This document shows positions 1 to 64,000 of a DNA stretch of 64,000 nucleotides, in pieces. Made by a program: the position numbers and the translations under genes. How positions within the stretch are numbered: position 1 is the first letter of the stretch; each line of letters starts with the position of its first letter. This DNA comes from Olsenella profusa F0195 (GTDB taxonomy: Bacteria > Actinomycetota > Coriobacteriia > Coriobacteriales > Atopobiaceae). The notes under the pieces were generated by a model that ran no database searches, was not told where the DNA came from, and worked only from the letters and a program-made list of their open reading frames with translations. The stretch spans positions 62,001 to 126,000 of the forward strand of contig NZ_AWEZ01000061.1 of assembly GCF_000468755.1 (NCBI RefSeq). The letters are read 5' to 3'.

Positions 1-2
1 TC

Positions 3-233
3 CCGTTGATGGGACATCGGCTGCACGGCTTTGCCGCGGCGGACGCCGTGCTCACGGGCGTGGAGACCCGCTCCAGCTCTCCCGTGCGCATCACGCGCGA
101 CGAGGGACTGCAGTCCGTCTCCACACGTGGCCTATGGCCCTGCGGCGAGGGCGCCGGCTATGCGGGCGGCATCATGAGCGCGGCGACGGATGGGCTGCGC
201 GTGGCCGCGGCGCTGGCGGAGAGCCTCGGGTAG
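3..233 (+). CDS. FAD-dependent dehydrogenase, C-terminal fragment cut by window edge
   Basis: The reading frame is open from the first bases, so the gene starts outside the window and only about 76 C-terminal residues are visible. They carry GVETRSSSPVRITRDE followed by GLWPCGEGAGYAGGIMSAA, the C-terminal pattern of the uncharacterised NAD(FAD)-utilising dehydrogenases of the COG2509 type. In that family the glycine-rich GEGAGYAGGI segment belongs to the FAD-binding fold. The substrate of the family is not known to me. The stop TAG at 231-233 is followed by a noncoding gap, and the next gene (birA) converges on it from the other strand. The family call is good and the function is unknown. Confidence 0.8.
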   Translation, partial: PLMGHRLHGFAAADAVLTGVETRSSSPVRITRDEGLQSVSTRGLWPCGEGAGYAGGIMSAATDGLRVAAALAESLG

Positions 234-260
234 TCCACCGCGGCGGGCACGACCTGACCG

Positions 261-322
261 TGTGGGTGCCAATCGCATGCATGTGGGTGCCTATTGCTGC
301 GTGTGGGTGTCAATCGCATCTT
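261..322. repeat. Three imperfect tandem repeats of about 20 bp
   Basis: Units beginning TGTGGGTG start at about 261, 282 and 302. The first and third share TGTGGGTG(C/T)CAATCGCAT and the middle one is more diverged. The last unit is also the left arm of the interspersed element at 301-379. They lie between the converging ends of the dehydrogenase and birA, with no coding sense. Confidence 0.6.
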
Positions 323-379
323 GCTGCTTCTACTGACCTGGGGTTTTATCGACCGCGGCAGGGAGAATCGCACCCACAT
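301..379. repeat. Interspersed inverted-repeat element, copy A
   Basis: A degenerate left arm with GTGGGTG (301-320) and a right arm GGGAGAATCGCACCCACAT (361-379) enclose the core GACCTGGGGTTTTATCG at 335-351. The same core and arms recur at 32697-32775, where the left arm is the well-preserved one. Both copies are intergenic and in the same orientation. A folded RNA, a terminator-like element or a REP-type repeat are all possible. No coding potential was seen. Confidence 0.65.
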
Positions 380-456
380 GGACCATATGGCACCCACACG
401 GGGATGGGCGAGGGGAACGAGGGGTCAGAACGCGGAGGGAGACGCACGGCACACGC

Positions 457-1293
457 CTATCGCGAGAGGACGCCCACGTCACCGGCCGTCACGACGACAC
501 GCGATCCATCGTCCAGCTTGACGACAAGGGCCATGTCACGCCGGATGTCCACCGCGCGCCCCACCACGCTCGTGCCGTCCGCGCGCCGCACCTCCACGCG
601 ATGCCCCAGCGTGCAGCTTGCCGCCTTCGTCCGCACGAGGAGGTCGTCACGCGCCGCGTCGCGCCGCGTCGCCAGCCGCCAGAGCATCTCGCCGATCCTC
701 CCTGCGATGCCATCCACCAGCGCATCGCGCAGCACGGCATAGGTCGGCAGCCCCTCCACGTGCACCGCCAGCGACGTGGCCGCCTCCAGCGGCAGCCGCT
801 CGGCAGGCGTCAGCAGGTTGATGCCGATGCCCACCACCACGCAGACGCACCCCTCATCCATGCCCGCCGTCTCGCAGAGGATGCCGCCCAGCTTCCTGCC
901 GCCCCAGAGGAGGTCGTTGGGCCACTTGAGGGAAAGGCCCCCCAGCCGGTCGTCACAGGCGGCGCGCAGCGCATCCACGGCGGCGAGGCCGGCGCAGGCG
1001 GTGACCCAGCCCCCATCCCCCCGCTCGAGCACCACGCGCGGCAGCGGCACCACGAAGGACGCGCACAGTGCCTCGTCGACGCCGCTCTGCCAGATGCGCC
1101 CCAAGCGGCCGCGCCCCTGCGTCTGTTCGTCGGTCACGACGACGTCCACCGGCAGCGCGCCCTCGGTGGTCGCGGCATCGTGCAGCTCACGAAAGGCAGA
1201 CCCACCCGAGCGGTAGGCCTGCCTGGCATAGCTATTGGTGGAGCCCACCTGGGCAAGGTGCACGATCGCGCGGGCGGACGGCCTACTCCCCAT
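457..1293 (-). CDS. birA: Biotin--[acetyl-CoA carboxylase] ligase
   Basis: Activates biotin with ATP and transfers it to the lysine of the biotin carboxyl carrier protein (AccB, encoded in the same operon). With the ATG at 1293 the protein has 278 residues. It shows the adenylate-binding motif GRGRLGR at about 60-66, KWPND at about 123-127 and GRKLGGILCE just after, all diagnostic of the BPL catalytic domain. There is no N-terminal helix-turn-helix, so this is a monofunctional ligase and not a BirA repressor. An upstream start at 1320 is possible but would lengthen the overlap with degV; the ATG at 1293 overlaps it by 11 bases. Last gene of the fatty-acid operon, where its product serves AccB. 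Confidence 0.93.
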   Translation of the reverse strand: MGSRPSARAIVHLAQVGSTNSYARQAYRSGGSAFRELHDAATTEGALPVDVVVTDEQTQGRGRLGRIWQSGVDEALCASFVVPLPRVVLERGDGGWVTACAGLAAVDALRAACDDRLGGLSLKWPNDLLWGGRKLGGILCETAGMDEGCVCVVVGIGINLLTPAERLPLEAATSLAVHVEGLPTYAVLRDALVDGIAGRIGEMLWRLATRRDAARDDLLVRTKAASCTLGHRVEVRRADGTSVVGRAVDIRRDMALVVKLDDGSRVVVTAGDVGVLSR

Positions 1294-2125
1294 CGACCCA
1301 CACCAGCGAGACGCTGCCAATGCCCACGTTCACGGTGAGCACGGGGCCGGCGTCCTTGACCACCAGCTCGGCTGCGGGCAGCTGACGCTTGATGGCGGAC
1401 ACCAGGCGGTAGAGCGCCTTGGTGGGCTCACCGTAGTGGGCGACGTACAGCCTGCCCACGTCCTCGGGCACGCCCGCAAGCATGGCCTTGGTCATGCCCG
1501 CCGTGCCGCGGGCGATGGTCTCCACCTCGATGGTGCCGTGGCGCAGGCCGAAGACCGGGAAGCGGTCGAGCGTGGAACTCACGGAGCGACGCGTGTTGGA
1601 GAGGCGCCCACTGCGGCGCAGCATGTGCATGTCGGCCACGGCAAAGCGCGAGTAGACGTGGCCACGAAGCTCCTTGACGGCCGCCACCACCTCGGCAAGG
1701 CCCCTGCCCTCGTCCGCCGCCTCGCGGGCGCGGCGTGCGAGGATCTCCAGGCCGGCGCCCGCCATGTGGGAGTCCACGACCTCGATGCGTCCCGCGTTCT
1801 CGGCGGTGCCCAGCAGCATGCTCCTGGCCACCTCGGCGCTGCGATGCCCCGCCGAGAGGCGCGAGGAGAGCGTGATGCAGAGCACGTCGTCGCCCTTGAC
1901 GAGCGCCTCGGAGAAGGCATCGAGGTACGCATCGGGGAAGGCGGGCTCGGTGTGCAACATGGCATCGGAGCCGAGCTGGGGCTCATAGCCCGCGCACTCG
2001 TCTGCAAACCGCTCCTCGTTGGCGTGGCCATCCACGCTGTAGTACGTGGGGACGACGGTCACGCCCAGCTCCTTGGCTTCGCTGCGGGTCAGCCCAGAGG
2101 TCGAATCGATAACGATGGCTAGCAT
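1283..2125 (-). CDS. DegV family fatty-acid-binding protein, FakB-like
   Basis: A 280-residue DegV-fold protein opening with [27 protein letters not shown] (written here only as family evidence: the IDSTSGL and VVP segments are typical). Later [14 protein letters not shown] matches the ligand-binding Ser-rich turn. DegV proteins bind a long-chain fatty acid, and some (FakB) present it to the kinase FakA for phosphorylation and entry into phospholipid synthesis. No fakA is visible here. Its ATG at 2125 overlaps the accDA stop by seven bases and a GGGGGAGAG ribosome site precedes it, so it is translationally coupled to the fatty-acid genes. Membership of the operon supports a FakB-like role, but that is inference. 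Confidence 0.85.
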
Positions 2126-3930
2126 AGGGCACTCTCCCCCATCCGGCGGAATCGGTCATAGCGGTCCTGCTCCAGCTCGGCGGCGGAGGCGTCCTGGTAG
2201 CGTGCGAGCTCGGCCGAGAGCGCATCGGCAAGGCGCCGGGCGAACGCGTCCGTGCCCAGGTCGTGATCGTCGATGATGTCGTCGATGATGCCCAGCTCCT
2301 TGAGGTCGGTCGCACGGATCCTGAGCGCATCGGCCGCCTCGGGGGCGCGCTCGGCCGTCTTCCAGAGGATGGAGGCGCAGCCCTCGGGGCTCACGACGGA
2401 GTACACGGCACCGGAGAGCATGAGCACGCGGTTGGCAAGCGCCAGGCCCAGCGCACCGCCCGAGCCACCCTCGCCCATGATGACGGAGACGATGGGCACC
2501 CTGAGGCCACTCATCACGAGAAGGCTCCGGGCGATGGCCTCGCCCTGGCCGCGCTCCTCGGCACCCATGCCACAGAACGCGCCGGACGTGTCCACGAGGC
2601 ACACGACGGGACGGCCGAACTTTTCGGCCTGCCTCATGAGGCGTTGTGCCTTGCGGTACCCCTCGGGACTGGCGGAGCCAAAGTTGCGCCGCACGCGCTC
2701 CTTGGTGTCACGACCACGCTCGGTACCGATGACGGTGACCGCCTGGCCCTTCAGGCGGGCGATGCCGCCCACCACGGCCCCGTCATCACCAAAGTAGCGA
2801 TCGCCATGCAGCTCGACGAAGGGGTCGAACACCCGCTCCATGGCGGAGAGGACCCCCGGGCGCTCGCCCGAGCGCACCACGCCCAAGAGCTCATAGGCGC
2901 TGCGCCGGGCCTCCTCTGCCTCCGTGAGCGGAGCCTGCTGCTCGGGTGGCCTCTTGCCGGCACGCTGGACGGCGTCCACCGCGGCAGCGGCGAGGTTGCC
3001 CAGCAGCTTGGCCGCAGGATTCTCGTCCTTGGGCCTCACCAGGCCGATGATGGGCTCGAAGGGGCCGTCGCCCTCCACCCTGGGCACGCCATGCAGCCCC
3101 ATCAGCCGCGCGAGCTCCTCGGGGAGGGCGGCACGCGGCGCGATACGGTCGACGAAGCCATGCTCCAGCTGGAACTCCGAGCGCTGGAAGCCGACGGGCA
3201 GACGCTTGTGCAGCGTCTGCTCGATGACGCGCGGCCCGGCAAAGGCCACGAGCGCGCCAGGCTCCGCCAGGCAGATGTCTGCCTCCATGGCAAAGCTCGC
3301 CGTGACGCCACCCGTGGTGGGATCGGTGAGCACGGCGATGTAGAGGAGCCCCGCATCGGAGTGCCTGCGCACGGCGCCGGAGGTCTTGGCCATCTGCATG
3401 AGGGACGTGGTGCCCTCCTGCATGCGGGCCCCGCCCGAGACGGTGAAGCCCACGACGGGCAGGCCCTCCTCGCAGGCGTACTCGAACAGGCGGGTGATCT
3501 TCTCCCCCACGACGGAGCCCATGGACCCCATCATGTACTGGCTGTTCATGACGAACAGGGCGCAGCGGTACCCGCCGACGGTGGCGGTGCCGCAGATGAC
3601 GGCCTCGTTCTCCTGCGAGGCGGCGCGGGCCTTGGCGATCTTCTCCCTGTAGCCCGGAAAGCCCAGGAAGTCCTTGGCCACCAGGTCGGCATCCATCTCC
3701 TGGAAGCTCTCGGCATCCACGGTCATGGAGATGCGCTTGCGCGCGCCTATCCGGAAGTGGTGGCCACAGCGGGGGCAGACCTCGAGGTTACCCGCGATGT
3801 CCTCCTGCGCGGCCGCATGGCGGCAGCCCGGACAGCGCACGAGGATCTGGCGCTCGGGCTGCTCCACGTTGACCTCGGTGATGGGACCTTCGAGGGTGTT
3901 GGCGCTCTTGACCTTCTTGCTGCTACTCAT
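2119..3930 (-). CDS. accDA: Acetyl-CoA carboxylase carboxyltransferase, fused beta-alpha subunits
   Basis: Transfers CO2 from carboxybiotin to acetyl-CoA, giving malonyl-CoA. In many bacteria AccD (about 290 aa) and AccA (about 320 aa) are separate; here one 603-residue frame holds both. The N-terminal zinc ribbon has Cys33/Cys36 (CPGC) and Cys52/Cys55 (CPRCG). The AccD-type crotonase fold with GGARMQEG and [22 protein letters not shown] follows. From about residue 345 the AccA half shows [36 protein letters not shown] and [16 protein letters not shown]. The linker region is rich in Ala and Pro and no stop or frameshift separates the halves. The start overlaps the accC stop by eight bases. 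Cytoplasmic, with AccB and AccC. Confidence 0.95.
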
Positions 3931-5257
3931 AGAGGTGCTCCATCAGGTTGGTGTGGTACATGCCCGAGACGAACTCGTCGTTGGAGAGGATGTCCAGCTG
4001 GAGCTCGGAGTTGTCCGAGACGCCCTCGACCACGAACTCGCCCAGGGCTGAACGTGCCTTGCGCACGCATTCCTCGCGCGTGGGAGCGTAGACGATGAGC
4101 TTGCCCAGCATGGAGTCGTAGTACGGCGGAATGGTGACGCCCTGGTAGAGGGCCGTGTCAAAGCGCACCCACGGACCACCCGGAATGTGCAGGGTCTCCA
4201 CGGTGCCGCACGATGGCAGGAAGTCCGGCGTTTCGGCGTTGAGCCGGCATTCGATGGCATGGCCCTGGACGTGGATGTCATCCTGCGCGAAGGCCAGCTC
4301 GTTGCCAGCGGCCACGCGCATCTGCCACTTCACGAGGTCGACGCCCGTGACGTACTCCGTGATGGGATGCTCCACCTGCAGGCGGGTGTTCATCTCCATG
4401 AAGGCGAACGTCTCGTTGGCGTCGGAGTAGAGGTACTCGATGGTGCCCAGCCCCACGTAGCCCACAGAGCGCGCGAGGTCGCGGGCGGCCTTGGCCATGT
4501 GGTCGCGCACGGCGGGCGTGATGGACGGGCTGGGACTCTCCTCCAGCAGCTTCTGGTTGCGGCGCTGGACGGAACACTCGCGCTCACCCAGCGAGACCAC
4601 GTTGCCATGGGCGTCACCCAGCACCTGCACCTCCACGTGGTGGGCAGGCGAGATGAAGCGCTCCATGTAGCAGCCGCCATCGCCAAAGGCCGAGGCCGCC
4701 TCGCTGGAGGCCTCCTGAAAGGCGCCACGCACCTTGTCCCGGGCCTCCACCTTGCGGATGCCACGGCCACCGCCGCCGGCGCGCGCCTTGATGAGCAGGG
4801 GGAAGCCGATGCGCTTAGCCTCGCGCTCGGCCTCGTCGGCATCCCCGAGGAGGCCGGTGCCCTCCACGATGGGGACGCCTGCGGCCTTGGCCGTGCGGCG
4901 CGCCTCGTCCTTGTCGCCCATGCGGTCGATGACCTCGGGCGAGGGGCCGATGAACACGAGGCCGCACTCGCGGCACTTCCGCGCGAACTCGGATGACTCG
5001 GAGAGGAAGCCATAGCCCGGATGCACCGCGGTGGCACCGGACTCGACGGCCACCGTCACGATGGCGTCCATGTTGAGATAGCTGTCTGCGGGACGTGGGC
5101 CACCGATGCACCACGCCTCATCCGCGATCTGAACATGATAGGAGCCGGCATCGGCCGTGGAGTACACCACCACGGTCTGCACGCCCATCTCCTTGCACGC
5201 GCGGATGACGCGCACCGCGATCTCGCCGCGGTTGGCGATGAGGATCTTCTCGAACAC
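3923..5257 (-). CDS. accC: Acetyl-CoA carboxylase, biotin carboxylase subunit
   Basis: ATP-dependent carboxylation of the biotin on AccB. I place the start at the GTG at 5257, which reads [20 protein letters not shown] and gives 444 residues, close to the usual 445-450. Longer in-frame starts exist upstream but would lie inside fabZ. The stop of fabZ and this GTG overlap by one base (TAGTG), a coupling signal. Seen motifs: the N-terminal NRGEIAVR, the glycine-rich ATP-grasp loop [29 protein letters not shown], and [14 protein letters not shown] with catalytic Glu/Arg residues. Followed by accDA with an eight-base overlap. Confidence 0.96.
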
Positions 5258-5703
5258 TAGGCGTCGCCACCCTTGGCGGCATCGCTCGCGACGAGCGCGA
5301 ACGACATGTTCGCCGTGCAGCACAGCCTGCCGTCGACGGAGGCCTCGCCCTCGGCGAAGTAGAACGGCGCATGGGAGCGCGTGAGGCGACAGACCAGATC
5401 GACGGTGTCACCCGGACGTATGCTGCTCTTGAAGCGCACCTTGTCGAGCCCGGTGTAGAGCGGGGTCTTGCCCTGGGTGTCAGTCATCTGGTCGGCGATG
5501 AGCACGCAGCAGTTCTGTGCGAGCATCTCGCACTGGATCACGCCGGGCACGATGGGGTTGTTCGGGAAGTGCCCCTGCAGGAAGAACTCGTCACCCCTGA
5601 TGGCGATCCTGCCGTGGGCCTCGCCGCCCACCACCTCCGACTCGTCCAAGAGCAGCATGGGGGGACGGTGCGGCAGGATCCTCTCGAGCTCGTCTCTGTT
5701 CAT
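5257..5703 (-). CDS. fabZ: 3-hydroxyacyl-ACP dehydratase
   Basis: Dehydrates 3-hydroxyacyl-ACP to trans-2-enoyl-ACP in fatty-acid elongation. The 148-residue hot-dog-fold protein has the FabZ motif GHFPNNPIVPGV with catalytic His45 and the partner Glu59 in CEMLAQ. A FabZ length and the absence of FabA-specific features make it the dehydratase of elongation. An unsaturating FabA/FabN role cannot be excluded from sequence. No second fabZ/fabN copy is seen in the window. Lies between accB (nine-base gap) and accC (one-base overlap). Confidence 0.95.
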   Translation of the reverse strand: MNRDELERILPHRPPMLLLDESEVVGGEAHGRIAIRGDEFFLQGHFPNNPIVPGVIQCEMLAQNCCVLIADQMTDTQGKTPLYTGLDKVRFKSSIRPGDTVDLVCRLTRSHAPFYFAEGEASVDGRLCCTANMSFALVASDAAKGGDA

Positions 5704-5712
5704 GGTTGCCTC

Positions 5713-6195
5713 CTAGTGGATCTTCATGAGGGTGCCGCCGAATTCCACGAGGTCGCCGTCCTCGACGCAGATGTCGACGACCTCGCCATCGCACTCGGCC
5801 GTGACCTCGTTCATGAGCTTCATGGCCTCCATGACGCAGAGGGTGTCGCCCTTCTTGACCTTGGAGCCCACATGCACGAAGGGCTCCGCGCCAGGCGAGG
5901 GCGCAGCGTAGAACACGCCCACCATGGGAGCCTTCACGAGCGTGAGCTTGCTCATGTCGAAGGCCGCATCCGCGTCCTCCTCCGCCTGCGGAGCGGCGGG
6001 GGCCGGCGTGGCGGAGGGCTCCTGCTCCGGGGCCGGCGTGGCGGGCGTGGCGGCCACGGGTGCCACGCTCACGACCTGCTGCTGAGGGGGCTCGGCCTCC
6101 AGCTCCAGCACGGTGCCGTCCTCCTCCACGCGCAGACGCGTGAGCGAGCTGGCCTTAAGGATCTGCGCAAGCTCCCTGATCTTGTCGAAGTCCAT
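5713..6195 (-). CDS. accB: Biotin carboxyl carrier protein of acetyl-CoA carboxylase
   Basis: Carries the biotin that shuttles CO2 between AccC and AccDA. Of 160 residues, the first 35 or so form the usual N-terminal segment (FDKIRELAQILKASSLTRLR). An Ala/Pro/Glu-rich flexible linker runs from about 47 to 80, and the C-terminal biotinyl domain carries EAMKLMNEV with the acceptor lysine at about 126. Length and architecture are those of standard bacterial BCCP. Starts ten bases after the fabF stop. BirA, encoded at the end of the operon, is its modifying enzyme. Confidence 0.96.
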   Translation of the reverse strand: MDFDKIRELAQILKASSLTRLRVEEDGTVLELEAEPPQQQVVSVAPVAATPATPAPEQEPSATPAPAAPQAEEDADAAFDMSKLTLVKAPMVGVFYAAPSPGAEPFVHVGSKVKKGDTLCVMEAMKLMNEVTAECDGEVVDICVEDGDLVEFGGTLMKIH

Positions 6196-6204
6196 GTCTG
6201 CCGC

Positions 6205-7449
6205 CTATCCCTCGTATCGCTTGAATGCCAGGGCGGCGTTGTGGCCGCCAAAGCCCAGGTTGGTGGAGAGCGCCCAGCGTCCGTCGAACGGAGCGGCCTC
6301 GTTGGGCGTGTAGTCGAGGTCGCACTCCGGGTCGGGGTCGTGGTAGTTGATGGTGGGTGCGACCACGCCATCGCGCAGCGTGAGAGCGCAGACCATGGCC
6401 TCCACGGCACCGGCGGCACCGAGCATGTGGCCCGTCATGGACTTTGTGGACGAGATCCTTGCCGCATGGGCCACCCCCTCGCCCAGCGCCCGCTTGAAGC
6501 CGAGCGTCTCGGCCTGGTCGTTGAGCTTGGTCGAGGTGCCATGGGCGTTGATGTAGAGTCCCTCGGCGGGATCGAGGCCCGCTTCGGCCACGGCCTCCCT
6601 GATGGCACGCGTGATGCCGCCCGCCTCGGGGTCGGGACTCGTGATGTGGTAGGCGTCAGCCGTGTTGCCGTAGCCCATCACCTCGGCATAGACCTGCGCA
6701 CCGCGCGCCATGGCATGCTCCAGGTCCTCCAGGATGAGCATGGCCGCACCCTCGCCCATCACGAAGCCGTCGCGGTTGGCGTCAAAGGGGCGACAGGCCG
6801 TCTGGGGATCGGGGTTCTTGGTAAGCGCCTTCATGTTGTTGAAGCCCGCGAGCGCCAGGGGCACGATGCCCGCCTCGGTGCCGCCGGCGATGATGGCGTC
6901 GGCGTAGCCGTGCCTGATGGCACGAAAGCCCTCGCCGATGGTATTGCTCGAGGTGGCACAGGCCGTGACCACGGGAAGCGTGGGGCCAAGGGCCTTGCTG
7001 CGGATGGACACCTGGCCGGCTGCCATGTTGGCGATCATCGAGGGAATGAGGAAGGGCGAGACCTTGCGCGGGCCGCCACTGATGAGCTTGGCGGTGTTCT
7101 CGATGGTGGTGCCGATGCCGCCGATACCGGAGCCCACGTACACGCCCAGGCGGTCGCGGTCGACGCTGCCCTCAACGTCCAGTCCGGAGTCCGCGAGGGC
7201 CTCGTGGGCCGCCACGATGGCAAACTGCACGAAGAGGTCGTTGCGGCGCATCTCGGGCACGCTCAGGAGCCCCGACGGGTCGAAGTCCTTGACCTCGGCC
7301 GCCACGCTCACCTTGTAGTCCGTGTCGTCAAAGTGCGTGAGAGGGCCAATGCCGCACGTGCCCGCCTTGAGGGCGGCCCAGCTGTCGGGTGCGTTGTTGC
7401 CCACGGGCGTCACGGCACCCAGGCCGGTGATTGCTACTCTGCGCTCCAT
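6205..7449 (-). CDS. fabF: 3-oxoacyl-ACP synthase II
   Basis: Condenses malonyl-ACP with acyl-ACP (elongating ketosynthase). The 414-residue thiolase-fold protein has the catalytic triad in place: Cys164 in VTACATSSNT, His303 in NAHGTSTKLND and His341 in KSMTGHMLGAAG, with the conserved Lys336. The N-terminus RRVAITGLGAVTPVGN is typical of FabF. It is the only FabB/FabF-type enzyme in the operon, so it should perform all elongation condensations. Starts about 30 bases after fabG, followed ten bases later by accB. Confidence 0.96.
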   Translation of the reverse strand: MERRVAITGLGAVTPVGNNAPDSWAALKAGTCGIGPLTHFDDTDYKVSVAAEVKDFDPSGLLSVPEMRRNDLFVQFAIVAAHEALADSGLDVEGSVDRDRLGVYVGSGIGGIGTTIENTAKLISGGPRKVSPFLIPSMIANMAAGQVSIRSKALGPTLPVVTACATSSNTIGEGFRAIRHGYADAIIAGGTEAGIVPLALAGFNNMKALTKNPDPQTACRPFDANRDGFVMGEGAAMLILEDLEHAMARGAQVYAEVMGYGNTADAYHITSPDPEAGGITRAIREAVAEAGLDPAEGLYINAHGTSTKLNDQAETLGFKRALGEGVAHAARISSTKSMTGHMLGAAGAVEAMVCALTLRDGVVAPTINYHDPDPECDLDYTPNEAAPFDGRWALSTNLGFGGHNAALAFKRYEG

Positions 7450-7480
7450 GCTTCTCCTTCCCAGCCCACAGGGCTGCTTG

Positions 7481-8248
7481 CTACATGCTCATGCCACCGT
7501 CGACGGGTAGGACGACGCCCGTGACGAGCGACGCCGCGTCACTGGCAAGATAGGAGACGGCCGCGGCGACGTCCTCGGGGTCGCAGAGGCGCCCCAGCGG
7601 AATCTGCCGCTCGTAGCCGGCACGCGTCTCGTCGGAGAGCACGGCCGTCATGTCGGTGTTCACGAACCCCGGCGCCACCGCGTTGCAGGTGACGTTGCGC
7701 GGCGCCAGCTCGCGCGCGACCGACTTGGTGAGGCCGATGAGCCCCGCCTTGGAGGCGGCATAGTTGGCCTGCCCGGCATTGCCCATGATGCCCACCACGG
7801 AGCTGAGGTTGACGATGCGCCCGCCCTTCTGGCGCATGAAGGAGCGCGAGAGCGCGCGGATGGTGTTGAAGGCACCCTTGAGGTTGACCCCCAGGACGCG
7901 GTCGAAGTCCTCGTCCCTCATGCGCATGAGGAGGCCATCGCGCGTGATGCCCGCATTGTTGACGAGCGCCCACACGCTCCCGAAGTCGGCGATGACCTCC
8001 TTGACGCAGGCATCGACCTCACCGGGCACGGCAACGTCGCAACGATAGGCCTTGGAGGTGGCACCAAGGTCCCCGAGCTCGGAGACGACCACCTCGGCGC
8101 GGTCTGCGCCCCCGGCATACACGATGGCCACGTCGTAGCCGTCCTCGGCCAGCCGATGGGCGATGGCGCGACCGATGCCGCGCGAGCCGCCCGTCACGAG
8201 GGCCACCTTGCGCGACTCGTCGCGCGTGAGGATGGGGTTCTGGGACAT
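7481..8248 (-). CDS. fabG: 3-oxoacyl-ACP reductase
   Basis: NADPH-dependent reduction of 3-oxoacyl-ACP. The start at the ATG 8248 gives 255 residues, five bases after the fabD stop with a GGAAAGGA ribosome site; a longer frame upstream lies within fabD. Short-chain dehydrogenase features: the nucleotide-binding TGGSRGIGRAIA at about 19-30, NNAG at about 97-100, and the catalytic Ser150, Tyr163 and Lys167 (ANYAASKAG). The C-terminus VTGVVLPVDGGMSM is the usual FabG ending. The N-terminus is about eight residues longer than in many FabG proteins. Confidence 0.95.
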   Translation of the reverse strand: MSQNPILTRDESRKVALVTGGSRGIGRAIAHRLAEDGYDVAIVYAGGADRAEVVVSELGDLGATSKAYRCDVAVPGEVDACVKEVIADFGSVWALVNNAGITRDGLLMRMRDEDFDRVLGVNLKGAFNTIRALSRSFMRQKGGRIVNLSSVVGIMGNAGQANYAASKAGLIGLTKSVARELAPRNVTCNAVAPGFVNTDMTAVLSDETRAGYERQIPLGRLCDPEDVAAAVSYLASDAASLVTGVVLPVDGGMSM

Positions 8249-8253
8249 GTTGG

Positions 8254-9177
8254 CTATTCCTTTCCCACGATCTCGAGCACTGCGGAGAGCTGCCCGGGCG
8301 TCTCGCATGCGAGGGCACAGACGCCCTCGAGCGTGCGCTGTACGAGCTTGGTGAGCGTGGAGCCAGGCCCCACCTCGACGAAGGTGTCAAAGCCCTGCGC
8401 CCTGAGGCCCTGAAGCGTGCGCGTCCAGCGGACGGGGTGGGAGGCCTGCCCTGCCAGGAGGCCCGCCATCGCGGCGGGATCTGCGGGATATGGCTCACCC
8501 GTGGTGTTGGCCCACACGGGAGGAGCGCAGGGTTTGGGGGCACATGCCTTCAGCCAGCTGGCAAGGCCTGTGGAGGCGTCGGCCATGAGCGGGCTGTGGA
8601 AGGCGCCGGCGACGGCCATCTTGAGGGCGCGGCCCCTGGCCCCCTTGACGAGGGCCTCGAGCCGCTCGAGGGCATCGGGTGTGCCCGCCACCACGGTCTG
8701 CTGGGGACTGTTGTAGTTGACGGGCCAGGCACCGGCCTGCTCGGCGAGGGCCTCCACCGTAGGGGCATCGAGCTTGACCACGGCACGCATGCCGCTCGGG
8801 TGCGCGGCACAGCATGCGGCCATAAGGTCGCCACGATGGCGCACGAGGGCAAAGCCGTCCTCATCGCCGAAGGCGCCGGCAAACGTGAGGGCGGCCACCT
8901 CGCCCAGCGAGAAGCCCGCCACGGCATCGGGGGTGACGCCGTGGGCGACCAGTGCGCGGGCCGCGGCAAGGTCGACGGCAAACACGCTGGGCTGGGTGTT
9001 CTCGGTACGGGTGAGCTCCTCCTCGGTGCCCTCGAAGCAGAGGGCGGAAAGACCCGGCATGGCGGCCTCGAGCGTGTCGAACGTGGCCTTGGCCGCCGCC
9101 TCGGCACAGGCGAGCTCTTTGCCCATGCCGGGATGCTGCGCGCCCTGGCCCGCGAAGAGGAAGGCTACCTTACCCAT
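8254..9177 (-). CDS. fabD: Malonyl-CoA:ACP transacylase
   Basis: Loads malonyl groups from CoA onto AcpP. The 307-residue protein begins with the FabD signature FLFAGQGAQHPGMG. It has the nucleophilic Ser90 in GFSLGEVAAL (Phe where many have His in GHSLGE) and the catalytic His194 in GAFHSPLM. The C-terminal FVEVGPGSTLTKLV is also typical. Its start overlaps the fabK coding end by 13 bases, so the two are likely coupled. Confidence 0.95.
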   Translation of the reverse strand: MGKVAFLFAGQGAQHPGMGKELACAEAAAKATFDTLEAAMPGLSALCFEGTEEELTRTENTQPSVFAVDLAAARALVAHGVTPDAVAGFSLGEVAALTFAGAFGDEDGFALVRHRGDLMAACCAAHPSGMRAVVKLDAPTVEALAEQAGAWPVNYNSPQQTVVAGTPDALERLEALVKGARGRALKMAVAGAFHSPLMADASTGLASWLKACAPKPCAPPVWANTTGEPYPADPAAMAGLLAGQASHPVRWTRTLQGLRAQGFDTFVEVGPGSTLTKLVQRTLEGVCALACETPGQLSAVLEIVGKE

Positions 9178-10109
9178 CTGGCCGCTCCCACCAGTGCCCG
9201 CTCGGCACCGTCCACGAGGTCGTCCACGATCTCACGGGCCGTCTGGCGCTCGCGCACCATGCCGGCGATCTGGCCCGACATGAAGCTGCCCTCCTCGTAG
9301 TTGCCGTCAACGGCGGCCTTGCGCAGCGAGCCGGCACCCATGGCGTCGAGCTCGTCCTGCGTGGCGCCCTCGCGCTCCGCCTTGGCGAAGCGCTGCGAGA
9401 ACGGCGACTTGAGGCAGCGCACCGCGCCACCGTACTTGCGGCCTGTCACGATGGTGGCGATGTCGTTGGCCTTGAGGATGCGCCTCTTGTACTCCTCGCT
9501 GACCGTGCACTCCTCGGCGACGAGGAAGCGTGTGCCCACCTGGACGCCTACGGCACCCAGCATGAAGGCTGCGGCCATGCCGCGCCCGTCGGCAATGCCA
9601 CCGGCGGCGACCACGGGAATCCTGACGGCATCGACGACCTGGGGAACCAGTGCCATCGTCGTGGTCTCGCCCACGTGACCGCCCGACTCGCCACCCTCGG
9701 CGACGACGGCGGCGGCACCGGCGCGCTCCACGAGGCGCGCGAGGGCGACCTGCGCGACGACGGGGATGACCTTGATGTCCGCGGCGTTCCACCGCCTCAT
9801 GTACTTGCGGGGATCACCGGCACCCGTCACGACGACGGGAACCCTCTCGTCCACCACAAGGTCGGCCACCTCGTCTGCGAAGGGGCTCTGCAGCATGATG
9901 TTCACGCCGAAGGGCCTGTCGGTCCTCTCGCGCAGCTCGTGGATCTGGCCGCGCAGCCACTCGGCGTTGGCGTTCATGGCGGAGATGATGCCCAGGCCGC
10001 CGGCCTCGGACACGGCCGAGGCGAGGCTTGCGTCGGCGATCCAGGCCATGCCGCCCTGGAAGACGGGCTTCTGGATACCCAGAAGCTCGCAAATGGGAGA
10101 TTCGATCAT
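9165..10109 (-). CDS. fabK: Enoyl-ACP reductase II, FMN-dependent
   Basis: Reduces trans-2-enoyl-ACP, the last elongation step, with FMN and NAD(P)H. The 314-residue TIM-barrel protein starts ICELLGIQKPVFQGGMAWIA and has EGGESGGHVGETTTM, AAGGIADGRGMAAAFMLGA and GVQVGTRFL, the FMN/phosphate-binding pattern of FabK and nitronate monooxygenases. Position between acpP and fabD in a fatty-acid operon decides for FabK over nitronate monooxygenase. No fabI is seen, so triclosan-insensitive FabK is probably the only enoyl reductase of this operon. Confidence 0.94.
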   Translation of the reverse strand: MIESPICELLGIQKPVFQGGMAWIADASLASAVSEAGGLGIISAMNANAEWLRGQIHELRERTDRPFGVNIMLQSPFADEVADLVVDERVPVVVTGAGDPRKYMRRWNAADIKVIPVVAQVALARLVERAGAAAVVAEGGESGGHVGETTTMALVPQVVDAVRIPVVAAGGIADGRGMAAAFMLGAVGVQVGTRFLVAEECTVSEEYKRRILKANDIATIVTGRKYGGAVRCLKSPFSQRFAKAEREGATQDELDAMGAGSLRKAAVDGNYEEGSFMSGQIAGMVRERQTAREIVDDLVDGAERALVGAARWVR

Positions 10110-10117
10110 GGAGGGTG

Positions 10118-10354
10118 CTACTCCTTCTCTGCGATCAGCTTGTCGACCATGTCGGCGAACTCGCCGATGGTCGCGGGGTTGGACTCGGTATCGATCTCGA
10201 TGCCAAACTCGTCCTCGCAGGCCATGACGACCTCGACGGTCGCCAGGGAGTCGATGCCGGCCTCCTCGAAGGTGGTCTCACGGGTGAGGTCCTCGGTGAC
10301 GCCGTCCTGCTCCTTGAGAATCTCGACGATCTTGTCAAAGGTGCTGCTAGCCAT
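10118..10354 (-). CDS. acpP: Acyl carrier protein
   Basis: A 78-residue acidic protein that carries growing acyl chains on phosphopantetheine. The attachment serine is Ser36 in the DSL motif (GIDSLATVEVVM). I chose the ATG at 10354 because a strong AGGAGGA ribosome site stands seven to ten bases before it; the longer upstream frame is noncoding. The four-helix ACP pattern with FGIEI and TIGEFADMV is present. A 124-base gap separates it from fabH, the largest inside the operon, so an internal promoter is possible but none was recognised. Confidence 0.96.
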   Translation of the reverse strand: MASSTFDKIVEILKEQDGVTEDLTRETTFEEAGIDSLATVEVVMACEDEFGIEIDTESNPATIGEFADMVDKLIAEKE

Positions 10355-10478
10355 GGTTGGTTCCTCCTCCTGTGTCGCGTCTGCGACGCCTCGTGCCGCA
10401 AGCGCGGCATCCTCTATAGACAGCCGCGTGCGCGGCGATGTCCCCGTGCGATGCGGCCGCAGGGCCGCGGCCGTGGCG

Positions 10479-11453
10479 CTAGGCCACGGAACCCATGTCC
10501 CACCTGAACAGGCAGGAGTTGACGGCAAGGCCCGCGCCATACCCCACCAGTGCGATGAGGTCCCCCCGCCTGAGGTCCCCCCTGCGGTTGGCGAGGTCGA
10601 GGGCGAGGGGAATGCAGGCACTGGAGATGTTGCCCGTCTCCGCGATGTTGTGCGCCACCTTGGCGTCATCCAGGCCGAGGTGCTGCACTACCGAGGCGAT
10701 GATGCGGTCGTTGGCCTGATGGAGAACGAAGTGGTCGACGTCATCGATGGCGACGCCCGCCGCCTCGCAGAGCCTCTGGATGTCCTCGGTCACGGACTTC
10801 ACGGCAAAGCGGAAGACGGCGCGCCCGTCCATGACGAGACTGCTCACGCCAGCGTCGCGGTGCTCGTCGTAGGGGCTGCGCGAGGGGATGCCGGGCATGA
10901 CGAGCGCCATGCTCGGCTGGTTGGTGGCCCGGAAGGGCAGATCCTCGCCCTCGACATGCTCCACCACCGCCGCGCCGGCGCCATCGCCAAAGAGCACGCA
11001 GGTGGAGCGATCCGTCCAGTCCACCAGGCGCGTGACCTTCTCGGCCGCCACGATGAGGGCGTGCCTGGCACGCCCGCGGGCAAAGTAGCCGTCGGCCACA
11101 TCCAGTGCCGCGACAAAGCCCGAACAGCCCACATAGACATCGAAGCTCATGCAGTCTGCCCCAAGGGCGCCCTGTACGATGGACGCCATGGCGGGAACCA
11201 TGTGGTCGGCCGAGGACGTCGAGCCCACGATGAGGTCGATGTCGCCCACCGTGAGGCCGCTCATCTCGAGGGCCCGCTCGGCCGCCAGGGATGCAAGGTC
11301 GTCGAGGGTCTCGGTCGTGCACACATGACGGCGCCTGATGCCCGTGCGCGTATGGATCCACTCGTCGGACGTGTCGAGAAACTCAGCGAGGTCATCGTTG
11401 GTGACGACCTTCCTGGGAAGGGCGCTGCCGGTGCCGATGATGCGATAGCTCAT
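10479..11453 (-). CDS. fabH: 3-oxoacyl-ACP synthase III
   Basis: Starts fatty-acid synthesis by condensing an acyl-CoA primer with malonyl-ACP. The 324-residue protein has Cys110 in VGCSGFVAAL, His245 in LHQANDR and Asn275 in ETGNISSAC, the full FabH Cys-His-Asn triad. The N-terminal TGIRRRHVC segment is the usual CoA-contact loop. Its ATG overlaps the TGA of the MarR gene (ATGA), so regulator and first enzyme are translationally coupled. Confidence 0.96.
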   Translation of the reverse strand: MSYRIIGTGSALPRKVVTNDDLAEFLDTSDEWIHTRTGIRRRHVCTTETLDDLASLAAERALEMSGLTVGDIDLIVGSTSSADHMVPAMASIVQGALGADCMSFDVYVGCSGFVAALDVADGYFARGRARHALIVAAEKVTRLVDWTDRSTCVLFGDGAGAAVVEHVEGEDLPFRATNQPSMALVMPGIPSRSPYDEHRDAGVSSLVMDGRAVFRFAVKSVTEDIQRLCEAAGVAIDDVDHFVLHQANDRIIASVVQHLGLDDAKVAHNIAETGNISSACIPLALDLANRRGDLRRGDLIALVGYGAGLAVNSCLFRWDMGSVA

Positions 11454-11965
11454 GCGTGTCCCACCTCAATGCCATGATAGTAGCCTGCCATGCGACGTAC
11501 GCCCGTGAGCAACGCGGCACGCTCGACGGAGTTCATGTCTTGAACGATGCGCCTCACCATGTTCATACGGAAAGGCACATGAACACGATAAACCCTTTCG
11601 CCCCTGCGTGTGAGGTGGAGATTGACGCGCCGTGCGTCAAGGACATCCTGCTCGCGTACGAGCAGGCCCTTGTCAACGAGGCGACGTGCCATGCACGTAG
11701 CGGACGGTGCGCTCACCTCGCATGCCTCGGCAAGCTCGGAGATTCCCAGGGTACGATGCTCTCGGATGGTCGCCCCGCCCACGATGGCGATGGCGCGTGC
11801 GTCCCTCGTGGAGAGGGAGAGGTCGCTCCTCTCGCTGAGCAGGGAGCCCTCAAGCGACCCGACCGCATGGCAGAGCTCCATGAGCAGGTCGCCCAGCTCA
11901 TGTGCCAGCATGGCGGTATCAGCACCGTTCTTGTGGCATGCCGTGCGCTTTGGGCCCTGTGCCAT
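11450..11965 (-). CDS. MarR-family repressor, FabT-like
   Basis: A 171-residue winged-helix protein (start at the ATG 11965, preceded by GGAAGAG). The reading helix region is ISELAEACEVSAPSATCMARRLVDKGLL, with a DARRVNLHLTRRG wing typical of MarR/FabT. First gene of the fatty-acid operon, overlapping fabH by four bases. FabT proteins of streptococci and relatives repress fab genes, with acyl-ACP as corepressor, and their gene likewise sits beside fabH. By position and family this is the likely FabT equivalent. The perfect palindrome at 12019-12037, just upstream, is its probable operator, so autoregulation is expected. Confidence 0.85.
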   Translation of the reverse strand: MAQGPKRTACHKNGADTAMLAHELGDLLMELCHAVGSLEGSLLSERSDLSLSTRDARAIAIVGGATIREHRTLGISELAEACEVSAPSATCMARRLVDKGLLVREQDVLDARRVNLHLTRRGERVYRVHVPFRMNMVRRIVQDMNSVERAALLTGVRRMAGYYHGIEVGHA

Positions 11966-12018
11966 GTCTACTCTTCCACGGGACGTGACGCAAAGGCGTC
12001 GGGAACGTGTCACAACTA

Positions 12019-12037
12019 CTTAGTTAGCCTAACTAAG
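12019..12037 (-). promoter_or_regulatory. Perfect palindrome, probable operator of the fatty-acid operon
   Basis: CTTAGTTAG, one C, CTAACTAAG: nine-base arms without mismatch, 54 bases before the start of the MarR gene. It is AT-rich within GC-rich surroundings. On the minus strand it contains TAACTA, which could serve as a -10 hexamer, so repressor binding would block the promoter. The sequence was read directly; the FabT-like binding is inferred. Confidence 0.7.
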
Positions 12038-12175
12038 CGAGTGGGCCATGGGAATCTCGTTGTTTTCACACCATTGAGTCTACAAGACTCTGCAACATCT
12101 TACACGCCTGACGGGCGCAGGGCCACAGGGAGGAGAGCGGACACCCCCAGGGCCTGGGCGGATGCGTGCCGCCCC

Positions 12176-12925
12176 CTATGTCAGGTGCGCCTGGCCAAGG
12201 AAGCGCCGCGCCTCCTTGGTCCTGGGATGGTTGAAGACCTGATCGGGCGTACCGTCCTCCAAGACCTTGCCCTCATCGAGATAGACCACGCGCGTGGCGA
12301 TGGAGCGCACGAAGCGCATCTCGTGAGAGACCACCATCATCGTCATGCCATCCTCGGCGATGGAGTGCATCACCTGCAGCACCTCGCCCACCCACTCGGG
12401 GTCGAGCGCGCTCGTGGGCTCGTCGAACAGGATGACCGAGGGGCGCACGGCCAGTGCCCGCGCAATGCCCACGCGCTGCTGCTGGCCGCCGGAGAGCATC
12501 GCCGGATACTCCCCGGCCTTGTCCGCCAGCCCCACGCGATCCAGCAGCTCCCTGCCCCGACGCTCCGCCTCGGCCCTGTCGACATGCTGCACGTAGCGCA
12601 GCGCGGCCGTGACGTTGTCGAGCGCACTCTTGTTCCTGAAGAGGTTGTAATGTTGAAACACCATGGCGGTCTTCGACCTGAGCGCCGCTATGTCACGCTT
12701 CGAGGCGGATCGCGCGTCCGCCCGGACGCCGTCTATCTCGATCGTGCCCGCATCGGGCCTGTCAAGCCAGTTGAGCGTGCGCAGGAACGTGGTCTTGCCC
12801 GTACCGGAGGGGCCGATGATGGTCACCACCTCCCCCTGGCACACATCGAGGTCGATGTCACGCAGCACGTGGTTGTCCTTGAAGGACTTCTCGATGCCCC
12901 GCGCCGAGAGGATGGGCCCGCTCAT
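12176..12925 (-). CDS. Polar amino-acid ABC transporter, ATP-binding protein
   Basis: ATPase of an amino-acid uptake system (GlnQ/HisP class). The 249-residue protein has Walker A GPSGTGKT at 38-45, Q-loop VFQHYNLF, signature LSGGQQQR at 143-150, Walker B VILFDEP at 163-169 and the switch His in VVSHEM. The start overlaps the permease stop by four bases. Last gene of a three-gene operon (binding protein, permease, ATPase). The substrate cannot be read from the sequence. Confidence 0.93.
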
Positions 12926-13650
12926 GAGAAGCTCACCTCCCGCTCATGCCGCCGTGCCCGCCTCTCCGCGACCACGATGAGGCGCTCCAGCACGAAGCAG
13001 CAGACCCAGTAGATGGCCGAGACCACCACGTAGGTCTCGAAGAAGCGGAAGGCGCTCGCGCCCACGATCCGCGCCTGCGCCATCATCTCGACGACGGAGA
13101 TGTTGAACACGAGGCTCGTGTCCTTGAGCATGCTGATGGCCGTGTTGCCGAGCGGGGCCAGCGCCGTCGAGAAGGCCTGGGGCAGCACCACATGCCACAC
13201 GGCCTGCCACTTTGTCATGTTGACGCTGAGGCAGGCCTCGACCTGGCCCTCATCCACCGACAGCATGGCCGATCGGATGGTCTCGCTCATGAAGCCGGCA
13301 CCGTTGAGCCCCAGGGCAATGATGGCGAAGGTGACGGGCGAGATGGAGGTGACCGTGAATCTGGCGTCGCCTGCCCTCAGCAGAAGCGGGACGCCATAGT
13401 AGACCAGCAGCAGCTGGCACATGGCAGGCGTCCCGCGCACGATGGAGACGAAGACCTGGCACACCTGTGAGAGCACGCGCACGTCAAAGTAGCGCGCCAG
13501 GGCGATGAGGAATCCCAGGGCGAGGCCAAGGACGATCGCCCAGAACGCAAGCCGCAGGGTCACGGGCAGGTAGGCCATGATCTTTGGCACCGACTCCAGC
13601 ATGAACTCAAGGCTGAACGAGCTTCCACCGTTCATGGTATCCCCCATCAC
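12922..13650 (-). CDS. Polar amino-acid ABC transporter, permease
   Basis: A 242-residue membrane protein of the HisM/GlnP class. Hydrophobic segments lie near residues 25-50, 60-85, 95-115 and 185-225. The EAA-type loop is at about 150-175 (ACLSVNMTKWQAVWHVVLPQA), where the ATPase docks. The GTPAMCQLLLVYYGVP stretch is typical of this family. A single permease gene implies a homodimer in the membrane. ATG at 13650, with a shorter start at MNGGSS also possible. Confidence 0.9.
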   Translation of the reverse strand: MMGDTMNGGSSFSLEFMLESVPKIMAYLPVTLRLAFWAIVLGLALGFLIALARYFDVRVLSQVCQVFVSIVRGTPAMCQLLLVYYGVPLLLRAGDARFTVTSISPVTFAIIALGLNGAGFMSETIRSAMLSVDEGQVEACLSVNMTKWQAVWHVVLPQAFSTALAPLGNTAISMLKDTSLVFNISVVEMMAQARIVGASAFRFFETYVVVSAIYWVCCFVLERLIVVAERRARRHEREVSFS

Positions 13651-13722
13651 ATCGACCGACCTGAGGCAGCCATAGGCCTAGCCACCCCTGCTGGACAGTC
13701 CCACATCGGCACCGCCAACGTC

Positions 13723-14613
13723 TCAGCCCTGCTGCTTCTCGGCAAGCGCCACGATGGAGTCCTCGGTGGTGTAGTCGGCCCCGAGGTACTGCTCGGAGAT
13801 GCGCGCCAGCGTCCCATCGGCGATGAGCTCCTCTATGATGGGGTCGATGGCGGATTTGAGCGCCTGGCCCAGGTCGTCCTTGCGGAAGGGGAAGTAGATG
13901 GGGACGTTGCCGGCATCGGTGAAGATGACCATGTCGAGGGCGAGTCCCTGCTCCTCTATGATGCTCTTGCCAGTGATGTAGCTGTCGATGGCGGCGTCGG
14001 CGCGATCGTCGAGGACGTCCTGGAACATCTTGTTCACGTCACCGTCGGTGTGGTTGACCGTGATGGGGTTGCCGTTCTCCTCGTTGTACTCGTCGAGCCA
14101 GACGGTGTAGGAGGCGGCGATGCCGCTGTCGACGGTCTTGCCCCAGAGATCCCTGATGCCTCGGATGTCGGTGCGCCCCTTCTTGAAGACGAGGGCGTTG
14201 GCAGACCAGCTGTAGGGTGTCTCCGTGAAGAGGTACTTCTCCGCCCGCTCGTCGGTCTCGGTGACCTCGTTTGCGATGGTGTCGATCTGACCGGCGTCGA
14301 GCGCCGCGAAGATGCCGTCCCACTGGGTCTGGACGAAGTCGAACGTATAGCCGTCGAGCCTCTCGTCCACGGCCTTGGCGACGGCGACGTCGAAGCCATC
14401 GAGCTCCCCATCGTCGTTCTGATAGCTGTAGGGCGGGAAGATGCCCTCGGTGCCCACGTTGATGGCGGTCGTGGGGGCCGCCGACCCACCGGTGCCGCCG
14501 GAGGAGCCACACCCCGCGAGGGCGGCCAGTGCGGCCACGGAGAGGGTGCCTGCGACAAAGGAGCGACGACTGACGCCCCCATGACGTTCCTCATGATGTG
14601 TTGTGGTGGCCAT
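13723..14613 (-). CDS. Amino-acid ABC transporter substrate-binding lipoprotein with Tat-type signal
   Basis: Extracytoplasmic solute-binding protein, family 3 (FliY/cystine-binding-like). The 296-residue protein opens with a basic region and the pair Arg16-Arg17 (SRRSFVAG), then a hydrophobic stretch and the lipobox LAGC with Cys35. That combination suggests export by Tat followed by lipidation. The mature part has GTEGIFPPYSYQNDDGELDGFDV (family-3 start), DAGQIDTIANEVTETDERA and the lobe-crossing region typical of the family. First gene of the operon, followed by permease and ATPase. A long structured leader precedes it. Ligand not determined; polar amino acid or cystine is likely. Confidence 0.9.
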   Translation of the reverse strand: MATTTHHEERHGGVSRRSFVAGTLSVAALAALAGCGSSGGTGGSAAPTTAINVGTEGIFPPYSYQNDDGELDGFDVAVAKAVDERLDGYTFDFVQTQWDGIFAALDAGQIDTIANEVTETDERAEKYLFTETPYSWSANALVFKKGRTDIRGIRDLWGKTVDSGIAASYTVWLDEYNEENGNPITVNHTDGDVNKMFQDVLDDRADAAIDSYITGKSIIEEQGLALDMVIFTDAGNVPIYFPFRKDDLGQALKSAIDPIIEELIADGTLARISEQYLGADYTTEDSIVALAEKQQG

Positions 14614-15027
14614 GTCAAATCCTTTCTCCCCGTGTCCCGACGGCGTGTCCCAGCGCCGCGGTGCCCTCAGGCGCCGGCGCGCTGGCCCTGGACGACGCCC
14701 GGGTGCTCCCGGCTGGCCTCGGCAGGCCCGGCTCCCGGGCAGGCGGGGTCATCGAAAACGAAAGGCCCGGGAGCGCTCCAGCCCCCGAAGGCCAAGGAGC
14801 GACCGGGCGACCTGTCGGCACGAGCGTGCTCGAACACCGTTTTCTCCCTTTACGTACCCCCTCTCCCGTCCTCGTTTCCGCTAAATATGTCCAAAGGTAT
14901 CGATTTCGCTGCCAAACGTCCCGCGCCCGGCCCCCGGGGCGGGCCTAGGTCCCGGGAAGGGCACGTCCTCTGGCCCACCCGTGAGCCTGCGCTCCGGCGC
15001 ACCCGCGCCCTCGGACGTGGCCTTGGG
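14614..15027 (-). promoter_or_regulatory. Long GC-rich structured leader before the binding-protein gene
   Basis: No gene in this stretch. Read on the minus strand, it can fold into several hairpins. One pairs CTCCCGGGC with GCCCGGGAG around 14735-14775, and another is CGCTCC...GGAGCG near 14780-14810, followed by a TTTCGTTTT run. Closer to the start codon is GGCACCGCGG (about 14661-14670), which resembles the 3' half of a T-box antiterminator bulge. I could not identify a convincing stem I or AGTA box, so this is a candidate attenuator or T-box-like leader only. The part beyond about 14900 is simply intergenic. Confidence 0.3.
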
Positions 15028-15373
15028 TCACGGCACGTGGTTGACGATGATGATGCCGAGCGAGACGAGCGCGAGCGCAGACAGCGCCCTGGGTGGATCG
15101 ATGACGGAGCCCTCGGAGAGAAGGGCCACCGAGAGGATGAAGCCGAAGACCGGGTTCATGAACCCGAAGACCGAGACCCTGGAGACTGGGTTGCAGGAGA
15201 GCACGAACGGCCAGAGCGAGTAGGTCGCGGCCGATATGAGGCCCATGTAGACGAGCAGGACGACGGCACCCGGGCCGACGGGCCGGAGCGTGCCGCCGAC
15301 GACGAGGCCCATGTAGAAGGGGCAGTACCGCAGGATGGTCTGGAAGAGCGACAACCCGAGGACCGCGCCCCAG
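15028..15373 (-). pseudogene. DMT (EamA) family transporter, internally deleted remnant
   Basis: Minus-strand frame reading GLSLFQTILRYCPFYMGLV, then after a few residues LLVYMGLISAATYSLWPFVL, NPVSRVSVFGFMNPVFGFIL and LLSEGSVID. The first piece matches the end of the N-terminal EamA repeat, and the rest matches the end of the C-terminal repeat. About 120-150 residues that normally lie between them are missing, and no good N-terminus exists upstream. The original 10-TM exporter cannot be functional in this form. The ending at 15028 looks native. Confidence 0.65.
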
Positions 15374-16120
15374 CCGCGCCTGGCAGACCCAGGCAGTGGA
15401 CCGTCCGGACACGCGAGAGGGCCGGTGGAGGCCCGGACGAAGGCTTTGAAAGCGCTTGGCACGCTGGCGGAGGGCCCGGCGTGCCCCCCAGACGACACGG
15501 AAGTCGGAGAGGTCCGGGCCGGTCTTCCGGCCCAGGGGAGGCGACCCGGCCCCTAACGTGGGCGCGGGCCCCGAGGCCATCTCCACCAACATCGCCTGCC
15601 CGCCATGCGGGGACGGGGCCTCACCTACCCTTCCGGCATCATCGGCCGCGAGGCCGACGCTCCCCTCGCCCGCGAACGCTCGACCCCCATGGAGGGGAAG
15701 CTCGCGCCCGACACCTACGGCCGGCCCGAGGGGCCAGCCCCCCTGAGGACATCCGGGCATGCTCGGACCGGGGCGTCCGCCACACGGCACGGGCCTACGG
15801 GGACAAGCTCAGGGAGCTCGGGGTCCAGCTCTGCCTGCACATCCATCGGCGGCCTCCCCGTCCGTGGTCGTCTGCTGGGGAAATCCTACCGTTCGGAGAC
15901 GAGGTGCTCAGCGCGGAATCGGCGCGCTATCCGCATGCTACCCACTAGAAGCATTGAAGAGCCGATTTTGTCCCCGTCTTGCCATCACAGACTGCGTGAG
16001 CGCTGAGGGCCACCCTCGCCCCGACCCCAGGCGACGACACCTCGCCTTGGTCCCAGGCGAGGTTCCCCACCTCGGTCCGTAGGTCTCGATCCGCAGACCC
16101 CGGCCCCTTGCCCTGCGGCC
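15374..16120. other. Noncoding or fully decayed stretch
   Basis: No frame here looks like a maintained gene. On the plus strand near 15750-15830 one frame reads TARAYGDKLRELGVQL, faintly like the C-terminus of an alpha/beta-hydrolase esterase. The match is too short to name. Otherwise nothing recognised. Confidence 0.4.
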
Positions 16121-17209
16121 TCAGCCCCCCTCGGCAAGGGACGCGCGCTCGCCTCGGTCCTTCAACATCGTCGACGCGCGAACCACCAGGTGCGTGGGGA
16201 TGGTGCGAGTCTCCTTCCTGCGCGCGGGCTCCGCGATCCTCCTCACCATGAGGTCGGCGGCGGCAAAGCCCATCGCGTACGGGTCGGTCGCGAAGGTCGT
16301 GACGCCCCCACCCAGGTCGGACGTCCAATCCCAGCCCATGCGGTGCGCCCAGCCCCAGTCATCCGGCCCACATAGGCCCGCCTGGCCCGGGATCGAGACG
16401 CCAAGCCCATGGAGGGCGTTGTATGCCGCGATGAGCACGACGGTATTGGTCGCGAAGAACGCCGGCACCCCTCCGTCGCCGACTCGACCTAGGATCGCGG
16501 CGACCGTGTCCCTCATGCCCCCCGCCTCCCACGGGTCGATGACGTAGACGTCATCCTCCGCCCTCTTCCTGCCGAAGTAGGTGCGAGAGCCCTCAAGGAA
16601 GGCGTCGCGCCTTATGCTGCGCGCCGAGTTGTTCTCGAACGACTCGGTCAGCAGCACGGGGAAGGCGAACCCCTCGTCGTGAAGGTGTCCCATGAGCTCG
16701 AGCGTCGGCTCGCGGTACGAGGAGAGCGCGATGTCGAACGCATGGTCGTCCACGAAACGGTCCACCAGCACGACCGGGGTCCCTGAGGTGGAGAGGGATA
16801 TGAGGCCGGGGTTGTTCGACGTGGTCGTGTTGACGATGAGGCCATCGATCTGGTGCGCGATGAGGGACTCCACCAGGTCGTCCTCCCAGTCCGGCGAGTC
16901 ACACGCGTCGGTGAAGATGGGGATGTAGCCAGACTCCTGCAGGCGGGTGCTGATGCCGTTCAGGAGGGAGGTGGCGAACGGCGTGGTGATGTTGGCGACC
17001 ACGACCCCCACCAGGAATGACTGCTGGGTCTTCAGGCTGCGCGCGATGGCGCTGGGGCGATAGTGGGCGATCTGGATGGCCTTCTCTATGCGCCGCCGTG
17101 CGTCCTCGCTGAGCATGTCGCCCTTGCCGTTGATGTAACGCGACACGGTGGTCTTTGACATCCCCGCCGCGGTCGCGATGTCCGTGATGGTCGTCCTGTG
17201 TGTCGACAC
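16121..17209 (-). CDS. LacI-family transcriptional regulator of uronate locus 1
   Basis: A 362-residue LacI/GalR-type regulator. The N-terminal helix-turn-helix reads TITDIATAAGMSKTTVSRYI with the hinge YRPSAIARSLKTQQS, followed by a periplasmic-binding-protein-like effector domain. I prefer the GTG at 17209, which follows a G-rich ribosome site; an in-frame TTG at 17224 is the alternative. Divergent from the hexuronate operon starting at 17624, with two LacI-type palindromes between them. It is a paralogue of the regulator at 41358-42428, sharing RYINGK, PSAIARSLKTQ, a VGVVVA(N/D)IT segment and CGPDDWxW. Likely effector: a uronate intermediate such as KDG. It may act as KdgR/UxuR-like repressor (inference). 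Confidence 0.88.
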   Translation of the reverse strand: MSTHRTTITDIATAAGMSKTTVSRYINGKGDMLSEDARRRIEKAIQIAHYRPSAIARSLKTQQSFLVGVVVANITTPFATSLLNGISTRLQESGYIPIFTDACDSPDWEDDLVESLIAHQIDGLIVNTTTSNNPGLISLSTSGTPVVLVDRFVDDHAFDIALSSYREPTLELMGHLHDEGFAFPVLLTESFENNSARSIRRDAFLEGSRTYFGRKRAEDDVYVIDPWEAGGMRDTVAAILGRVGDGGVPAFFATNTVVLIAAYNALHGLGVSIPGQAGLCGPDDWGWAHRMGWDWTSDLGGGVTTFATDPYAMGFAAADLMVRRIAEPARRKETRTIPTHLVVRASTMLKDRGERASLAEGG

Positions 17210-17353
17210 CGGCGTCCCCCCCAATCAATGGACTCGGTTTCATATTATCATAACCTGCAGATGGCGCATTTGAATGGTGGGCACGAGATGGTAAGCGATA
17301 CTGCCAGGAAAATGCGATTAAATGGATGCCTTTTTGTTTTATGGTAGAATACC

Positions 17354-17371
17354 GTTGAAATCGATTTCAAC
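17354..17371. promoter_or_regulatory. Perfect 18-bp palindrome, probable LacI-type operator
   Basis: GTTGAAATCGATTTCAAC, symmetrical around CG as LacI-family operators are. It lies in an AT-rich 400-base region between the divergent LacI gene and the HIT-uxaC operon. Similar cores occur at 41011-41020 and 46785-46794. Confidence 0.7.
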
Positions 17372-17511
17372 TACCATTCGCCAAAAGAGAGATGAACCGG
17401 AATCTGCATTTCATGATTCTCTTATCAAGAGTTTACCTGATAATATAATAAAATATGTCACAGTATCTCACAGAATCATCTTCTATTTTCACGCGGCAGA
17501 TAGCAGTATGA

Positions 17512-17525
17512 CGCAAACGGTTTCA
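17512..17525. promoter_or_regulatory. Second, weaker LacI/cre-like site
   Basis: CGCAAACGGTTTCA lies about 100 bases before the HIT gene. It is an imperfect match to the cre/LacI half-site pattern (AAAC...GTTT). The rest of 17210-17623 is AT-rich promoter and leader DNA without a gene. Confidence 0.35.
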
Positions 17526-17623
17526 AAAAGGGAACCGAATGACGAACCGGGCAGCAGGGCGGTCGGCAGATGTGACGCACACGAGCCTCATCCGAGACCC
17601 GTCCCATCCGAAGGAGACGCGCG

Positions 17624-18052
17624 ATGGACACGAACTGTTCGTACTGCATGATCGGGACTGACAACTCGCTGGTGGACGCGTTCGGCATCCCCCTTCGCGA
17701 GCTGCCCGCGAGCAACCTCATCCTCTTTAGGGAGCAGAGCCACCGAGGCCGCTGCATCGTCGCCTCCAAGAGGCACGTCGATGACATCTCGGACCTCTCG
17801 GAGGATGATGCGGCCATGTTCATGTTGGACGTCCGCCATGTCGCGACCGCGGTGCACGAGGCGTTTTCCCCCACGAAGGTCAACTTTGGCGCCTATGGGG
17901 ACACGATGCACCACCTCCACGTCCACATCGTCCCCAAATACGAGGACGACCCGTTCGAGTTCGGCGACGTATTCGCGATGAACCCGGGGCGCATCCTTCT
18001 TGATGAGGAGGGCTACGGGAAGGTGGCGGACGAGCTGCTCGCACGGCTCTAG
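17624..18052 (+). CDS. HIT family hydrolase
   Basis: A 142-residue histidine-triad protein with HHLHVHI at 96-102, the nucleotide-phosphate-cleaving motif, and an N-terminal CxxC (Cys5, Cys8) as in many Fhit/HinT-like bacterial proteins. Such enzymes hydrolyse nucleoside phosphoramidates or dinucleotides. It leads the hexuronate operon, 76 bases before uxaC and preceded by a GAAGGAGACGCGCG ribosome site. Its link to uronate catabolism is unexplained; it may be a passenger using the operon promoter. Confidence 0.88.
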   Translation: MDTNCSYCMIGTDNSLVDAFGIPLRELPASNLILFREQSHRGRCIVASKRHVDDISDLSEDDAAMFMLDVRHVATAVHEAFSPTKVNFGAYGDTMHHLHVHIVPKYEDDPFEFGDVFAMNPGRILLDEEGYGKVADELLARL

Positions 18053-18128
18053 GCACAACGGAGCGGGGGGCCGGGCCTCCCTGAACCGCACATAGGAAGG
18101 CACGCTTGGGAGAAGGGGATCGATCACG

Positions 18129-19547
18129 ATGAAGCGCTTCATGGACGACAAGGACTTCCTCATCAGCACCAAGACGGGCGAGGAGCTCTTCCACACCTAC
18201 GCGGAAGGGCTGCCCATCGTCGACTACCACTGCCACATCAGCCCCCAGGAGATCCTCGAGGACAGGCACTACGAGACCATCACCGACGTCTGGCTGGGTG
18301 GGGACCATTACAAGTGGCGCCTCATGCGCGCGAACGGCGTGGAGGAGCGCTACGTGACGGGTGACGCCGACCCTCGCGAGAAGTTCCAGAGGTGGGCCGA
18401 GACCCTCGAGAGGTGCATCGGCAACCCCGTTTACCAGTGGAGCCATCTCGAGCTCAAGCGCTTCTTCGGCTACGACGGCGTGCTGAGCGGCTCGACGGCG
18501 CAGGAGGTCTGGGACCTCGCGAACAGCAGGCTCGCGGAGGACGGCATGAGCTGCCGCGGTCTCATCGAGCGGTCCAACGTGCGCCTCATCTGCACGACCG
18601 ACGACCCCGCCGACACCCTCGAGTGGCACAGGAGGATCGCCGCCGACCCCTCGTTCAACGTGAAGGTCGTCCCGGCCATGCGTCCGGACAAGGCCCTTGG
18701 CATCGAGAAGCCCGGCTTCGGCGAGTACGTCGAGAGGCTGTCCGAGGTCTCCGGCGTGCAGGTCGACTCCTTCGACGACTTCAAGTGCGCCCTCTCGAGG
18801 CGCCTCGACTTCTTCGCCGAGATGGGGTGCAAGGCCTCCGACCACGCCCTCGACTACGTCATGGACGTCCCCGCCACCGAGGGGGAGGTCGAGAGGATCT
18901 TCGAGGCACGCCGCGGCGGCGCGGAGGTGCCCGAGGAGGACGTCCTCAAGTACAAGACGGCCTTCATGAGGTTCGTCGCAAGCGAGTACGTCCGCCTCGG
19001 CTGGGCGATGCAGCTCCACTACGGCTGCAAGCGCGACAACAACACCGCCATGTTCGAGCGGCTCGGCCCCGACACCGGCTACGACTGCATCAACAACCAC
19101 ACGCCCGCCGACCAGCTCGCCGACTTCCTCGATGACCTGAAGGAGTCGTCGGGGCTCCCCAAGACGATTCTCTACAGTCTCAACCCCAACGACAACATCA
19201 TCATCGACAGCATAGCAGGGTGCTTCCAGGAGGGACCGGCCGTCGGGAAGATTCAGCATGGCTCCGCGTGGTGGTTCAATGACTCCAACGACGGCATGCG
19301 CGCGCAGCTGTCCACCCTCGCCAACGAGGGTGTCCTGGGCAACTTCGTGGGGATGCTCACCGACTCCCGCAGCTTCCTGTCATACCCGCGTCACGAGTAC
19401 TTCCGCCGCGTCCTGTGCGGACTGATGGGTGAGTGGGTCGAGACCGGCATGTACCCGGATGACCGCATGACCCTGGGCACGATGATCCGCGATATCAGCT
19501 ACAACAACGCGGTCCGCTACTTCGGCTTCCCACTCGAGGAGGTCTAG
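18129..19547 (+). CDS. uxaC: Glucuronate/galacturonate isomerase
   Basis: Isomerises D-glucuronate to D-fructuronate and D-galacturonate to D-tagaturonate, the entry step for both uronate loci. The 472-residue TIM-barrel protein of the amidohydrolase-like UxaC family has the metal-site HCH at 34-36 (VDYHCHISPQEI). It also has WLGGDHYKWRLMRANGV, CTTDDPADTLEWH and QLHYGCKRDNN, all family-typical. Only this copy is in the window, so the mannonate branch at 44-47 kb depends on it as well. ATG at 18129 after AGAAGGGGAT. Confidence 0.96.
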   Translation: MKRFMDDKDFLISTKTGEELFHTYAEGLPIVDYHCHISPQEILEDRHYETITDVWLGGDHYKWRLMRANGVEERYVTGDADPREKFQRWAETLERCIGNPVYQWSHLELKRFFGYDGVLSGSTAQEVWDLANSRLAEDGMSCRGLIERSNVRLICTTDDPADTLEWHRRIAADPSFNVKVVPAMRPDKALGIEKPGFGEYVERLSEVSGVQVDSFDDFKCALSRRLDFFAEMGCKASDHALDYVMDVPATEGEVERIFEARRGGAEVPEEDVLKYKTAFMRFVASEYVRLGWAMQLHYGCKRDNNTAMFERLGPDTGYDCINNHTPADQLADFLDDLKESSGLPKTILYSLNPNDNIIIDSIAGCFQEGPAVGKIQHGSAWWFNDSNDGMRAQLSTLANEGVLGNFVGMLTDSRSFLSYPRHEYFRRVLCGLMGEWVETGMYPDDRMTLGTMIRDISYNNAVRYFGFPLEEV

Positions 19548-19590
19548 GGGAGGCTTGGGAGAGGCAGGACAGAGGGCAGGAGGAGAAGAG

Positions 19591-21054
19591 ATGGCCGAAG
19601 AGGGGAAAGGCGCCAACTCGGCTGCCGGGGTCGCAACCTCGGAACCGGATGAGGGCAGGAACATGAGGCTCAGCTGGCGCGAGAAGGTCTCCTACGGGTT
19701 CGGTGACTGTGGCAACGGCTTCATGTTCGACCTTGGTCAGGCGTACCTCACCAAGTTCTTCACCGATGTCGCGATGATCGCACCCGGCATGGTGGGCGTC
19801 ATCTTCGCGGTGACGAAGGTCTTCGACGCGTTCATGGACCCGCTCGCCGGCGCCTTCATCGACAGCAGGAGGGGCGACGGGAGGCAGGGGAAGTTCCGCC
19901 CCGTCATGATGGTCTCGGCCTGCATCCTGGCCGTCCTCACCGTGGTGACCTTCACGTCGCCGGGCCTCTCGACCGAGGGCAAGGTCGCCTACGCCTTCAT
20001 CACCTACATGGCCTGGGGTGTCGTGTACAGCTTCACCAACGTCCCCTACGGGTCGCTGGCCTCGGTGATGTCGCGTGACGTCAACGAGCGCGCCCAGCTG
20101 GCGACGACCAGGCAGGCGGGGTCGCTGTCGGCACAGCTCATCACCGGCGTCGCGTTCATCCCGCTCGTGCTGCTCTTCTCGGGGTCCATGGGCGTCGCGA
20201 ACGCCCATGGCTACACCATGGCGGCGGCCGTCATGGGCGCCTGCGGCGTACTGGGCTTCCTCGTGTGCTTCCTGGGGACCCGCGAGCACATCAAGGTCAA
20301 CCGCTCCACGGGCGGCAAGAGGGAGGGCATCGGGACCTATCTCAGGGTCGTGTTCACCAACAAGCCCCTCGGCGCGATCATCCTGCTGACCCTGTTCACC
20401 ATCTCCGCGATGAACACCAACAACACCATGATGGTGTACTTTTGCCAGTACAATTTGGGTGACATCAACCTGCAGCCCATCGTGAACGGCGTGATGATGG
20501 GCTCCTCCGTGGTGGCAATCCTGCTGATCCCTATCTTCGTCAAGCACTTCGGCAAGAAGAGGACCTGCGTGGTGTGCTTCATCGTCGGCGCCGTCGCGAA
20601 CTGCCTCAACTTCATCATCCCAACCAATGTCACGACCTTCATCGTCCTCGTCTCCGTCGGCTACGTCGCCCTCTCCATCCCCAACGGCATCACGTGGGCG
20701 TTCGTCTCCGACGTTATCGACTACGGCGAGTGGCACAGCGGCACCCGCAAGGAGGGCATCACCTACGCGGCGTTCAACTTCTCGCGCAAACTCGCACAGT
20801 CCCTCGCCGCGATCATCTCGTCGGGGATTCTTGCCGCGACCGGCTACGTCGCGAACCAGGCGCAGGGCGAGGGGACGCTCCTCGGCATCAAGGGTGCCAT
20901 GACCCTCTACCCGGCCATAGCGCTCGTCATGGCGGCACTGATCCTGTTCTTCCTGTACGGGATCTCGGATGACAGGTACCGGACGATCGCGGACGACCTC
21001 TCCAACGGCAGGTGGGAAGGGGGGACCATCGGGCAGGGGCCCGACGAAAGGTAG
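19591..21054 (+). CDS. GPH-family hexuronide:cation symporter
   Basis: A 487-residue membrane protein of the glycoside-pentoside-hexuronide family. It begins its conserved part with REKVSYGFGDCGNGFMFDL and has FMDPLAGAFIDSRR (the family DP(L/I)xG loop) and the conserved central NVPYGSL. The late segment WAFVSDVIDYGEWHSGTRKEG is the MelB/UidB-type motif before helix 11. About 12 hydrophobic segments are visible. Start at the ATG 19591 behind AGGAGGAG. Location between uxaC and the uronate reductase makes a uronate or uronide (for example pectin or glycosaminoglycan-derived) the likely substrate. Confidence 0.9.
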   Translation: MAEEGKGANSAAGVATSEPDEGRNMRLSWREKVSYGFGDCGNGFMFDLGQAYLTKFFTDVAMIAPGMVGVIFAVTKVFDAFMDPLAGAFIDSRRGDGRQGKFRPVMMVSACILAVLTVVTFTSPGLSTEGKVAYAFITYMAWGVVYSFTNVPYGSLASVMSRDVNERAQLATTRQAGSLSAQLITGVAFIPLVLLFSGSMGVANAHGYTMAAAVMGACGVLGFLVCFLGTREHIKVNRSTGGKREGIGTYLRVVFTNKPLGAIILLTLFTISAMNTNNTMMVYFCQYNLGDINLQPIVNGVMMGSSVVAILLIPIFVKHFGKKRTCVVCFIVGAVANCLNFIIPTNVTTFIVLVSVGYVALSIPNGITWAFVSDVIDYGEWHSGTRKEGITYAAFNFSRKLAQSLAAIISSGILAATGYVANQAQGEGTLLGIKGAMTLYPAIALVMAALILFFLYGISDDRYRTIADDLSNGRWEGGTIGQGPDER

Positions 21055-21161
21055 CGTCGGCCCGGCCCCGACGACGGGGCCCGACCGGCATCTGGAAGCC
21101 ATAGGGAAGCGGCCCTCGCTCACGGTGCTCGGGCGAGGGCCGCCCGAGCCGGGAGGTGCTC

Positions 21162-22673
21162 ATGGAGACGCTCAGCTACAAGACGTTGAAGGACATTGGC
21201 TACGACGGGTTCCTGCTTAAGGAGGCCCCGGAGAGGGTGCTCCAGTTCGGGGACGGCAACTTCCTCCGCGCGTTCGCGGAGCGCTTCATCGACCTGGCCA
21301 ACGAGCGGGCCGGCTACGACGGGAAGGTCGTGCTCGTCCAGCCGCACGCCACCTCGTTCGAGAGGGCCGACGCCCTCAACGCCCAGGATGGCCTGTACTC
21401 GCTCTACATGAGGGGCAGGGACGGCGGGTCCAAGGTGGACTCGATGCGGGTCATCTCGTGCGTGAGCAGGGTCCTCAATCCCAACCGCGCGGCCGATTAC
21501 GACGACATGATGGGGGTGGCACGCTCCAGGGACCTCGAGCTGGTCATCTCCAACACCACGGAGGCGGGGATCGCCTACGACCCCGCCTGCCGGCCTGACG
21601 ACCGGCCGCCCGCGAGCTTCCCCGCGAAGCTAGCCCAGGTGCTCCACGAGCGGTTCGTCGCGGGCCTGCCGGGCGTGATGATCCTGTCGTGCGAGCTCAT
21701 CGACCACAATGGGGACGAGCTGCGCCGCTGCGTGGACGCCCACGTCAAGCAGTGGGGCTGGGAGCCTGCGTTCACGGCCTGGCTCGATGAGGAGTGCACC
21801 TTCTGCACGACCCTCGTTGACTCCATCGTGCCGGGCGGCATCCGCGACAGGGCTGAAGCCTGGGCGCTTGACGAGCGCGCGGGCTTCCATGACGCATTCG
21901 CGGACGTGCGCGAGGTCTTCGACATGTGGGGCATCGAGGGCGCCCCCGGGCTCGCCGACCGGCTGCCCTTCAAGGCCGCCGGCCTCGACACGGTCTTCGT
22001 CACCCCGGACGTCACCCCCTACAAGAGGCGCAAGGTCCGCATCCTGAACGGCGCGCACACAGGCTTTGTCCCGGGAGCGTTCCTCGCGGGCTTCGACATC
22101 GTCCGCGACTGCATGCACGACGACGTCATACGCACCTTCATGAACGAGATGCTCGACGAGGAGGTCATCCCCACGCTTGTCCCCGAGCTGGAAGAGCAGG
22201 GGTGCCGCGACTTCGCCGCCCGCGTGCAGGAACGCTTCGACAACCCCTTCATTGACCACCAGCTCCTGAGCATCTGCCTGAACTCCGTGTCCAAGTGGCG
22301 CACCCGCGACCTGCCGACCCTCCTCGACTTCCACAGGGCCTCGGGGAGACTCCCGAGACGCCTGTCGATGAGCCTCGCGATGCTCCTCGCCTTCTACACC
22401 TCGGGCAACCCCAGCCTAGAGGAGGACGGCCTTCACCTGACGAGAGAGAACGGCGACGGCTACGTGGCGCATGACGAGGAGCGGGTCCTCGACTTCTTCA
22501 CCGCCCACGCCAGCGACGGGGACGCGCTGCTGGTCCATCACACGCTCACCGACAGCGACATGTGGGGCGAGGACCTCACCGCCATCCCCGGCCTCGAGGG
22601 ACTGGTGGCGCAAGACCTCTCGCTCATCCGTGCCGACGGCGCCCTTGAGGCGTTCCGGTCCGTGATAGGCTAG
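21162..22673 (+). CDS. uxaB: Tagaturonate reductase (altronate oxidoreductase)
   Basis: NADH-dependent reduction of D-tagaturonate to D-altronate. The 503-residue member of the mannitol dehydrogenase family has the N-terminal nucleotide-binding VLQFGDGNFLRAFAERF, which is the UxaB version of the motif. It also has SNTTEAGIAY, the central CTTLVDSIVPG, and the C-terminal-domain RILNGAHTGFVP with the catalytic Lys/Asn/His region. UxuB (fructuronate reductase) belongs to the same family, but the FGxGNFLRAF form and the adjacent uxaA favour UxaB. ATG 21162 follows GGGAGGTG. It could also reduce fructuronate. Confidence 0.88.
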   Translation: METLSYKTLKDIGYDGFLLKEAPERVLQFGDGNFLRAFAERFIDLANERAGYDGKVVLVQPHATSFERADALNAQDGLYSLYMRGRDGGSKVDSMRVISCVSRVLNPNRAADYDDMMGVARSRDLELVISNTTEAGIAYDPACRPDDRPPASFPAKLAQVLHERFVAGLPGVMILSCELIDHNGDELRRCVDAHVKQWGWEPAFTAWLDEECTFCTTLVDSIVPGGIRDRAEAWALDERAGFHDAFADVREVFDMWGIEGAPGLADRLPFKAAGLDTVFVTPDVTPYKRRKVRILNGAHTGFVPGAFLAGFDIVRDCMHDDVIRTFMNEMLDEEVIPTLVPELEEQGCRDFAARVQERFDNPFIDHQLLSICLNSVSKWRTRDLPTLLDFHRASGRLPRRLSMSLAMLLAFYTSGNPSLEEDGLHLTRENGDGYVAHDEERVLDFFTAHASDGDALLVHHTLTDSDMWGEDLTAIPGLEGLVAQDLSLIRADGALEAFRSVIG

Positions 22674-22707
22674 CAGGGCACAGGACAGCGAAGGGAGGGG
22701 AGAACCC

Positions 22708-24207
22708 ATGTACCGCGCCCTGAGGATCCAGAGGCAGGACAACGTCGCCGTGGCGCTCGAGGAGGTGCCCGCCGGTGGGGCGCTCGAGGTCGATCGCGAC
22801 GGCGAGCACCCCACAGGTCTCGTCGCCCTCGAGACCATACAGAGGGGTCACAAGGTCGCGACACGGGCCATCGCCGCCGGCGAGGACATCGTGAAGTACG
22901 GCGTCGCGATCGGCCACGCGACCCGGGACATCCCGCCCGGGGCATGGGTGCACACCCACAACATGGCGACCAACCTCTCGGGTGAGGTGGCCTACGCGTA
23001 CAGGCCGGAGCCGTGCGACCTCGAGCCCGTGGCCCCGGAGGGCTTCCGCGGGTTCCGCAGGGCGGACGGCCACGTGGCGGTCCGCAACGACATCTGGGTC
23101 GTACCGACGGTCGGGTGCGTGAACGGCGTGGCCAGGCGGCTCGCCGAGGAGAACCAGGACCTCGTCGGCGGGTCGGTCGGCACCATCCGCAGCCTCGAGC
23201 ACCCCTTCGGCTGCAGCCAGGCGGGGGCGGACCTGGACCAGACGAGCAGGCTCCTGGCGGCGTTGGTCCGCCACCCGAACGCAGGTGGCGTGCTGGTCGT
23301 GTCCCTCGGCTGCGAGAACCTCACCCACGAGCGGTTCCTTGAGGAGCTGGGACCCTACGACGAGGGGCGGGTGAGGTTCCTCACCTGCCAGGACGTGGGG
23401 GACGAGCTTGAGGCCGGCCGCGACATCCTGCGCCGGCTCGTCGGGTGCGCCCGCGGCTTCGAGCGGGTGGAGATACCCGTGGACGAGCTGGTCATCGGCC
23501 TGAAGTGCGGCGGGTCGGACGGGTTGTCGGGCATCAGCGCCAACCCCGTCATCGGGCGCGTCTCCGACATGCTCGTGGCACGCGGGGGGACCTCGGTCCT
23601 CGGGGAGGTGCCCGAGATGTTCGGCGCCGAGAGCTTCCTCATGGGGCGTTGCGCGAGCAGGGGGGTCTTCGACAAGGCCTGCGCGATGCTGAACGGCTTC
23701 AAACAGTACTTCATCAGCCATCACGAGCCGGTCTATGACAACCCCAGCCCCGGGAACAGGACGGGAGGCATCACCACCCTCGAGGACAAGGCCTGCGGGT
23801 GCGTCCAGAAGGGCGGGACGGCCCCGATCGAGGACGTCATCGGATACGGTGAGTCCGTGACCAGGCGTGGCCTCAACCTCGTTACGACCCCCGGCAACGA
23901 CCTGGTGTCCACGACCGCGCTCGCGGCGGCCGGTGCCCACCTCCTACTCTTCTCGACGGGGCGCGGGACACCCTTCGGTTCCGTGGTTCCGACGCTCAAG
24001 GTCTCGACGAACTCCGCCCTCGCCGCGAGGAAGCCCAGCTGGATCGACTATGATGCCGGCGTCGTGGTCAGCGGGGGCGCGTCCCTGGACGAGGTCGCGG
24101 CCGGGCTCTGGGGGCTCGTCCTCAAGGTCGCCTCCGGGGCGATGACGGCCTCCGAGACGAACGGATTCAGCGAGATCGCCATCTGGAAGGATGGGGTGAC
24201 GCTGTAG
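22708..24207 (+). CDS. uxaA: Altronate dehydratase
   Basis: Dehydrates D-altronate to 2-keto-3-deoxy-D-gluconate (KDG). The 499-residue UxaA/GarD-family protein has an N-terminal SAF-like domain (about 1-100, with HTHNMATNL) and a large catalytic domain. That domain shows RADGHVAVRNDIWVVPTVGCVN, EHPFGCSQ, GCENL, GLKCGGSDGLSGISANPV and GETSVLxE-like elements. The Cys/His-rich segments bind the iron cofactor in this family. Length and both domains are complete. Follows uxaB by 34 bases. Confidence 0.95.
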   Translation: MYRALRIQRQDNVAVALEEVPAGGALEVDRDGEHPTGLVALETIQRGHKVATRAIAAGEDIVKYGVAIGHATRDIPPGAWVHTHNMATNLSGEVAYAYRPEPCDLEPVAPEGFRGFRRADGHVAVRNDIWVVPTVGCVNGVARRLAEENQDLVGGSVGTIRSLEHPFGCSQAGADLDQTSRLLAALVRHPNAGGVLVVSLGCENLTHERFLEELGPYDEGRVRFLTCQDVGDELEAGRDILRRLVGCARGFERVEIPVDELVIGLKCGGSDGLSGISANPVIGRVSDMLVARGGTSVLGEVPEMFGAESFLMGRCASRGVFDKACAMLNGFKQYFISHHEPVYDNPSPGNRTGGITTLEDKACGCVQKGGTAPIEDVIGYGESVTRRGLNLVTTPGNDLVSTTALAAAGAHLLLFSTGRGTPFGSVVPTLKVSTNSALAARKPSWIDYDAGVVVSGGASLDEVAAGLWGLVLKVASGAMTASETNGFSEIAIWKDGVTL

Positions 24208-24255
24208 CCTGGCCCCGTGAGCGCCCCTTACACATCGAGGAGAGAGGTCCTTGGC

Positions 24256-25287
24256 ATGAACCTATCGGGAGACGTTCTGTGTTTCGGGGAACTGATGCTG
24301 CGACTGTCGCCGCCGAACAACCTCCGGATCGAGCAGGCGACGAGCTTCGACGCGCACTTCGGTGGCGCGGAGGCCAATGTGGCGTTCTCCCTCGCGTACC
24401 AGGGCGATGGGAGTTCCTATGTGTCCGTCGTCCCGAGGAACCGCATCGGCGACGCCGCGCTGCGCTCGCTGTCGGCCTACGGGGTCGACGTCTCCCGCGT
24501 CGTGCGCGACGGCGACCGGCTCGGCACCTACTTCTTCGAGGTGGGGGCGTCCGGGCGTCCGAACGGGTGCGTGTACGACCGGAAGTACTCGGCAATGGGC
24601 CTCGCTGCGCATGACGTCTTCGACTGGAGCGCAATCCTTGAGGGGGTGGGGACGTTCTACTTCTCCGGGGTCACCCCGGCCATCTCCCCGGAGCTGGCCC
24701 TCGCGTGCGGGCAGGCCCTGGCCGCCTGTCGCGAAAGGGGGGTCACGACCGTCTGCGACCTCAACTACCGGAAGCGGATGTGGGACCCCGAGGCGGCCCA
24801 ACGCATCATGGCGGGGCTGCTCCCGCTCGTGGACGTCTGCATCGCCAACGACGAGGACGCGCCGTCCTGCCTCGGCATCTCCCATGGGTCCGGCTCCCTC
24901 GCGACGGGCATCGAGGAGTCGGGCGAGTACGTGAGGATCGCCGAGGACGTGTGCCGGAGGTTCGGGTGCAGGCTCGTCGCGTCCGTGATCAGGGACATCC
25001 GCTCCGTCGAGGACTCCGACTGGATGGGGATGGTCTACGAGGACGGTGAAGCGTGCCTCTCGAGCGTGCATCACGTGCACGTCCTAGAGGGCGTCGCGGC
25101 AGGCGACGCGTTCGCCGCCGGTCTCATGCACGCGCTGCTGGCCGGGAGGGGGCCGCAGGTGGCCGCCGACTACGCCATCGCCGCGAGCGTGCTCAAGCTC
25201 ACCATCCGTGGCGACTCGAACCTTTCCAGCATCGAGGAGATCGAGGCGTCGATGGGGAGGGGGTCGGGGGTAAGGGTCTGCCGTTAA
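24256..25287 (+). CDS. kdgK: 2-keto-3-deoxygluconate kinase (locus 1)
   Basis: Phosphorylates KDG to KDPG. The 343-residue ribokinase/PfkB-family protein starts GDVLCFGELMLRLSPP and has FGGAEANVAFSLA and CDLNYRKRMW. Near residue 285 is the ATP/base motif VAAGDAFAAGL with the catalytic Asp; the usual GAGD reads AAGD here. Start at the ATG 24256 behind GAGGAGAGAGG; longer starts would run towards uxaA. A second KDG kinase of different sequence lies at 42470-43426. Confidence 0.9.
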   Translation: MNLSGDVLCFGELMLRLSPPNNLRIEQATSFDAHFGGAEANVAFSLAYQGDGSSYVSVVPRNRIGDAALRSLSAYGVDVSRVVRDGDRLGTYFFEVGASGRPNGCVYDRKYSAMGLAAHDVFDWSAILEGVGTFYFSGVTPAISPELALACGQALAACRERGVTTVCDLNYRKRMWDPEAAQRIMAGLLPLVDVCIANDEDAPSCLGISHGSGSLATGIEESGEYVRIAEDVCRRFGCRLVASVIRDIRSVEDSDWMGMVYEDGEACLSSVHHVHVLEGVAAGDAFAAGLMHALLAGRGPQVAADYAIAASVLKLTIRGDSNLSSIEEIEASMGRGSGVRVCR

Positions 25288-25336
25288 GCGACCGAGGGCA
25301 CGCAACGCCCGTGGGGCGCGGGTCTAGGGAGAGGTG

Positions 25337-25999
25337 ATGTGCACGATGGGAAGGTACATGGACGGGTTCTACGAGGGACTGGGGCAGATGGGCGTCGTTC
25401 CTGTCGTCGTGCTGGAGGATGCCAAGGACGCGGCGCCCCTGGCCGACGCGCTCGTGAGCGGCGGGTTGCCGTCCGCCGAGATCACGTTCCGCACCCCTGC
25501 GGCGGCGGAGTCGATTCGCCTCATGCATGAGGGACGCCCCGACATCCTCGTCGGGGCCGGCACCGTCCTGACCGTCGAACAGGCGACGGCCGCTGTCGCG
25601 GCGGGGGCGGGCTTCATCGTCAGCCCGGGGTTCAGCAGGGACGTCACGCTGTGGTGTCTTGCCCACGAGGTCCCCGTGCTCCCCGCAGCCGTCACGCCCA
25701 CGGAGGTGATGGCCGTGAGGGAGCTTGGGATCGACGTCACCAAGTTCTTCCCCGCCAAGCACTACGGCGGCCTGGCCACCATCGAGACGCTCGCGGCGCC
25801 CTTCGTCGGACATCGCTTCATGCCCACCGGAGGGGTCGACGCACGCAACCTGTCGGAGTACCTGAGCTGCCCGTCGGTCATCGCGTGCGGCGGGACGTGG
25901 ATGGTCAGGGCGGACCTGATCGCCGCGGGCAGATTCGACGAGGTCGAGAGGCTCTCACGGGAGGCCGCGGCCATCGTGGGGGAGTGCCGAGACAGATAG
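25337..25999 (+). CDS. kdgA: KDPG aldolase (locus 1)
   Basis: Class I aldolase splitting KDPG into pyruvate and glyceraldehyde 3-phosphate. The 220-residue protein has the catalytic Glu48 (AEITFRTP) and the Schiff-base Lys136 (VTKFFPAK), the phosphate-binding MPTGGVDARN, and VGAGTVLTVEQA. Several starts are possible (GTG 25334, ATG 25337, ATG 25346). The one given keeps the numbering of the homologue at 50526-51185. Last gene of uronate operon 1 and one of three KDPG aldolase genes in the window, one of them broken. Confidence 0.93.
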   Translation: MCTMGRYMDGFYEGLGQMGVVPVVVLEDAKDAAPLADALVSGGLPSAEITFRTPAAAESIRLMHEGRPDILVGAGTVLTVEQATAAVAAGAGFIVSPGFSRDVTLWCLAHEVPVLPAAVTPTEVMAVRELGIDVTKFFPAKHYGGLATIETLAAPFVGHRFMPTGGVDARNLSEYLSCPSVIACGGTWMVRADLIAAGRFDEVERLSREAAAIVGECRDR

Positions 26000-26100
26000 C
26001 ACGACGCTACGCCCCGGGCCTGCGACCCAGGAGGGTCCAAGGCCCGTGGTCGGGCCGGTGACCCTGGCCCCTCGTGCCCGCGCGCCCTCGGGTCCGAGGT

Positions 26101-26347
26101 CTAGCCGGGAAGGATCTCGATCCTCCGACCGTCAGGGTCGATGATGAAGTAGAGCCCATCCTAGGGTTCTCCATCTGGATGCTTCCCTTCTCCCCTGCTC
26201 CCCGGCACGTCCGCCCCGCACGCCACATCGCGCACGAAGGCCGCCTCCGGCGGCGCACGATGGTAGACAGGTCCCCCGACAGCCGGCGAGGGTGACCCTG
26301 GACCACCTCTGACGAGCTCTACCTCCCCTGACACCAAAAAAGCCCGA
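26101..26347 (-). pseudogene. VOC/glyoxalase-family remnant
   Basis: On the minus strand the last codons before the TAG at 26101-26103 read DGLYFIIDPDGRRIEILPG, an unmistakable C-terminal strand of a vicinal-oxygen-chelate domain with its metal-ligand Glu. Upstream, pieces such as GEVELVRG appear in other frames, so the rest of the domain is frameshifted and has no start. It follows the KDPG aldolase gene on the opposite strand; a VOC domain is also fused to the aldolase in locus 2. The remainder of 26000-26532 holds no recognisable gene. Confidence 0.5.
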
Positions 26348-26532
26348 ACCATCCCGGCACTTTGCCCTACCCACCCCTCACGTATCGGGTATCGAGGCGC
26401 GTTGCCAGCTGCGGTCGAGCGTCAGACGGTTCCGCATCGCGGCGGATGTGAGGTGGGGCGTCGGTCCCTCGGGCCGAACCTGTCCGCTTGGGCCACACGA
26501 CGGAATCGGTAGACGGAATCGGTAATGGCCGT

Positions 26533-27420
26533 CTACCAGCTGAGCAGCTCGTAGCCATCGTCGGTGACCACAAGCTGCACCTCCCATTGCGCAGAGGGCT
26601 TGCCATCCCTGGTGCGCACGACCCATCCGTTGGACCTATCCGTCTTGATGCTATGCGTACCCATGTTGACCATGGGCTCGATGGTGAAGCACAGTCCCGG
26701 TACCAGGATGGGGCCCGTGCCCGCCTTGGTGGTGAAGCCCACGAAGGGCTCCTCGTGGAACTCCTTGCCAATGCCGTGGCCCCCGTACTCCTCCACCACG
26801 GAGAAGCCCGCATCCGTCGCCACCTTGTTGACGGCGGCGCCCACGTCACCCAGGTGGCCCCAGGGCCTGATGGCGGCGAGACCCGCCTGCACCGACGCGT
26901 GACACACGTCCACCAGGCGCCTCCACTTGGGATCGACGCTGCCGATGCAGTACATGCGACTGGAATCGGAGAAGTAGCCGCCCTTGATGGTGGACATATC
27001 CACGTTGATGATGTCGCCGTCGCTGAGGACGTCCCCCTCGTCGGGAAAGCCGTGACAGACGACGTCGTTGATGGAGGTGCACACGCTGTAGGGGTAGCCC
27101 TCGAAGTTGAGGTCGGCCGAGACGGCATCGTGCGCGGCAAGGTAGTCGTTCACCCAGCCGTTGATGTCCATGGTGGAGACGCCAGCCTCGATATGCTCCC
27201 CCACGTAGTCCAGGATGCCCGTGTTGACCGCGGCGGACACCTTGATGCCCTCGATGTCGTCCGCGTTCTTATAGAGCCTGCGGGGCAGGACCTCCTCGCC
27301 CTGCCGCCAGAGCTGCTCGAGCCGATCGTCAAAGGCGCTGTGGCACCTCTTGTACTTCCTGCCGCTGCCGCACCAGCACTCCTCGTTGCGTCCCGGCGTC
27401 CTCATGCCGTCATAGCTCAT
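26533..27420 (-). CDS. map: Methionine aminopeptidase with N-terminal SEC-C zinc motif
   Basis: Removes the initiator methionine from nascent proteins. From the ATG at 27420 the protein has 295 residues. A short N-terminal SEC-C motif (ECWCGSGRKYKRCH, about 13-26) should bind zinc and help ribosome docking. The type I MetAP domain follows, with the metal ligands in INVDMSTIKGGYFSDSS, GHGIGKEFHEEP and FTIEPMV. The longer upstream frame is noncoding. Probably monocistronic; a promoter was not identified. Confidence 0.95.
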   Translation of the reverse strand: MSYDGMRTPGRNEECWCGSGRKYKRCHSAFDDRLEQLWRQGEEVLPRRLYKNADDIEGIKVSAAVNTGILDYVGEHIEAGVSTMDINGWVNDYLAAHDAVSADLNFEGYPYSVCTSINDVVCHGFPDEGDVLSDGDIINVDMSTIKGGYFSDSSRMYCIGSVDPKWRRLVDVCHASVQAGLAAIRPWGHLGDVGAAVNKVATDAGFSVVEEYGGHGIGKEFHEEPFVGFTTKAGTGPILVPGLCFTIEPMVNMGTHSIKTDRSNGWVVRTRDGKPSAQWEVQLVVTDDGYELLSW

Positions 27421-27806
27421 TGCATACCTCACGTCTTCCACTTGCGCAGCCGCTGGCTGCAGTCGCTCGCCCATCGGCCATGGTACCCCAGATGGCGCAA
27501 GCGTCAGCCTACACGGTCGCCACAGTCGTGTCACGGCCGAGCGAGATCTGCAAGAGGCAGCCGCCCGACTTCCCCAACGGTCGTGCGAGGTTTTCTCGCC
27601 AAAAATGTCTCGCGTGCTGACTGGAGTCCGCACGCGAGACAGAATCGGCCGAAAAACCCAGCACGACCGGAGGAGAACCCAGCACGATCAAAGCGGGACC
27701 AGCCAAGCCCGAAATAGGCCCCAAGCGCCTCGTCCCAGCGCAGTGGGACTCACCCACAGGTTCGTCTTCTGCCCCATAGCTGCAGGTACCCGCGGTCGGC
27801 CGCACG
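27421..27806. other. Intergenic region between map and ppc
   Basis: Contains the ppc terminator (27600-27641) and, at about 27653-27690, two close copies of ACCCAGCACGA spaced by about 20 bases. No gene recognised. Confidence 0.6.
27600..27641 (-). terminator. Rho-independent terminator of ppc
   Basis: On the minus strand, twelve-base perfect arms (TGTCTCGCGTGC and GCACGCGAGACA) around a 12-base loop are followed directly by TTTTT. It lies about 165 bases beyond the ppc stop. Confidence 0.8.
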
Positions 27807-30566
27807 TCACCCCGTGTTCTGCAGGCCGGCGGAGACGCCGGAGACGGTGCAGAGGATGAGGTAGATGAAGCGCTCGCGCTCCTCGGGCGTCAGCTTGTCA
27901 CCCCGCTCGCGCAGCACCGAGAGCGCCAGCACCTGCGTGAGCGAGAGCACGTTCACGAACGGCAGGCGCAGGCGGATGACGGGCCCCAGGATGCGACGGT
28001 GCTGCAGCGGCCACTCGTTGCCCGTGATGGCGAGCACCCATCTGCGCGTGAGGTCCATCTCGCCCAGGACCTTCTGCGCGAGATCCTCGCGATCGCCCAG
28101 GTCGAGGTACATCCTGCCCAGGTTGCGATCGGTCTTGGACAGTGACATCTCGATGTTGTCAATGAACGTGGTGAAGAGCGGCCACTCGGCATAGGCCTCC
28201 TTGAGGCGGTCGAGGTCGCCGAACTCCTCGCAGGCAAAGCCCAGGCCGTACCAGGCGGCAAGGTTGATGCGCGCCTGCGACCACGAGAAGATCCACGGGA
28301 TGGTGCGCAGGTCGTCCAGGGACGTGGCGCCCAGGCCCCGCTTGGCGGGACGGCTGCCGATGGGCATGAGGCCGATCTCGGAGAGTGGCGTGACCGTGGA
28401 GAACCACTCCACGAAGCCCTCCGTGTTGAGCAGGTCGAGGTAGCGCTCGCGCGAGGCCCTGTCCAAGGCGGACGCGAGGTCGGCGTACTTGGCCGTGGAC
28501 TCGGTGTTCACATACTCGATGGAGGGGGCGCTCTGGAGCAGCGTGGCCCCGGCGACGGACTCCACGTGGCGCGAGGCCAGCACGGGATTGCCATAGCGTG
28601 CGAAGATGACCTCGCCCTGCTCCGTGAGCTTGAAGTGGCAGTTGACCGAGCCCTTGGGCTGCGAGAGGACCGCACGGTTGGCCGGCCCGCCACCTCGGCC
28701 CACGGCGCCGCCACGGCCGTGCATGAGCACGAGGTCGATGTTGTTGTCCTCAGCCCACTGGGCGATGCGCGCCTGCGTGGTGTGCAGCACGAGCGTGGCG
28801 GCCGTGGGGCCCTCGTCCTTGGAGGAGTCGGAGTAGCCCAGCATGACCTCGAGCCTGCGGCCCGTCTCCTGCAGGCGACGCTGCACCGGGTCGAGCTGGA
28901 TGATCTGGTCGAGCGTGTCGACGGCACCCTCGAGATCCTCTATCTGCTCGAAGAGCGGGATGACGTCGAGGGTGGGCACGTCCCTCTCGTGCGCGAACGC
29001 CAGGCGCGCGAGCTCGTAGACGTCCGCCACGTTCTGGGCGCTCTGCGTGAACGAGATGATATAGCGACGCGCGGCGTTGACGCCGTTGCGCCGCTGGATG
29101 GAGCCGATGGCACGGAAGGTGTCGAGCACCTCGCGCGTCATGGGCGCGAGCTCGCCGCGCTCGCCCCAGCGGCCATGCTCGCGGATGTCGGCCAGCGCGC
29201 GGCTGTGCACGACGGAGTGCTGGCGGAACTCCATCTCCACCAGGTGGAAGCCGAAGGTCTGCGCCTGCCAGATGAGCTTCTGGAGCGGGCCGTAGGCCGT
29301 GCGCACGGCACCGGCGCGCACGAGCGAGCGTTGGACCACCATGAGGTCGTCGATGTAGGCCTCGGCGTCCTCGTACATGAGGTCGGCCGTGCGGTCGATG
29401 GTGGCGCGCAGGCGGGCGACGATGACGATCATGGTGGCACGGTGCAGCTCGGAGGCGGAGATGGCCTGGGCGCGCTGGGTGAGGGCCTCGCTCATCTCCA
29501 CCTGGTGGCTCCACAGGTTGAGCAGCTCGTCCGAGCCCTTGGTGGACGCGGTGTCCAGCGTGAGGTTGCGACCGGTGGCCTGCGTCGCCTCCGCGAGCTT
29601 CTCCAGCACGTGGACACGGTACTTCTCGGCCACACGGCGCGAGACCTTGGCCGTCACGTTGGGGTTGCCGTCGCGATCGGTGCCGATCCAGCTGCCGGGG
29701 CGGAAGAACGCCGGGCAGATGGGGGCCACGGTGCCCGCCTTGTCGCCCAGCTCCCAGTCGTCGAAGCGGCGATAGACGTCCGGCACCATGTCGAACAGGG
29801 TGTTATCGAAGATGTCGATGACGGTGTCGGCCTCCTCCACGGGGGTCGGCTTCTGGATGGCGATGGGGGACGTGCGCAGCAGGGCGTCGATCTCCTGTAG
29901 CATCCGGCGCTCGTTCTCGAGCAGGGCCACGCCACCCAGGCTGCCCCGCTCCTCGAGCAGGCCCGCGATGCGGCGTATCTTGCCCTCGACGGCCTTGCGG
30001 CGCGCCTCGGTGGGATGCGCGGTGAAGACGGGGTGGAACTCCAGGCGGTTCAGGAGCGCGATGGCCTTGCCCCGCCCGCATTCGTCCACCAGCTGGCGAT
30101 AGGCCACCGTGATGTCGTTGATGGGGTCGGACGCCTCCGTGATGGGCACGTCGCGCTCGCGGTTGCGCAGGGCATGGACGCGGTAGCTCTCCTCGCAGAT
30201 GTTGGCCAGATGGAAGTACGCGGCAAACGCGCGCGTGAGCATGGTCGCCGCATCGAGGTCCATGGCCTTGATGACGTCGATGGCGTCGTGGAAGGCGACC
30301 TCGTCCTTGCTCTGGTCGACCTTTGATGCCGAGGCGATGGAGTCGGCCAGAAGCCGATCGAAGGTCTTGCGCACCCCGTCGTCATACTCCGAGAGCACGG
30401 TACGCACGAGACGCAGGAAGAGCGCCATGTTCTCGAGCAGCTCGCTGGGGATGTTGGCCAGGGAGAGCGTAGCCCGCGCCTGAGCCTGCTCGAGCTCCCG
30501 CCTGTCCCGCTCATTTCCCTTGGCAAGCGCTTCCATCTCATCTACCTGCTTCTGCACTTCTGACAC
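27807..30566 (-). CDS. ppc: Phosphoenolpyruvate carboxylase
   Basis: Carboxylates PEP to oxaloacetate, an anaplerotic reaction. The likely start is the GTG at 30566 (SEVQKQVDEMEAL), preceded by GGGGGACC; this gives 919 residues, the usual length. Catalytic segments seen: FTAHPTEARRK near residue 160, GYSDSSKDEGPTAAT near 570, HGRGGAVGRGGGPANRA near 620, and the conserved C-terminal SAGLQNTG. Allosteric-site arginines cannot be assigned by eye. The divergent flippase gene starts about 230 bases upstream. Confidence 0.96.
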   Translation of the reverse strand: MSEVQKQVDEMEALAKGNERDRRELEQAQARATLSLANIPSELLENMALFLRLVRTVLSEYDDGVRKTFDRLLADSIASASKVDQSKDEVAFHDAIDVIKAMDLDAATMLTRAFAAYFHLANICEESYRVHALRNRERDVPITEASDPINDITVAYRQLVDECGRGKAIALLNRLEFHPVFTAHPTEARRKAVEGKIRRIAGLLEERGSLGGVALLENERRMLQEIDALLRTSPIAIQKPTPVEEADTVIDIFDNTLFDMVPDVYRRFDDWELGDKAGTVAPICPAFFRPGSWIGTDRDGNPNVTAKVSRRVAEKYRVHVLEKLAEATQATGRNLTLDTASTKGSDELLNLWSHQVEMSEALTQRAQAISASELHRATMIVIVARLRATIDRTADLMYEDAEAYIDDLMVVQRSLVRAGAVRTAYGPLQKLIWQAQTFGFHLVEMEFRQHSVVHSRALADIREHGRWGERGELAPMTREVLDTFRAIGSIQRRNGVNAARRYIISFTQSAQNVADVYELARLAFAHERDVPTLDVIPLFEQIEDLEGAVDTLDQIIQLDPVQRRLQETGRRLEVMLGYSDSSKDEGPTAATLVLHTTQARIAQWAEDNNIDLVLMHGRGGAVGRGGGPANRAVLSQPKGSVNCHFKLTEQGEVIFARYGNPVLASRHVESVAGATLLQSAPSIEYVNTESTAKYADLASALDRASRERYLDLLNTEGFVEWFSTVTPLSEIGLMPIGSRPAKRGLGATSLDDLRTIPWIFSWSQARINLAAWYGLGFACEEFGDLDRLKEAYAEWPLFTTFIDNIEMSLSKTDRNLGRMYLDLGDREDLAQKVLGEMDLTRRWVLAITGNEWPLQHRRILGPVIRLRLPFVNVLSLTQVLALSVLRERGDKLTPEERERFIYLILCTVSGVSAGLQNTG

Positions 30567-30797
30567 TGGGTCCCCCTTCACTCCCCTGCCTTCGCACGGG
30601 AACCATGGACGGTCACATGGTCTTGGCGTTGCCACGCAGTGCCTAGCTTAGGGGCACGTGGCACGGCACACGTCGTTGCCACGGGCGCGAAACCATATCT
30701 TCACGTGTGCGCACGGTGCAGACGGAGAAGCGGCGGTAAGATACTCTGCCGTACGGCACAGGGACGATATGGCTCAAGTCGAAGGGGCAGCACGGAC

Positions 30798-32189
30798 ATG
30801 TTCAGATCCAGGGGGAGACGAGAGGGGCGCAACGCAGCCAGGACGCCCGGCTCGCACGTTCGCGAGCGGCAGGAAGCGCCGTTTGTGGTCAGCCTCGTCG
30901 AGCAGTGGTGGGATCGCCTCATCTCCGCCGTGTTCTCCGGCACCCTGGCCGACCAGACGGCCCGCTACGCCGCCCACCGCACGAAGCGCGACTATCTCTT
31001 CAACAGCATCGGACTGGGACTCTGGGGCGCGCTCTTCCCCCTACTCACGATGATTGCCTCGCAGCTCGTGGGCACCGAGCAGGCCGGCATGTTCTCCATG
31101 GCCTTCGTCTACGCCAACCTCATACAGTTCGTGGGCATGTACGGCGTGCGCACCTATCAGGTCTCCGACGTGGACGAGATGGACTCCTTTGGCGCCTATC
31201 AGCTGCAGCGCCTGCTCTCCTGCCTGCTCATGATGGGTGTTGGGTACCTCTTCTGCCGGGTGCGTGGCTATTCGGGTGAGATGCTGAGCATCTGCACCGG
31301 CACGTTCGCCTTCCGCACGTTCGACGCCTTTGCCGACGTCTACGAGGGGCGCCTGCAGCAGATGGACAAGCTCTGGCTCGCGGGCATCTCGCAGGGCCTG
31401 CGCTGCACCCTGGGCGTCGCAAGCTTCACGCTTGCGCTGGTCATCACGCGTGACGTGGCCATCGCAAGCATCGTCATGGCCGTGGTGGCGCTGGCGTCGC
31501 TCCTGATGGTGAGCATCCCGCTCACCTACTTCGAGACGCCCCGCTCGCGCAGCTGGGAGTTTCTGGAGATCAGGGAGATCTTTGCGGAATGCTTCCCCAC
31601 CTTCCTGGCGACGTTCCTCTTCTCGCTCATCGAGACGGTCCCCAAGTTTGCCATGGAGGGCACGCTCCCCTACGACGACCAGCTGTTCTTCAACGCCATC
31701 TACTTTCCTGCCCAGGCCATCGCCATGGCGCTGGGGCTGGTGTACAAGCCCCAGCTGGTGAGACTGGCCAACATCTGGGCCGACCCCAACCATCGCAGGC
31801 GCTTCGACCTGGTGGTCATCGCCATAGTCGGCGTGGGTGTGGGCATCTGCGCCATCGTGTTCGCCTTCAACTCGCTCTTTGGGGTGCCCATCCTCAGCGT
31901 GCTCTATGGCACCGACTTTGCCTCCTACAAGACGGACCTGCTGATGATGGTGGTTGCCGGAGGGATGACCGCCGTCGTGGACTTCCTGTACCAGATCATC
32001 ACGGTGCTCCGCCGCCAGGAGGTGGCGACGCGCATCTACCTGCTCACGTTTGGCATAGCCACCGTCTTGGCCCTCGTGCTTGTGAACACCATCGGGTTCG
32101 CCGGGGCCGTGTGGACGTACCTGCTCTCCATGGCAACCCTGTTCGTCCTGCTCATCGCCCAGTACGTGGTCCTGCGTGTCAAGGGATAG
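30798..32189 (+). CDS. Polysaccharide flippase-like membrane protein (Wzx/MOP type)
   Basis: A 463-residue protein with about 12-14 hydrophobic segments starting near residue 70 (SIGLGLWGALFPLLTMIAS) and ending in a hydrophobic C-terminus. The pattern of paired helices and the FLATFLFSLIETVPKFAMEG segment fit the MOP flippase superfamily that moves lipid-linked sugar units across the membrane. The N-terminal 60 residues are basic and charged. No glycosyltransferase gene is nearby, so the substrate is unknown. ATG at 30798 chosen; the upstream in-frame stretch looks noncoding. Confidence 0.75.
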   Translation: MFRSRGRREGRNAARTPGSHVRERQEAPFVVSLVEQWWDRLISAVFSGTLADQTARYAAHRTKRDYLFNSIGLGLWGALFPLLTMIASQLVGTEQAGMFSMAFVYANLIQFVGMYGVRTYQVSDVDEMDSFGAYQLQRLLSCLLMMGVGYLFCRVRGYSGEMLSICTGTFAFRTFDAFADVYEGRLQQMDKLWLAGISQGLRCTLGVASFTLALVITRDVAIASIVMAVVALASLLMVSIPLTYFETPRSRSWEFLEIREIFAECFPTFLATFLFSLIETVPKFAMEGTLPYDDQLFFNAIYFPAQAIAMALGLVYKPQLVRLANIWADPNHRRRFDLVVIAIVGVGVGICAIVFAFNSLFGVPILSVLYGTDFASYKTDLLMMVVAGGMTAVVDFLYQIITVLRRQEVATRIYLLTFGIATVLALVLVNTIGFAGAVWTYLLSMATLFVLLIAQYVVLRVKG

Positions 32190-32209
32190 GGCAGCGCGGT
32201 CGCGCCACC

Positions 32210-32249
32210 GCACGCGAGGGGCCCCACCAGCGTGGGGCCCCTCGCGTGC
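32210..32249. terminator. Strong bidirectional hairpin between converging genes
   Basis: Perfect 18-base arms, starting GCACGCGAGGGGCCCCAC, around the loop CAGC. It lies between the converging flippase and glutaredoxin genes. There is no T-run on either side, so termination efficiency is uncertain. Confidence 0.7.
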
Positions 32250-32273
32250 CGTGCCGGTTGTCCGTCGTACGAC

Positions 32274-32588
32274 CTAGAAGCTGCAGCCCGTGCCATCGAG
32301 GCGGCAGGCACCTCCGGTGGATGCGGACCCGTCAGCCTGCTCGGTGGCATGGAACTCCTTCGCGAGGAAGTCGACGATGTCATCGGACTCATAGAGCGCC
32401 GTGCCGTCCACGAACAGGCACGGTACCTGACGCTTGCCGCCCCTCTCCACGAGGAAGGAGCGGTCATCCTCGCTCTCGTCGATGTTATGCAGGGGGAGGT
32501 CGATGCCATTCTTGCTCATGAAGCCCTCCACCTTCGCGCAGAAGGGACAGTTGTTCTTGACATAGAGTTGCAGGTCCTTGGTGGCCAT
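32274..32588 (-). CDS. Glutaredoxin-like protein
   Basis: A 104-residue thioredoxin-fold protein with the active-site CPFC (Cys14, Cys17) after LQLYVKNN, the cis-proline region QVPCLFVDG and YESDDIVDFL. The C-terminal tail contains two further cysteines (GGACRLDGTGCSF). Such proteins transfer electrons to thiols or carry Fe-S clusters. Start at the ATG 32588; the longer frame upstream is intergenic. Interspersed repeat copy B lies about 110 bases upstream. Confidence 0.88.
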   Translation of the reverse strand: MATKDLQLYVKNNCPFCAKVEGFMSKNGIDLPLHNIDESEDDRSFLVERGGKRQVPCLFVDGTALYESDDIVDFLAKEFHATEQADGSASTGGACRLDGTGCSF

Positions 32589-32696
32589 GTCAGCCTCGCT
32601 TTCCCAATGTGGTCGCTTGTCACTGAGGGTCGTATACCCCAAATGTGCCACGGCTTGCATCGCGGCTCGCGTGGTGATCCACCCCATATGAGGGGT

Positions 32697-32775
32697 GTGT
32701 GGGTGCGATTCTCCTCCTCTGACTCCGTGCGACCTGGGGTTTTGTCGCCCCTCTTCGGGAGAAAAGCACCTGCAC
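32697..32775. repeat. Interspersed inverted-repeat element, copy B
   Basis: Left arm GTGTGGGTGCGATTCTCC (32697 on), core GACCTGGGGTTTTGTCG (32731-32747), right arm GGGAGAAAAGCACCTGCAC (32757-32775). Core and outer arms match the element at 301-379, one arm better kept in each copy. It sits between aspS and the glutaredoxin gene. Confidence 0.65.
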
Positions 32776-32838
32776 GCGATAAAAGGAGGCGCACCACCCG
32801 GGTGCGCCCATCACTCACGAAACCGACGCTCCTTCCAC

Positions 32839-34608
32839 CTACAGCAGCCTCAGCGAGACCTCCTTGAGCTGCCTGCCCGAGACCTCGCTCGGCGCATCGC
32901 TCATGAGGTCGGAACCGGAGCTCGTCTTGGGGAATGCCATGACCTCGCGAATGGAGTCCGAGCCCGTGAGCAGCATGCACACGCGGTCGAGGCCCAGGGC
33001 GAAGCCGCCCATCGGGGGCGCACCAAACTTGAGCGCCTCCATCAGGAAGCCGAACTGCTCCTTGGCGCGCTCCTCGGTGAATCCCAGGAGCTTGAGGATG
33101 CGCATCTGCAGCTCGGCATCGTGGATGCGCATGCCGCCACCGCCGGCCTCGAAGCCGTCCATGACGAGGTCGTAGGTGTGCGAGCCCACGGAGAGCGGGT
33201 CGGATTCCAGCCGCGCGATGTCCTCCTCGACCGGCTGGGTGAAGGGCTGATGCTCGGCCGCATAGGCCTTGCGGTCCTCGTCCCAGTGGACGAGGGGGAA
33301 GTCCACGACCCACAGGAAGTCGTGACCCTCGCGCGGGAGCTCCAGCGCATCGGCCATGTGGTTGCGCATGCCACCTAGGATCTCGTCGGCCTCGAGACGC
33401 GGGGCGGCGGCAAACATCACGAGGTCGCCCGGCTGCACATCGGCAGCCTGCTTGAGACCCTCAAGCTCCCCCTCGGAGAAGAACTTGGTGATGGGCGAGT
33501 TCATGGAGCCGTCCTCGCGGAAGGCGATCCAGGCGAGGCCCTTGGCGCCCAGCTCGCGCGCAACCGGCTCGAGCTTGTCGATGCGCGAGCGTGCCCACAC
33601 ACCCGCACCCTTGGCATTGATGCACTTGACGACGGAGCCCTCGGCGTTGGCCGCGGAGGAGAACACCTTGAACCTGGATTCCCTGAAGAGGTCGGTGACG
33701 TCCACGAGGTGCATGCCGAAGCGCGTGTCGGGCTTGTCGGTGCCGTAGGTGTCCATGGCCTCCCAGTACGGGATCTGCCGGAGCGGCAGGGGCATGTCCA
33801 CGCCCACCTCGGCGAAGGCGTCATGGAGCGCCTCCTCGAGCTCGGCTATGACGTCCGCCTGCTCGACGAAGCTCATCTCGACGTCCACCTGCGTGAACTC
33901 GGGCTGGCGGTCGGCGCGCAGGTCCTCGTCGCGGAAGCACTTGGCCACCTGGTAGTAGCGCTCGATGCCGCCCACCATGAGCAGCTCCTTGAGCAGCTGC
34001 GGGGACTGTGGGAGCGCATAGAAGTGGCCGGGCTGGGTGCGGCTGGGCACCAGGAAGTCACGGGCGCCCTCGGGCGTGGACTTGAAGAGCGCGGGCGTCT
34101 CGACCTCCATGAAGGAACGCTTGTGGAACGCCTCGCGTATGGCGAAGGTGAGATCGGAGCGCAGCCGCATGTGCTCCATCATCTGGGGGCGGCGCAGGTC
34201 GAGATAGCGGTAGCGCAGGCGCACGTCCTCGGCGGTATCGAGGTTGTCCTCGATCTGAAAGGCCGGCGTCTCGGAGGTGTTGAGCACCGTGAGCGCGTCG
34301 ATCAGGACCTCGATCTCGCCGGTGGAGCGCTTGGCGTTCTCCATGCCCTCGGGACGGCGGCGCACCGTGCCATGGACCTTGAGGGGCCACTCTAAGCGCA
34401 CGCCCTCGGCCGCGTGGAACGCGGTGCCACCGGAGTGCTCGGGGTCGAAGGAGACCTGCGTCATGCCGCTGCGATCACGCAGATCGATGAAGATGAGGCC
34501 GCCATGGTCACGGCGGTGCCAGACCCAGCCGGTGAGCGTGACCTCCTCGCCGATGTTCTCGACGCGCAGCTCGCCGCAGGTGTGGGTATGCATGGTATGG
34601 AAATCCAT
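32839..34608 (-). CDS. aspS: Aspartyl-tRNA synthetase
   Basis: Charges tRNA-Asp. The 589-residue bacterial-type AspRS has an N-terminal OB-fold anticodon domain (TLTGWVWHRRDHGGLIFIDLRD). The class II motif 2 region is FRDEDLRADRQPEFTQVD, a GAD insertion domain lies in the middle, and motif 3 is FALGLDRVCMLLTGSDSIRE. ATG 34608 follows GAAAGGCAGCT; a second ATG lies five codons later. Whether it also charges tRNA-Asn cannot be judged here, but the only AsnRS sequence in this window is a fragment at 58.7-59.2 kb. Confidence 0.96.
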   Translation of the reverse strand: MDFHTMHTHTCGELRVENIGEEVTLTGWVWHRRDHGGLIFIDLRDRSGMTQVSFDPEHSGGTAFHAAEGVRLEWPLKVHGTVRRRPEGMENAKRSTGEIEVLIDALTVLNTSETPAFQIEDNLDTAEDVRLRYRYLDLRRPQMMEHMRLRSDLTFAIREAFHKRSFMEVETPALFKSTPEGARDFLVPSRTQPGHFYALPQSPQLLKELLMVGGIERYYQVAKCFRDEDLRADRQPEFTQVDVEMSFVEQADVIAELEEALHDAFAEVGVDMPLPLRQIPYWEAMDTYGTDKPDTRFGMHLVDVTDLFRESRFKVFSSAANAEGSVVKCINAKGAGVWARSRIDKLEPVARELGAKGLAWIAFREDGSMNSPITKFFSEGELEGLKQAADVQPGDLVMFAAAPRLEADEILGGMRNHMADALELPREGHDFLWVVDFPLVHWDEDRKAYAAEHQPFTQPVEEDIARLESDPLSVGSHTYDLVMDGFEAGGGGMRIHDAELQMRILKLLGFTEERAKEQFGFLMEALKFGAPPMGGFALGLDRVCMLLTGSDSIREVMAFPKTSSGSDLMSDAPSEVSGRQLKEVSLRLL

Positions 34609-34860
34609 AGCTGCCTTTCGTCTCTTGCGCCCCGTGCCGTACGGGCGCCTACCAGCAGACCGGCGTGTCTGCGTAAACGGCGCAGCCACACGCGATCACT
34701 CATGATAGCAGCGCCGTAGGGCGCGGCCATACTCGCGGGCGGGCTCCATGACGAAACGAAACGCAGTTGTCATGTTGGAAGGAAAACCCGCCGGTCGCCT
34801 CGGGAAGGCGCAGCGAAGCACGCCAGACAAGGCCCACGAGCGGCGCCGCTCGGCTCAGGC

Positions 34861-35046
34861 GGGCACGTTTGGGCCCCAAGTGCGTGATGGAATCCGGCTG
34901 TCACCGTGCCAAGCGAAGTGATGGTCCTGGAAATCCTGCGGTTTTATGCGTATTGGACGTCCCCGAACCGCCCGCAAGCCGTCCAGGCGCACGCGAACCC
35001 ACGCTAAGGCGCCCAGTGAGCACGCACTTGGGGCCCTAACGCACCC
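34861..35046. repeat. MITE-like element with long inverted ends
   Basis: The segments 34866-34886 and 35021-35041 are reverse complements over 21 positions with one mismatch; the inner 16 bases (GGGCCCCAAGTGCGTG) are perfect, and a few outer GGG/CCC bases also pair. They enclose about 134 bases without coding sense. The size and symmetry suggest a non-autonomous mobile element or a large hairpin RNA. The rest of the aspS-hisS gap (34609-34860) shows nothing. Confidence 0.55.
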
Positions 35047-35078
35047 TCGCGCTCACGAGAGCGCCAATGGGGAGGCGA

Positions 35079-36395
35079 CTATGCCCCCAGGCGCTCTCGC
35101 ACCTGGGTGACGAGCTCCGCCCGCGGTACCTGAACCTGCTCGTGGGTCCGCATGTCGCGCAGGGTCACCGTACCGGCCGCCACCTCGTCGGCACCCAGGA
35201 CCGCACAGATGCGCGCGCCGAGCCTGTCGGCCTGCTTGAACTGGCTCTTGAGCGAGCGACCCTGGTAGTCTGCCTCGGTGCGGATGCCTGCCTGGCGCAG
35301 TGCCAGCGTGGCAGGGAACACGGCCTGACGCTGTTCGGACGCCGCACAGGCCACATAGACGCAGCTCGGGGCGGCCGTCTCGAGCGAGCCACCCTGTGCC
35401 GCGAGGGCCAGCGCGATGCGCTCGAAGCCCACGGCAAAGCCGATGCCCGGTGTGGGCTTGCCGCCCTCGAGCTCCGCGAGGCCGTCGTAGCGGCCCCCGC
35501 CACCGATGGCCCCGACGTCCGTGCCCAGGGCATCCACCTCGAAGACCGTGCGGACGTAGTAGTCAAGGCCCCGCACGAGCGTGGGGTCCTCCTCATAGGC
35601 GACTCCGGCCTCCTCGAGGTAGCGCTTGACCTGCCCGTAGTGGGCACGACAGTCGTCACAGAGGTTGTCCGTCACGAGGGGCGCTGCAGCCATGACCTCA
35701 CGGTCATGGTCCACCTTGCAGTCGAAGGCGCGCAGCGGGTTGACGTCCGCACGCTCGAGACAGTCCTCGCACATCTCGTCCTTGTGGTCCAGGATGAAGG
35801 CGCGGACCTTCTCGCGGTAGGCGGGGCGGCAGGCTGCATCGCCCATGGAGTTGATGCGCAGCTTGAGGCGGGCGACATCAAAGCCCAGACGCGTGAAGTA
35901 CTCCATGAGCATGATGATGCATTCGGCGTCGGCCACGGCATCGGAAGCGCCAAGCCACTCGACACCCACCTGGTGGAACTGGCGGAGGCGTCCCCTCTGC
36001 GGGCGCTCGCCACGGAACATGGCCTCGGCATACCAGAGCTTGGTCGGTGCCCCGCCCTGCGGCACGAGGTTGTTCTGCACGGCGGCGCGCACGATGCCCG
36101 CCGTGCCCTCGGGGCGCAGGGCCATGCGTTGCCTGGCCTTGAGGCCGCCCTCGCTGCCAGCGTCCAGGAGCCGCTCCATGAGGGCGCCGGAGAACACGCG
36201 GAACATCTCCTTGCGCACGACGTCCGTGGACTCGCCGATGCCATGGACGAAGGTGTCCACCTGCTCGATGGCCGGGGTCTCCATGAGGTCGAAGCCGTAC
36301 GCGCCAAAGAGCTCGCGCGCGACGTCCTGCATGCACTGCCAGGCGCGCATGTAGCCGCCGAACAGATCCTCGGTCCCCTGGATTCTCTGTGCCAT
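35079..36395 (-). CDS. hisS: Histidyl-tRNA synthetase
   Basis: Charges tRNA-His. The 438-residue class II synthetase has RIQGTEDLFGG at the N-terminus and motif 2 in ALRPEGTAGIVRAAVQ. The histidine-specific signature is LVRGLDYYVRTVFEV, and motif 3 is AIGGGGRYDGLAEL with GFAVGFERIALAL. The C-terminal anticodon-binding domain has ADYQGRSLKSQFKQAD. A Cys-rich insertion (CEDCLER, CDDCRAHY) in the middle suggests a zinc site and is seen in part of the family. Start at the ATG 36395. Confidence 0.96.
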   Translation of the reverse strand: MAQRIQGTEDLFGGYMRAWQCMQDVARELFGAYGFDLMETPAIEQVDTFVHGIGESTDVVRKEMFRVFSGALMERLLDAGSEGGLKARQRMALRPEGTAGIVRAAVQNNLVPQGGAPTKLWYAEAMFRGERPQRGRLRQFHQVGVEWLGASDAVADAECIIMLMEYFTRLGFDVARLKLRINSMGDAACRPAYREKVRAFILDHKDEMCEDCLERADVNPLRAFDCKVDHDREVMAAAPLVTDNLCDDCRAHYGQVKRYLEEAGVAYEEDPTLVRGLDYYVRTVFEVDALGTDVGAIGGGGRYDGLAELEGGKPTPGIGFAVGFERIALALAAQGGSLETAAPSCVYVACAASEQRQAVFPATLALRQAGIRTEADYQGRSLKSQFKQADRLGARICAVLGADEVAAGTVTLRDMRTHEQVQVPRAELVTQVRERLGA

Positions 36396-36703
36396 GGGTG
36401 GTGCCCCTCTCGCCGCATGTCCAACGGTCTGAGTATAGGGCACTTGGGTTGGGGTCCCGCTCCCTCTCGACGACACCGAGACGGATGCGGCAACGTCGGG
36501 GCAGGTCTCATGTACGGTGAGCACGTAACGAGAAGAGAACGGAAGATGCTATGCCCGTCGAATGGCCTGTGGCGCCACACACACGGGGCATATGGGATCC
36601 GCCTCTCTCCCAAGCACACACACTCGACGAGAATGGCGTCCGGGGCGTCCGCGCCATCGCGCACTCGCCAGAGAGAGCCCCCACCTCTCCAGCCTGGCAG
36701 CGC
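36396..36703. other. Gap between hisS and the HELFH gene
   Basis: About 308 bases that must hold the hisS promoter. No gene, repeat or recognisable site was found. Confidence 0.4.
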
Positions 36704-37381
36704 CTACCAGACGCCCACCCCCTGCGCGATGTCCCCGATGCGTGCGTAGTAAGCCCGTGCCACCTGGGGCCGCGATGGCAGGAGCATCACGTAGTCGAGC
36801 ACGTAGGGCTGGCAGCCGAGCCCACAGAGCTCGCGGGCGAAGGCCATGGCCGTGACCTCCTCGAGCGTCGGGAGCCTACTCAGGCGCCGGAGGGGTCCGA
36901 GCGAGACGAGGGGCACCACCCGCTCCTGGCAGGGCAGGTCCTCGATGTTGCGGCACACCACGTGGAAGAGTTCGTGGGCCAAGAGGACGTCGCGCACCGT
37001 CGCCGTGCCCATGAGCTCGCCCAGACCAGCTCGCTCGGCGAGGGACTGGGCCAGATGAGCGTTCTTCTCGTCCACCTCGATGCGGTCGGGCTCCGTGTAC
37101 AGAGCAAAGACCCTCACCGGCCCCTGTACGCCCGAGGCAGCCGCCCGCACCGTCACGCCCAGATGGGCGGCCAGCTCATCAAGGTCCCCAAAGCGACGTT
37201 CCACGCGCGCACGCTGGGCCTCGGTGCGCCCACTCTCCCCGCACCTATCAAAGAGGGCCCGATAGAAGACTGTGTCGATCCTACCGGAGAGCGGGTCGCG
37301 GGTTCGCATATACTCGGACCACACCGATTCCGGCAGCCCCGACAGGAACCGACACGCCTGGGCGATGTCCTCGCTAGGCAA
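36704..37381 (-). CDS. Unknown protein with HExxH-like metal motif, coupled to a hydantoinase-family gene
   Basis: I do not recognise this 225-residue protein. It has no signal peptide or membrane segment. The feature worth noting is HELFH at 136-140 (LLAHELFHVVCRN), a zincin-type metal-binding motif inside a predicted helix. A third ligand may be one of the Glu residues in PTLEEVTAMAFARELCG about 35-45 residues later. That spacing fits a gluzincin-like or ImmA/IrrE-like metallopeptidase, but the match is weak. Its start overlaps the end of the hydantoinase/oxoprolinase gene by eight bases, so the two are coupled and probably act together, perhaps in maturation or substrate release (inference). 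Confidence 0.6.
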   Translation of the reverse strand: MPSEDIAQACRFLSGLPESVWSEYMRTRDPLSGRIDTVFYRALFDRCGESGRTEAQRARVERRFGDLDELAAHLGVTVRAAASGVQGPVRVFALYTEPDRIEVDEKNAHLAQSLAERAGLGELMGTATVRDVLLAHELFHVVCRNIEDLPCQERVVPLVSLGPLRRLSRLPTLEEVTAMAFARELCGLGCQPYVLDYVMLLPSRPQVARAYYARIGDIAQGVGVW

Positions 37382-39500
37382 TTTCCACCCTCGAGGCCAC
37401 GAGGATGATCTCCTCGTCCTCGTCCGCCTCGAGGAACTCGGAGGCCATCAGCGTCTTCAGCTGCTCGACAGAGAGCGTGTTGGAGAAGTCGAGCACCTTG
37501 GCCCCGATGCACAGGTAGAAGTCGGGGCAGTGCTCCATCTCCGCCTGGTAGTACAGCATCTGCTGCCAGAGCCGCTCGACGTTCGCCTCCCAGTCCCTGG
37601 CCAGGCACTTCGCGACCACGGCATCGCCCACCTGCACCTTGATGAAGCCACGGTGGTCGATGATGCGCAGGGCGCGCCTGTCCCTGTTGGGAGCGGTCAG
37701 CACGTAGAAGTTCCTCGAGCTGATCTCGGCCGTCACCTCCGACTCATCGACACGCATGGACTCGGCCGCCAGTTCCACGGCCTCGGCCTCGTCGCACTCG
37801 AGGCTGCCCGTCGAGGTCTGCACCTCGTTGGACCCCAGGGCGATGGCCGTGACCTTGGAGGTCTGGGAGTCGACCTCCACCTGCACCTCGACAGTGTCGG
37901 GAACGGCACCGTTCTTGATGGCGAGCTCCTTGGCCTCCCGCTTGATGGAGGTGATGTCCTGCACCGTCGGGTTGGGGATGACGCGCTCGACCACGTCGCG
38001 GATCATGGCCAAGGCGACACCGATGGAGGAGATGACCTCGGCATCCTTGGGAATGGAGTAGTTGAGGCCCATCTGGCGCGCGGTGTAGGGCAGAAGCGAC
38101 GAGGCACCACCGCCACAGCCCACGAGCGTCATCTGGTCGGGCTCGAGCTTGTACTTCGCCGCCAGCCCCGAGACGACCGGTTCGATCTTCTCGAAGGCCT
38201 TCCTCAGAATCTGCTCGGCGCACTCCTCGACGCTCACGCCGAAGTAGTCCGCCAGGGGCTGCATGGCCTTGCGCGCCGATGCGACGCTGCCGAACGAGTA
38301 GTCCTCCGGCCTCACCAGCCCGAGGACGTTCGCGGCACAGGAGTTGGTGATGGTTATCCTGTCGCCGTCCGCAAGCCTAATGCGCACGTAGTCCGCCGGG
38401 TCTCCCTCCTTGGGGGAGAAGAACTCCACCTGGGGGTCGACGATGTCCTCCTCGGGCGTGTACACGGCATAGCCCAGGCCACCGATGTGCGCCGAGCGGG
38501 GCCCCACGTCCACGAGCCTGTGCTCGACCGCGCGTACCATCGAGCCGCCGGCAACGCCCAGCACGATGACGTCGAGGGAGTTGACGTAGGTGCTGTGCCC
38601 GCCCACGACCGCGTACTCGACGGCGGGGCGGCCATTCTTGATGACGCCGATGTTGGTCGAGGTGCCGCCCACCTCGAAATAGATGCCGTTGGAGGCACGC
38701 AGGTACATGAGGGCGCCCATGACCGAGGCGGCGGGTCCGGACAGCATCGTGAGGACGGGGCGCTTGCGCATCTCGTCGATCTCCATGACGCCGCCGTCGC
38801 CGCGCATGATCATCAGCGGCACGTCGATGCCGGTAGAGTGGACGGCGCTCTCGGTGGAGTTTGCGGTGTCCATCATCTTGGGCAGGATGGAGCCGTTGAT
38901 GGCCGCCGTGCGCGTGCGCCGGGTGAGGCCATAGAGCTTGGAGATCTCGGACGCGACGGAGACGAGCAGGCCCTTATCCTGGGCGACCTCCTTGACGAGG
39001 CTCTCCTCCTCGAGGGAGTCGACGCCAAAGGCCTTCGAGGCGACGATGACCTGTGCGTCCTCGGAGGTGAGCGTGTCGATCGCCTGGGCGACGCTCTCCC
39101 GATTCACGTTCTTGTTCTTGAGGTAGGTGTGCGAGACCTCGATCCTGCGGCCCGTGCCGAGGTCGATGTCGCCCACGTTGCTCTGGCGCTTGGAGAGGAA
39201 GCCTTCCAGGCCGCCCCCGCCCATGCCCAGCACGCCGACCTTGGCCACATCGCCCTCGAGCAGGGCGTTGGTCGCCTGGGTGGTCGAGTGCGCGATGAAG
39301 ACCACGTCATCGGGGCTGATGCCATTGTCCCTGAGGCACTGCTGGAAGCACTCGATGACGCCGCGGGCGACGCCCATCTCGTCATCGTGGGTGGTCATGA
39401 CCACGGACTCCCCCACGATCCGGTGCGTCTCGTTGTCCAGCGCGACGGCCTTGGTGTGAGTGCCACCGACATCGATGCCCACGCGTACTGTTCTGCCCAT
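37374..39500 (-). CDS. Hydantoinase/oxoprolinase family protein (HyuA-like)
   Basis: A 708-residue protein with the N-terminal ATP-binding actin-like segment GIDVGGTHTKAVALD at 8-22, TTQATNALLEGDVAKVGVLG, and VGGTSTNIGVIKNGRP. LSGPAASVMGA and VGCGGGASSLLP mark the Hydantoinase_A part. Family members use ATP to open or carboxylate cyclic amides or ketones (hydantoin, 5-oxoproline, acetone). About 150 C-terminal residues (from TVEVQVEVDSQTSKV) extend beyond the core and are not recognised. No HyuB partner is present. Downstream it overlaps the HELFH gene; upstream in the same direction is a permease gene, so these three may be one transcription unit. Confidence 0.82.
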   Translation of the reverse strand: MGRTVRVGIDVGGTHTKAVALDNETHRIVGESVVMTTHDDEMGVARGVIECFQQCLRDNGISPDDVVFIAHSTTQATNALLEGDVAKVGVLGMGGGGLEGFLSKRQSNVGDIDLGTGRRIEVSHTYLKNKNVNRESVAQAIDTLTSEDAQVIVASKAFGVDSLEEESLVKEVAQDKGLLVSVASEISKLYGLTRRTRTAAINGSILPKMMDTANSTESAVHSTGIDVPLMIMRGDGGVMEIDEMRKRPVLTMLSGPAASVMGALMYLRASNGIYFEVGGTSTNIGVIKNGRPAVEYAVVGGHSTYVNSLDVIVLGVAGGSMVRAVEHRLVDVGPRSAHIGGLGYAVYTPEEDIVDPQVEFFSPKEGDPADYVRIRLADGDRITITNSCAANVLGLVRPEDYSFGSVASARKAMQPLADYFGVSVEECAEQILRKAFEKIEPVVSGLAAKYKLEPDQMTLVGCGGGASSLLPYTARQMGLNYSIPKDAEVISSIGVALAMIRDVVERVIPNPTVQDITSIKREAKELAIKNGAVPDTVEVQVEVDSQTSKVTAIALGSNEVQTSTGSLECDEAEAVELAAESMRVDESEVTAEISSRNFYVLTAPNRDRRALRIIDHRGFIKVQVGDAVVAKCLARDWEANVERLWQQMLYYQAEMEHCPDFYLCIGAKVLDFSNTLSVEQLKTLMASEFLEADEDEEIILVASRVEIA

Positions 39501-39525
39501 TGCTCAGCTCCCTCGTTCCAAGGAG

Positions 39526-39553
39526 GGGACAGGAGCTTGCAATTCCCTGTCCC
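39526..39553 (-). terminator. Small hairpin in the permease-hydantoinase gap
   Basis: GGGACAGG and CCTGTCCC pair around a 12-base loop in the 82-base space between the two genes. There is no T-run. It may be a weak attenuator or mRNA-stability element. Confidence 0.35.
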
Positions 39554-39582
39554 TGCCGTACCTTACGAAACCACGCACCGCA

Positions 39583-40944
39583 CTAGGCAGCGAACACGGC
39601 GAACGCGACCATCTCGAGGATGAAGGCGCAGGCCAGCGCATAGGGCAGGCACGTCTTCATATAGTCCTTGATGGACACCTTGGTGTAGCCGATGGCCCAC
39701 AGGTTCCAGGACTGCGTGGGGCACACGTTGGTGTTGACCGTGCAGCAGGGGATGTAGAACAGGGGATACAGCACCGCGATGGGCAGGCTCGTGGAGGCCG
39801 CCACAATGGCGAAGGTGGCGACGCCGGCACCCCAGATGGTCAGGGGACCACGATAGAGGGCCAGGAAGCCGAGGATACCGAAGACCAGGAAGAGCATGAA
39901 GGTGTTGGTCGGCAGGAGGGGGGCGACGATCGGGGACAGGAGGTTCTTGCAGAGCCCGGCTGCCTTCACGAACATCTGGACGGCCATCAGGAAGGCCAGG
40001 ACCAGACCCACGTCGGCGACACCGTCATGGAAGGTCTTCTGCACAAGCTCGCAGATGCCACTCCAACCCTTCCTGAACGAGCCCGTGGTGACGATGGCGA
40101 AGACGACCGCGATGACGATGGCGGGAATCTGGCTGATCTTGAACGCGATGGCGAGGGCCACGGGAATGATCGGGGCGATGCACGCAAGCAGGCTGACGTT
40201 CTGGGAGGACAGGTCGACGCCCTGGGCGGGTGCGGCCCATGCGTGGACGGGGCCCTTCTTGGAGAACCTCAGCGTGAGGACGATCATGAGGATGATCGAC
40301 ACGAAGTGCACGGCAAACGCGATGAACGCGAAGGAGTACCACTGGCTCCACTGGTCGGGAGAGGAGAGGTACTGGGAGCCGTCGGCCATGACCATCGTCG
40401 TGGCGGCCTGCGTGAGGAGCGACTGGTTGAAGTAGAGACCACAGCCCACGGACATAACATAGGCGCAGGTCGCGAGGGCGACAGGGATGCCCAGGGACAG
40501 CATGATCGGGAAGACGATGACGCCGATGGCGACCACGGCACCGGGGCCATACGAGGTCGTGAAGATCAGGGCGACGACGATACAGAGCAAGCTTGCCGTA
40601 AGGCCCGGCTTGTCGCCACCCAGCTCGACGGCCTTGCGGATGATGGTGCCCGCAATGCCGGTGCCGAGCAGGATGCGGCCGAACCAGCTGCCGAAGATGA
40701 TGTAGATGGCCGTGGCACCGAAGCCCGTGGGGCCATCGTTGAACACGGTGGTGAGCACCGAGTTGATGGCGGTCCAGTCCCAGGTGGTCTGACCCTCAGG
40801 CAGGCCAGCACCACCGATCATGCCGAGGGCACCCCACAGGGCGGCCATGATGAAGAGGCCCAGCATGAGGTTGCCCCCACGTGCCGCGTACACGATGAAG
40901 GCTATGTACGTTACGAGCAGGATGATGCCAATGACGGTACCCAT
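39583..40944 (-). CDS. Ion-transporter-superfamily permease (CitMHS/GntP-like)
   Basis: A 453-residue membrane protein with about 12 hydrophobic segments starting at the N-terminus (TVIGIILLVTYIAFIVYAA). It shows a GSWFGRILLGTGIAGTIIRKAVE loop and TTSYGPGAVVAIGVIVFPIML. A second, similar half carries LVLAFLMAVQMFVKAAGL. This two-half layout is that of organic-anion permeases of the IT superfamily (CitMHS, DcuC, GntP). Substrate unknown; the downstream hydantoinase-family gene suggests a small cyclic amide or carboxylate. ATG 40944 follows GGAAAGGGAGAC. A LacI-type operator lies about 65 bases upstream. Confidence 0.78.
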   Translation of the reverse strand: MGTVIGIILLVTYIAFIVYAARGGNLMLGLFIMAALWGALGMIGGAGLPEGQTTWDWTAINSVLTTVFNDGPTGFGATAIYIIFGSWFGRILLGTGIAGTIIRKAVELGGDKPGLTASLLCIVVALIFTTSYGPGAVVAIGVIVFPIMLSLGIPVALATCAYVMSVGCGLYFNQSLLTQAATTMVMADGSQYLSSPDQWSQWYSFAFIAFAVHFVSIILMIVLTLRFSKKGPVHAWAAPAQGVDLSSQNVSLLACIAPIIPVALAIAFKISQIPAIVIAVVFAIVTTGSFRKGWSGICELVQKTFHDGVADVGLVLAFLMAVQMFVKAAGLCKNLLSPIVAPLLPTNTFMLFLVFGILGFLALYRGPLTIWGAGVATFAIVAASTSLPIAVLYPLFYIPCCTVNTNVCPTQSWNLWAIGYTKVSIKDYMKTCLPYALACAFILEMVAFAVFAA

Positions 40945-41004
40945 GTCTCCCTTTCCTTTCCCGGTCGACTGCATTCACGTCATCTGATGGCAGGGGTGAC
41001 GATT

Positions 41005-41028
41005 TGAGAGAAACCGATTTTATCTCTC
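41005..41028. promoter_or_regulatory. LacI-type operator candidate
   Basis: The core AAACCGATTT at 41011-41020 is flanked by GAGAG on the left and TATCTCTC on the right, giving an imperfect palindrome. It lies in the 413-base divergent region between the permease and the second LacI gene, where no gene or other element was seen. Compare the cores at 17354-17371 and 46785-46794. Confidence 0.55.
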
Positions 41029-41357
41029 GTCCTCGAAGTACATTGTTCGTTGCTCGGGACGACCTGCCTCATGCTACGTCCATGTCATTCATAAGGTGTT
41101 CACCTCACCCTCATTTGTATGCGCTCCTCTGAACAAAGACAAGACTGTCGGTGGATGAGCGCAAAATGTAATCGGTTCCAATCCTCTGAACGGTATCTTC
41201 GGAACGACAGACGTTGCAAGAGTCTTACACTCTCCCCAGGTATGCCTCGGCTCTCCCACAAATGAGTATGGTTGAGGGGATAAGGCGCACCAAGATGAGG
41301 TGGAATGCGGGATGAATGGATCCTGCCATCGCGCGTGGGACACAAGGAGGGTGGATC

Positions 41358-42428
41358 ATGTCCAGAAGGACCGGCAAGGTGACCATCGAGGACATCGCTA
41401 TCGCCGCGGGCGTATCTAAGACAACGGTTTCACGCTACATCAACGGCAAGTACAACCTGATGCGCGAGGACACCCGCAGACGCATTGAGACGGCCATCCG
41501 GCTCTCCGACTACCAGCCCTCCGCCATCGCACGAAGCCTCAAGACCCAACGCTCCCTCTTTGTCGGCGTCGTCGTGGCCGACATCACCAGCCCCTTCAGT
41601 TCGATGCTCATCTCCGGCATCGGCAACTACCTCGATGCCCACGGCTACATCCCCGTGTTCGTCAACTCGAGCGACTCCCCTGAGAAGGAGGCCAACTACA
41701 TCCGCACCCTGCTCACGCACCAGGTGGACGGCCTTATCGTGAACACGACCTCCCACGATAACCCCTACCTCATCCAGCTCGCCAACTCGGGACTGCCGGT
41801 CGTCCTGCTCGACCGGCGTATCGACAACTTCAACTTCGACCTCGTGACCGGCAACTACCACGCCCCCATGGAGGAGCTGGTACACCACCTGCACGACCAG
41901 GGATTTGACAGGGCTGTGCTCTTCACCGAGGACTACACCAACAACAGCGTCCGCAAGGACCGGCTCGACGGGTTCTGCTCTGCAGACAGGGCCTGCTTCG
42001 GGCGCGCCAACCCCATGGACGACGTGATAACGCTCAGAATCGGTGACGCTCGACACGTGCGTGACGAGGTGCGACGCGTGGTCGAGGAGACCCCTGAAGG
42101 CCAGGTCACCGGCCTTGTCAGCAGTAACTCCGTCACGCTCGTCAACCTCGTCTACGCCACCTCCACGCTGGGACTCTCCATCCCCAAGCAGGTGGGCATC
42201 TGCGGCCCCGACGACTGGGACTGGTCGCGCAGCATGGCCTGGGACTGGTCCGAGATCATCGGCATGGGCATCACCACCTACAAGGTCCACCCATACCGCA
42301 TGGGTGTCGAGGCCTCGGAACTCCTCATGAAGCGCATCGGCGACCCCGGTGGCGCCAGGAGGACCATCGAGGTGCCCTGCGAGCTCACCGTGAGGAGGTC
42401 AACGCTCTTGGACGGTGGGCGCACATAG
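41358..42428 (+). CDS. LacI-family transcriptional regulator of uronate locus 2
   Basis: A 356-residue LacI/GalR regulator with the helix-turn-helix TIEDIAIAAGVSKTTVSRYI, hinge YQPSAIARSLKTQRS and effector domain LFVGVVVADITSPF. ATG 41358 stands behind AAGGAGGGTGG. Paralogue of the regulator at 16121-17209, with the same recognition-helix residues (SKTTVSRYINGK), so the two should bind similar operators. It heads a plus-strand group with KDG kinase and the aldolase-VOC pseudogene and faces uxuA and its partner from the other side. Probable control of locus 2 and perhaps of the divergent permease. Confidence 0.9.
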   Translation: MSRRTGKVTIEDIAIAAGVSKTTVSRYINGKYNLMREDTRRRIETAIRLSDYQPSAIARSLKTQRSLFVGVVVADITSPFSSMLISGIGNYLDAHGYIPVFVNSSDSPEKEANYIRTLLTHQVDGLIVNTTSHDNPYLIQLANSGLPVVLLDRRIDNFNFDLVTGNYHAPMEELVHHLHDQGFDRAVLFTEDYTNNSVRKDRLDGFCSADRACFGRANPMDDVITLRIGDARHVRDEVRRVVEETPEGQVTGLVSSNSVTLVNLVYATSTLGLSIPKQVGICGPDDWDWSRSMAWDWSEIIGMGITTYKVHPYRMGVEASELLMKRIGDPGGARRTIEVPCELTVRRSTLLDGGRT

Positions 42429-42469
42429 CATTCGAACGTATGGCAGCGCAACGAGGCGGTAGGAGTCAC

Positions 42470-43426
42470 ATGCAGGAACAAAAGGGGATTCTCTTGGTGG
42501 GCGAGCCCATGGGGCTCTACATGTCACAGCAGGAGGGCGGGCTCGACCGGGCCCGCACCTTCGCCCTGGCCGTTGCCGGGGCAGAGCTGAACGTTGCCAT
42601 CGGCGTGAGCCGCCTGGGACACCGGGTGGGCTACCTCACCAAACTCGGTGACGACTTCCATGGCAGGCTCATCGTCAGGCTCATGAACCAGTGTGGCATC
42701 TCCACCGAGTTTACGACCCGCACCAGCGAGCGGCCGACGGGCATCATGTTCAAGAGCCTCACGCCTAACGGCGATCCGGAAATCTACTACCTGCGCCGGG
42801 GGTCAGCCGCCTCGACCCTCTCTCCCGCCGACGTGGCCGACCTCGACATGTCCGTCTACGGCATCCTGCACCTCACGGGCATCATGCCCGCGCTCTCCGA
42901 GTCGACGCGCGCGGCCACGAGGCTCCTGGTGCGGCGCGCACGCGAGGCGGGCCTCACGATCTCCTTCGACCCCAACCTCCGTCCCCAGCTCTGGCCCGAC
43001 CGCCAGACGATGGCCGCGTTCATGAACGAGATGGCCTCCCAGGTTGACCTCTTCCTCCCCGGCATCGCCGAGACGCGTGAGCTCTTGGGTGACGAGGAGC
43101 TCGCGCCCGAGGAGGCGGCCCGACGCTACCGTGAGCTGGGAACGCGCACGGTCATCGTGAAGTGCGGCTCTCGCGGTGCCTACTTTGACACGGACGGCGC
43201 GCGGGGATGGGGAGGCACCTTCCCCGTCGAGCACACCGTCGACACGGTGGGTGCCGGGGACGGCTTTGCGGCAGGCGTACTCACCGCCCTTCTGGAGGGG
43301 CTGGACATCCGCGCCGCCGTCACACGTGGCAACGCCATTGGCAGCCTCCAGGTACAGGCGCGCGGGGACAACGAGGGCATGCCCGACCGCGAGGGGCTTG
43401 CTGCTTATCTCTCCCGCAACCACTAG
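42470..43426 (+). CDS. 2-keto-3-deoxygluconate kinase (locus 2)
   Basis: A 318-residue PfkB-family sugar kinase. It shows an AGAELNVAIGVSRLG start region, SFDPNLRPQLW, the VIVKCGSRGAY strand and the canonical VGAGDGFAAGV with catalytic Asp near residue 263. The neighbours (KDPG aldolase, uxuA) make KDG the likely substrate. It is not a close duplicate of the kinase at 24256-25287, which has a degenerate GAGD motif, so the two were probably acquired separately. Start at the ATG 42470 after TAGGAG. Confidence 0.87.
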   Translation: MQEQKGILLVGEPMGLYMSQQEGGLDRARTFALAVAGAELNVAIGVSRLGHRVGYLTKLGDDFHGRLIVRLMNQCGISTEFTTRTSERPTGIMFKSLTPNGDPEIYYLRRGSAASTLSPADVADLDMSVYGILHLTGIMPALSESTRAATRLLVRRAREAGLTISFDPNLRPQLWPDRQTMAAFMNEMASQVDLFLPGIAETRELLGDEELAPEEAARRYRELGTRTVIVKCGSRGAYFDTDGARGWGGTFPVEHTVDTVGAGDGFAAGVLTALLEGLDIRAAVTRGNAIGSLQVQARGDNEGMPDREGLAAYLSRNH

Positions 43427-43477
43427 CCCACCATGACCCACTCTCCCGCGACGAGCCATCGATTGGAAGGAGCGGAC

Positions 43478-44437
43478 ATGTTCGAGAGCCTCCTGCGCGA
43501 CGTACACGCCATCGGCACGTCCCCGTCATCGCACTCGGCGCGGCCCAGGACGCCGCGCCGCTCGGCCAGGCCCTGGTGGAGGGGGCATCCCCACGGCCGA
43601 GGTGACCTTCCGCACCGCCGCGAGCGAGGCCTCCATACGCGAGATGGCCTCCAAGGTGCCCGGTATCCTCGTCGGGGCCGGCACCGTCACTTCGGTCGAG
43701 GTAGCCCGGCGGGCAGTGGACGCCGGCGCCCGCTACATCGTCACGCCCGGGTATGACCCGCGGTCGTCGAGTGATGCATCGACCACGAGGTTCCCATCCT
43801 CCCCGGCACCGCCACCCCCGGCGAGATCAAGGACGCCCAGAACCATGGACTCGCGGCCGTGAAGTTTTTCCCGGCCGAGGTGAACGGCGGTGTCCCCGCG
43901 CTCAAGGCCCTTGCCGGACCCTATGGGTCCATGCGCTTCGTGCCCACAGGCGGCATCGGGCCGCCCAACCTCACCAGCTACCTCTCCCAGCCCAACGTCC
44001 TTGCCTGCGGCGGCTCGTGGCTGGCCCCGAAGGATCTCGTCGCCCAGGGACGCTTCGATGAGATCCGTGAGATCTGCCGTCGGTCGAGCTATGCGATGCA
44101 TGGCTTCGAGCTTGCACATGTGGGCATCAACTGCGACGATGCGGCGGAGGCCAAGGAGGTCGCCACCTCCTTCGCGACCCTGTTCGGCTTGCCCGTCTAT
44201 GACAAGGGAGGAGGCTGCTTCGCCAGCGACATGGTGGACGTCGTGAAGGGGCGGCTCCTGGGCGAGCGGGGACACATCGGCGTGAGCTGCGTGGATGTTG
44301 ACCGTGCCAAAGCCTGGTTCGAGCGGCGGGGGTACCGCTTCGTGGAGAAGGGCGTCAACCGCGACGAGCGTGGCTACACCTCCGTGTTCCTCGAGGGCGA
44401 GGTGGGCGGCTTCGCCGTGCGGCTGCGCCGGAGGTAG
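43478..44437 (+). pseudogene. KDPG aldolase-VOC fusion, disrupted by three frameshifts and a stop
   Basis: Homology to KDPG aldolase runs through all three frames: FESLLRDVHAIG, then VPVIALGAAQDAAPL, then EVTFRTAASEASI and GAGTVTSVEVARRAVDAGA. It continues CIDHEVPILPGTATPGEIKD, the Schiff-base VKFFPAEVNGG and FVPTGGIG. Each frame change is explained by one missing base (near 43515, in a G-run near 43577, and near 43760). A TGA at about 43772 replaces the Trp codon expected in VVEWCI. From about residue 215 a VOC domain (HVGINCDDAAEA to VGGFAVRLRR) follows, a fusion seen in some Firmicutes-type aldolases. Either a recent pseudogene or clustered sequencing errors; intact aldolases exist at 25.3 and 50.5 kb. 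Confidence 0.8.
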
Positions 44438-44497
44438 CGGCGCCCCCTCGTGTCGGTCCATCCTGGTGGCGCCTACGAGACTCGAGGCGCCCGGCCT

Positions 44498-45577
44498 CTA
44501 CGCACCCCGCTTCTCCAGGGCCTCCCAGAGGCCATTGAGGTAGGCGATGCCGAGCGCGCGGTCGTAGAGGCCGTAGCCCGCACGACCCGTCTCACCCCAG
44601 ATCATGCGCCCATGATCGGGACGGATGAACCCGTCGAAGCCGTTGTCGTGCAGGGCGGCCATGATCTTGAACATGTCGAGGGAGCCATCCCGGGAGAGGT
44701 GGCCAGCCTCGTAGAAGTCCCTGCTCTTCCCAGGCTCGAGGTACTTGATGTTGCGCGCATGGACGAAGTGGATGCGGCCACGCCGGGTGAACTCGGCAAG
44801 GATCGCGTACACGTCGTTGGAGGGATCCTCCGCGATGGAGCCCGTACAGAGCGTGATGCCGTTCGCCGGGGAGTCCACGGCACGGCAGAGCCAGTCGAGA
44901 TCCTCGCGACCCTTGATGATACGTGGCAGGCCAAAGAGACTGTAGGGTGGGTCATCGGGATGGATGGCCATCCTCACGCCACACTCCTCGCAGGTGGGGA
45001 TGATACTCTCAAGGAAGTGCACCAGGTTCGCGCGCAGCTGTTCCTCCCCCACGCCCCGGTAGATCTCGAAGAGGTGCTTTATCTGCGCAAGACGCTCGGG
45101 CTCCCAGCCGGGGAGGACGTAGTTCCCCGTGCCCTGGGCATAGCGCTCGAGCAGCACGTTGGGGTCATCGGGAATCTCCCGCCCCCTGAAGGCCAGGGTG
45201 TTCGAACCATCTGGCAGCTGGAAGCTGAGGTCGCTCTTCACCCAGTCGAAGACCGGCATGAAGTTGTAACAGATGACCTGGATGCCCTGGTGGGCGAGGT
45301 TGCGGATGGTCTGGCAGTAGTTGGCTATGTACCTGTCGCGCGTGGAAAGGCCGGCCTTGATGTCATCGTGCACGTTGACCGACTCGATCACCTTGAGCGT
45401 GAGGCCGACGCCCTCGATCTCGCGCCTGAGGGCGGCGATGCGCTCCTCGGGCCACACCTCGCCCACGGGGATGTCCATGAGGCAGCCCACCACGCCATCG
45501 ACGCCCGGAATCTCCCGTATCTGCCGGAGGGTGATCCTCTCCTCGCTCGAGCCGTACCACCTGAAGGTCATTTCCAT
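44498..45577 (-). CDS. uxuA: Mannonate dehydratase
   Basis: Dehydrates D-mannonate to KDG. The 359-residue TIM-barrel protein starts MTFRWYGSSEERITLRQIRE and has ICYNFMPVFDW, RMAIHPDDPP, LCTGSIAEDPSND, HFVHARNIK and FIRPDHGRMIWGE, the metal-binding and catalytic segments of UxuA. Length agrees with the shorter Gram-positive type. Start at the ATG 45577, 17 bases after the Ldh-family gene stop. It forms a two-gene operon with that reductase. Confidence 0.95.
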   Translation of the reverse strand: MEMTFRWYGSSEERITLRQIREIPGVDGVVGCLMDIPVGEVWPEERIAALRREIEGVGLTLKVIESVNVHDDIKAGLSTRDRYIANYCQTIRNLAHQGIQVICYNFMPVFDWVKSDLSFQLPDGSNTLAFRGREIPDDPNVLLERYAQGTGNYVLPGWEPERLAQIKHLFEIYRGVGEEQLRANLVHFLESIIPTCEECGVRMAIHPDDPPYSLFGLPRIIKGREDLDWLCRAVDSPANGITLCTGSIAEDPSNDVYAILAEFTRRGRIHFVHARNIKYLEPGKSRDFYEAGHLSRDGSLDMFKIMAALHDNGFDGFIRPDHGRMIWGETGRAGYGLYDRALGIAYLNGLWEALEKRGA

Positions 45578-45594
45578 GCCGCTTGCTCCCCTGC

Positions 45595-46647
45595 CTACAC
45601 CGCGGAGAGATCCTCGATGGAACCCTCCGTCCCCTCTGCCAGGCCGCACACCTGCTGCCAGATCATCTCGTCCACCACGACGCCCTCCCTGAGGTTGCGC
45701 TCACGGGTCTGGAGCGTACGCTCCCCGGGATAGGTGACCGGGTAGTCGGGGTCGAGGGGCGTGGCGGCATCCGCGCGGGCGATGCGCTCGTTGACCATCC
45801 CCTGGACTTCCTCCTCGCTGCCGAAGAGATAGGGATCCAGGGCCACGAAGACCTGGCAGGCACCCGTGCACGAGCCCCTTCCCTCGTCATCCATCTGCGA
45901 GCCCGACTTGCCGTTTGCCAGCGCTGCCGCCACGAGATCGAGCGCCAGGGCCATGCCCGAACCCTTCCAGTAGCCTGTGGGGAGGATGCGGCGCGTCTCC
46001 TCGATGGTCACGGGGTCGGACGTGAGGTTTCCCTGGGCGTCGAAGCCTCCCGGGTAGGGCAGCTGGACTCCCTGAAGGCGGCAGGAGCCGATCTTGCCCC
46101 ACGAGTACTGGCTCAGGGCCATGTCGAGCACGACGGGCCCTTCCGACCGGGGGACCGCGATGCAAATGGGGTTGTTGCCCACACTTGGCTCCGCGGAGCC
46201 CCACAGGGGCATGGAGCTCTCCGTGTTGGTCCAGCAGAGGGCCATCATCCCCGCCTCCGCCGCCTGCCAGGCATAGGTGCCACCTCGCATCCAGTGGGTC
46301 GTGTTCCTGAGGGCGATGCAACCGATACCATGCTCCCTTGCGAGGGCGATGGCACGGCCCATGGCGAAGCGAGCGTTAGTGATGCCCGGGCCCAGGTGCC
46401 CATCATAGTTCTCGACCGCACCGTGCGCGCCCACCAGCTCGGGGGTGGCGGAGGGATCGACCCACCCCTTGCGCACGTAGTCGATGAAGCGCGGAACCCG
46501 GTTGAGGCCATGCGACTCGATGCCGTCCAGGGACGTCGATGCGTGCGTCCGGGCGCACTCGGAGGCTACCTCATCGCTGAGGCCCGCCCTGAGGAGGGCT
46601 CGTCTGATGGTCGCCTCCACCTCATCATAGGAAACGCGGATGCTCAT
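45595..46647 (-). CDS. Ldh/YjmC/YiaK-family NAD(P)H-dependent reductase
   Basis: A 350-residue member of the malate/lactate/ureidoglycolate dehydrogenase family that is unrelated to Rossmann-fold Ldh. It has SLDGIESHGLNRVPRFIDYV, the conserved HWMRGGTYAWQAAEAGM, GNNPICIAVPRSEGPVVLD and LPTGYWKGSGMALALDLV. Bacillus subtilis YjmC, encoded beside uxuA in the exu operon, belongs here. Since no uxuB is seen near uxuA, this enzyme is a candidate for reducing D-fructuronate to D-mannonate (inference). Start at the ATG 46647 directly after AGGAGATGAGAGG. Confidence 0.85.
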   Translation of the reverse strand: MSIRVSYDEVEATIRRALLRAGLSDEVASECARTHASTSLDGIESHGLNRVPRFIDYVRKGWVDPSATPELVGAHGAVENYDGHLGPGITNARFAMGRAIALAREHGIGCIALRNTTHWMRGGTYAWQAAEAGMMALCWTNTESSMPLWGSAEPSVGNNPICIAVPRSEGPVVLDMALSQYSWGKIGSCRLQGVQLPYPGGFDAQGNLTSDPVTIEETRRILPTGYWKGSGMALALDLVAAALANGKSGSQMDDEGRGSCTGACQVFVALDPYLFGSEEEVQGMVNERIARADAATPLDPDYPVTYPGERTLQTRERNLREGVVVDEMIWQQVCGLAEGTEGSIEDLSAV

Positions 46648-46784
46648 CCTCTCATCTCCTGCCTCGTCTGCCGTCCTCACAGGCATACATATGCTCCGCT
46701 CATTCTCCCTCGCAGCGGGACATGCCGAGACGGCAGTGCCCCGAGTCAGCGCATTGGCTAGGTGAGCGTAGGAAAAGCTTTCAG

Positions 46785-46794
46785 AAACCGGTTT
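46785..46794. promoter_or_regulatory. LacI-type operator candidate before the uxuA operon
   Basis: AAACCGGTTT, a perfect ten-base palindrome with central CG, flanked by CAG on one side and TGTCAG on the other. It lies 138 bases upstream of the Ldh-family gene. The rest of 46648-46983 shows no gene. Confidence 0.55.
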
Positions 46795-46983
46795 TGTCAG
46801 CTGATTGCCTTGGGCATCCGTATAACGCCCAGTCCTAGCCGAGGTCCCAGACGTTATCTCCGCTGAGTGCGAATGCGGGCGCTGCCGCGAATGCCATATT
46901 CGCCGACCGCCCACCTCCCATGTCACGCATCGTCGACGTAAACAATGTCATGGCCAACAACAACTAGCGGCACATGACTTACT

Positions 46984-47380
46984 GACGGACGAGGAGATGC
47001 CCACGTATGTGGGTCATTGGTCCAAGGACATCTGCCTCCAGTGAACAGTCTCCCAGGCCAAGGCAGGAGCCCTACCCTTCCCTGCGACCAAGTTCGGAAG
47101 ATGGTGGGGTGCCGACCAGGAGGATCGGGAGCAAGCCGACATCGACCTCGTTATTTCGAATAACCGCCGGGATGGGCTTCTTGTTGGTGAGTGCAAGTGG
47201 CGCACCTCGTTTGATGGGACCGAAGCCGCACGAAAGCTCATGCACCGAACGGGCCTCATCGGAAGCTATACGTCCACAAACCACGCCCTGTTCTCCAAGC
47301 GAGCCATCGGCCAGGCAACGAGAGAGAAACTGGGCGAGGATGGGATGTTCGTCGATGCCGCGCAGCTGTATGAAGGGTGA
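46984..47380 (+). pseudogene. AAA ATPase (DUF234-type) C-terminal remnant
   Basis: One frame reads PTYVGHWSKDICLQ, a TGA at 47042, then ALPFPATKFGRWWGADQEDRE, QADIDLVISNN, LLVGECKWR and ALFSKRAIGQATRE, ending at the TGA 47378-47380. This is the nuclease-like C-terminal DUF234 domain of archaeal/bacterial ATPases, with the Asp (ADID) and Glu-x-Lys (ECKW) residues kept. The ATPase part is missing and there is an internal stop. From 47381 to 47706 nothing was recognised. Confidence 0.65.
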
Positions 47381-47706
47381 TCGTATACCCTCTCGATCCC
47401 GACTGTCACTTCTGCTGAGTGCGCAGTGGCATCAATGCGACGGGCATCATCCTCATCGGGCATGCGTTTTGAGGCGAGACGGGCGTCGCATGCGTTGAGT
47501 AAACGCCAGACCAGGTCACTCAGCAGAGATGGCATCCTCCGCCACACTGCCTGTGGGCCTTGGCTGTGCGCCCCGGCGCGGCGGGAGCATGGATTGTCTG
47601 AGCATAGGCATCTGAATCGGACATGCGCAGAGGGAGTGACGAAGCAAGGGCATGCCCGATCTGTGACAGCAGCGCCAGGCAAAAGCGTATCGCAAGCTAC
47701 GGCTGC

Positions 47707-49350
47707 CTACCGATTGCAGAGCGCACCGTCCTTCGCGGGGCCAACGAGCCTCACATAGCGATGCAGGAGTCCACGGGGAACCTCGTGGACAACGGGCTCC
47801 CACTCGACGCGGCGGCGCTCAAGATCTTCGTCAGAGACCTCGACGTTAATCGAGTTCGCACCCAGGTCGATGTCGACGATATCGCCGTCCTTCACCAGGG
47901 CGATATTGCCACCCTCTGCGGCCTCGGGACAGAGATACCCAACGGAAAGGCCGCCCGAGGCACCGGAGAAGCGCCCGTCGGTGATGACGGCAGAGCCTGG
48001 GATGCCCTTCATGATCTCCGTAACGCGGTGGAGCTCCTTCATGCCGGGTCCACCCACTGGACCCTCGTAGCGGATGATGACCGCCGTGCCAGCGGCAATC
48101 CTCTTCGCGTTGTATGCGGCAAAGCACTCCTCCTCGCTGTCGAAGCACATGGCGGGTCCGTGGAAGACGTGCTGGCCTGCCGGAACGGCGCTCGTTTTGA
48201 CGAGCGTGCCCTCGGTCGCAATGTTGCCATAGAGCACCTGAATGCCATTCACCACGGACGCAGGGTCATCCTGGGTACGGATGACCGAGCGGTCGATGTC
48301 TCTGACCCCAGCAAGGTTCTCGCCGAGGGTCTTGCCATTGATGGTCATCACGGAGGTGTCGAGAGATGCCTCGATGGTCTTCATGACCGCAGGAACCCCG
48401 CCTGCCTTGTACAGGCTCACACAGGAGATGTCGCCGTTCGGGACAATGTCGCAGACGACCGGGGTCTTGCTCGTGGCCTCCGCAACCTGCGCCCAAGTGA
48501 CCGAGCAGCCAAGCTCGTCCGCAATGGCGGGGAGGTGCAACAGGGCGTTGAGCGATCCGCCGATGGAGGCAAGAAGGGCCACGGCGTTGTCGAAGGCTGC
48601 CTGCGTCATGATGTCGGACGCCTTGACGCCCTTGCGCACCATCTCGACGACTGCCACGCCCGTGCGGCGGGCGATGAAACGGCGCTGCGCCGTGGGAGAC
48701 GGCTGCAGGGCGCCCCCTGGCACCATCATGCCAAGGCCCTCCGCCAGGCAGCACATGGTATTCGCGGTTCCCAGGAACGGGCAGATGCCCGGACCCGTGT
48801 AGTACTTGAGCGTGCCCTCGATGACCTCTTGCTCGGTGGCCTCCCCCCTCAGGAAGCGGGCGCGCAGCTCCTTCGACTGGCTCGGCCTGATCTCGTCATA
48901 GCAGGGGCCTGCCGAGACAATCGCACCAGGAAGGTCAATACGGCCGGCGGCCATGAGCATGCCTGGAACGATCTTGTCGCAGCTCGCCATATAGATAACG
49001 CCATCGAAGCAGTTGGTGCCCCTCACCATGGCCTCGACAGAATCGGCAACGATCTCGCGGTGGGGAAGGCTGTAGTGCATGCCCTGGTGCCCCTGTGCAA
49101 TGCCATCACAGATGGCGATGGTGTTGAATTCGATCGGCTCGCCACCTGCCTCGAGGATGCCCTTCTTTACCTCCTCGGCGAGCTTGCGCAGGGGTTCGTG
49201 TCCCGGACAGATCTCGTCCCAGCTGTTCGCGATTGCGATGAGTGGCCTGTCCGTGTTGTTCAGGGAGTCAACCGAAACGCCTGCCGAGGCGAAGTGTGCC
49301 TTGGTGATTGCCCTCTGGAAGGGCTCGAGCCTGTCGATCGCACGCTCCAT
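47707..49350 (-). CDS. IlvD/Edd-family Fe-S dehydratase
   Basis: A 547-residue dehydratase with the three cluster cysteines Cys48 (DEICPGH), Cys124 (ASCDKIVPGM) and Cys200 (TANTMC), the Mg-binding Asp82 (CDGIAQGHQGM) and Lys126. The C-terminal VITDGRFSGASGGLSVGY is also conserved. Length is nearer dihydroxy-acid dehydratase than 6-phosphogluconate dehydratase (about 600). But it is last in an operon with a PTS, a KDPG aldolase and a sugar-alcohol-type dehydrogenase, and no isoleucine/valine genes are near. A sugar-acid dehydratase feeding the aldolase is the better functional guess; IlvD itself cannot be excluded. Confidence 0.85.
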   Translation of the reverse strand: MERAIDRLEPFQRAITKAHFASAGVSVDSLNNTDRPLIAIANSWDEICPGHEPLRKLAEEVKKGILEAGGEPIEFNTIAICDGIAQGHQGMHYSLPHREIVADSVEAMVRGTNCFDGVIYMASCDKIVPGMLMAAGRIDLPGAIVSAGPCYDEIRPSQSKELRARFLRGEATEQEVIEGTLKYYTGPGICPFLGTANTMCCLAEGLGMMVPGGALQPSPTAQRRFIARRTGVAVVEMVRKGVKASDIMTQAAFDNAVALLASIGGSLNALLHLPAIADELGCSVTWAQVAEATSKTPVVCDIVPNGDISCVSLYKAGGVPAVMKTIEASLDTSVMTINGKTLGENLAGVRDIDRSVIRTQDDPASVVNGIQVLYGNIATEGTLVKTSAVPAGQHVFHGPAMCFDSEEECFAAYNAKRIAAGTAVIIRYEGPVGGPGMKELHRVTEIMKGIPGSAVITDGRFSGASGGLSVGYLCPEAAEGGNIALVKDGDIVDIDLGANSINVEVSDEDLERRRVEWEPVVHEVPRGLLHRYVRLVGPAKDGALCNR

Positions 49351-49392
49351 GGTAAACGCCTTTCTCTTCTTAAAGCGAAATGATGAACGTCC

Positions 49393-50487
49393 TCATGCCA
49401 TTTCAAGGACTGCCTCGTGCAAGCGTTGGCGATCGGCGGGATCATCAGAGTCGTAGTGGCGCGAGTTGACTATGTACTCCTCAATGGTGTTGAGGTTCCC
49501 CTCGGTCGGCTCGATGCCGACCTCGCCAAGCGTGAGGGGGAGGTCCATCTTGCGCATGAACTCGCGAAGCTCCTCCTCCTTGTCCCTGAGGCCATTGAAG
49601 TACAGCTGACAGAACAGCCCGATGGCAACGATCTCGCCATGGATGGCATTGGCGGCCTCGTGCGTAAAGTGCGTGCGAACACCGTCATATATGACATGCG
49701 CAAGCTCCGACTGACGGAAGCTCTTTGTGGCGTTCGCGATGACGCCCGTGACGATGACGTTCAGGAAGGCGACGTCGGTAAGCTTCTTCGTGACCTTCCC
49801 GGCACGGTTGTCCTCGATGGCCTGGATGCCCTCCTGAGCCAGGACGTCGTAGGCATAGTCCGCCATGTTGTACGCAGTGTAGACGTCAATCGGCGTGTCC
49901 TCGAGGAGCATCTGAGGCCGCCCGTTGAGCATCTCGACCTTCTTTGCCATTGCGTCAAGGATGCCGGCGGCATTGTAGCGGATGGGGCATGCGGCAATGA
50001 CGTCCATGTCCATGTAGACGCCATCGATCTCGTGGTCGAAGCGCCAGCTCTTGAGCTTGCCGCCCTCGGCGGTGTACATGACGCTCATGCAGGTGAAGGG
50101 GGCGCAGCAGGAGGCGCTCGTGGGTACGTTGATGGCCCCGAGGCCCGCAAGTTCACCGACGGCCTTTGAGAGGTCCGTGATCTTGCCGCCACCGACACCA
50201 ACGATCTCGTCGCAGCCCTCGGCCCCTGCCTTGTCCGCAAGCGCCTGCGCACCTTCGAAGCTGCACCAGCCGGTGTAGATCTCGAGCTGATGGTCGACAC
50301 CAGCCGCCTCCATGCTGGGAACAAGCTCGTCCTTAACGGCATCCCATGAACGGGGACCCGCCACGATGAGCATCTTCCTGCCAAAGCGCGCGAGCTCCTC
50401 GCCAAGTTGGGACAGCAGTCCCTGCTCGCAGCGAACTCGTCCGGCACCAAATTTGATTGCGCTATCCAACTTGGGTTGATGAGCCAT
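49393..50487 (-). CDS. Iron-containing alcohol dehydrogenase family (GldA-like)
   Basis: A 364-residue protein of the glycerol dehydrogenase/dehydroquinate-synthase-like fold. It has the NAD-binding VGVGGGKITDLSKAVGEL, INVPTSASCCAPFT, and the metal ligands probably in CPIRYNAAGILDAMAK (Asp), THEAANAIHGEIVAIGL (His) and a further His. Members oxidise glycerol, glycerol 1-phosphate or sugar acids. In this operon it may interconvert a keto-sugar acid and its reduced form before dehydration. ATG 50487 behind GGGAGGGAGA. The substrate is not predictable from sequence alone. Confidence 0.83.
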   Translation of the reverse strand: MAHQPKLDSAIKFGAGRVRCEQGLLSQLGEELARFGRKMLIVAGPRSWDAVKDELVPSMEAAGVDHQLEIYTGWCSFEGAQALADKAGAEGCDEIVGVGGGKITDLSKAVGELAGLGAINVPTSASCCAPFTCMSVMYTAEGGKLKSWRFDHEIDGVYMDMDVIAACPIRYNAAGILDAMAKKVEMLNGRPQMLLEDTPIDVYTAYNMADYAYDVLAQEGIQAIEDNRAGKVTKKLTDVAFLNVIVTGVIANATKSFRQSELAHVIYDGVRTHFTHEAANAIHGEIVAIGLFCQLYFNGLRDKEEELREFMRKMDLPLTLGEVGIEPTEGNLNTIEEYIVNSRHYDSDDPADRQRLHEAVLEMA

Positions 50488-50525
50488 TCTCCCTCCCAAG
50501 ACCCCAGAATCATTCAGCAGTGGCA

Positions 50526-51185
50526 TTAGGCACAGTGGGTGCAGACGGCTGCCGACACCTCGGAGGCAATGGTCTCTACCTGGGAGAAGTCGCCATCGGC
50601 AAAGAGCTCTGGCTTGACCATCCAGGTACCGCCCACGGCGATGATCGAGGGGTTCGCCAGGTAGTCCGTGAGGTTCTCGGAGTTGACGCCACCGGTCGGC
50701 ATGAAGCGATGGCCCACAAACACGCTGGCCAGAGCGTTGATGGCCGGAATCCCGCCATAGATGTTCGCGGGGAAGAACTTGGTCACGTGCACGTCCCTGT
50801 TGATGAGGGCCATCAACTCGCTCGGCGTGACAGCCGCAGGGATCACATTGACCTCGTTCGCAATGCACCACTCGACGGTCTCGATGTCATAGCCGGGCCC
50901 CACGATGAACCGTGCACCAGCATCGACCGCGCGCTTCGCCTGCTCGACGTTGATGACGGTTCCTGCGCCAACGAGGATATCCGGGCACTTCTCGGACACC
51001 TTGCGGATGCAGTCGGCCGCAGCAGCGGTGCGAAACGTCACCTCGGCAGCCGGCAGACCGCCCTTGACGAGGGCGTTGGCCAGCGGCACGGCATCCTCAG
51101 CCCTCTCAAGCACGACAACGGGAATGACGCCCGTCTTCGAGAGAGCCTCGTAGAATCCGTTCTTGTTCATATACTCGGTCAGCAT
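50526..51185 (-). CDS. KDPG aldolase (PTS locus)
   Basis: A 219-residue class I aldolase with Glu48 (AEVTFRT), Schiff-base Lys136 (VTKFFPAN), VGAGTVINVEQAK and MPTGGVNSENL, intact throughout. It aligns residue for residue with the aldolase at 25337-25999 around both catalytic sites. Here it should cleave KDPG or a stereoisomer such as 2-keto-3-deoxy-6-phosphogalactonate, made by the IlvD-like dehydratase. ATG 51185 follows GGGAGGAACT. Confidence 0.92.
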   Translation of the reverse strand: MLTEYMNKNGFYEALSKTGVIPVVVLERAEDAVPLANALVKGGLPAAEVTFRTAAAADCIRKVSEKCPDILVGAGTVINVEQAKRAVDAGARFIVGPGYDIETVEWCIANEVNVIPAAVTPSELMALINRDVHVTKFFPANIYGGIPAINALASVFVGHRFMPTGGVNSENLTDYLANPSIIAVGGTWMVKPELFADGDFSQVETIASEVSAAVCTHCA

Positions 51186-51211
51186 AGTTCCTCCCAGATG
51201 ATTTCGTTGGG

Positions 51212-52165
51212 CTATTGGGCCAGTGCCATGAGAAGAGAGCTTCGATCGATCACCCTTTGGGTGCCGACCTCGCTCGAGGTGTCGATGACAATCTCCCCGG
51301 TGCCGTCTTCTTTGCCAGCGCACACGAGGTAGTCCCCGTACTGCTTGCGCTTCTCGGTACCCAGTCGCCTAACGGCGACCCGGTCCTCCCACTCAGGGGG
51401 GCAACGCAGATTGGTGAGGCAGATCGGATCTCCATCCGAGCCAAGGGAGTCCACGTAGATGCGCCTCGGCCTGCGTCTTCCCAGGCGCCTACGCAACATC
51501 TCGAGCCCGCGCCCAGACCGGCACCCCTCATCCACGAAAGCGAAGGCGACCTTCTTGCCGGAAGCCTCGTCTCGCACCTGCCTGGCCAGGTCAAAGAGAA
51601 CTGCCAGGCTCGATGAGTTCCTCACCCTGTTGTTCCATCTTGGAAGGCCCTCCCTAAAGCCTGTGACGAAAGCGAGCAGGGGCACGCAGAGGGCAACGAA
51701 GAGCAGACCTCCCAGACTCAGGATGCCAGCGGAGAAGACCAGCGGAAGTGCGAAACGATAGATGAGAAGGGCGCCCGCGAGGGCAGTCACGCCCAGCAAC
51801 AGCGAGGACACCAAGACGTCTTGGGGGCGGAAGCCCGTTTGGAATGCCTTGGAACCTCGATCCGGAAGCGTAAGCCCAGGCGTGTCGTAGTACGTGATAA
51901 AGAGCACGTCGGCATGATCAACATCACCGGCGTAGAGATTGACGAAACGCTTCGAGCCAGCACCCCTGACCACGTGACTGTCCTCGTCAAGTGAGGGTCC
52001 GTATCCGCACAGCTCAAACTGACGGGCCGCCGCAGCCAGGAAGCGCTTCTTCTGGCCTCGCGTGCAACGCCTTCCGAGGATCACGCCGTAGCGAAGGATC
52101 AGGTCGCCCACGCGCGTGTCGCGATCCTCGGGCTCAACGTATGCCTGCCTCTCGGGAATTCCCAA
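51212..52165 (-). CDS. Membrane protein with M28 peptidase-like features
   Basis: A 317-residue protein I cannot name. Residues 60-95 read like the first metal-site region of M28 aminopeptidases (VNLYAGDVDHADVLFITYYDTPG, where the family has a HYD motif), but the His is replaced by Tyr. Two adjacent hydrophobic segments lie at about 122-142 and 146-166, followed by a soluble C-terminal half with VAFAFVDEGCRSGRGLEML (family: GLGS-type) and IYVDSLGSDGD. So it looks like a membrane-anchored, catalytically degenerate M28 relative. It sits inside the PTS operon between aldolase and HAD gene. Its role in sugar use is unknown. Confidence 0.55.
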   Translation of the reverse strand: MGIPERQAYVEPEDRDTRVGDLILRYGVILGRRCTRGQKKRFLAAAARQFELCGYGPSLDEDSHVVRGAGSKRFVNLYAGDVDHADVLFITYYDTPGLTLPDRGSKAFQTGFRPQDVLVSSLLLGVTALAGALLIYRFALPLVFSAGILSLGGLLFVALCVPLLAFVTGFREGLPRWNNRVRNSSSLAVLFDLARQVRDEASGKKVAFAFVDEGCRSGRGLEMLRRRLGRRRPRRIYVDSLGSDGDPICLTNLRCPPEWEDRVAVRRLGTEKRKQYGDYLVCAGKEDGTGEIVIDTSSEVGTQRVIDRSSLLMALAQ

Positions 52166-52168
52166 GAT

Positions 52169-52831
52169 TCACACCCCACTTTCCATATCCAACAGACGAA
52201 GCGCAATCCGTAGGTCACTGGCGCACGCGATGCCATCCGGTATCTCAAACGCGGGTGAGCTCGTGTCCGGCACAAGCCAGACGTCGATGCCAGCCGCAAA
52301 CGCTGCGTGTCGCCCCGTCAGCGAGTCCTCGAAGGCGACTGCCGTCGAGGGGCTGCACTCAAACTTCTCAAGCGCCTTCTGGTAGGGCTCGGGGTTCGGC
52401 TTCCTCTGCCCTACGTCCTCCGAGGCCACGATATGATCAACGAGCCCCAGGAAACCGAGCCTCTCCGCAATCGCCACGACGCGACGGCGCAACGACGAGG
52501 AGACGACACACACGTGGCGGTTGGCATCATGAACGACACGAAGGGCATGGAGGGCGAACGGCTTCGGCTTGATTCCGCCCGCCGCTATCGCGCCGTACAC
52601 ATACTCCTCACGCAACGCATACAGCCTTGGGTAGAGGTCCGGGTCGTGAAAGCGCCTCTCTACCGCAGCGCTCGTATAGTCGATGCTCCTTCCGACCCAG
52701 GACTCAAGCTCGGAGTCGGGCATGTCGAGCCCTGCCCTGTCAAAGGCCGTGCGCCAGCCTTCCCGATAGACGCGCTCGGTGTCAACGAGAAGCCCGTCGA
52801 AGTCGAAGATGTAAAGCCCCTTCTTCGCCAC
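52169..52831 (-). CDS. HAD-superfamily hydrolase, beta-phosphoglucomutase-like
   Basis: A 220-residue HAD protein with the nucleophile Asp10 and Asp12 in YIFDFDGLLVDTER, a helical cap (residues about 18-85), the Ser of VVSSSLRRR and the GLVDHIVASEDVGQRKPNPEPY and AFEDSLTG motifs III/IV. Subfamily I cap type, so either a small-sugar phosphatase or a phosphoglucomutase. In the PTS operon it may remove phosphate from the incoming sugar phosphate or act on a side product. Three bases separate it from the next gene. Confidence 0.88.
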   Translation of the reverse strand: MAKKGLYIFDFDGLLVDTERVYREGWRTAFDRAGLDMPDSELESWVGRSIDYTSAAVERRFHDPDLYPRLYALREEYVYGAIAAGGIKPKPFALHALRVVHDANRHVCVVSSSLRRRVVAIAERLGFLGLVDHIVASEDVGQRKPNPEPYQKALEKFECSPSTAVAFEDSLTGRHAAFAAGIDVWLVPDTSSPAFEIPDGIACASDLRIALRLLDMESGV

Positions 52832-52885
52832 GCCAACCTCTCCCCTTAGAGGGGGTCACGCCACATTCGACGCGGCCCCACCTGA

Positions 52886-53320
52886 CTAGTAGTCGCCGTC
52901 GTTCTCGTCGTCTACGACCTGGACGGGTTCGCCAATGCCCCTATGACCCGCTTCCATGGCCACGCTGACAAGCCCTTCGAGCGTGGAACCCTCTCTCATG
53001 GAGACTGCCTCTGCAAGCATCCCCAGGTTCATGCCAGATACGATGCGAATCCGCACGCCCTCCCCCTCAAGCGCATGGGCCACCTTCTGCGTCACGTTGA
53101 ACGGAGACGCACCAAAGAGGTCGACAAGCGCAAGAACCCCATCGCCATCGTTGAGGTCACGCGTCTTCTGGGCGATCTGGGACTCGAAGACCTCGTAGTC
53201 CTCCCCCATCACGAGCGAGACGTGGTCGAGCTGCTCGACCTCACCCATGACCATGCCCAAGGTATCGAGCATGCCCTCGGCCATCCTCCCGTGGCTGACG
53301 AGCAGAATCCCTACCATCAC
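52886..53320 (-). CDS. PTS mannose-family IIA component
   Basis: Phosphocarrier of a Man-type PTS, phosphorylated by HPr at His10 (GILLVSHGRMAEGM). The 144-residue protein has LVDLFGASPFN and the SGMNLGMLAEA segment of EIIA-Man. The C-terminus is an unusual acidic tail (VVDDENDGDY), echoed in the IIC protein (DEDDDY). Its start overlaps the IIB stop by four bases (ATGA). Confidence 0.93.
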   Translation of the reverse strand: MMVGILLVSHGRMAEGMLDTLGMVMGEVEQLDHVSLVMGEDYEVFESQIAQKTRDLNDGDGVLALVDLFGASPFNVTQKVAHALEGEGVRIRIVSGMNLGMLAEAVSMREGSTLEGLVSVAMEAGHRGIGEPVQVVDDENDGDY

Positions 53321-53823
53321 TCGCTAACCCCTTCCATGATCTTGGCCGCCTCTTTGAGGGTCATCTTCGGAAGTGAGGGCGTGGCTTGGAAGTAGATGTC
53401 AATGCCATAGTCGCGCTCGAACTCGCAGAGGAGGTCATACTGAGCACGGTTTATGTGAACGGCCTTGATGATTTCGGTGAGGCCGGGACGCGCAGGCAGG
53501 CCTCCTAGGTTCAGCGTCCTGATGGGGACGCCACCCTTGATGATGCCGGCCATGACCTCGATGGACTTGGTGAGGAGAATCACCTTGTAGTCATCATACT
53601 GACGATCGTTCCAGTAGCGAACCGCTCCGTCCTCCTTGAGGACACGGCACTTGAGACCCGTACGCGAGCCGGAGCCAAGGATGACGCTCTTGATGAAGTC
53701 ATCCTTTGCCGAGGTGTTGTCTGCGACGAAGATTGCCGTCGCCCCTGCGGACTTCGAGAGGGTCGTCATAACCTGACCGTGAATGAGGCGCGAATCAACG
53801 CGAGCAAGCACAACCTGTCCCAT
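53317..53823 (-). CDS. PTS mannose-family IIB component
   Basis: Receives phosphate from IIA on His15 (RVDSRLIHGQVMT) and passes it to the transported sugar. 168 residues, complete, with the NLGGLPARPG segment typical of IIB-Man/Lev/Sor. Separate from IIA as a single-domain protein. Preceded by the IID gene with an 18-base gap. Confidence 0.94.
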   Translation of the reverse strand: MGQVVLARVDSRLIHGQVMTTLSKSAGATAIFVADNTSAKDDFIKSVILGSGSRTGLKCRVLKEDGAVRYWNDRQYDDYKVILLTKSIEVMAGIIKGGVPIRTLNLGGLPARPGLTEIIKAVHINRAQYDLLCEFERDYGIDIYFQATPSLPKMTLKEAAKIMEGVSE

Positions 53824-53841
53824 GAGAGTTCTCTCCTAGCC

Positions 53842-54738
53842 TTAAAGGATACCGATAGCAGCAAGGACACCGAGGATCACTGTCAGACCGAGAAGTGCCT
53901 TGGTAACGTTCAGGCCCTTCTTGACGAAGTAGAGGTACACGCCGCCAACGGTCACGAGGGGCAGCAGGCCCGGAAGGATGCTATCGAGGATGTCCTGGAT
54001 GACAAAGTCCTTGCCGGAGATGTTGAACGCGAGCGGAGAAGCCACCTTGACATAGCTGGCAGCAAGAATGCCCATCATGAACAGGCCAAGGATGGAGAGG
54101 CCATCGATGATGCCCTGCATCTTGGAACCCACAATCTCGTTTGCAGCAGAACGACCCAGAGAGAAGCCCAGCTGAGCAAAGTAGTAGCCAATGACGAGCT
54201 GATACAGGGAGAAGGCGATGAAGGGGAACAGTGCACCGACCGCAGAGCCAGCCTGAGCCCAAGGCAGGGCGATGGCTATGAAGATGTACTGGACGGTACC
54301 GGAATCGATTGAGTCGCCAATGCCGGCCAAGGCACCCATGAGACCGGCCTTGGTATTGTAGATCAGGTCGTCGTCGACGGTGACCGGCAGACCGGATGTG
54401 AGCTCTTTGGCACGCGCAGTCTCAAGCGCAGCGGTGATGCCGGTGATGGTGCCGCCGCCCCAAGCGATGGCGGTGTTGAAGAAGAGAAGGTGACGCTGAT
54501 ACGCCGCCGCCAGGTCCTCCTTGCGCTTGTAGAGCTTCTGGAGGATGGGCATGAGGGCCCAGGTAAGTGCAGGTGCGAGGTACTTATCGAAGCAGTGGGG
54601 AATCTCATCGGCGAAGTAGAAGCGCAGCCACGCAAGGGCGACGTCCTTCTTAGTGATCTCTTCAGGCTGGTAGTCGGTGTAGTCGGTGGGAGCATTGTCA
54701 ACTTCAGTGGCCTGGGAGGCCGAAATTGCATCAGTCAT
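53842..54738 (-). CDS. PTS mannose-family IID component
   Basis: Membrane subunit working with IIC. The 298-residue protein begins its conserved part at about 28 (ITKKDVALAWLRFYFADEIP, where most have W...NYER), then RHLLFFNTAIAWGGGTITGITAALE and GLMGALAGIGDSIDSGT, the IID signature. It ends in hydrophobic helices. Together IIC and IID form the channel for an unidentified sugar or sugar acid. Confidence 0.93.
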   Translation of the reverse strand: MTDAISASQATEVDNAPTDYTDYQPEEITKKDVALAWLRFYFADEIPHCFDKYLAPALTWALMPILQKLYKRKEDLAAAYQRHLLFFNTAIAWGGGTITGITAALETARAKELTSGLPVTVDDDLIYNTKAGLMGALAGIGDSIDSGTVQYIFIAIALPWAQAGSAVGALFPFIAFSLYQLVIGYYFAQLGFSLGRSAANEIVGSKMQGIIDGLSILGLFMMGILAASYVKVASPLAFNISGKDFVIQDILDSILPGLLPLVTVGGVYLYFVKKGLNVTKALLGLTVILGVLAAIGIL

Positions 54739-54776
54739 GTGTTGCCACCTTTCTGGAAGGGGTCTTGTCTCGGGAA

Positions 54777-55601
54777 TCAGTAGTCGTCATCCTCGTCGGC
54801 GGCGCAGGCGGTGCCGGGGACGTTCGACCCGATCATCTCGACGGTCTCGTTCTTCGCCAGGACAAAGATGAAGGCAATGATCGAGCCGACGATGGCATAG
54901 GTGATCATGGTGATGTCGAGGCTCTTCAAAATCATCGACAGGAAGAAGGCGAGCAGGAAGAAGATGACGTAGTTCTTCTTGCCGATTGCATAGACGGTGA
55001 CGGCGATGCCGATTGCCGCAAGTCCGCCGCCAATGGTCTGGAGCACATGGAAGATCACGGTGCCAGAGGCGGAGGAGACGATGTCGGAGATCACGGGAAC
55101 GCCGAAGTAGAGCGCGACGAACATGAACGGGATGTAGATCACGAAAGCGATGATGATGGGCATGCCGATGATGGCGAAGCCGAGCTTCTTGCTGTCGGCC
55201 TCCTTGGCGGCGTCGTCGGCCATGTGGCTCATGACAAGCGTGTTCACAAAGAAGCGGAGCTGGTAAAGATAGGAGCCGAGAAGGCCAACGGGCACGGCGA
55301 CGGCAATCGCAGACTCGGCGCTCTGGCCGGAAAGCAGGCTGACCGGCACGGCGATGGCCGCGGCGATGGCAGGTTCGGAGGGCATCTGGCCGCCAGGCGA
55401 GAAGACGCCCATGTAGATCAGCTGGATTGCTGCAGTGACAACCATTGCGTCAGCAACACGACCAAAGACGATGCCGACGACAAGCCCCGTCATCATTGGG
55501 GTGAAGCGCAGCGTGGTCGTGGCACCACCTAAAAATGCGCGAGACATGACCGCTGCAATCCAAATCGAGATTATCAGCGCCTGAGTAACGGTAACTTGCA
55601 T
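54777..55601 (-). CDS. PTS mannose-family IIC component
   Basis: Membrane subunit of 274 residues with about eight hydrophobic segments. It contains the IIC-Man features GLVVGIVFGRVADAMVVTAAIQLIYMG and GGQMPSEPAIAAAIAVP. The C-terminus is acidic (AADEDDDY) like that of IIA. Start at the ATG 55601 directly behind GAGGGAGGAAGG; the in-frame extension upstream is leader DNA. First structural gene after rpiR. Confidence 0.93.
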   Translation of the reverse strand: MQVTVTQALIISIWIAAVMSRAFLGGATTTLRFTPMMTGLVVGIVFGRVADAMVVTAAIQLIYMGVFSPGGQMPSEPAIAAAIAVPVSLLSGQSAESAIAVAVPVGLLGSYLYQLRFFVNTLVMSHMADDAAKEADSKKLGFAIIGMPIIIAFVIYIPFMFVALYFGVPVISDIVSSASGTVIFHVLQTIGGGLAAIGIAVTVYAIGKKNYVIFFLLAFFLSMILKSLDITMITYAIVGSIIAFIFVLAKNETVEMIGSNVPGTACAADEDDDY

Positions 55602-55739
55602 GAACCTTCCTCCCTCTCTCTTGTCCAACAGGGAAAACGCCACGCTGTGCGCGTGACAGTGCTGCCTCGAGAGAGGAACCCCTTCTCGTGCCCCCTACAC
55701 GCCGGGGATTCCTCCTTCCCCAAACTCGAGTGCTATTGT

Positions 55740-55785
55740 AAAACTTAATTTTGAGATTTTCTATATTATTTTAAAATTAAGTTTT
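55740..55785. promoter_or_regulatory. AT-rich inverted repeat in the PTS promoter region
   Basis: Thirteen-base arms (AAAACTTAATTTT at 55740-55752 and AAAATTAAGTTTT at 55773-55785) are separated by 20 AT-rich bases, in striking contrast with the GC-rich surroundings. It is placed between rpiR and the IIC gene, about 140 bases before the latter. Probably the binding region of the RpiR regulator and the promoter of the PTS operon. Confidence 0.65.
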
Positions 55786-55874
55786 TAAAATACCGAAGGA
55801 GTCCGCCTTGCATCCCATCGGGAAGGCCGTGTCACGAATTCCTGAAGGGTCGCTCCGCCAACAGCGGAAAGGCG

Positions 55875-56708
55875 TCAGAGCCTCGTCTCCTTGATGACCG
55901 AACGAATCCGAGCAAAGCGGCTTGGATCCTTGTCGATATGTTCGACGTACAGGGCAAAGAGCGTGTCGACGATGACCATCTGGGCGACGGTGGAGGTGAT
56001 GGCCTCAGGCCTGATCTTCGTCTCTTCGGCAACGGAGCAAATCGTAATGTCACTCTGCTCAGCAAGGGGCGAGGTGGGATTCGAGGTGATGCTCACGATT
56101 GGCACCTCACCCTCCTTGAGGATCTTGACAACCCGCATCACGTCCTTGTTGCGACCCGAGTGAGAGACTACGAGAGCGCAGTCGTCAGGAGAGAGGTTTG
56201 CCGCGATCTCAAGCTGCATGTGCATGTCGGCCTGGAGGATCATTCGCAAGGAAGTACGCTGAAAGCGATGGAATGCGCTGTACAGAATCGGGAACGACCC
56301 ACCCGTTCCGAATAGGCCACAGAGCTTGGAACGACCGAGAAGCTGGACGGCAGCGTCGAGGCTCTCCTCCCTGAGAGCCGACATGGTCTCGATGAGGGAG
56401 TTGGCACTATGCTCGAAGACTGACTGTGCGGTGTCGAGCGTTGAGCCCCTCTCGAAGTCATCGAAGAAAATGACGGGAAGCCGCGTAGACGCGAGCTGGA
56501 CGCGCATCTCGCGTAGATTCTCATAGCCAAGAAATTTGACGAAACGGGTAATGGCAGATTTGGAGACCCCAATCGTCTCTGCCAACTCGGCACTCGAGAG
56601 ATGGCAAGCCTCCTGTGAGTGGTCGAGCAGATAGGTGGCAATCAGTCGATCCGTCTTGCTCATGTCGGCCATGCGGCTCCTGGCTCGGCTAGAAAACTCG
56701 ATTCCCAT
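55875..56708 (-). CDS. RpiR/MurR-family transcriptional regulator
   Basis: A 277-residue regulator with the N-terminal RpiR helix-turn-helix (LSSAELAETIGVSKSAITRFVKFLGY, near 40-65) and a C-terminal SIS domain (LFGTGGSFPILYSAF; VVSHSGRNKDVMRVV; VSITSNPTSPLAEQSD) that should bind a sugar phosphate. Start at the ATG 56708 after GGGAAGGGAGC. Located just upstream of the PTS operon in the same direction, it is the likely specific regulator and its ligand would be the PTS product. Confidence 0.9.
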   Translation of the reverse strand: MGIEFSSRARSRMADMSKTDRLIATYLLDHSQEACHLSSAELAETIGVSKSAITRFVKFLGYENLREMRVQLASTRLPVIFFDDFERGSTLDTAQSVFEHSANSLIETMSALREESLDAAVQLLGRSKLCGLFGTGGSFPILYSAFHRFQRTSLRMILQADMHMQLEIAANLSPDDCALVVSHSGRNKDVMRVVKILKEGEVPIVSITSNPTSPLAEQSDITICSVAEETKIRPEAITSTVAQMVIVDTLFALYVEHIDKDPSRFARIRSVIKETRL

Positions 56709-56846
56709 GTGCTCCCTTCCCCAAATTGCCGGTCCATTCCAGTCCCTTGGTATCAACCTGGTTATTGTCGCAGTTTATTGATGCAATCTTGCTCTTATGT
56801 CCACAGTATTACCGTTCTCCCACGTGCGGAGAAAGGAGGCTGCTAT

Positions 56847-57821
56847 TCAACCCCCACCAGAGACTGCGAGGGTCTTCTTTTCTAATAGGCGCCTTCGATC
56901 TCTTATGGGGCTCGTGATGTGTGCCACCTCGGCGTGGGCGCCATAGTTCCAGCTCGTGCGCTCGCACTCGGGACACCAGTGCCCGCCCTCCAGCACCAGG
57001 TGCGGGCTCGCTCCTGAGGCCCCGCTCACCGCACAGGGACTGGTGCATCTGGTAGGTGCTCACGCGGGGCAGGCCTCGCCGCCACCGACGTTGTAGACGT
57101 GGCCCCAGAACGCGCCTGGCAGGCTCCCCGCGGCATCGTATGAGGCCAGGTGCGCCATCATCGTACACGAGTCACGATCCGAGATGTACTCGAGCACGTT
57201 GTCGAGGCAGTTGTGAAGCTGGATGGCGTCGCGGATCCTGGCCATGGCGGGACCGGTGATGCCCGTCTGGCGCAGGCTGACCCAGCGCCCGAGGCCCCAC
57301 TCGATCACGTATCGCTCCGCGGCGACCTTCGAGACGGCATAGTAGTCGAACATGCTCGGCTCGATGGGGTCGCCAACGCGCCCCCAGTGGATGGGCGGCA
57401 TGCGGTCGCCCGTCTCGACCACCATGCCGATGTAGACAAGGGTGGTGGCGTCCGCCTGCCCGAGCTCCCTCACGGCCTCCACGAGATTACGTGTGCCACC
57501 AAAGTTGACTCGCATGGCGGTCGTGGGATGGTAGTCCGCAGCCGGCGAGACGAACGCCGCCATGTGCAGCACGAGATCGCAGCCTTCGAGGCAGGCCACG
57601 AGCGCTCCGCGGTCGTCGAGGTCTCCCCAGACGATGCTGAGGCCGGCCCGCCCTAGGAACGGTAACATCGACGGCGACATCGCCGCGCGGTTCCTCTCGA
57701 AGTCCCGCACGAGGAGCGTGAGATCGTACTCCCTTCCCACGCTGGGCAGCATCGCCTTGAGCGAGGCCATGCCCATACCGCCCGAGACGTCCGTCATGAG
57801 GACCCTTGGGATGCGGCTCAC
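56847..57821 (-). pseudogene. NAD-dependent epimerase-family gene, frameshifted and internally deleted
   Basis: From the start at 57821 an SDR-type reductase reads well for about 250 residues: VNFGGTRNLVEAVRE, PPIHWGRVGDPIEPSMFDYYAVSKVAAERY and GHVYNVGGGEAC, then a stop at 57060. In the next frame CRVSTYQMHQSLCG continues the homology. Further on a third piece (PHLVLEGGHWCPECERTSWNY, 56900-57010) matches the Cys-containing C-terminus of the same large family. About 150 residues in between are missing. The N-terminal dinucleotide loop is also altered (DVSGGMGM). Probably nonfunctional. Confidence 0.65.
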
Positions 57822-58654
57822 GCTACTTCCCCCTCATGGAGGGCAAACCGTTCTCGGAGCTTGAGATGCGTACGTTCGATGGCCTTTTCCTGGACTTTTG
57901 CATCCTAGGCGGCATGCCTGTGGTAGTCGCGTCATTCATCGAGAGCGGAACCTTCGAGCGCTCACTCCAAACCCAGCGGCAACTCATCGCCGATTACGAG
58001 GAGGGCATCCGCAAGTATGCGCAGGGCCTCGACCAAGGTCGCATTCTCAACGCCTTCAGCAGCATCCCGTTCCAACTCGCGAGGGAGAACAAGAAGTTCC
58101 AACTATCCAAGGTTAAGACGGGTACGCGCTTCAGGGACTACCGTGGGTGCATCGAATGGCTGGAGACGGCGGACATTGTGAACGTGTGCAGGCGTCTCGA
58201 GTTTCCAGAGCTGCCGCTGAGGGGCAACTATGCCGAGAACATGCTCAAGGTCTACTTTGGCGATACGGGACCGTTCGTGTCGATGCTCGACGATGGGGCG
58301 AGCGAGGACCTACGGGTGAACAAGAACCTTGGCGTCTACGAGAGTGCCCTCTACGAGAGCATCGTCGCCGAAGCACTGACGAAGCAGAGGTATGGCTTAC
58401 ATTATTACAAAAAGCCCGACTCGACGCTTGAAGAGGACTTCTTCCTGCACACCAAAAGCGAGCTTGTGCCCATAGAGGTCAAGGCAACGAGGGGTACCTC
58501 AAAGTCTCTCAGGCAACTCATCTCCTCCGGTACCTATTCGGACATTAGCTGGGGCATCAAGCTGCATCGAGGAAACATCGGTGAGAGCGTCGGAATCGTC
58601 TCGACACCCTACTTCACCGCATTCTTGCTGCGCAGATACCTGGCGAAACAGTGA
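57818..58654 (+). pseudogene. AAA_14/DUF4143 ATPase lacking its ATPase domain
   Basis: The frame begins abruptly with KPFSELEMRTFDGLFLDFCILGGMPVVVASFIESGTF, which is normally the middle of a 400-450-residue ATPase. The following DUF4143 domain is intact: YEEGIRKYA, KLSKV-type linker, ENMLKVYFGDTGPFVSML, YESALYESIVAEAL and the nuclease-like EDFFLHTKSELVPIEVKA. The Walker motifs are missing, and the break coincides with the start of the neighbouring epimerase pseudogene. A deletion or rearrangement joined the two fragments. Possibly still translated, but unlikely to work as the full protein does. Confidence 0.75.
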
Positions 58655-58706
58655 CCTCCTCGCTCGCCGAGACGTGCCACCGGACGAGGAGGGTGCAGGC
58701 TCCCAG

Positions 58707-59160
58707 CTAGGAGTCCGCATTTCCCACGGTACGCGGGTGCGGGATGACGTCACGGATGTCGTCCACGCCCGTGAGGCACATCACGGGGCGCTCGAAGCCC
58801 AGCCCGAAGCCCGCGTGGCGGCATGTGCCATAGCGGCGCAGGTCCAGGTAGTACCCGTACTGACGGGAGTCCATGCCCAGCTCCGCGATGCGCCGCTCGA
58901 GCACGTCGAGGCACCCCTCGCGCCGGGAGCCGCCGATGATCTCGCCGATGCCCGGCACGGGGCAGCCCGCTGCGGCCACGGTCCTGCCGTCGTCGTTTCG
59001 CCGCATATAGGAGGCCTCGATGGCCGCAGGGTAGCCCGTCACGGACGCTGGCCTCCCGAAGTGGCGCCCGGTGAGGTAGCGCTCGTGCTCGGCCTGGAGG
59101 TCGACGCCCCGGCCCACGGGATGCTCGAACGTCTGGGCAGCCGTCCGGGCGTCCTCCAGG
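58707..59160 (-). pseudogene. Asparaginyl-tRNA synthetase, C-terminal fragment
   Basis: About 150 residues match the C-terminal third of AsnRS: GVDLQAEHERYLTG, EASYMRRNDDGRTVAA, GIGEIIGGSRREGCLDVLERRIAELGM, YYLDLRRYGTCRHAGFGLGFER and DDIRDVIPHPRTVGNA. The N-terminal OB domain and the first catalytic half are absent. Motif 3 (GFGLGFERPVM) is present but a fragment cannot charge tRNA. A full copy may exist elsewhere in the genome. Confidence 0.8.
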
Positions 59161-59286
59161 CTCGTTGCAGCGCCCATCACCATAGCGCGATGGCCCATCC
59201 CGCCACAATGAGGTTCACTCCGAGGCATGGGGTATCATGTTTGGGCCAATGTCAGGAGGCGAGGTGACAGAACGCGGGGAGGCGCC

Positions 59287-59685
59287 ATGGCCAGGGCGAT
59301 GCGACATTCGCGCCAACGCGACATGATCTATGAGTACCTCTGCGGCACACGGGAGCATCCCAGCGCCGAGACCATCTACTCTGACCTCAAGAGATCCTGC
59401 GAGAGTCTGAGCCTCGCCACGGTCTACCGCAACCTCAGGCTCCTCCAAGGGCTTGGGCAGGTGCGTGCCGTTGCAATCGTCAACGGTACCGAGCGCTTCG
59501 AGTCCGTCTATCGCGAGGAGCACGCACATTTTGCTTGCATCGAGTGTGGGCGCGTGTTTGACATACCGGACGTCCTGCCCGACACGGCATGCATCGCCGC
59601 ACAGAGCCCACACATCGGTCGCATCGACCATACCACCCTCACGCTGCGCGGCGTCTGCGCAGACTGCCTTTCCAAGCAAGGCTAG
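59287..59685 (+). CDS. Fur-family metal/peroxide regulator (PerR-like)
   Basis: An intact 132-residue Fur-family protein: winged helix with ETIYSDLKRSCESLSLATVYRNLRLL, then EEHAHFACIECGRVFDI with metal ligands His and Cys84/Cys87, and a second CxxC at Cys124/Cys127 (GVCADC) forming the structural zinc site. The ending is short. PerR is favoured over Fur by general resemblance, but the deciding residues are not certain. It stands alone among gene fragments; a regulated neighbour is not evident. ATG at 59287. Confidence 0.88.
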   Translation: MARAMRHSRQRDMIYEYLCGTREHPSAETIYSDLKRSCESLSLATVYRNLRLLQGLGQVRAVAIVNGTERFESVYREEHAHFACIECGRVFDIPDVLPDTACIAAQSPHIGRIDHTTLTLRGVCADCLSKQG

Positions 59686-60027
59686 ATGGCACGCGGGCGT
59701 CTGGCACGGTGCTCCCCCGGTCGTGAGAGGTTCTCTCGAAGAGGCTGCCTCCCCTGTCGACCGGCGCTCGCTTACGATCGAGCCGCGCGGGACATCACCC
59801 AGCTCGTGCCAAACGTGCACGAGCTCCCCGGTCACATCGCCTGTGACAGCGCCTCGAATGCCGAGGTCGGCATCGCCCCGCACGACACGCACGGCCAGGT
59901 GGTGGCCGTGCTCGACCTCGACTCCCCCATCGAGGGATGCTTCGACGAGGAGGACGCCCGTGGTCTCGGGCTCGCGGGTCACGCCATCGGGCGCGCCGCC
60001 GACCTCACACAGCCAGCGTTGGCGTAG
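59686..60027 (+). pseudogene. Free methionine-(R)-sulfoxide reductase (GAF) fragment
   Basis: After about 30 unrelated residues the frame reads ITQLVPNVHELPGHIACDSAS, then GIAPHDTHGQVVAVLDLDSP and FDEEDARGLG, the C-terminal half of the GAF-domain fRMsr family, including the catalytic Cys of HIACDSAS. The N-terminal half with the other cysteines is absent. The ATG follows the Fur-family stop directly, so any translation would be incidental. Confidence 0.7.
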
Positions 60028-60039
60028 CGGCCCCCCTGG

Positions 60040-60708
60040 CTACCCACCATCCGTCGCACGAACGGCAGCAACCACGTCACAGATCTTGTCCGGGTCGTTG
60101 AGCCGATCCGATTCGATGCCAGAATCGATGTTGACGCCCCAGGGATGCAGGCGTGCTATCGCGGCACCCACGTTCCGCTCGTTCAGACCGCCCGAAAGGA
60201 TGTAGGGACGCGCCAGGCCTCCGACAAGCAACCAGTCGAAGGGCCGCGAGCTGCCCCAGGAGCTGTTGAGCATCACGATGTCGGCGCGGCTGTCGTTGGC
60301 ACGCTCTATGTCGGAGGCATCGTGCACGTGGATGGTCTGGATGATGGGCACGTCCGCCAGCTCGGTGAGGAACGTGATGTAGGCGTTGTCCTCATCGCCC
60401 TGCAGCTCCACCACATCAAGCACCTCGTCCGCCAGCTCGGCCACCATGCCCAGGGGCTGGTTGCAGAAGACCCCCACGGCAGGGATGGTGGGATCGAGCC
60501 TGTGAACGAGGCCCCGCAGCTTGCCGAGGCCCACATGCCTGTGCGAGCTGGGCCAGTCGACCACAAAGCCACAGAGGTCGGGACGCGCCTCGTTGACGGC
60601 ACGGACATCCTCCTCGCAGAACAGGCCACTCAGCTTGACGCGCGTGAACGGATCCCCGCTGTAGAGGATGTCGTGCGTGATGATGGAGGTGGCCCTACGT
60701 CCCAGCAT
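60040..60708 (-). CDS. TrpF-like protein (phosphoribosylanthranilate isomerase family) with altered active site
   Basis: A 222-residue TIM-barrel protein aligning with TrpF over its whole length: RVKLSGLFCEEDVRAVNEARPD, GVFCNQPLGMVAE, VVELQGDED, the FDW strand region, LSGGLNERNV and VNIDSGIES. The general-base Cys of canonical TrpF (K-I-C-G) is Ser here (KLSGL), and the general-acid Asp (LLDT in Thermotoga) aligns with Asn (MLNSSW). No other trp gene is near. It may be a divergent but active isomerase, using other residues, or have another substrate. Upstream neighbour is nudC in the same direction. Confidence 0.75.
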   Translation of the reverse strand: MLGRRATSIITHDILYSGDPFTRVKLSGLFCEEDVRAVNEARPDLCGFVVDWPSSHRHVGLGKLRGLVHRLDPTIPAVGVFCNQPLGMVAELADEVLDVVELQGDEDNAYITFLTELADVPIIQTIHVHDASDIERANDSRADIVMLNSSWGSSRPFDWLLVGGLARPYILSGGLNERNVGAAIARLHPWGVNIDSGIESDRLNDPDKICDVVAAVRATDGG

Positions 60709-60745
60709 ATGCGCTTTCCTTCCCCGACGTCCATCCGAATGGCCC

Positions 60746-61597
60746 CTACGCCCTGGGTTCCTTGCCCCGGGCGAACAGCACGATCATCTCGTTGGTGAGG
60801 CTGGACGTATCATAGCGCCCGCCCAGCTCGGCGAGCAGGTCGCCACGACGCACCCACTCCCCCCAGGAGAGCTCGTCGTGGTCGACGTGGATGGTGGGGT
60901 CACTCGTCACATCGCAGAAGAAGCCCGAGAGCAGGGTGTCCGTGAACGACCACGGCTGGCTCTTGTAGTAGCGCAGGTTGGTGACGGCAAGGCCGACCTC
61001 CTCCCCCACCTCCCGGTGGACGGTGCCCTCCAGCGTCTCGCCGAACTCCGTGAAGCCCGCCACAAGGGCCGGCTTGCGGTAGCCCTGCGCATAGCGCGTG
61101 AGCAGGATATGGTCGCCGTTGGTCACGCCCACGATGACGGCGGGGTTTATGCGGGGGTAGACGACGTTGCCGCAGGAGGCGCAGGCGAGCTCGCGGCTCG
61201 TGGGCACATGGCCCAGCTCGGCGCCACAGCGCCCGCAGTAGCGGTTGTCGCGATACCAGCCATGGAGCTGATAGGCCGTCTCGTCGGCGAAGGCCAGCCA
61301 GCGCGGCTCCGCCTGACGGAGCGCGTAGATGGGCTCAAAGGAGAACCCCTCGCACGCTGGGGCAGGCTCGCGCTCCACCAGAAAGAAGGGCTGGTCGTCT
61401 ATCGCAAAGAGGTAGCGGCACCGGAGGTCGTGCGGAGACGTCCCCCAGTCGGCAAGCCGCGGAAGCGTAAGGGTGCCGTCCTCGTCGATGCGCATGAGCG
61501 CCTTGTTGTTGCGGAAGGCAAGCACATGGCTGCGTGCCGTGGGCGCGGTCACACGGAACGAGTTGTCAAAGCGATGGGCACCGATGTCTTGAATCAC
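60746..61597 (-). CDS. nudC: NADH pyrophosphatase / NAD-cap decapping Nudix hydrolase
   Basis: Hydrolyses NAD(H) to NMN(H) and AMP and can decap NAD-RNA. The 283-residue protein has the four-Cys zinc site Cys121/Cys124/Cys139/Cys142 and the Nudix box at 181-203 (GFTEFGETLE and HREVGEEVGL), followed by SQPWSF, the NudC-specific motif (usually SQPWPFP). The start is a GTG at 61597, overlapping by four bases (GTGA) the stop of the short partner-protein remnant upstream, an unusual coupling. Confidence 0.92.
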   Translation of the reverse strand: MIQDIGAHRFDNSFRVTAPTARSHVLAFRNNKALMRIDEDGTLTLPRLADWGTSPHDLRCRYLFAIDDQPFFLVEREPAPACEGFSFEPIYALRQAEPRWLAFADETAYQLHGWYRDNRYCGRCGAELGHVPTSRELACASCGNVVYPRINPAVIVGVTNGDHILLTRYAQGYRKPALVAGFTEFGETLEGTVHREVGEEVGLAVTNLRYYKSQPWSFTDTLLSGFFCDVTSDPTIHVDHDELSWGEWVRRGDLLAELGGRYDTSSLTNEMIVLFARGKEPRA

Positions 61598-61689
61598 TGG
61601 GCATCCTCACGGTACAAGGCCACAGGGGGCATCCCAGGCGTCTCCTGCAAGGGCACCCCCACGTTCGATGCGATGATAGACCCTCTCAT
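61594..61689 (-). pseudogene. Truncated Lap1-like (type VII partner) reading frame
   Basis: A 31-codon frame with M-R-G-S-I-I-A-S-N-V-G-V at its start, matching the N-terminus MSGSIASNMGV of the helical protein at 62666-62950, and then diverging into a proline-containing tail. It directly follows the putative immunity gene at 61695 and runs into nudC. Best read as what is left of the first gene of a further module. Confidence 0.6.
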
Positions 61690-61694
61690 GCGCG

Positions 61695-62150
61695 TCATCC
61701 CTCGAGCCTTGTCTCCACCCTATAGAACACCCAGCGCCCGTCCTCCCGCCTCAGGTACCACCTGTCGTGGGAGTGCGACGCACCGCATGCCTCGCTCCCG
61801 TCCGCGCGGTAGTACGTGTCGGAGAACCTGACCGTGAGCACGACCTCGTCGTCGCCGTCGTACTCCGCGCCGACGACCATGATGGGAGTGACCTCGGCCC
61901 TCGTCGCATCGGGGTAGTACGTCTGCCGCCGGAAGTCGAAGGACCTCTCATACAGCGCCCCGTCGAGCTCCTCAGACGCCGGAGGCTCCGCCGTGCCCGC
62001 CATGACCGCACGGGCACGCTCCAATGTTGGCCAGAACGTTACCTCGGCGCGGGTTGCCCGGAGCGCCCTCAGGGCGACGGGGGCAAGGAGCGCCACCAAC
62101 ACAATGAGCAGCCCGGCCGCCAGCAGTCGAGGCATCCTTCCCTTCCCCAT
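61695..62150 (-). CDS. Membrane-anchored putative immunity protein B (orphan)
   Basis: A 151-residue protein with a basic start, one hydrophobic segment (about 9-29) and an exposed C-terminal domain of about 115 residues. It is a clear paralogue of the protein at 63006-63497: both have FxPxLERARA(I/V)M, (G)TA(E/D)PxxSEE, (R)YYPD, GDDE(V/A)xLTVxFSxTxYRADG and W(V/F)(Y)(K/R)(I/V)ET. No toxin gene lies directly upstream, unlike its paralogue. Anchored outside the membrane, it would suit protection against a cell-wall-acting amidase. The immunity role is inferred from position only. Start at the ATG 62150 behind GGAGGGAGG. Confidence 0.6.
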   Translation of the reverse strand: MGKGRMPRLLAAGLLIVLVALLAPVALRALRATRAEVTFWPTLERARAVMAGTAEPPASEELDGALYERSFDFRRQTYYPDATRAEVTPIMVVGAEYDGDDEVVLTVRFSDTYYRADGSEACGASHSHDRWYLRREDGRWVFYRVETRLEG

Positions 62151-62338
62151 GCGGCAGCCTCCCTCCGCTTGTTGCGGCGTTCATCCCCCTGATGATAGGT
62201 CGCAACCAACCACCGACCAATTCGCGCGAGGTGCCAGAGGCACAGCACGCTGCGGCGCATGATCGAAGACCCCTGCACCCGCCCCACTCGAGAACCATTG
62301 GAACCGACGGCGTGCCTGGATCTCCCATGGCGCCCGCG
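62151..62338. other. Gap where a toxin gene would be expected
   Basis: 188 bases without convincing coding sense between the helical partner gene and immunity gene B. In the module order deduced here, the LXG-type toxin should lie in this place; it seems to have been lost. Confidence 0.35.
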
Positions 62339-62662
62339 TCACATGGGAGAGGGGCCATCCCCCTCAGGTACCTCGCGCCTCGACCTGGCCAGGGCCTCGC
62401 CCAACACATCCTCGCTGCGTCGCAATTGTCTGCGCGTCTCATCGACGTGGTCATCGCATGCCGACAGGGCCTGGCTCATGGACCAGCGCAGCGCCTCCAC
62501 GACCTGGGAGTCGCCATAACGAACGCTGGCAGCAAAGAGGTCGTTGAGCTCGTCTCGGGACGCAACCGCCGCACGCACCGCGTCCTCACGCCTCTCACAC
62601 TCCATGCGCAGGGAGCGTGTCCCATCGTGCTGCGCGCTCATGCGCGCTTCTGCGGGAGCCAC
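62339..62662 (-). CDS. Small helical protein, DUF3958/Lap2-like
   Basis: A 107-residue charged, cysteine-poor protein that should form a long helical hairpin (ECERREDAVRAAVASRDELND; DDHVDETRRQLRRSEDVLGEA). The GTG at 62662 lies three bases after the preceding stop; an ATG at 62641 is an alternative start. In LXG toxin operons a DUF3958-type protein follows a TIGR04197-type protein and both act as adaptors for export of the toxin. The match here is in size, helicity and position, not in a specific motif. Confidence 0.5.
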   Translation of the reverse strand: MAPAEARMSAQHDGTRSLRMECERREDAVRAAVASRDELNDLFAASVRYGDSQVVEALRWSMSQALSACDDHVDETRRQLRRSEDVLGEALARSRREVPEGDGPSPM

Positions 62663-62665
62663 CGG

Positions 62666-62950
62666 CTACCCACCGATCCCCATCAGCGACTGCGCGATGA
62701 GCTCGTCGCCCTCCTGGAAGGTGACGCCAATGCGCTCCAACGCGTCGGCATCACGGGTGAGGGACGACGCGTACTTAGAGAGAGTCTCCTCGTATCGCTG
62801 CGCGCGCTCGTCATGGTCGGCGGGAGGCACCCCGTCGGACGTGCCGGACGCGCTCTGTGTCGTGAACGACACGTACTCATCGAGCGCAGAGAGCATCTCG
62901 GCCTTCTTCTGCGAGGCCACCCCCATGTTTGACGCGATAGAACCGCTCAT
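62666..62950 (-). CDS. TIGR04197/Lap1-like type VII secretion partner protein
   Basis: A 94-residue helical protein with no signal peptide: SGSIASNMGVASQKKAEML, then a Ser/Thr-rich bend (TQSASGTSDGV), then YASSLTRDADALERIGVTFQEGDE. This layout (start with I-x-S-N, helix, central TQS.S.T turn, second helix ending in IGxxFxxxD) is that of the TIGR04197 WXG100-like family associated with LXG toxins. ATG 62950 behind GGACAGG. It follows immunity gene A and precedes the DUF3958-like gene. Confidence 0.65.
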   Translation of the reverse strand: MSGSIASNMGVASQKKAEMLSALDEYVSFTTQSASGTSDGVPPADHDERAQRYEETLSKYASSLTRDADALERIGVTFQEGDELIAQSLMGIGG

Positions 62951-63005
62951 GCACCTGTCCTTCCTGTCATCAAGGCGCACTGCCCATCCATGTAACGTGT
63001 CCCTG

Positions 63006-63497
63006 TTACGGTTTGGTCTCGATCTTGTAGACCACCCAGTCGGACCCTTCCTTCCTCACGTGCCACTTGTCGGACGAGTGCGAGGACCTCATGTCCACCG
63101 CGCCGTCCGCGCGGTAGCCAGTCCTCGAGAAGCTGACCGTGAGGGTTGCCTCGTCGTCACCCTCGAACTCCACGTCCAGCAGCTCAATGGGCGAGATGTC
63201 AAACCGCACCACGTCAGGATAGTATTCCCTCCGTCGCGCAAACGCCCAGTCGCACAGCTCCCCGTCCCGCTCCTCGGAGGGCGCGGGGTCCGCCGTGCCG
63301 TCCATGATGGCCCGGGCACGCTCAAGCAGCGGCTGAAACTCGTCGCCATACCGCTCCACACGAGCTTGCCGCTCGGCCTCCTGGCGCTCCTGATCGCGCT
63401 CGACGTGGTAGCGCCACGCCCGTGTAGCAAGGAGCCCGACCGCCACGGCCACCACACCAGCAACGAAAAGGATCATGCGACGCCTCCTATTGCCCAT
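63006..63497 (-). CDS. Membrane-anchored putative immunity protein A
   Basis: A 163-residue protein: a basic N-terminus, one hydrophobic segment (about 8-26), a Glu/Arg-rich helix and a C-terminal domain paralogous to that at 61695-62150. It begins only 23 bases after the stop of the amidase-like toxin and is GC-rich whereas the toxin end is AT-rich. A single-TM anchor with an external domain is what one expects of an immunity protein against a peptidoglycan amidase. The family is unknown to me, so the role rests on position and topology. Confidence 0.6.
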   Translation of the reverse strand: MGNRRRRMILFVAGVVAVAVGLLATRAWRYHVERDQERQEAERQARVERYGDEFQPLLERARAIMDGTADPAPSEERDGELCDWAFARRREYYPDVVRFDISPIELLDVEFEGDDEATLTVSFSRTGYRADGAVDMRSSHSSDKWHVRKEGSDWVVYKIETKP

Positions 63498-63520
63498 GAC
63501 ACTGCCCCCAACCCCTGTTA

Positions 63521-64000
63521 TTAGTCAAAGCATTCGTCCTTGAGCTTTACGATATGAACCGACTCCCCATTATCGCCCATAGTTTCCTTCATGCTAACGT
63601 CTTGGGATGGTCCTCCTGCCGGTGCATTCGTATTGCCTGAATAGTAGATCTCACCGTCCTTAACCTTAGTAACTATTGTCGCGTGGTGCACGCCATCGCC
63701 ATCATCCCAATACAGTAGATCACCTGGTTGAACTGTTTGGGCAGCTTCCTGAATGTCACTCTCGACACGCTCTGTATCGCTTGTGTTGTTCTTGTTATAG
63801 GAACCAATATCAATGGTACCGTTCGTATAGCCATTCTTTGGATCACTAAAGTACTCATACTGATCCCTTGCGGCACCCCATGGATTCGACCACGTATATC
63901 GATTCCCTCGATCATCGGTTCCCTGCTGTACACCGTAGTGGAAGCCAAACAGATTTCCTACACCGAGGCGGTTGTCAACCCTGCCAATAAAGTCACCAAA
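63521..64000 (-). CDS. Amidase/NlpC-P60-like toxin C-terminus, cut by window edge
   Basis: The frame is open from the right edge to the TAA at 63521-63523 (a second TAA follows), giving 159 residues. The segment VQPGDLLYWDDGDGVHHATIVTKV, followed by EIYYSGNTN, matches the His-containing half of bacterial amidase (Amidase_6) and NlpC/P60-like hydrolases that cut peptidoglycan. The catalytic Cys would be upstream, beyond the window. The DNA is visibly AT-rich compared with the downstream genes, suggesting an acquired toxin tip. The adjacent helical partner genes make an LXG-type type VII effector likely, to be confirmed from the missing N-terminus. Confidence 0.65.
   Translation of the reverse strand, partial: FGDFIGRVDNRLGVGNLFGFHYGVQQGTDDRGNRYTWSNPWGAARDQYEYFSDPKNGYTNGTIDIGSYNKNNTSDTERVESDIQEAAQTVQPGDLLYWDDGDGVHHATIVTKVKDGEIYYSGNTNAPAGGPSQDVSMKETMGDNGESVHIVKLKDECFD

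Follow-up and report, generated by a model that had tools for sequence, protein, structure and literature searches.

In the kgu-type 2-ketogluconate route of Pseudomonas, a keto-aldonate phosphate is reduced to 6-phosphogluconate, which is then dehydrated, and the route uses a kinase and a true Edd. In the gut, gluconate is abundant as a nutrient, and commensals compete with Klebsiella for it; the reference gene set for its use consists of a kinase, a gluconate dehydratase, transporters, a KDG kinase, and Eda (PMC11424487). Enterococcus faecalis displays Entner-Doudoroff activity but has no edd, a situation described as a "long-standing enigma", to which a predicted shunt has been offered as the answer (PMC7701990). 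Here, we describe an operon of Olsenella profusa F0195 located in the window (i.e., the whole stretch of DNA that was analysed, 64,000 nucleotides), in which a mannose-family PTS stands together with an IlvD-type dehydratase and a KDPG aldolase. By means of this ten-gene set, this gut-type bacterium probably imports a sugar acid as its phosphate and splits it for energy. A search of titles and abstract openings, which covered a PTS with an IlvD-type enzyme, ketogluconate with a PTS, gluconate with a mannose-type PTS, and the use of gluconate by Collinsella or Olsenella, returned no published description of such an operon; this search is weak, as subscription literature lay mostly outside it.

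Organization of the Operon

The ten genes lie on the minus strand and encode, from 55601 to 47707, the PTS subunits IIC, IID, IIB, and IIA, a HAD phosphatase, an orphan protein that we call X, the aldolase Eda, an iron-type alcohol dehydrogenase (FeADH), and the dehydratase, with an RpiR-type regulator ahead. The initial annotation had listed all of these from IIC to the dehydratase except gene X (52165-51212), which it overlooked; each of the eight listed genes is found where it had been placed and has a significant Pfam match. Intergenic distances range from 3 to 54 bases (68 before FeADH with its second start) and the IIB and IIA genes overlap, so that a single transcript is likely. Scans for promoters and terminators yielded no usable signal, as their 3 and 7 candidate sites, respectively, compare with means of 2.8 and 6.4 in shuffled sequence. 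The same ten-gene order is found in another Atopobiaceae genome (locus L013), hence the arrangement is not due to chance.

All four mannose-family PTS domains score above the Pfam cut-offs: IIC (54777..55601; PF03609, E 1.7e-52), which is 84% identical to the L013 copy, IID (53842..54738; PF03613, 1.4e-78), the mannose/sorbose-family IIB (53317..53823; PF03830, 5e-35), and IIA (52886..53317, with an alternative GTG start at 53320; PF03610, 9.7e-24). The genome also carries an enzyme I gene (601 bits, cut-off 341.7). The MurR/RpiR-family regulator (55875..56708; PF01418 1.6e-14, SIS 6.8e-18), likewise a minus-strand gene, precedes IIC by 273 bases, and its L013 counterpart, in the same position, is 70% identical.

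Downstream of the transporter genes, the HAD phosphatase, similar to beta-phosphoglucomutases (52169..52831; HAD_2, 1e-26), has TIGR02009 as its best NCBIfam model, with 79 bits and thus under the cut-off of 153.35. Gene X (51212..52165), between HAD and Eda, encodes 317 amino acids with a hydrophobic middle and matches neither an NCBIfam nor a Pfam model at E 0.001. Its relatives are 57% identical in L013, 42% in L097/L098, and 28% in an Enterococcus faecium operon, where the corresponding stretch is annotated as two hypothetical genes. An AlphaFold2 model of X built from two sequences reached a mean pLDDT of 45.7, too low for a fold search; by eye only, X resembles M28-type zinc peptidases. 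The KDPG/KHG aldolase Eda (50526..51185; PF01081, 1e-60) exceeds the TIGR01182 cut-off (227.1 bits against 156.05). The GldA/HcxA-like FeADH (49393..50487, second possible start 50457; PF00465, 5.3e-24) stays below that of the glycerol dehydrogenase model NF006941 (177.7 bits against 336), and its D, H, and H positions, which we take to be metal ligands, align with those of GldA.

After a gap of 1065 bases, two further minus-strand genes could extend the cluster, i.e., a 3-dehydro-L-gulonate 2-dehydrogenase-like gene (45595..46641; NF009750, 376.7 bits, cut-off 316) and the mannonate dehydratase gene uxuA (44498..45574; TIGR00695, 379.2 bits, cut-off 199.55). The former was not found in L013, and UxuA was found neither in L013 nor in its genome (G351).

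A Distinct Clade of IlvD-Type Dehydratases

The dehydratase (47707..49350, minus strand) contains both Pfam domains of the IlvD/Edd superfamily, PF00920 (ILVD_EDD_N, 5.8e-106) and PF24877 (C-terminal domain, 2.8e-59). It scores 524.5 bits with the biosynthetic IlvD model TIGR00110 (cut-off 618.15) and 267.4 bits with the Edd model TIGR01196 (cut-off 708.25). In the same genome, an ilvD copy (C17) reaches 765.6 bits with TIGR00110 and adjoins ilvB/N/C; such neighbours were also found in four congeners and have no match in the window. No Edd was found in the genome at E 1e-180. Judged by its sequence, the dehydratase is thus neither a biosynthetic IlvD nor an Edd, which upholds the initial annotation where it had set this enzyme apart from biosynthetic IlvD.

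The dehydratase belongs to a monophyletic clade (support 100/99). Residues were compared in 33 of its 35 matches, G186 (no locus returned) and the fragment L065/G274 being left aside. The stretch corresponding to the basic lid of Edd domain 2, which Evans et al. tied to 6-phosphogluconate binding (PMC10847513), is 47 amino acids long in 33/33 clade sequences and in 4/4 Edd, against 53-55 in all eight sequences of an IlvD set that includes L014, itself maybe a sugar-acid dehydratase. At the column of Edd Arg194, arginine is present in every clade and Edd sequence (33/33 and 4/4) and in a single member of the IlvD set (1/8), which is precisely L014. On the other hand, the Lys190 column of Edd holds a serine in all 33 clade sequences, with a lysine one residue later, and these sequences have a gap at E. 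coli Edd H47, the Edd domain 1 with this substrate histidine being missing. The free-acid dehydratase YjhG, which acts on D-xylonate, has an equally short lid stretch, but a glycine replaces the arginine. When YjhG was searched against the PDB, the five alignments listed were all to dihydroxy-acid dehydratases, with no solved sugar-acid dehydratase among them. Finally, 64 columns discriminate between Edd and the IlvD set in an alignment for which the N-terminal ends of L015 and L050 had been trimmed; the clade agrees with IlvD at 24 of these columns and with Edd at 8.

In the [2Fe-2S] members of the superfamily, three cysteines are described as ligands of the iron-sulfur cluster (PMC9314677). 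The second and third (C124 and C190) are cysteines in 33/33 clade sequences. The first position is a glycine in all 33, as it is in the eight sequences of the IlvD set, and a cysteine specific to the clade stands two residues earlier.

Genomic Contexts of the Clade and Related Clusters

The clade is present in 34 of the 396 genomes of its class. Contexts were examined for 22 of these 34 genomes, i.e., 23 loci, two of them from the genome of the window and with L013 representing G351. In 22 of these 23 loci, PTS and KDPG-aldolase-family genes lie within about 10 kb of the dehydratase, and the remaining one (L048) is a gene at the end of a 9,783-base contig. None of five biosynthetic ilvD loci had a match to the PTS queries. 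The linked PTS is of the mannose family in 7 loci and of the EIIC-GAT type in 15, so the dehydratase seems tied to phosphorylating uptake as such. PTS and aldolase neighbours of this kind are consistent with a route through a sugar-acid phosphate. The PTS of G002, considered as a third family, was rejected as such, its IIC being a Pfam EIIC-GAT like that of L011. A GTDB pattern scan returned only one clade member (L013) and two relatives at 43%; it was insensitive, because the other search gave many more clade members. Among 624 plasmid records, no dehydratase of at least 60% identity was found.

The gene content of sister clusters is broader. They include, in addition, 2-hydroxyacid dehydrogenases of the PGDH type and dehydratases of the UxuA or galactarate/altronate type. 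In three cases, there is also a 6-phosphogluconate dehydrogenase above curated cut-offs, namely in L046 beside the clade dehydratase (the only match among the 23 clade loci), in the E. faecium PTS operon homologous to that of the window, and next to an Eda-FeADH pair in G002. The best match in the genome of the window (279.4) is below the cut-off of 297.2. The initial annotation had taken the HAD and FeADH genes to suggest a route differing from plain gluconate use; these additional genes fit a wider route, and to this extent they lend it support.

The E. faecium operon (L073/L079), carried by a plasmid, contains gnd, a 2-hydroxyacid dehydrogenase, an FeADH-like gene, a mannose-family PTS, an X-like gene, uxuA, and HAD. 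Over the aligned parts, identities to the window operon are 59% for IIC, 63% for IID, 43% for IIB, 31% for IIA, 28% for X, 28% for HAD, and 25% for FeADH, an RpiR gene is nearby in both cases, and the window UxuA is 48% identical to the UxuA within this operon. It differs by its UxuA and phosphogluconate dehydrogenase and, in the stretch examined, has no IlvD-type or Eda match. Its identification with PTSclin was rejected: ptsD is given as 711045..711866, i.e., 822 bases, in PMC11008740, against 858 bases for the L073 IID.

Proposed Route and Alternatives

We favor, with somewhat better than even confidence, the view that the operon encodes an Entner-Doudoroff variant for a sugar acid, fed by a PTS and devoid of Edd. 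We infer every reaction, as well as the phosphorylated state and the identity of the dehydratase substrate. The PTS would import and phosphorylate an aldonate or keto-aldonate, most simply at C6, the candidates being D-gluconate, 2-keto- or 5-ketogluconate, D-mannonate, or another C2/C3 epimer. The FeADH would interconvert keto and hydroxy forms, giving the configuration that the dehydratase accepts; the latter would remove water to produce KDPG (2-keto-3-deoxy-6-phosphogluconate) or a C4/C5 epimer; and Eda would cleave KDPG into pyruvate and glyceraldehyde 3-phosphate. RpiR would sense a sugar phosphate, HAD may clear a dead-end phosphate, and X may assist the transporter.

We count in favor of this Edd-less route the linkage to PTS and aldolase genes, the separate ilvD beside ilvB/N/C in a genome where no Edd was found, the Edd-length lid with its arginine, the phosphogluconate dehydrogenase genes of relatives, and enzyme I. 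Against it, we count the absence of Edd domain 1, the serine in place of Lys190, the short lid of YjhG, the predominance of IlvD-like columns, and the rarity of phosphogluconate dehydrogenase at clade loci together with its sub-threshold match in the window genome. Moreover, Evans et al. obtained their Edd contacts by docking into an AlphaFold model, and these contacts involve the carboxyl and hydroxyl groups, not the phosphate (PMC10847513). Genome G174, described below, in which no IlvD/Edd-family protein was found, also counts against it.

A route through the free acid, which we judge unlikely, is allowed by a KDG-kinase-like gene (42440-43426) located close to the operon. HAD would strip the phosphate added by the PTS, the dehydratase would convert the free aldonate into KDG, the kinase would form KDPG, and Eda would cleave it, as in the GAD pathway reported from gut anaerobes, Blautia and Enterocloster (PMC11424487). 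In favor of such a route, the neighborhood of the operon holds uxuA and another Eda homologue besides the kinase-like gene, HAD homologues recur in the PTS clusters of L013, L098, and E. faecium, and the short lid is common to the clade and YjhG. However, one molecule would cost PEP and then ATP, the dehydratase accompanies a PTS in nearly all loci, and the kinase-like gene is outside the operon, on the opposite strand, and reaches no curated cut-off.

The locus L098 (genome G174) brings in another possibility. Its PTS, HAD, and X are the same, accompanied by a PGDH-type gene and an aldolase but by no FeADH at that locus, and no IlvD/Edd-family protein was found in the genome. On this view, the aldolase would directly split the 2-keto-aldonate 6-phosphate that the PTS produces, giving glyceraldehyde 3-phosphate plus hydroxypyruvate. 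The latter would be reduced by PGDH-type enzymes, which match glyoxylate/hydroxypyruvate reductase models under the cut-off, and the dehydratase would be left for a side substrate. We find this improbable for the window, whose cluster has a dehydratase and no PGDH-type match; besides, UxuA, encoded elsewhere in G174, could provide KDPG, and the cleavage of a 2-keto-aldonate phosphate by Eda is deduced from chemistry.

Little credence can be given to the import of a plain hexose or amino sugar with the downstream enzymes as a loosely linked set. The NCBIfam matches of the PTS subunits are indeed to mannose, fructose, sorbose, galactosamine, and GalNAc models, but every one is below its cut-off, the same enzymes are repeatedly linked with two PTS types, and the operon genes include no amino-sugar deaminase or isomerase. 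Lastly, a second biosynthetic dihydroxy-acid dehydratase can be dismissed despite best family scores with IlvD models and the 24 IlvD-like columns, given scores below the cut-offs of these models, the C17 copy that scores above and lies beside ilvB/N/C, and the linkage of the clade to PTS.

Returning to the Edd-less phosphate route, we tentatively extend it, with distinctly less assurance, to a scenario where an IlvD-lineage enzyme took over 6-phosphoaldonate dehydration separately from Edd. This enzyme would be a module of mannose-family and EIIC-GAT-type PTS operons. FeADH, PGDH-type enzymes, and alternative dehydratases (IlvD-type, UxuA, and galactarate/altronate-type) would then channel gluconate, keto-aldonates, and the C2/C3 epimers of gluconate to KDPG. 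If true, a phosphate-specific IlvD-type enzyme would caution against naming such genes ilvD.

Comparison with Known Systems

The classical Entner-Doudoroff pathway (Edd/Eda with gluconate kinase) likewise ends with KDPG aldolase and uses a dehydratase of the same superfamily. The window operon differs from it by its inferred PTS phosphorylation, by an IlvD-size dehydratase without Edd domain 1, no Edd being found, and by the additional FeADH, HAD, and X. The kgu-type route of Pseudomonas resembles the proposed one in reducing a keto-aldonate phosphate before dehydration, with a kinase and a true Edd there in place of the PTS here. In the GAD pathway of Blautia and Enterocloster, compared by description, a non-Edd dehydratase also precedes Eda in gut anaerobes, but with a gluconate transporter and a KDG kinase where the window operon has a PTS (PMC11424487). 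A PTS route of the window type might escape searches that use kinase, GAD, transporter, KDG kinase, and Eda as references. In E. faecalis, a PTS again stands next to eda and the gene of a sugar-acid dehydratase, in EF3134-EF3139 (eda, mannonate dehydratase, and PTS); the dehydratase there, again compared by description, is of the UxuA type according to its annotation (PMC7701990). If true, the separate takeover by an IlvD lineage would be one answer to how the Entner-Doudoroff pathway can run in bacteria without edd.

The Operon and Its Strain Variability

Ten genes, all in the same direction on the minus strand, make up the gene set: an RpiR regulator (56708-55875); the PTS components IIC (55601-54777), IID (54738-53842), IIB (53823-53317) and IIA (53317-52886); a HAD gene (52831-52169); an orphan gene, X, for a 317-aa protein (52165-51212); a KDPG aldolase (Eda, 51185-50526); an iron-type alcohol dehydrogenase (FeADH, 50487-49393); and an IlvD-type dehydratase (49350-47707). 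From IIC on, neighbouring genes are separated by 3-54 bases, except for one overlapping pair; this spacing suggests a single transcript running from IIC to the dehydratase. The operon exists as the initial annotation described it, all the named genes being present at correct coordinates; X had been overlooked. The two 4-kb blocks covering 48-56 kb have a G+C content of 0.614 and 0.587, lower than that of the 14 other blocks (0.623-0.694).

A metagenome-assembled genome of an Atopobiaceae bacterium (a family within the class Coriobacteriia, to which the window probably belongs as well) holds all ten genes in identical order (locus L013), with identities to the window genes ranging from 57% (X) to 95% (IIB). 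In a second genome of the window species (G002, locus L110), about 9.3 kb separate the counterparts of window 35320-36446 (99.6%) and 57040-57656 (90%), where the window has about 20.6 kb (36446-57040); between these counterparts, the only sequence seen to match the window is 88 bases long and lies at the right end. The operon therefore lies in a strain-variable stretch.

The Dehydratase and Its Predicted Pocket

The window's genome encodes three proteins of the IlvD/Edd family. The copy on contig C17 clears the TIGR00110 cut-off of 618.15 with 765.6 bits and neighbours ilvB, ilvN and ilvC, while the window protein (524.5) and its paralogue on C29 (517.9), which share 73% identity, stay under this cut-off. 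With the model of Edd, the 6-phosphogluconate dehydratase, they score 267.4 and 268.4 bits, against a cut-off of 708.25. A search at E 1e-180 found no Edd in this genome, and found one in 1 of 149 genomes sampled from the phylum. Judged by these scores, neither the window dehydratase nor its paralogue is the biosynthetic enzyme or an Edd. In a 28-row tree, the 14 rows of their clade form a single group (support 100/99). The join of this group to Edd has a support of 88/91 and is unsafe because of long branches, including an Edd stem of 3.33. At another clade locus (L065, 6004-7618), the dehydratase match is split into two pieces on one strand and the frame looks interrupted.

Evans et al. (2024; PMC10847513) report, on the basis of docking into an AlphaFold model, that H47 (domain 1), K190 and R194 (domain 2, lid) of Edd touch 6-phosphogluconate at its carboxyl and hydroxyl groups; they describe the lid region as 6-7 residues longer in biosynthetic enzymes, and the DHAD of E. 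coli and soybean as inactive on 6-phosphogluconate. We aligned 33 clade sequences with four Edds, eight IlvD sequences and the D-xylonate dehydratase YjhG. All 33 lack Edd domain 1, have a 47-residue lid, as do the four Edds (53-55 in the IlvD set), and carry Arg at the R194 column (Edd 4/4, IlvD set 1/8); at the K190 column they have Ser, with Lys one position on. YjhG, a free-acid enzyme, is equally short ahead of the R194 column, but has Gly there. Of the 64 columns in which the four Edds are identical to one another but not to the IlvD set, 24 are IlvD-like in the clade and 8 Edd-like; at 17 the clade has a residue of its own, and 15 are variable. Hence the frame is IlvD-like and the lid is not, a combination that fits a sugar-acid substrate, phosphorylated or free. 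Every one of the 33 clade sequences has a Cys at residue 48 (near window position 49208), a position without Cys in the eight IlvD-set, four Edd and YjhG sequences.

Genomic Company of the Clade

Searched at E 1e-150, 396 genomes of the class yielded the clade in 34. The gene neighbourhood was examined for 23 loci, which come from 22 of those 34 genomes. PTS and KDPG-aldolase-family genes lie within about 10 kb at 22 of the loci; the odd one out, L048, is a 9.8-kb contig ending close to the gene, with no other match. The PTS is of the mannose family at seven loci (the window, L013, L046, L047, L049, L050 and L065), being located for the last five on the adjoining stretches L087-L091. At 15 loci (L011 and L051-L064) it is homologous to that of L011, the paralogue's locus on C29, whose IIC is Pfam EIIC-GAT; the IIC matches in L059, L061 and L062 reach only 36-40%, and the L061 IIC is likewise EIIC-GAT. 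In five control loci of biosynthetic ilvD (18-19 kb each, from the window's genome and four congeners, one of the same species), ilvB, ilvN and ilvC were present in all and PTS queries matched in none. That the clade enzyme is linked to two types of PTS is an argument for its following phosphorylated substrates in general.

The L011 aldolase passes PF01081 and scores 125.8 bits with TIGR01182 (cut-off 156.05). L011 also holds a PGDH-type dehydrogenase and, by eye, a Cof-type HAD.

Dehydrogenases and Other Dehydratases

FeADH is present at 10 of the 23 clade loci. The window enzyme can be aligned with GldA and HcxA of E. coli, retains an Asp and two His positions, which we take to be metal ligands, and scores 177.7 bits with the glycerol dehydrogenase model (cut-off 336). 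A D-2-hydroxyacid dehydrogenase of PGDH type occurs in all 15 EIIC-GAT-type loci, and three of them (L051, L052, L064) also carry a homologue of FeADH (57-58%), together with genes of the galactarate/altronate dehydratase type (UxaAB; PF20629 and PF04295 in the L046 large subunit, a SAF domain in the L052 small subunit). FeADH, UxaAB and PGDH homologues are also found in the mannose-type L046, L047, L049, L050 and L065. D-gluconate, D-mannonate, D-altronate and D-allonate have C4 and C5 in common, and their dehydration would yield the same KDG(P), so the presence of several dehydratases beside dehydrogenases is chemically sensible.

Further genes were noted in the window's genome. Next to the operon, window 41316-46641 holds a sugar-acid set that comprises, on the plus strand, a LacI-type regulator, a KDG-kinase-like gene and an Eda homologue with an extra C-terminal part, glyoxalase-domain-like by eye, and, on the minus strand, UxuA and a 3-dehydro-L-gulonate 2-dehydrogenase. 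At 22714-25987, homologues (39%) of the UxaA-type small and large subunits accompany an Eda homologue (59% to the operon Eda). Contig C45 has a full enzyme I gene and a 954-aa open frame (260785-262167) with two enzyme I-like stretches under cut-off.

Related Gene Sets and Interpretation

The clade dehydratase is absent from G002, where an Eda-FeADH pair (65%, 66%) is accompanied by UxaAB, a gene of PGDH type, a 6-phosphogluconate dehydrogenase (643 bits, cut-off 426.7) and a PTS whose EIIC-GAT IIC has ascorbate models as its nearest (371.9 bits, cut-off 380). At L046, a 6-phosphogluconate dehydrogenase (378.5 bits) adjoins the clade dehydratase, the only such case among the 23 loci; the best match in the window's genome, on a different contig, is below cut-off (279.4 bits).

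Genome G174 (99% complete) has, at locus L098, RpiR (52%), IIC (79%), IID (77%), IIB (73%), IIA (57%), HAD (45%) and X (42%), with a PGDH-type gene and an aldolase; no FeADH match was found within the 19.9 kb examined, and the genome, which has a UxuA elsewhere, yielded no protein of the IlvD/Edd family. This dehydratase is therefore dispensable to the combination of PTS, HAD and X, which is evidence against a simple story. X is a rare gene, present in 3 of 392 genomes from the class. Its E. faecium homologue is annotated as two hypothetical genes on one plasmid locus (L073, 2990-3856) and matches in pieces only on another (L074), a pattern that suggests a gene in decay.

The initial annotation's interpretation, a sugar-acid route different from plain gluconate use, is supported in part: we consider it somewhat more probable than not that the operon is a PTS-fed, Edd-less Entner-Doudoroff variant for a sugar acid. 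The nearest PTS found in the plasmid collection belongs to an E. faecium operon (IIC 59%, IID 63%). This operon further contains a 6-phosphogluconate dehydrogenase of NAD type (380.7 bits, cut-off 297.2), UxuA, HAD and X-like genes, and genes for a 2-hydroxyacid dehydrogenase and an FeADH-like protein. At most, 6-phosphogluconate is plausible as a shared node of these gene sets. The parts of the window operon are all of known kinds; what is new is their combination and a likely change of substrate in an enzyme of the IlvD lineage.
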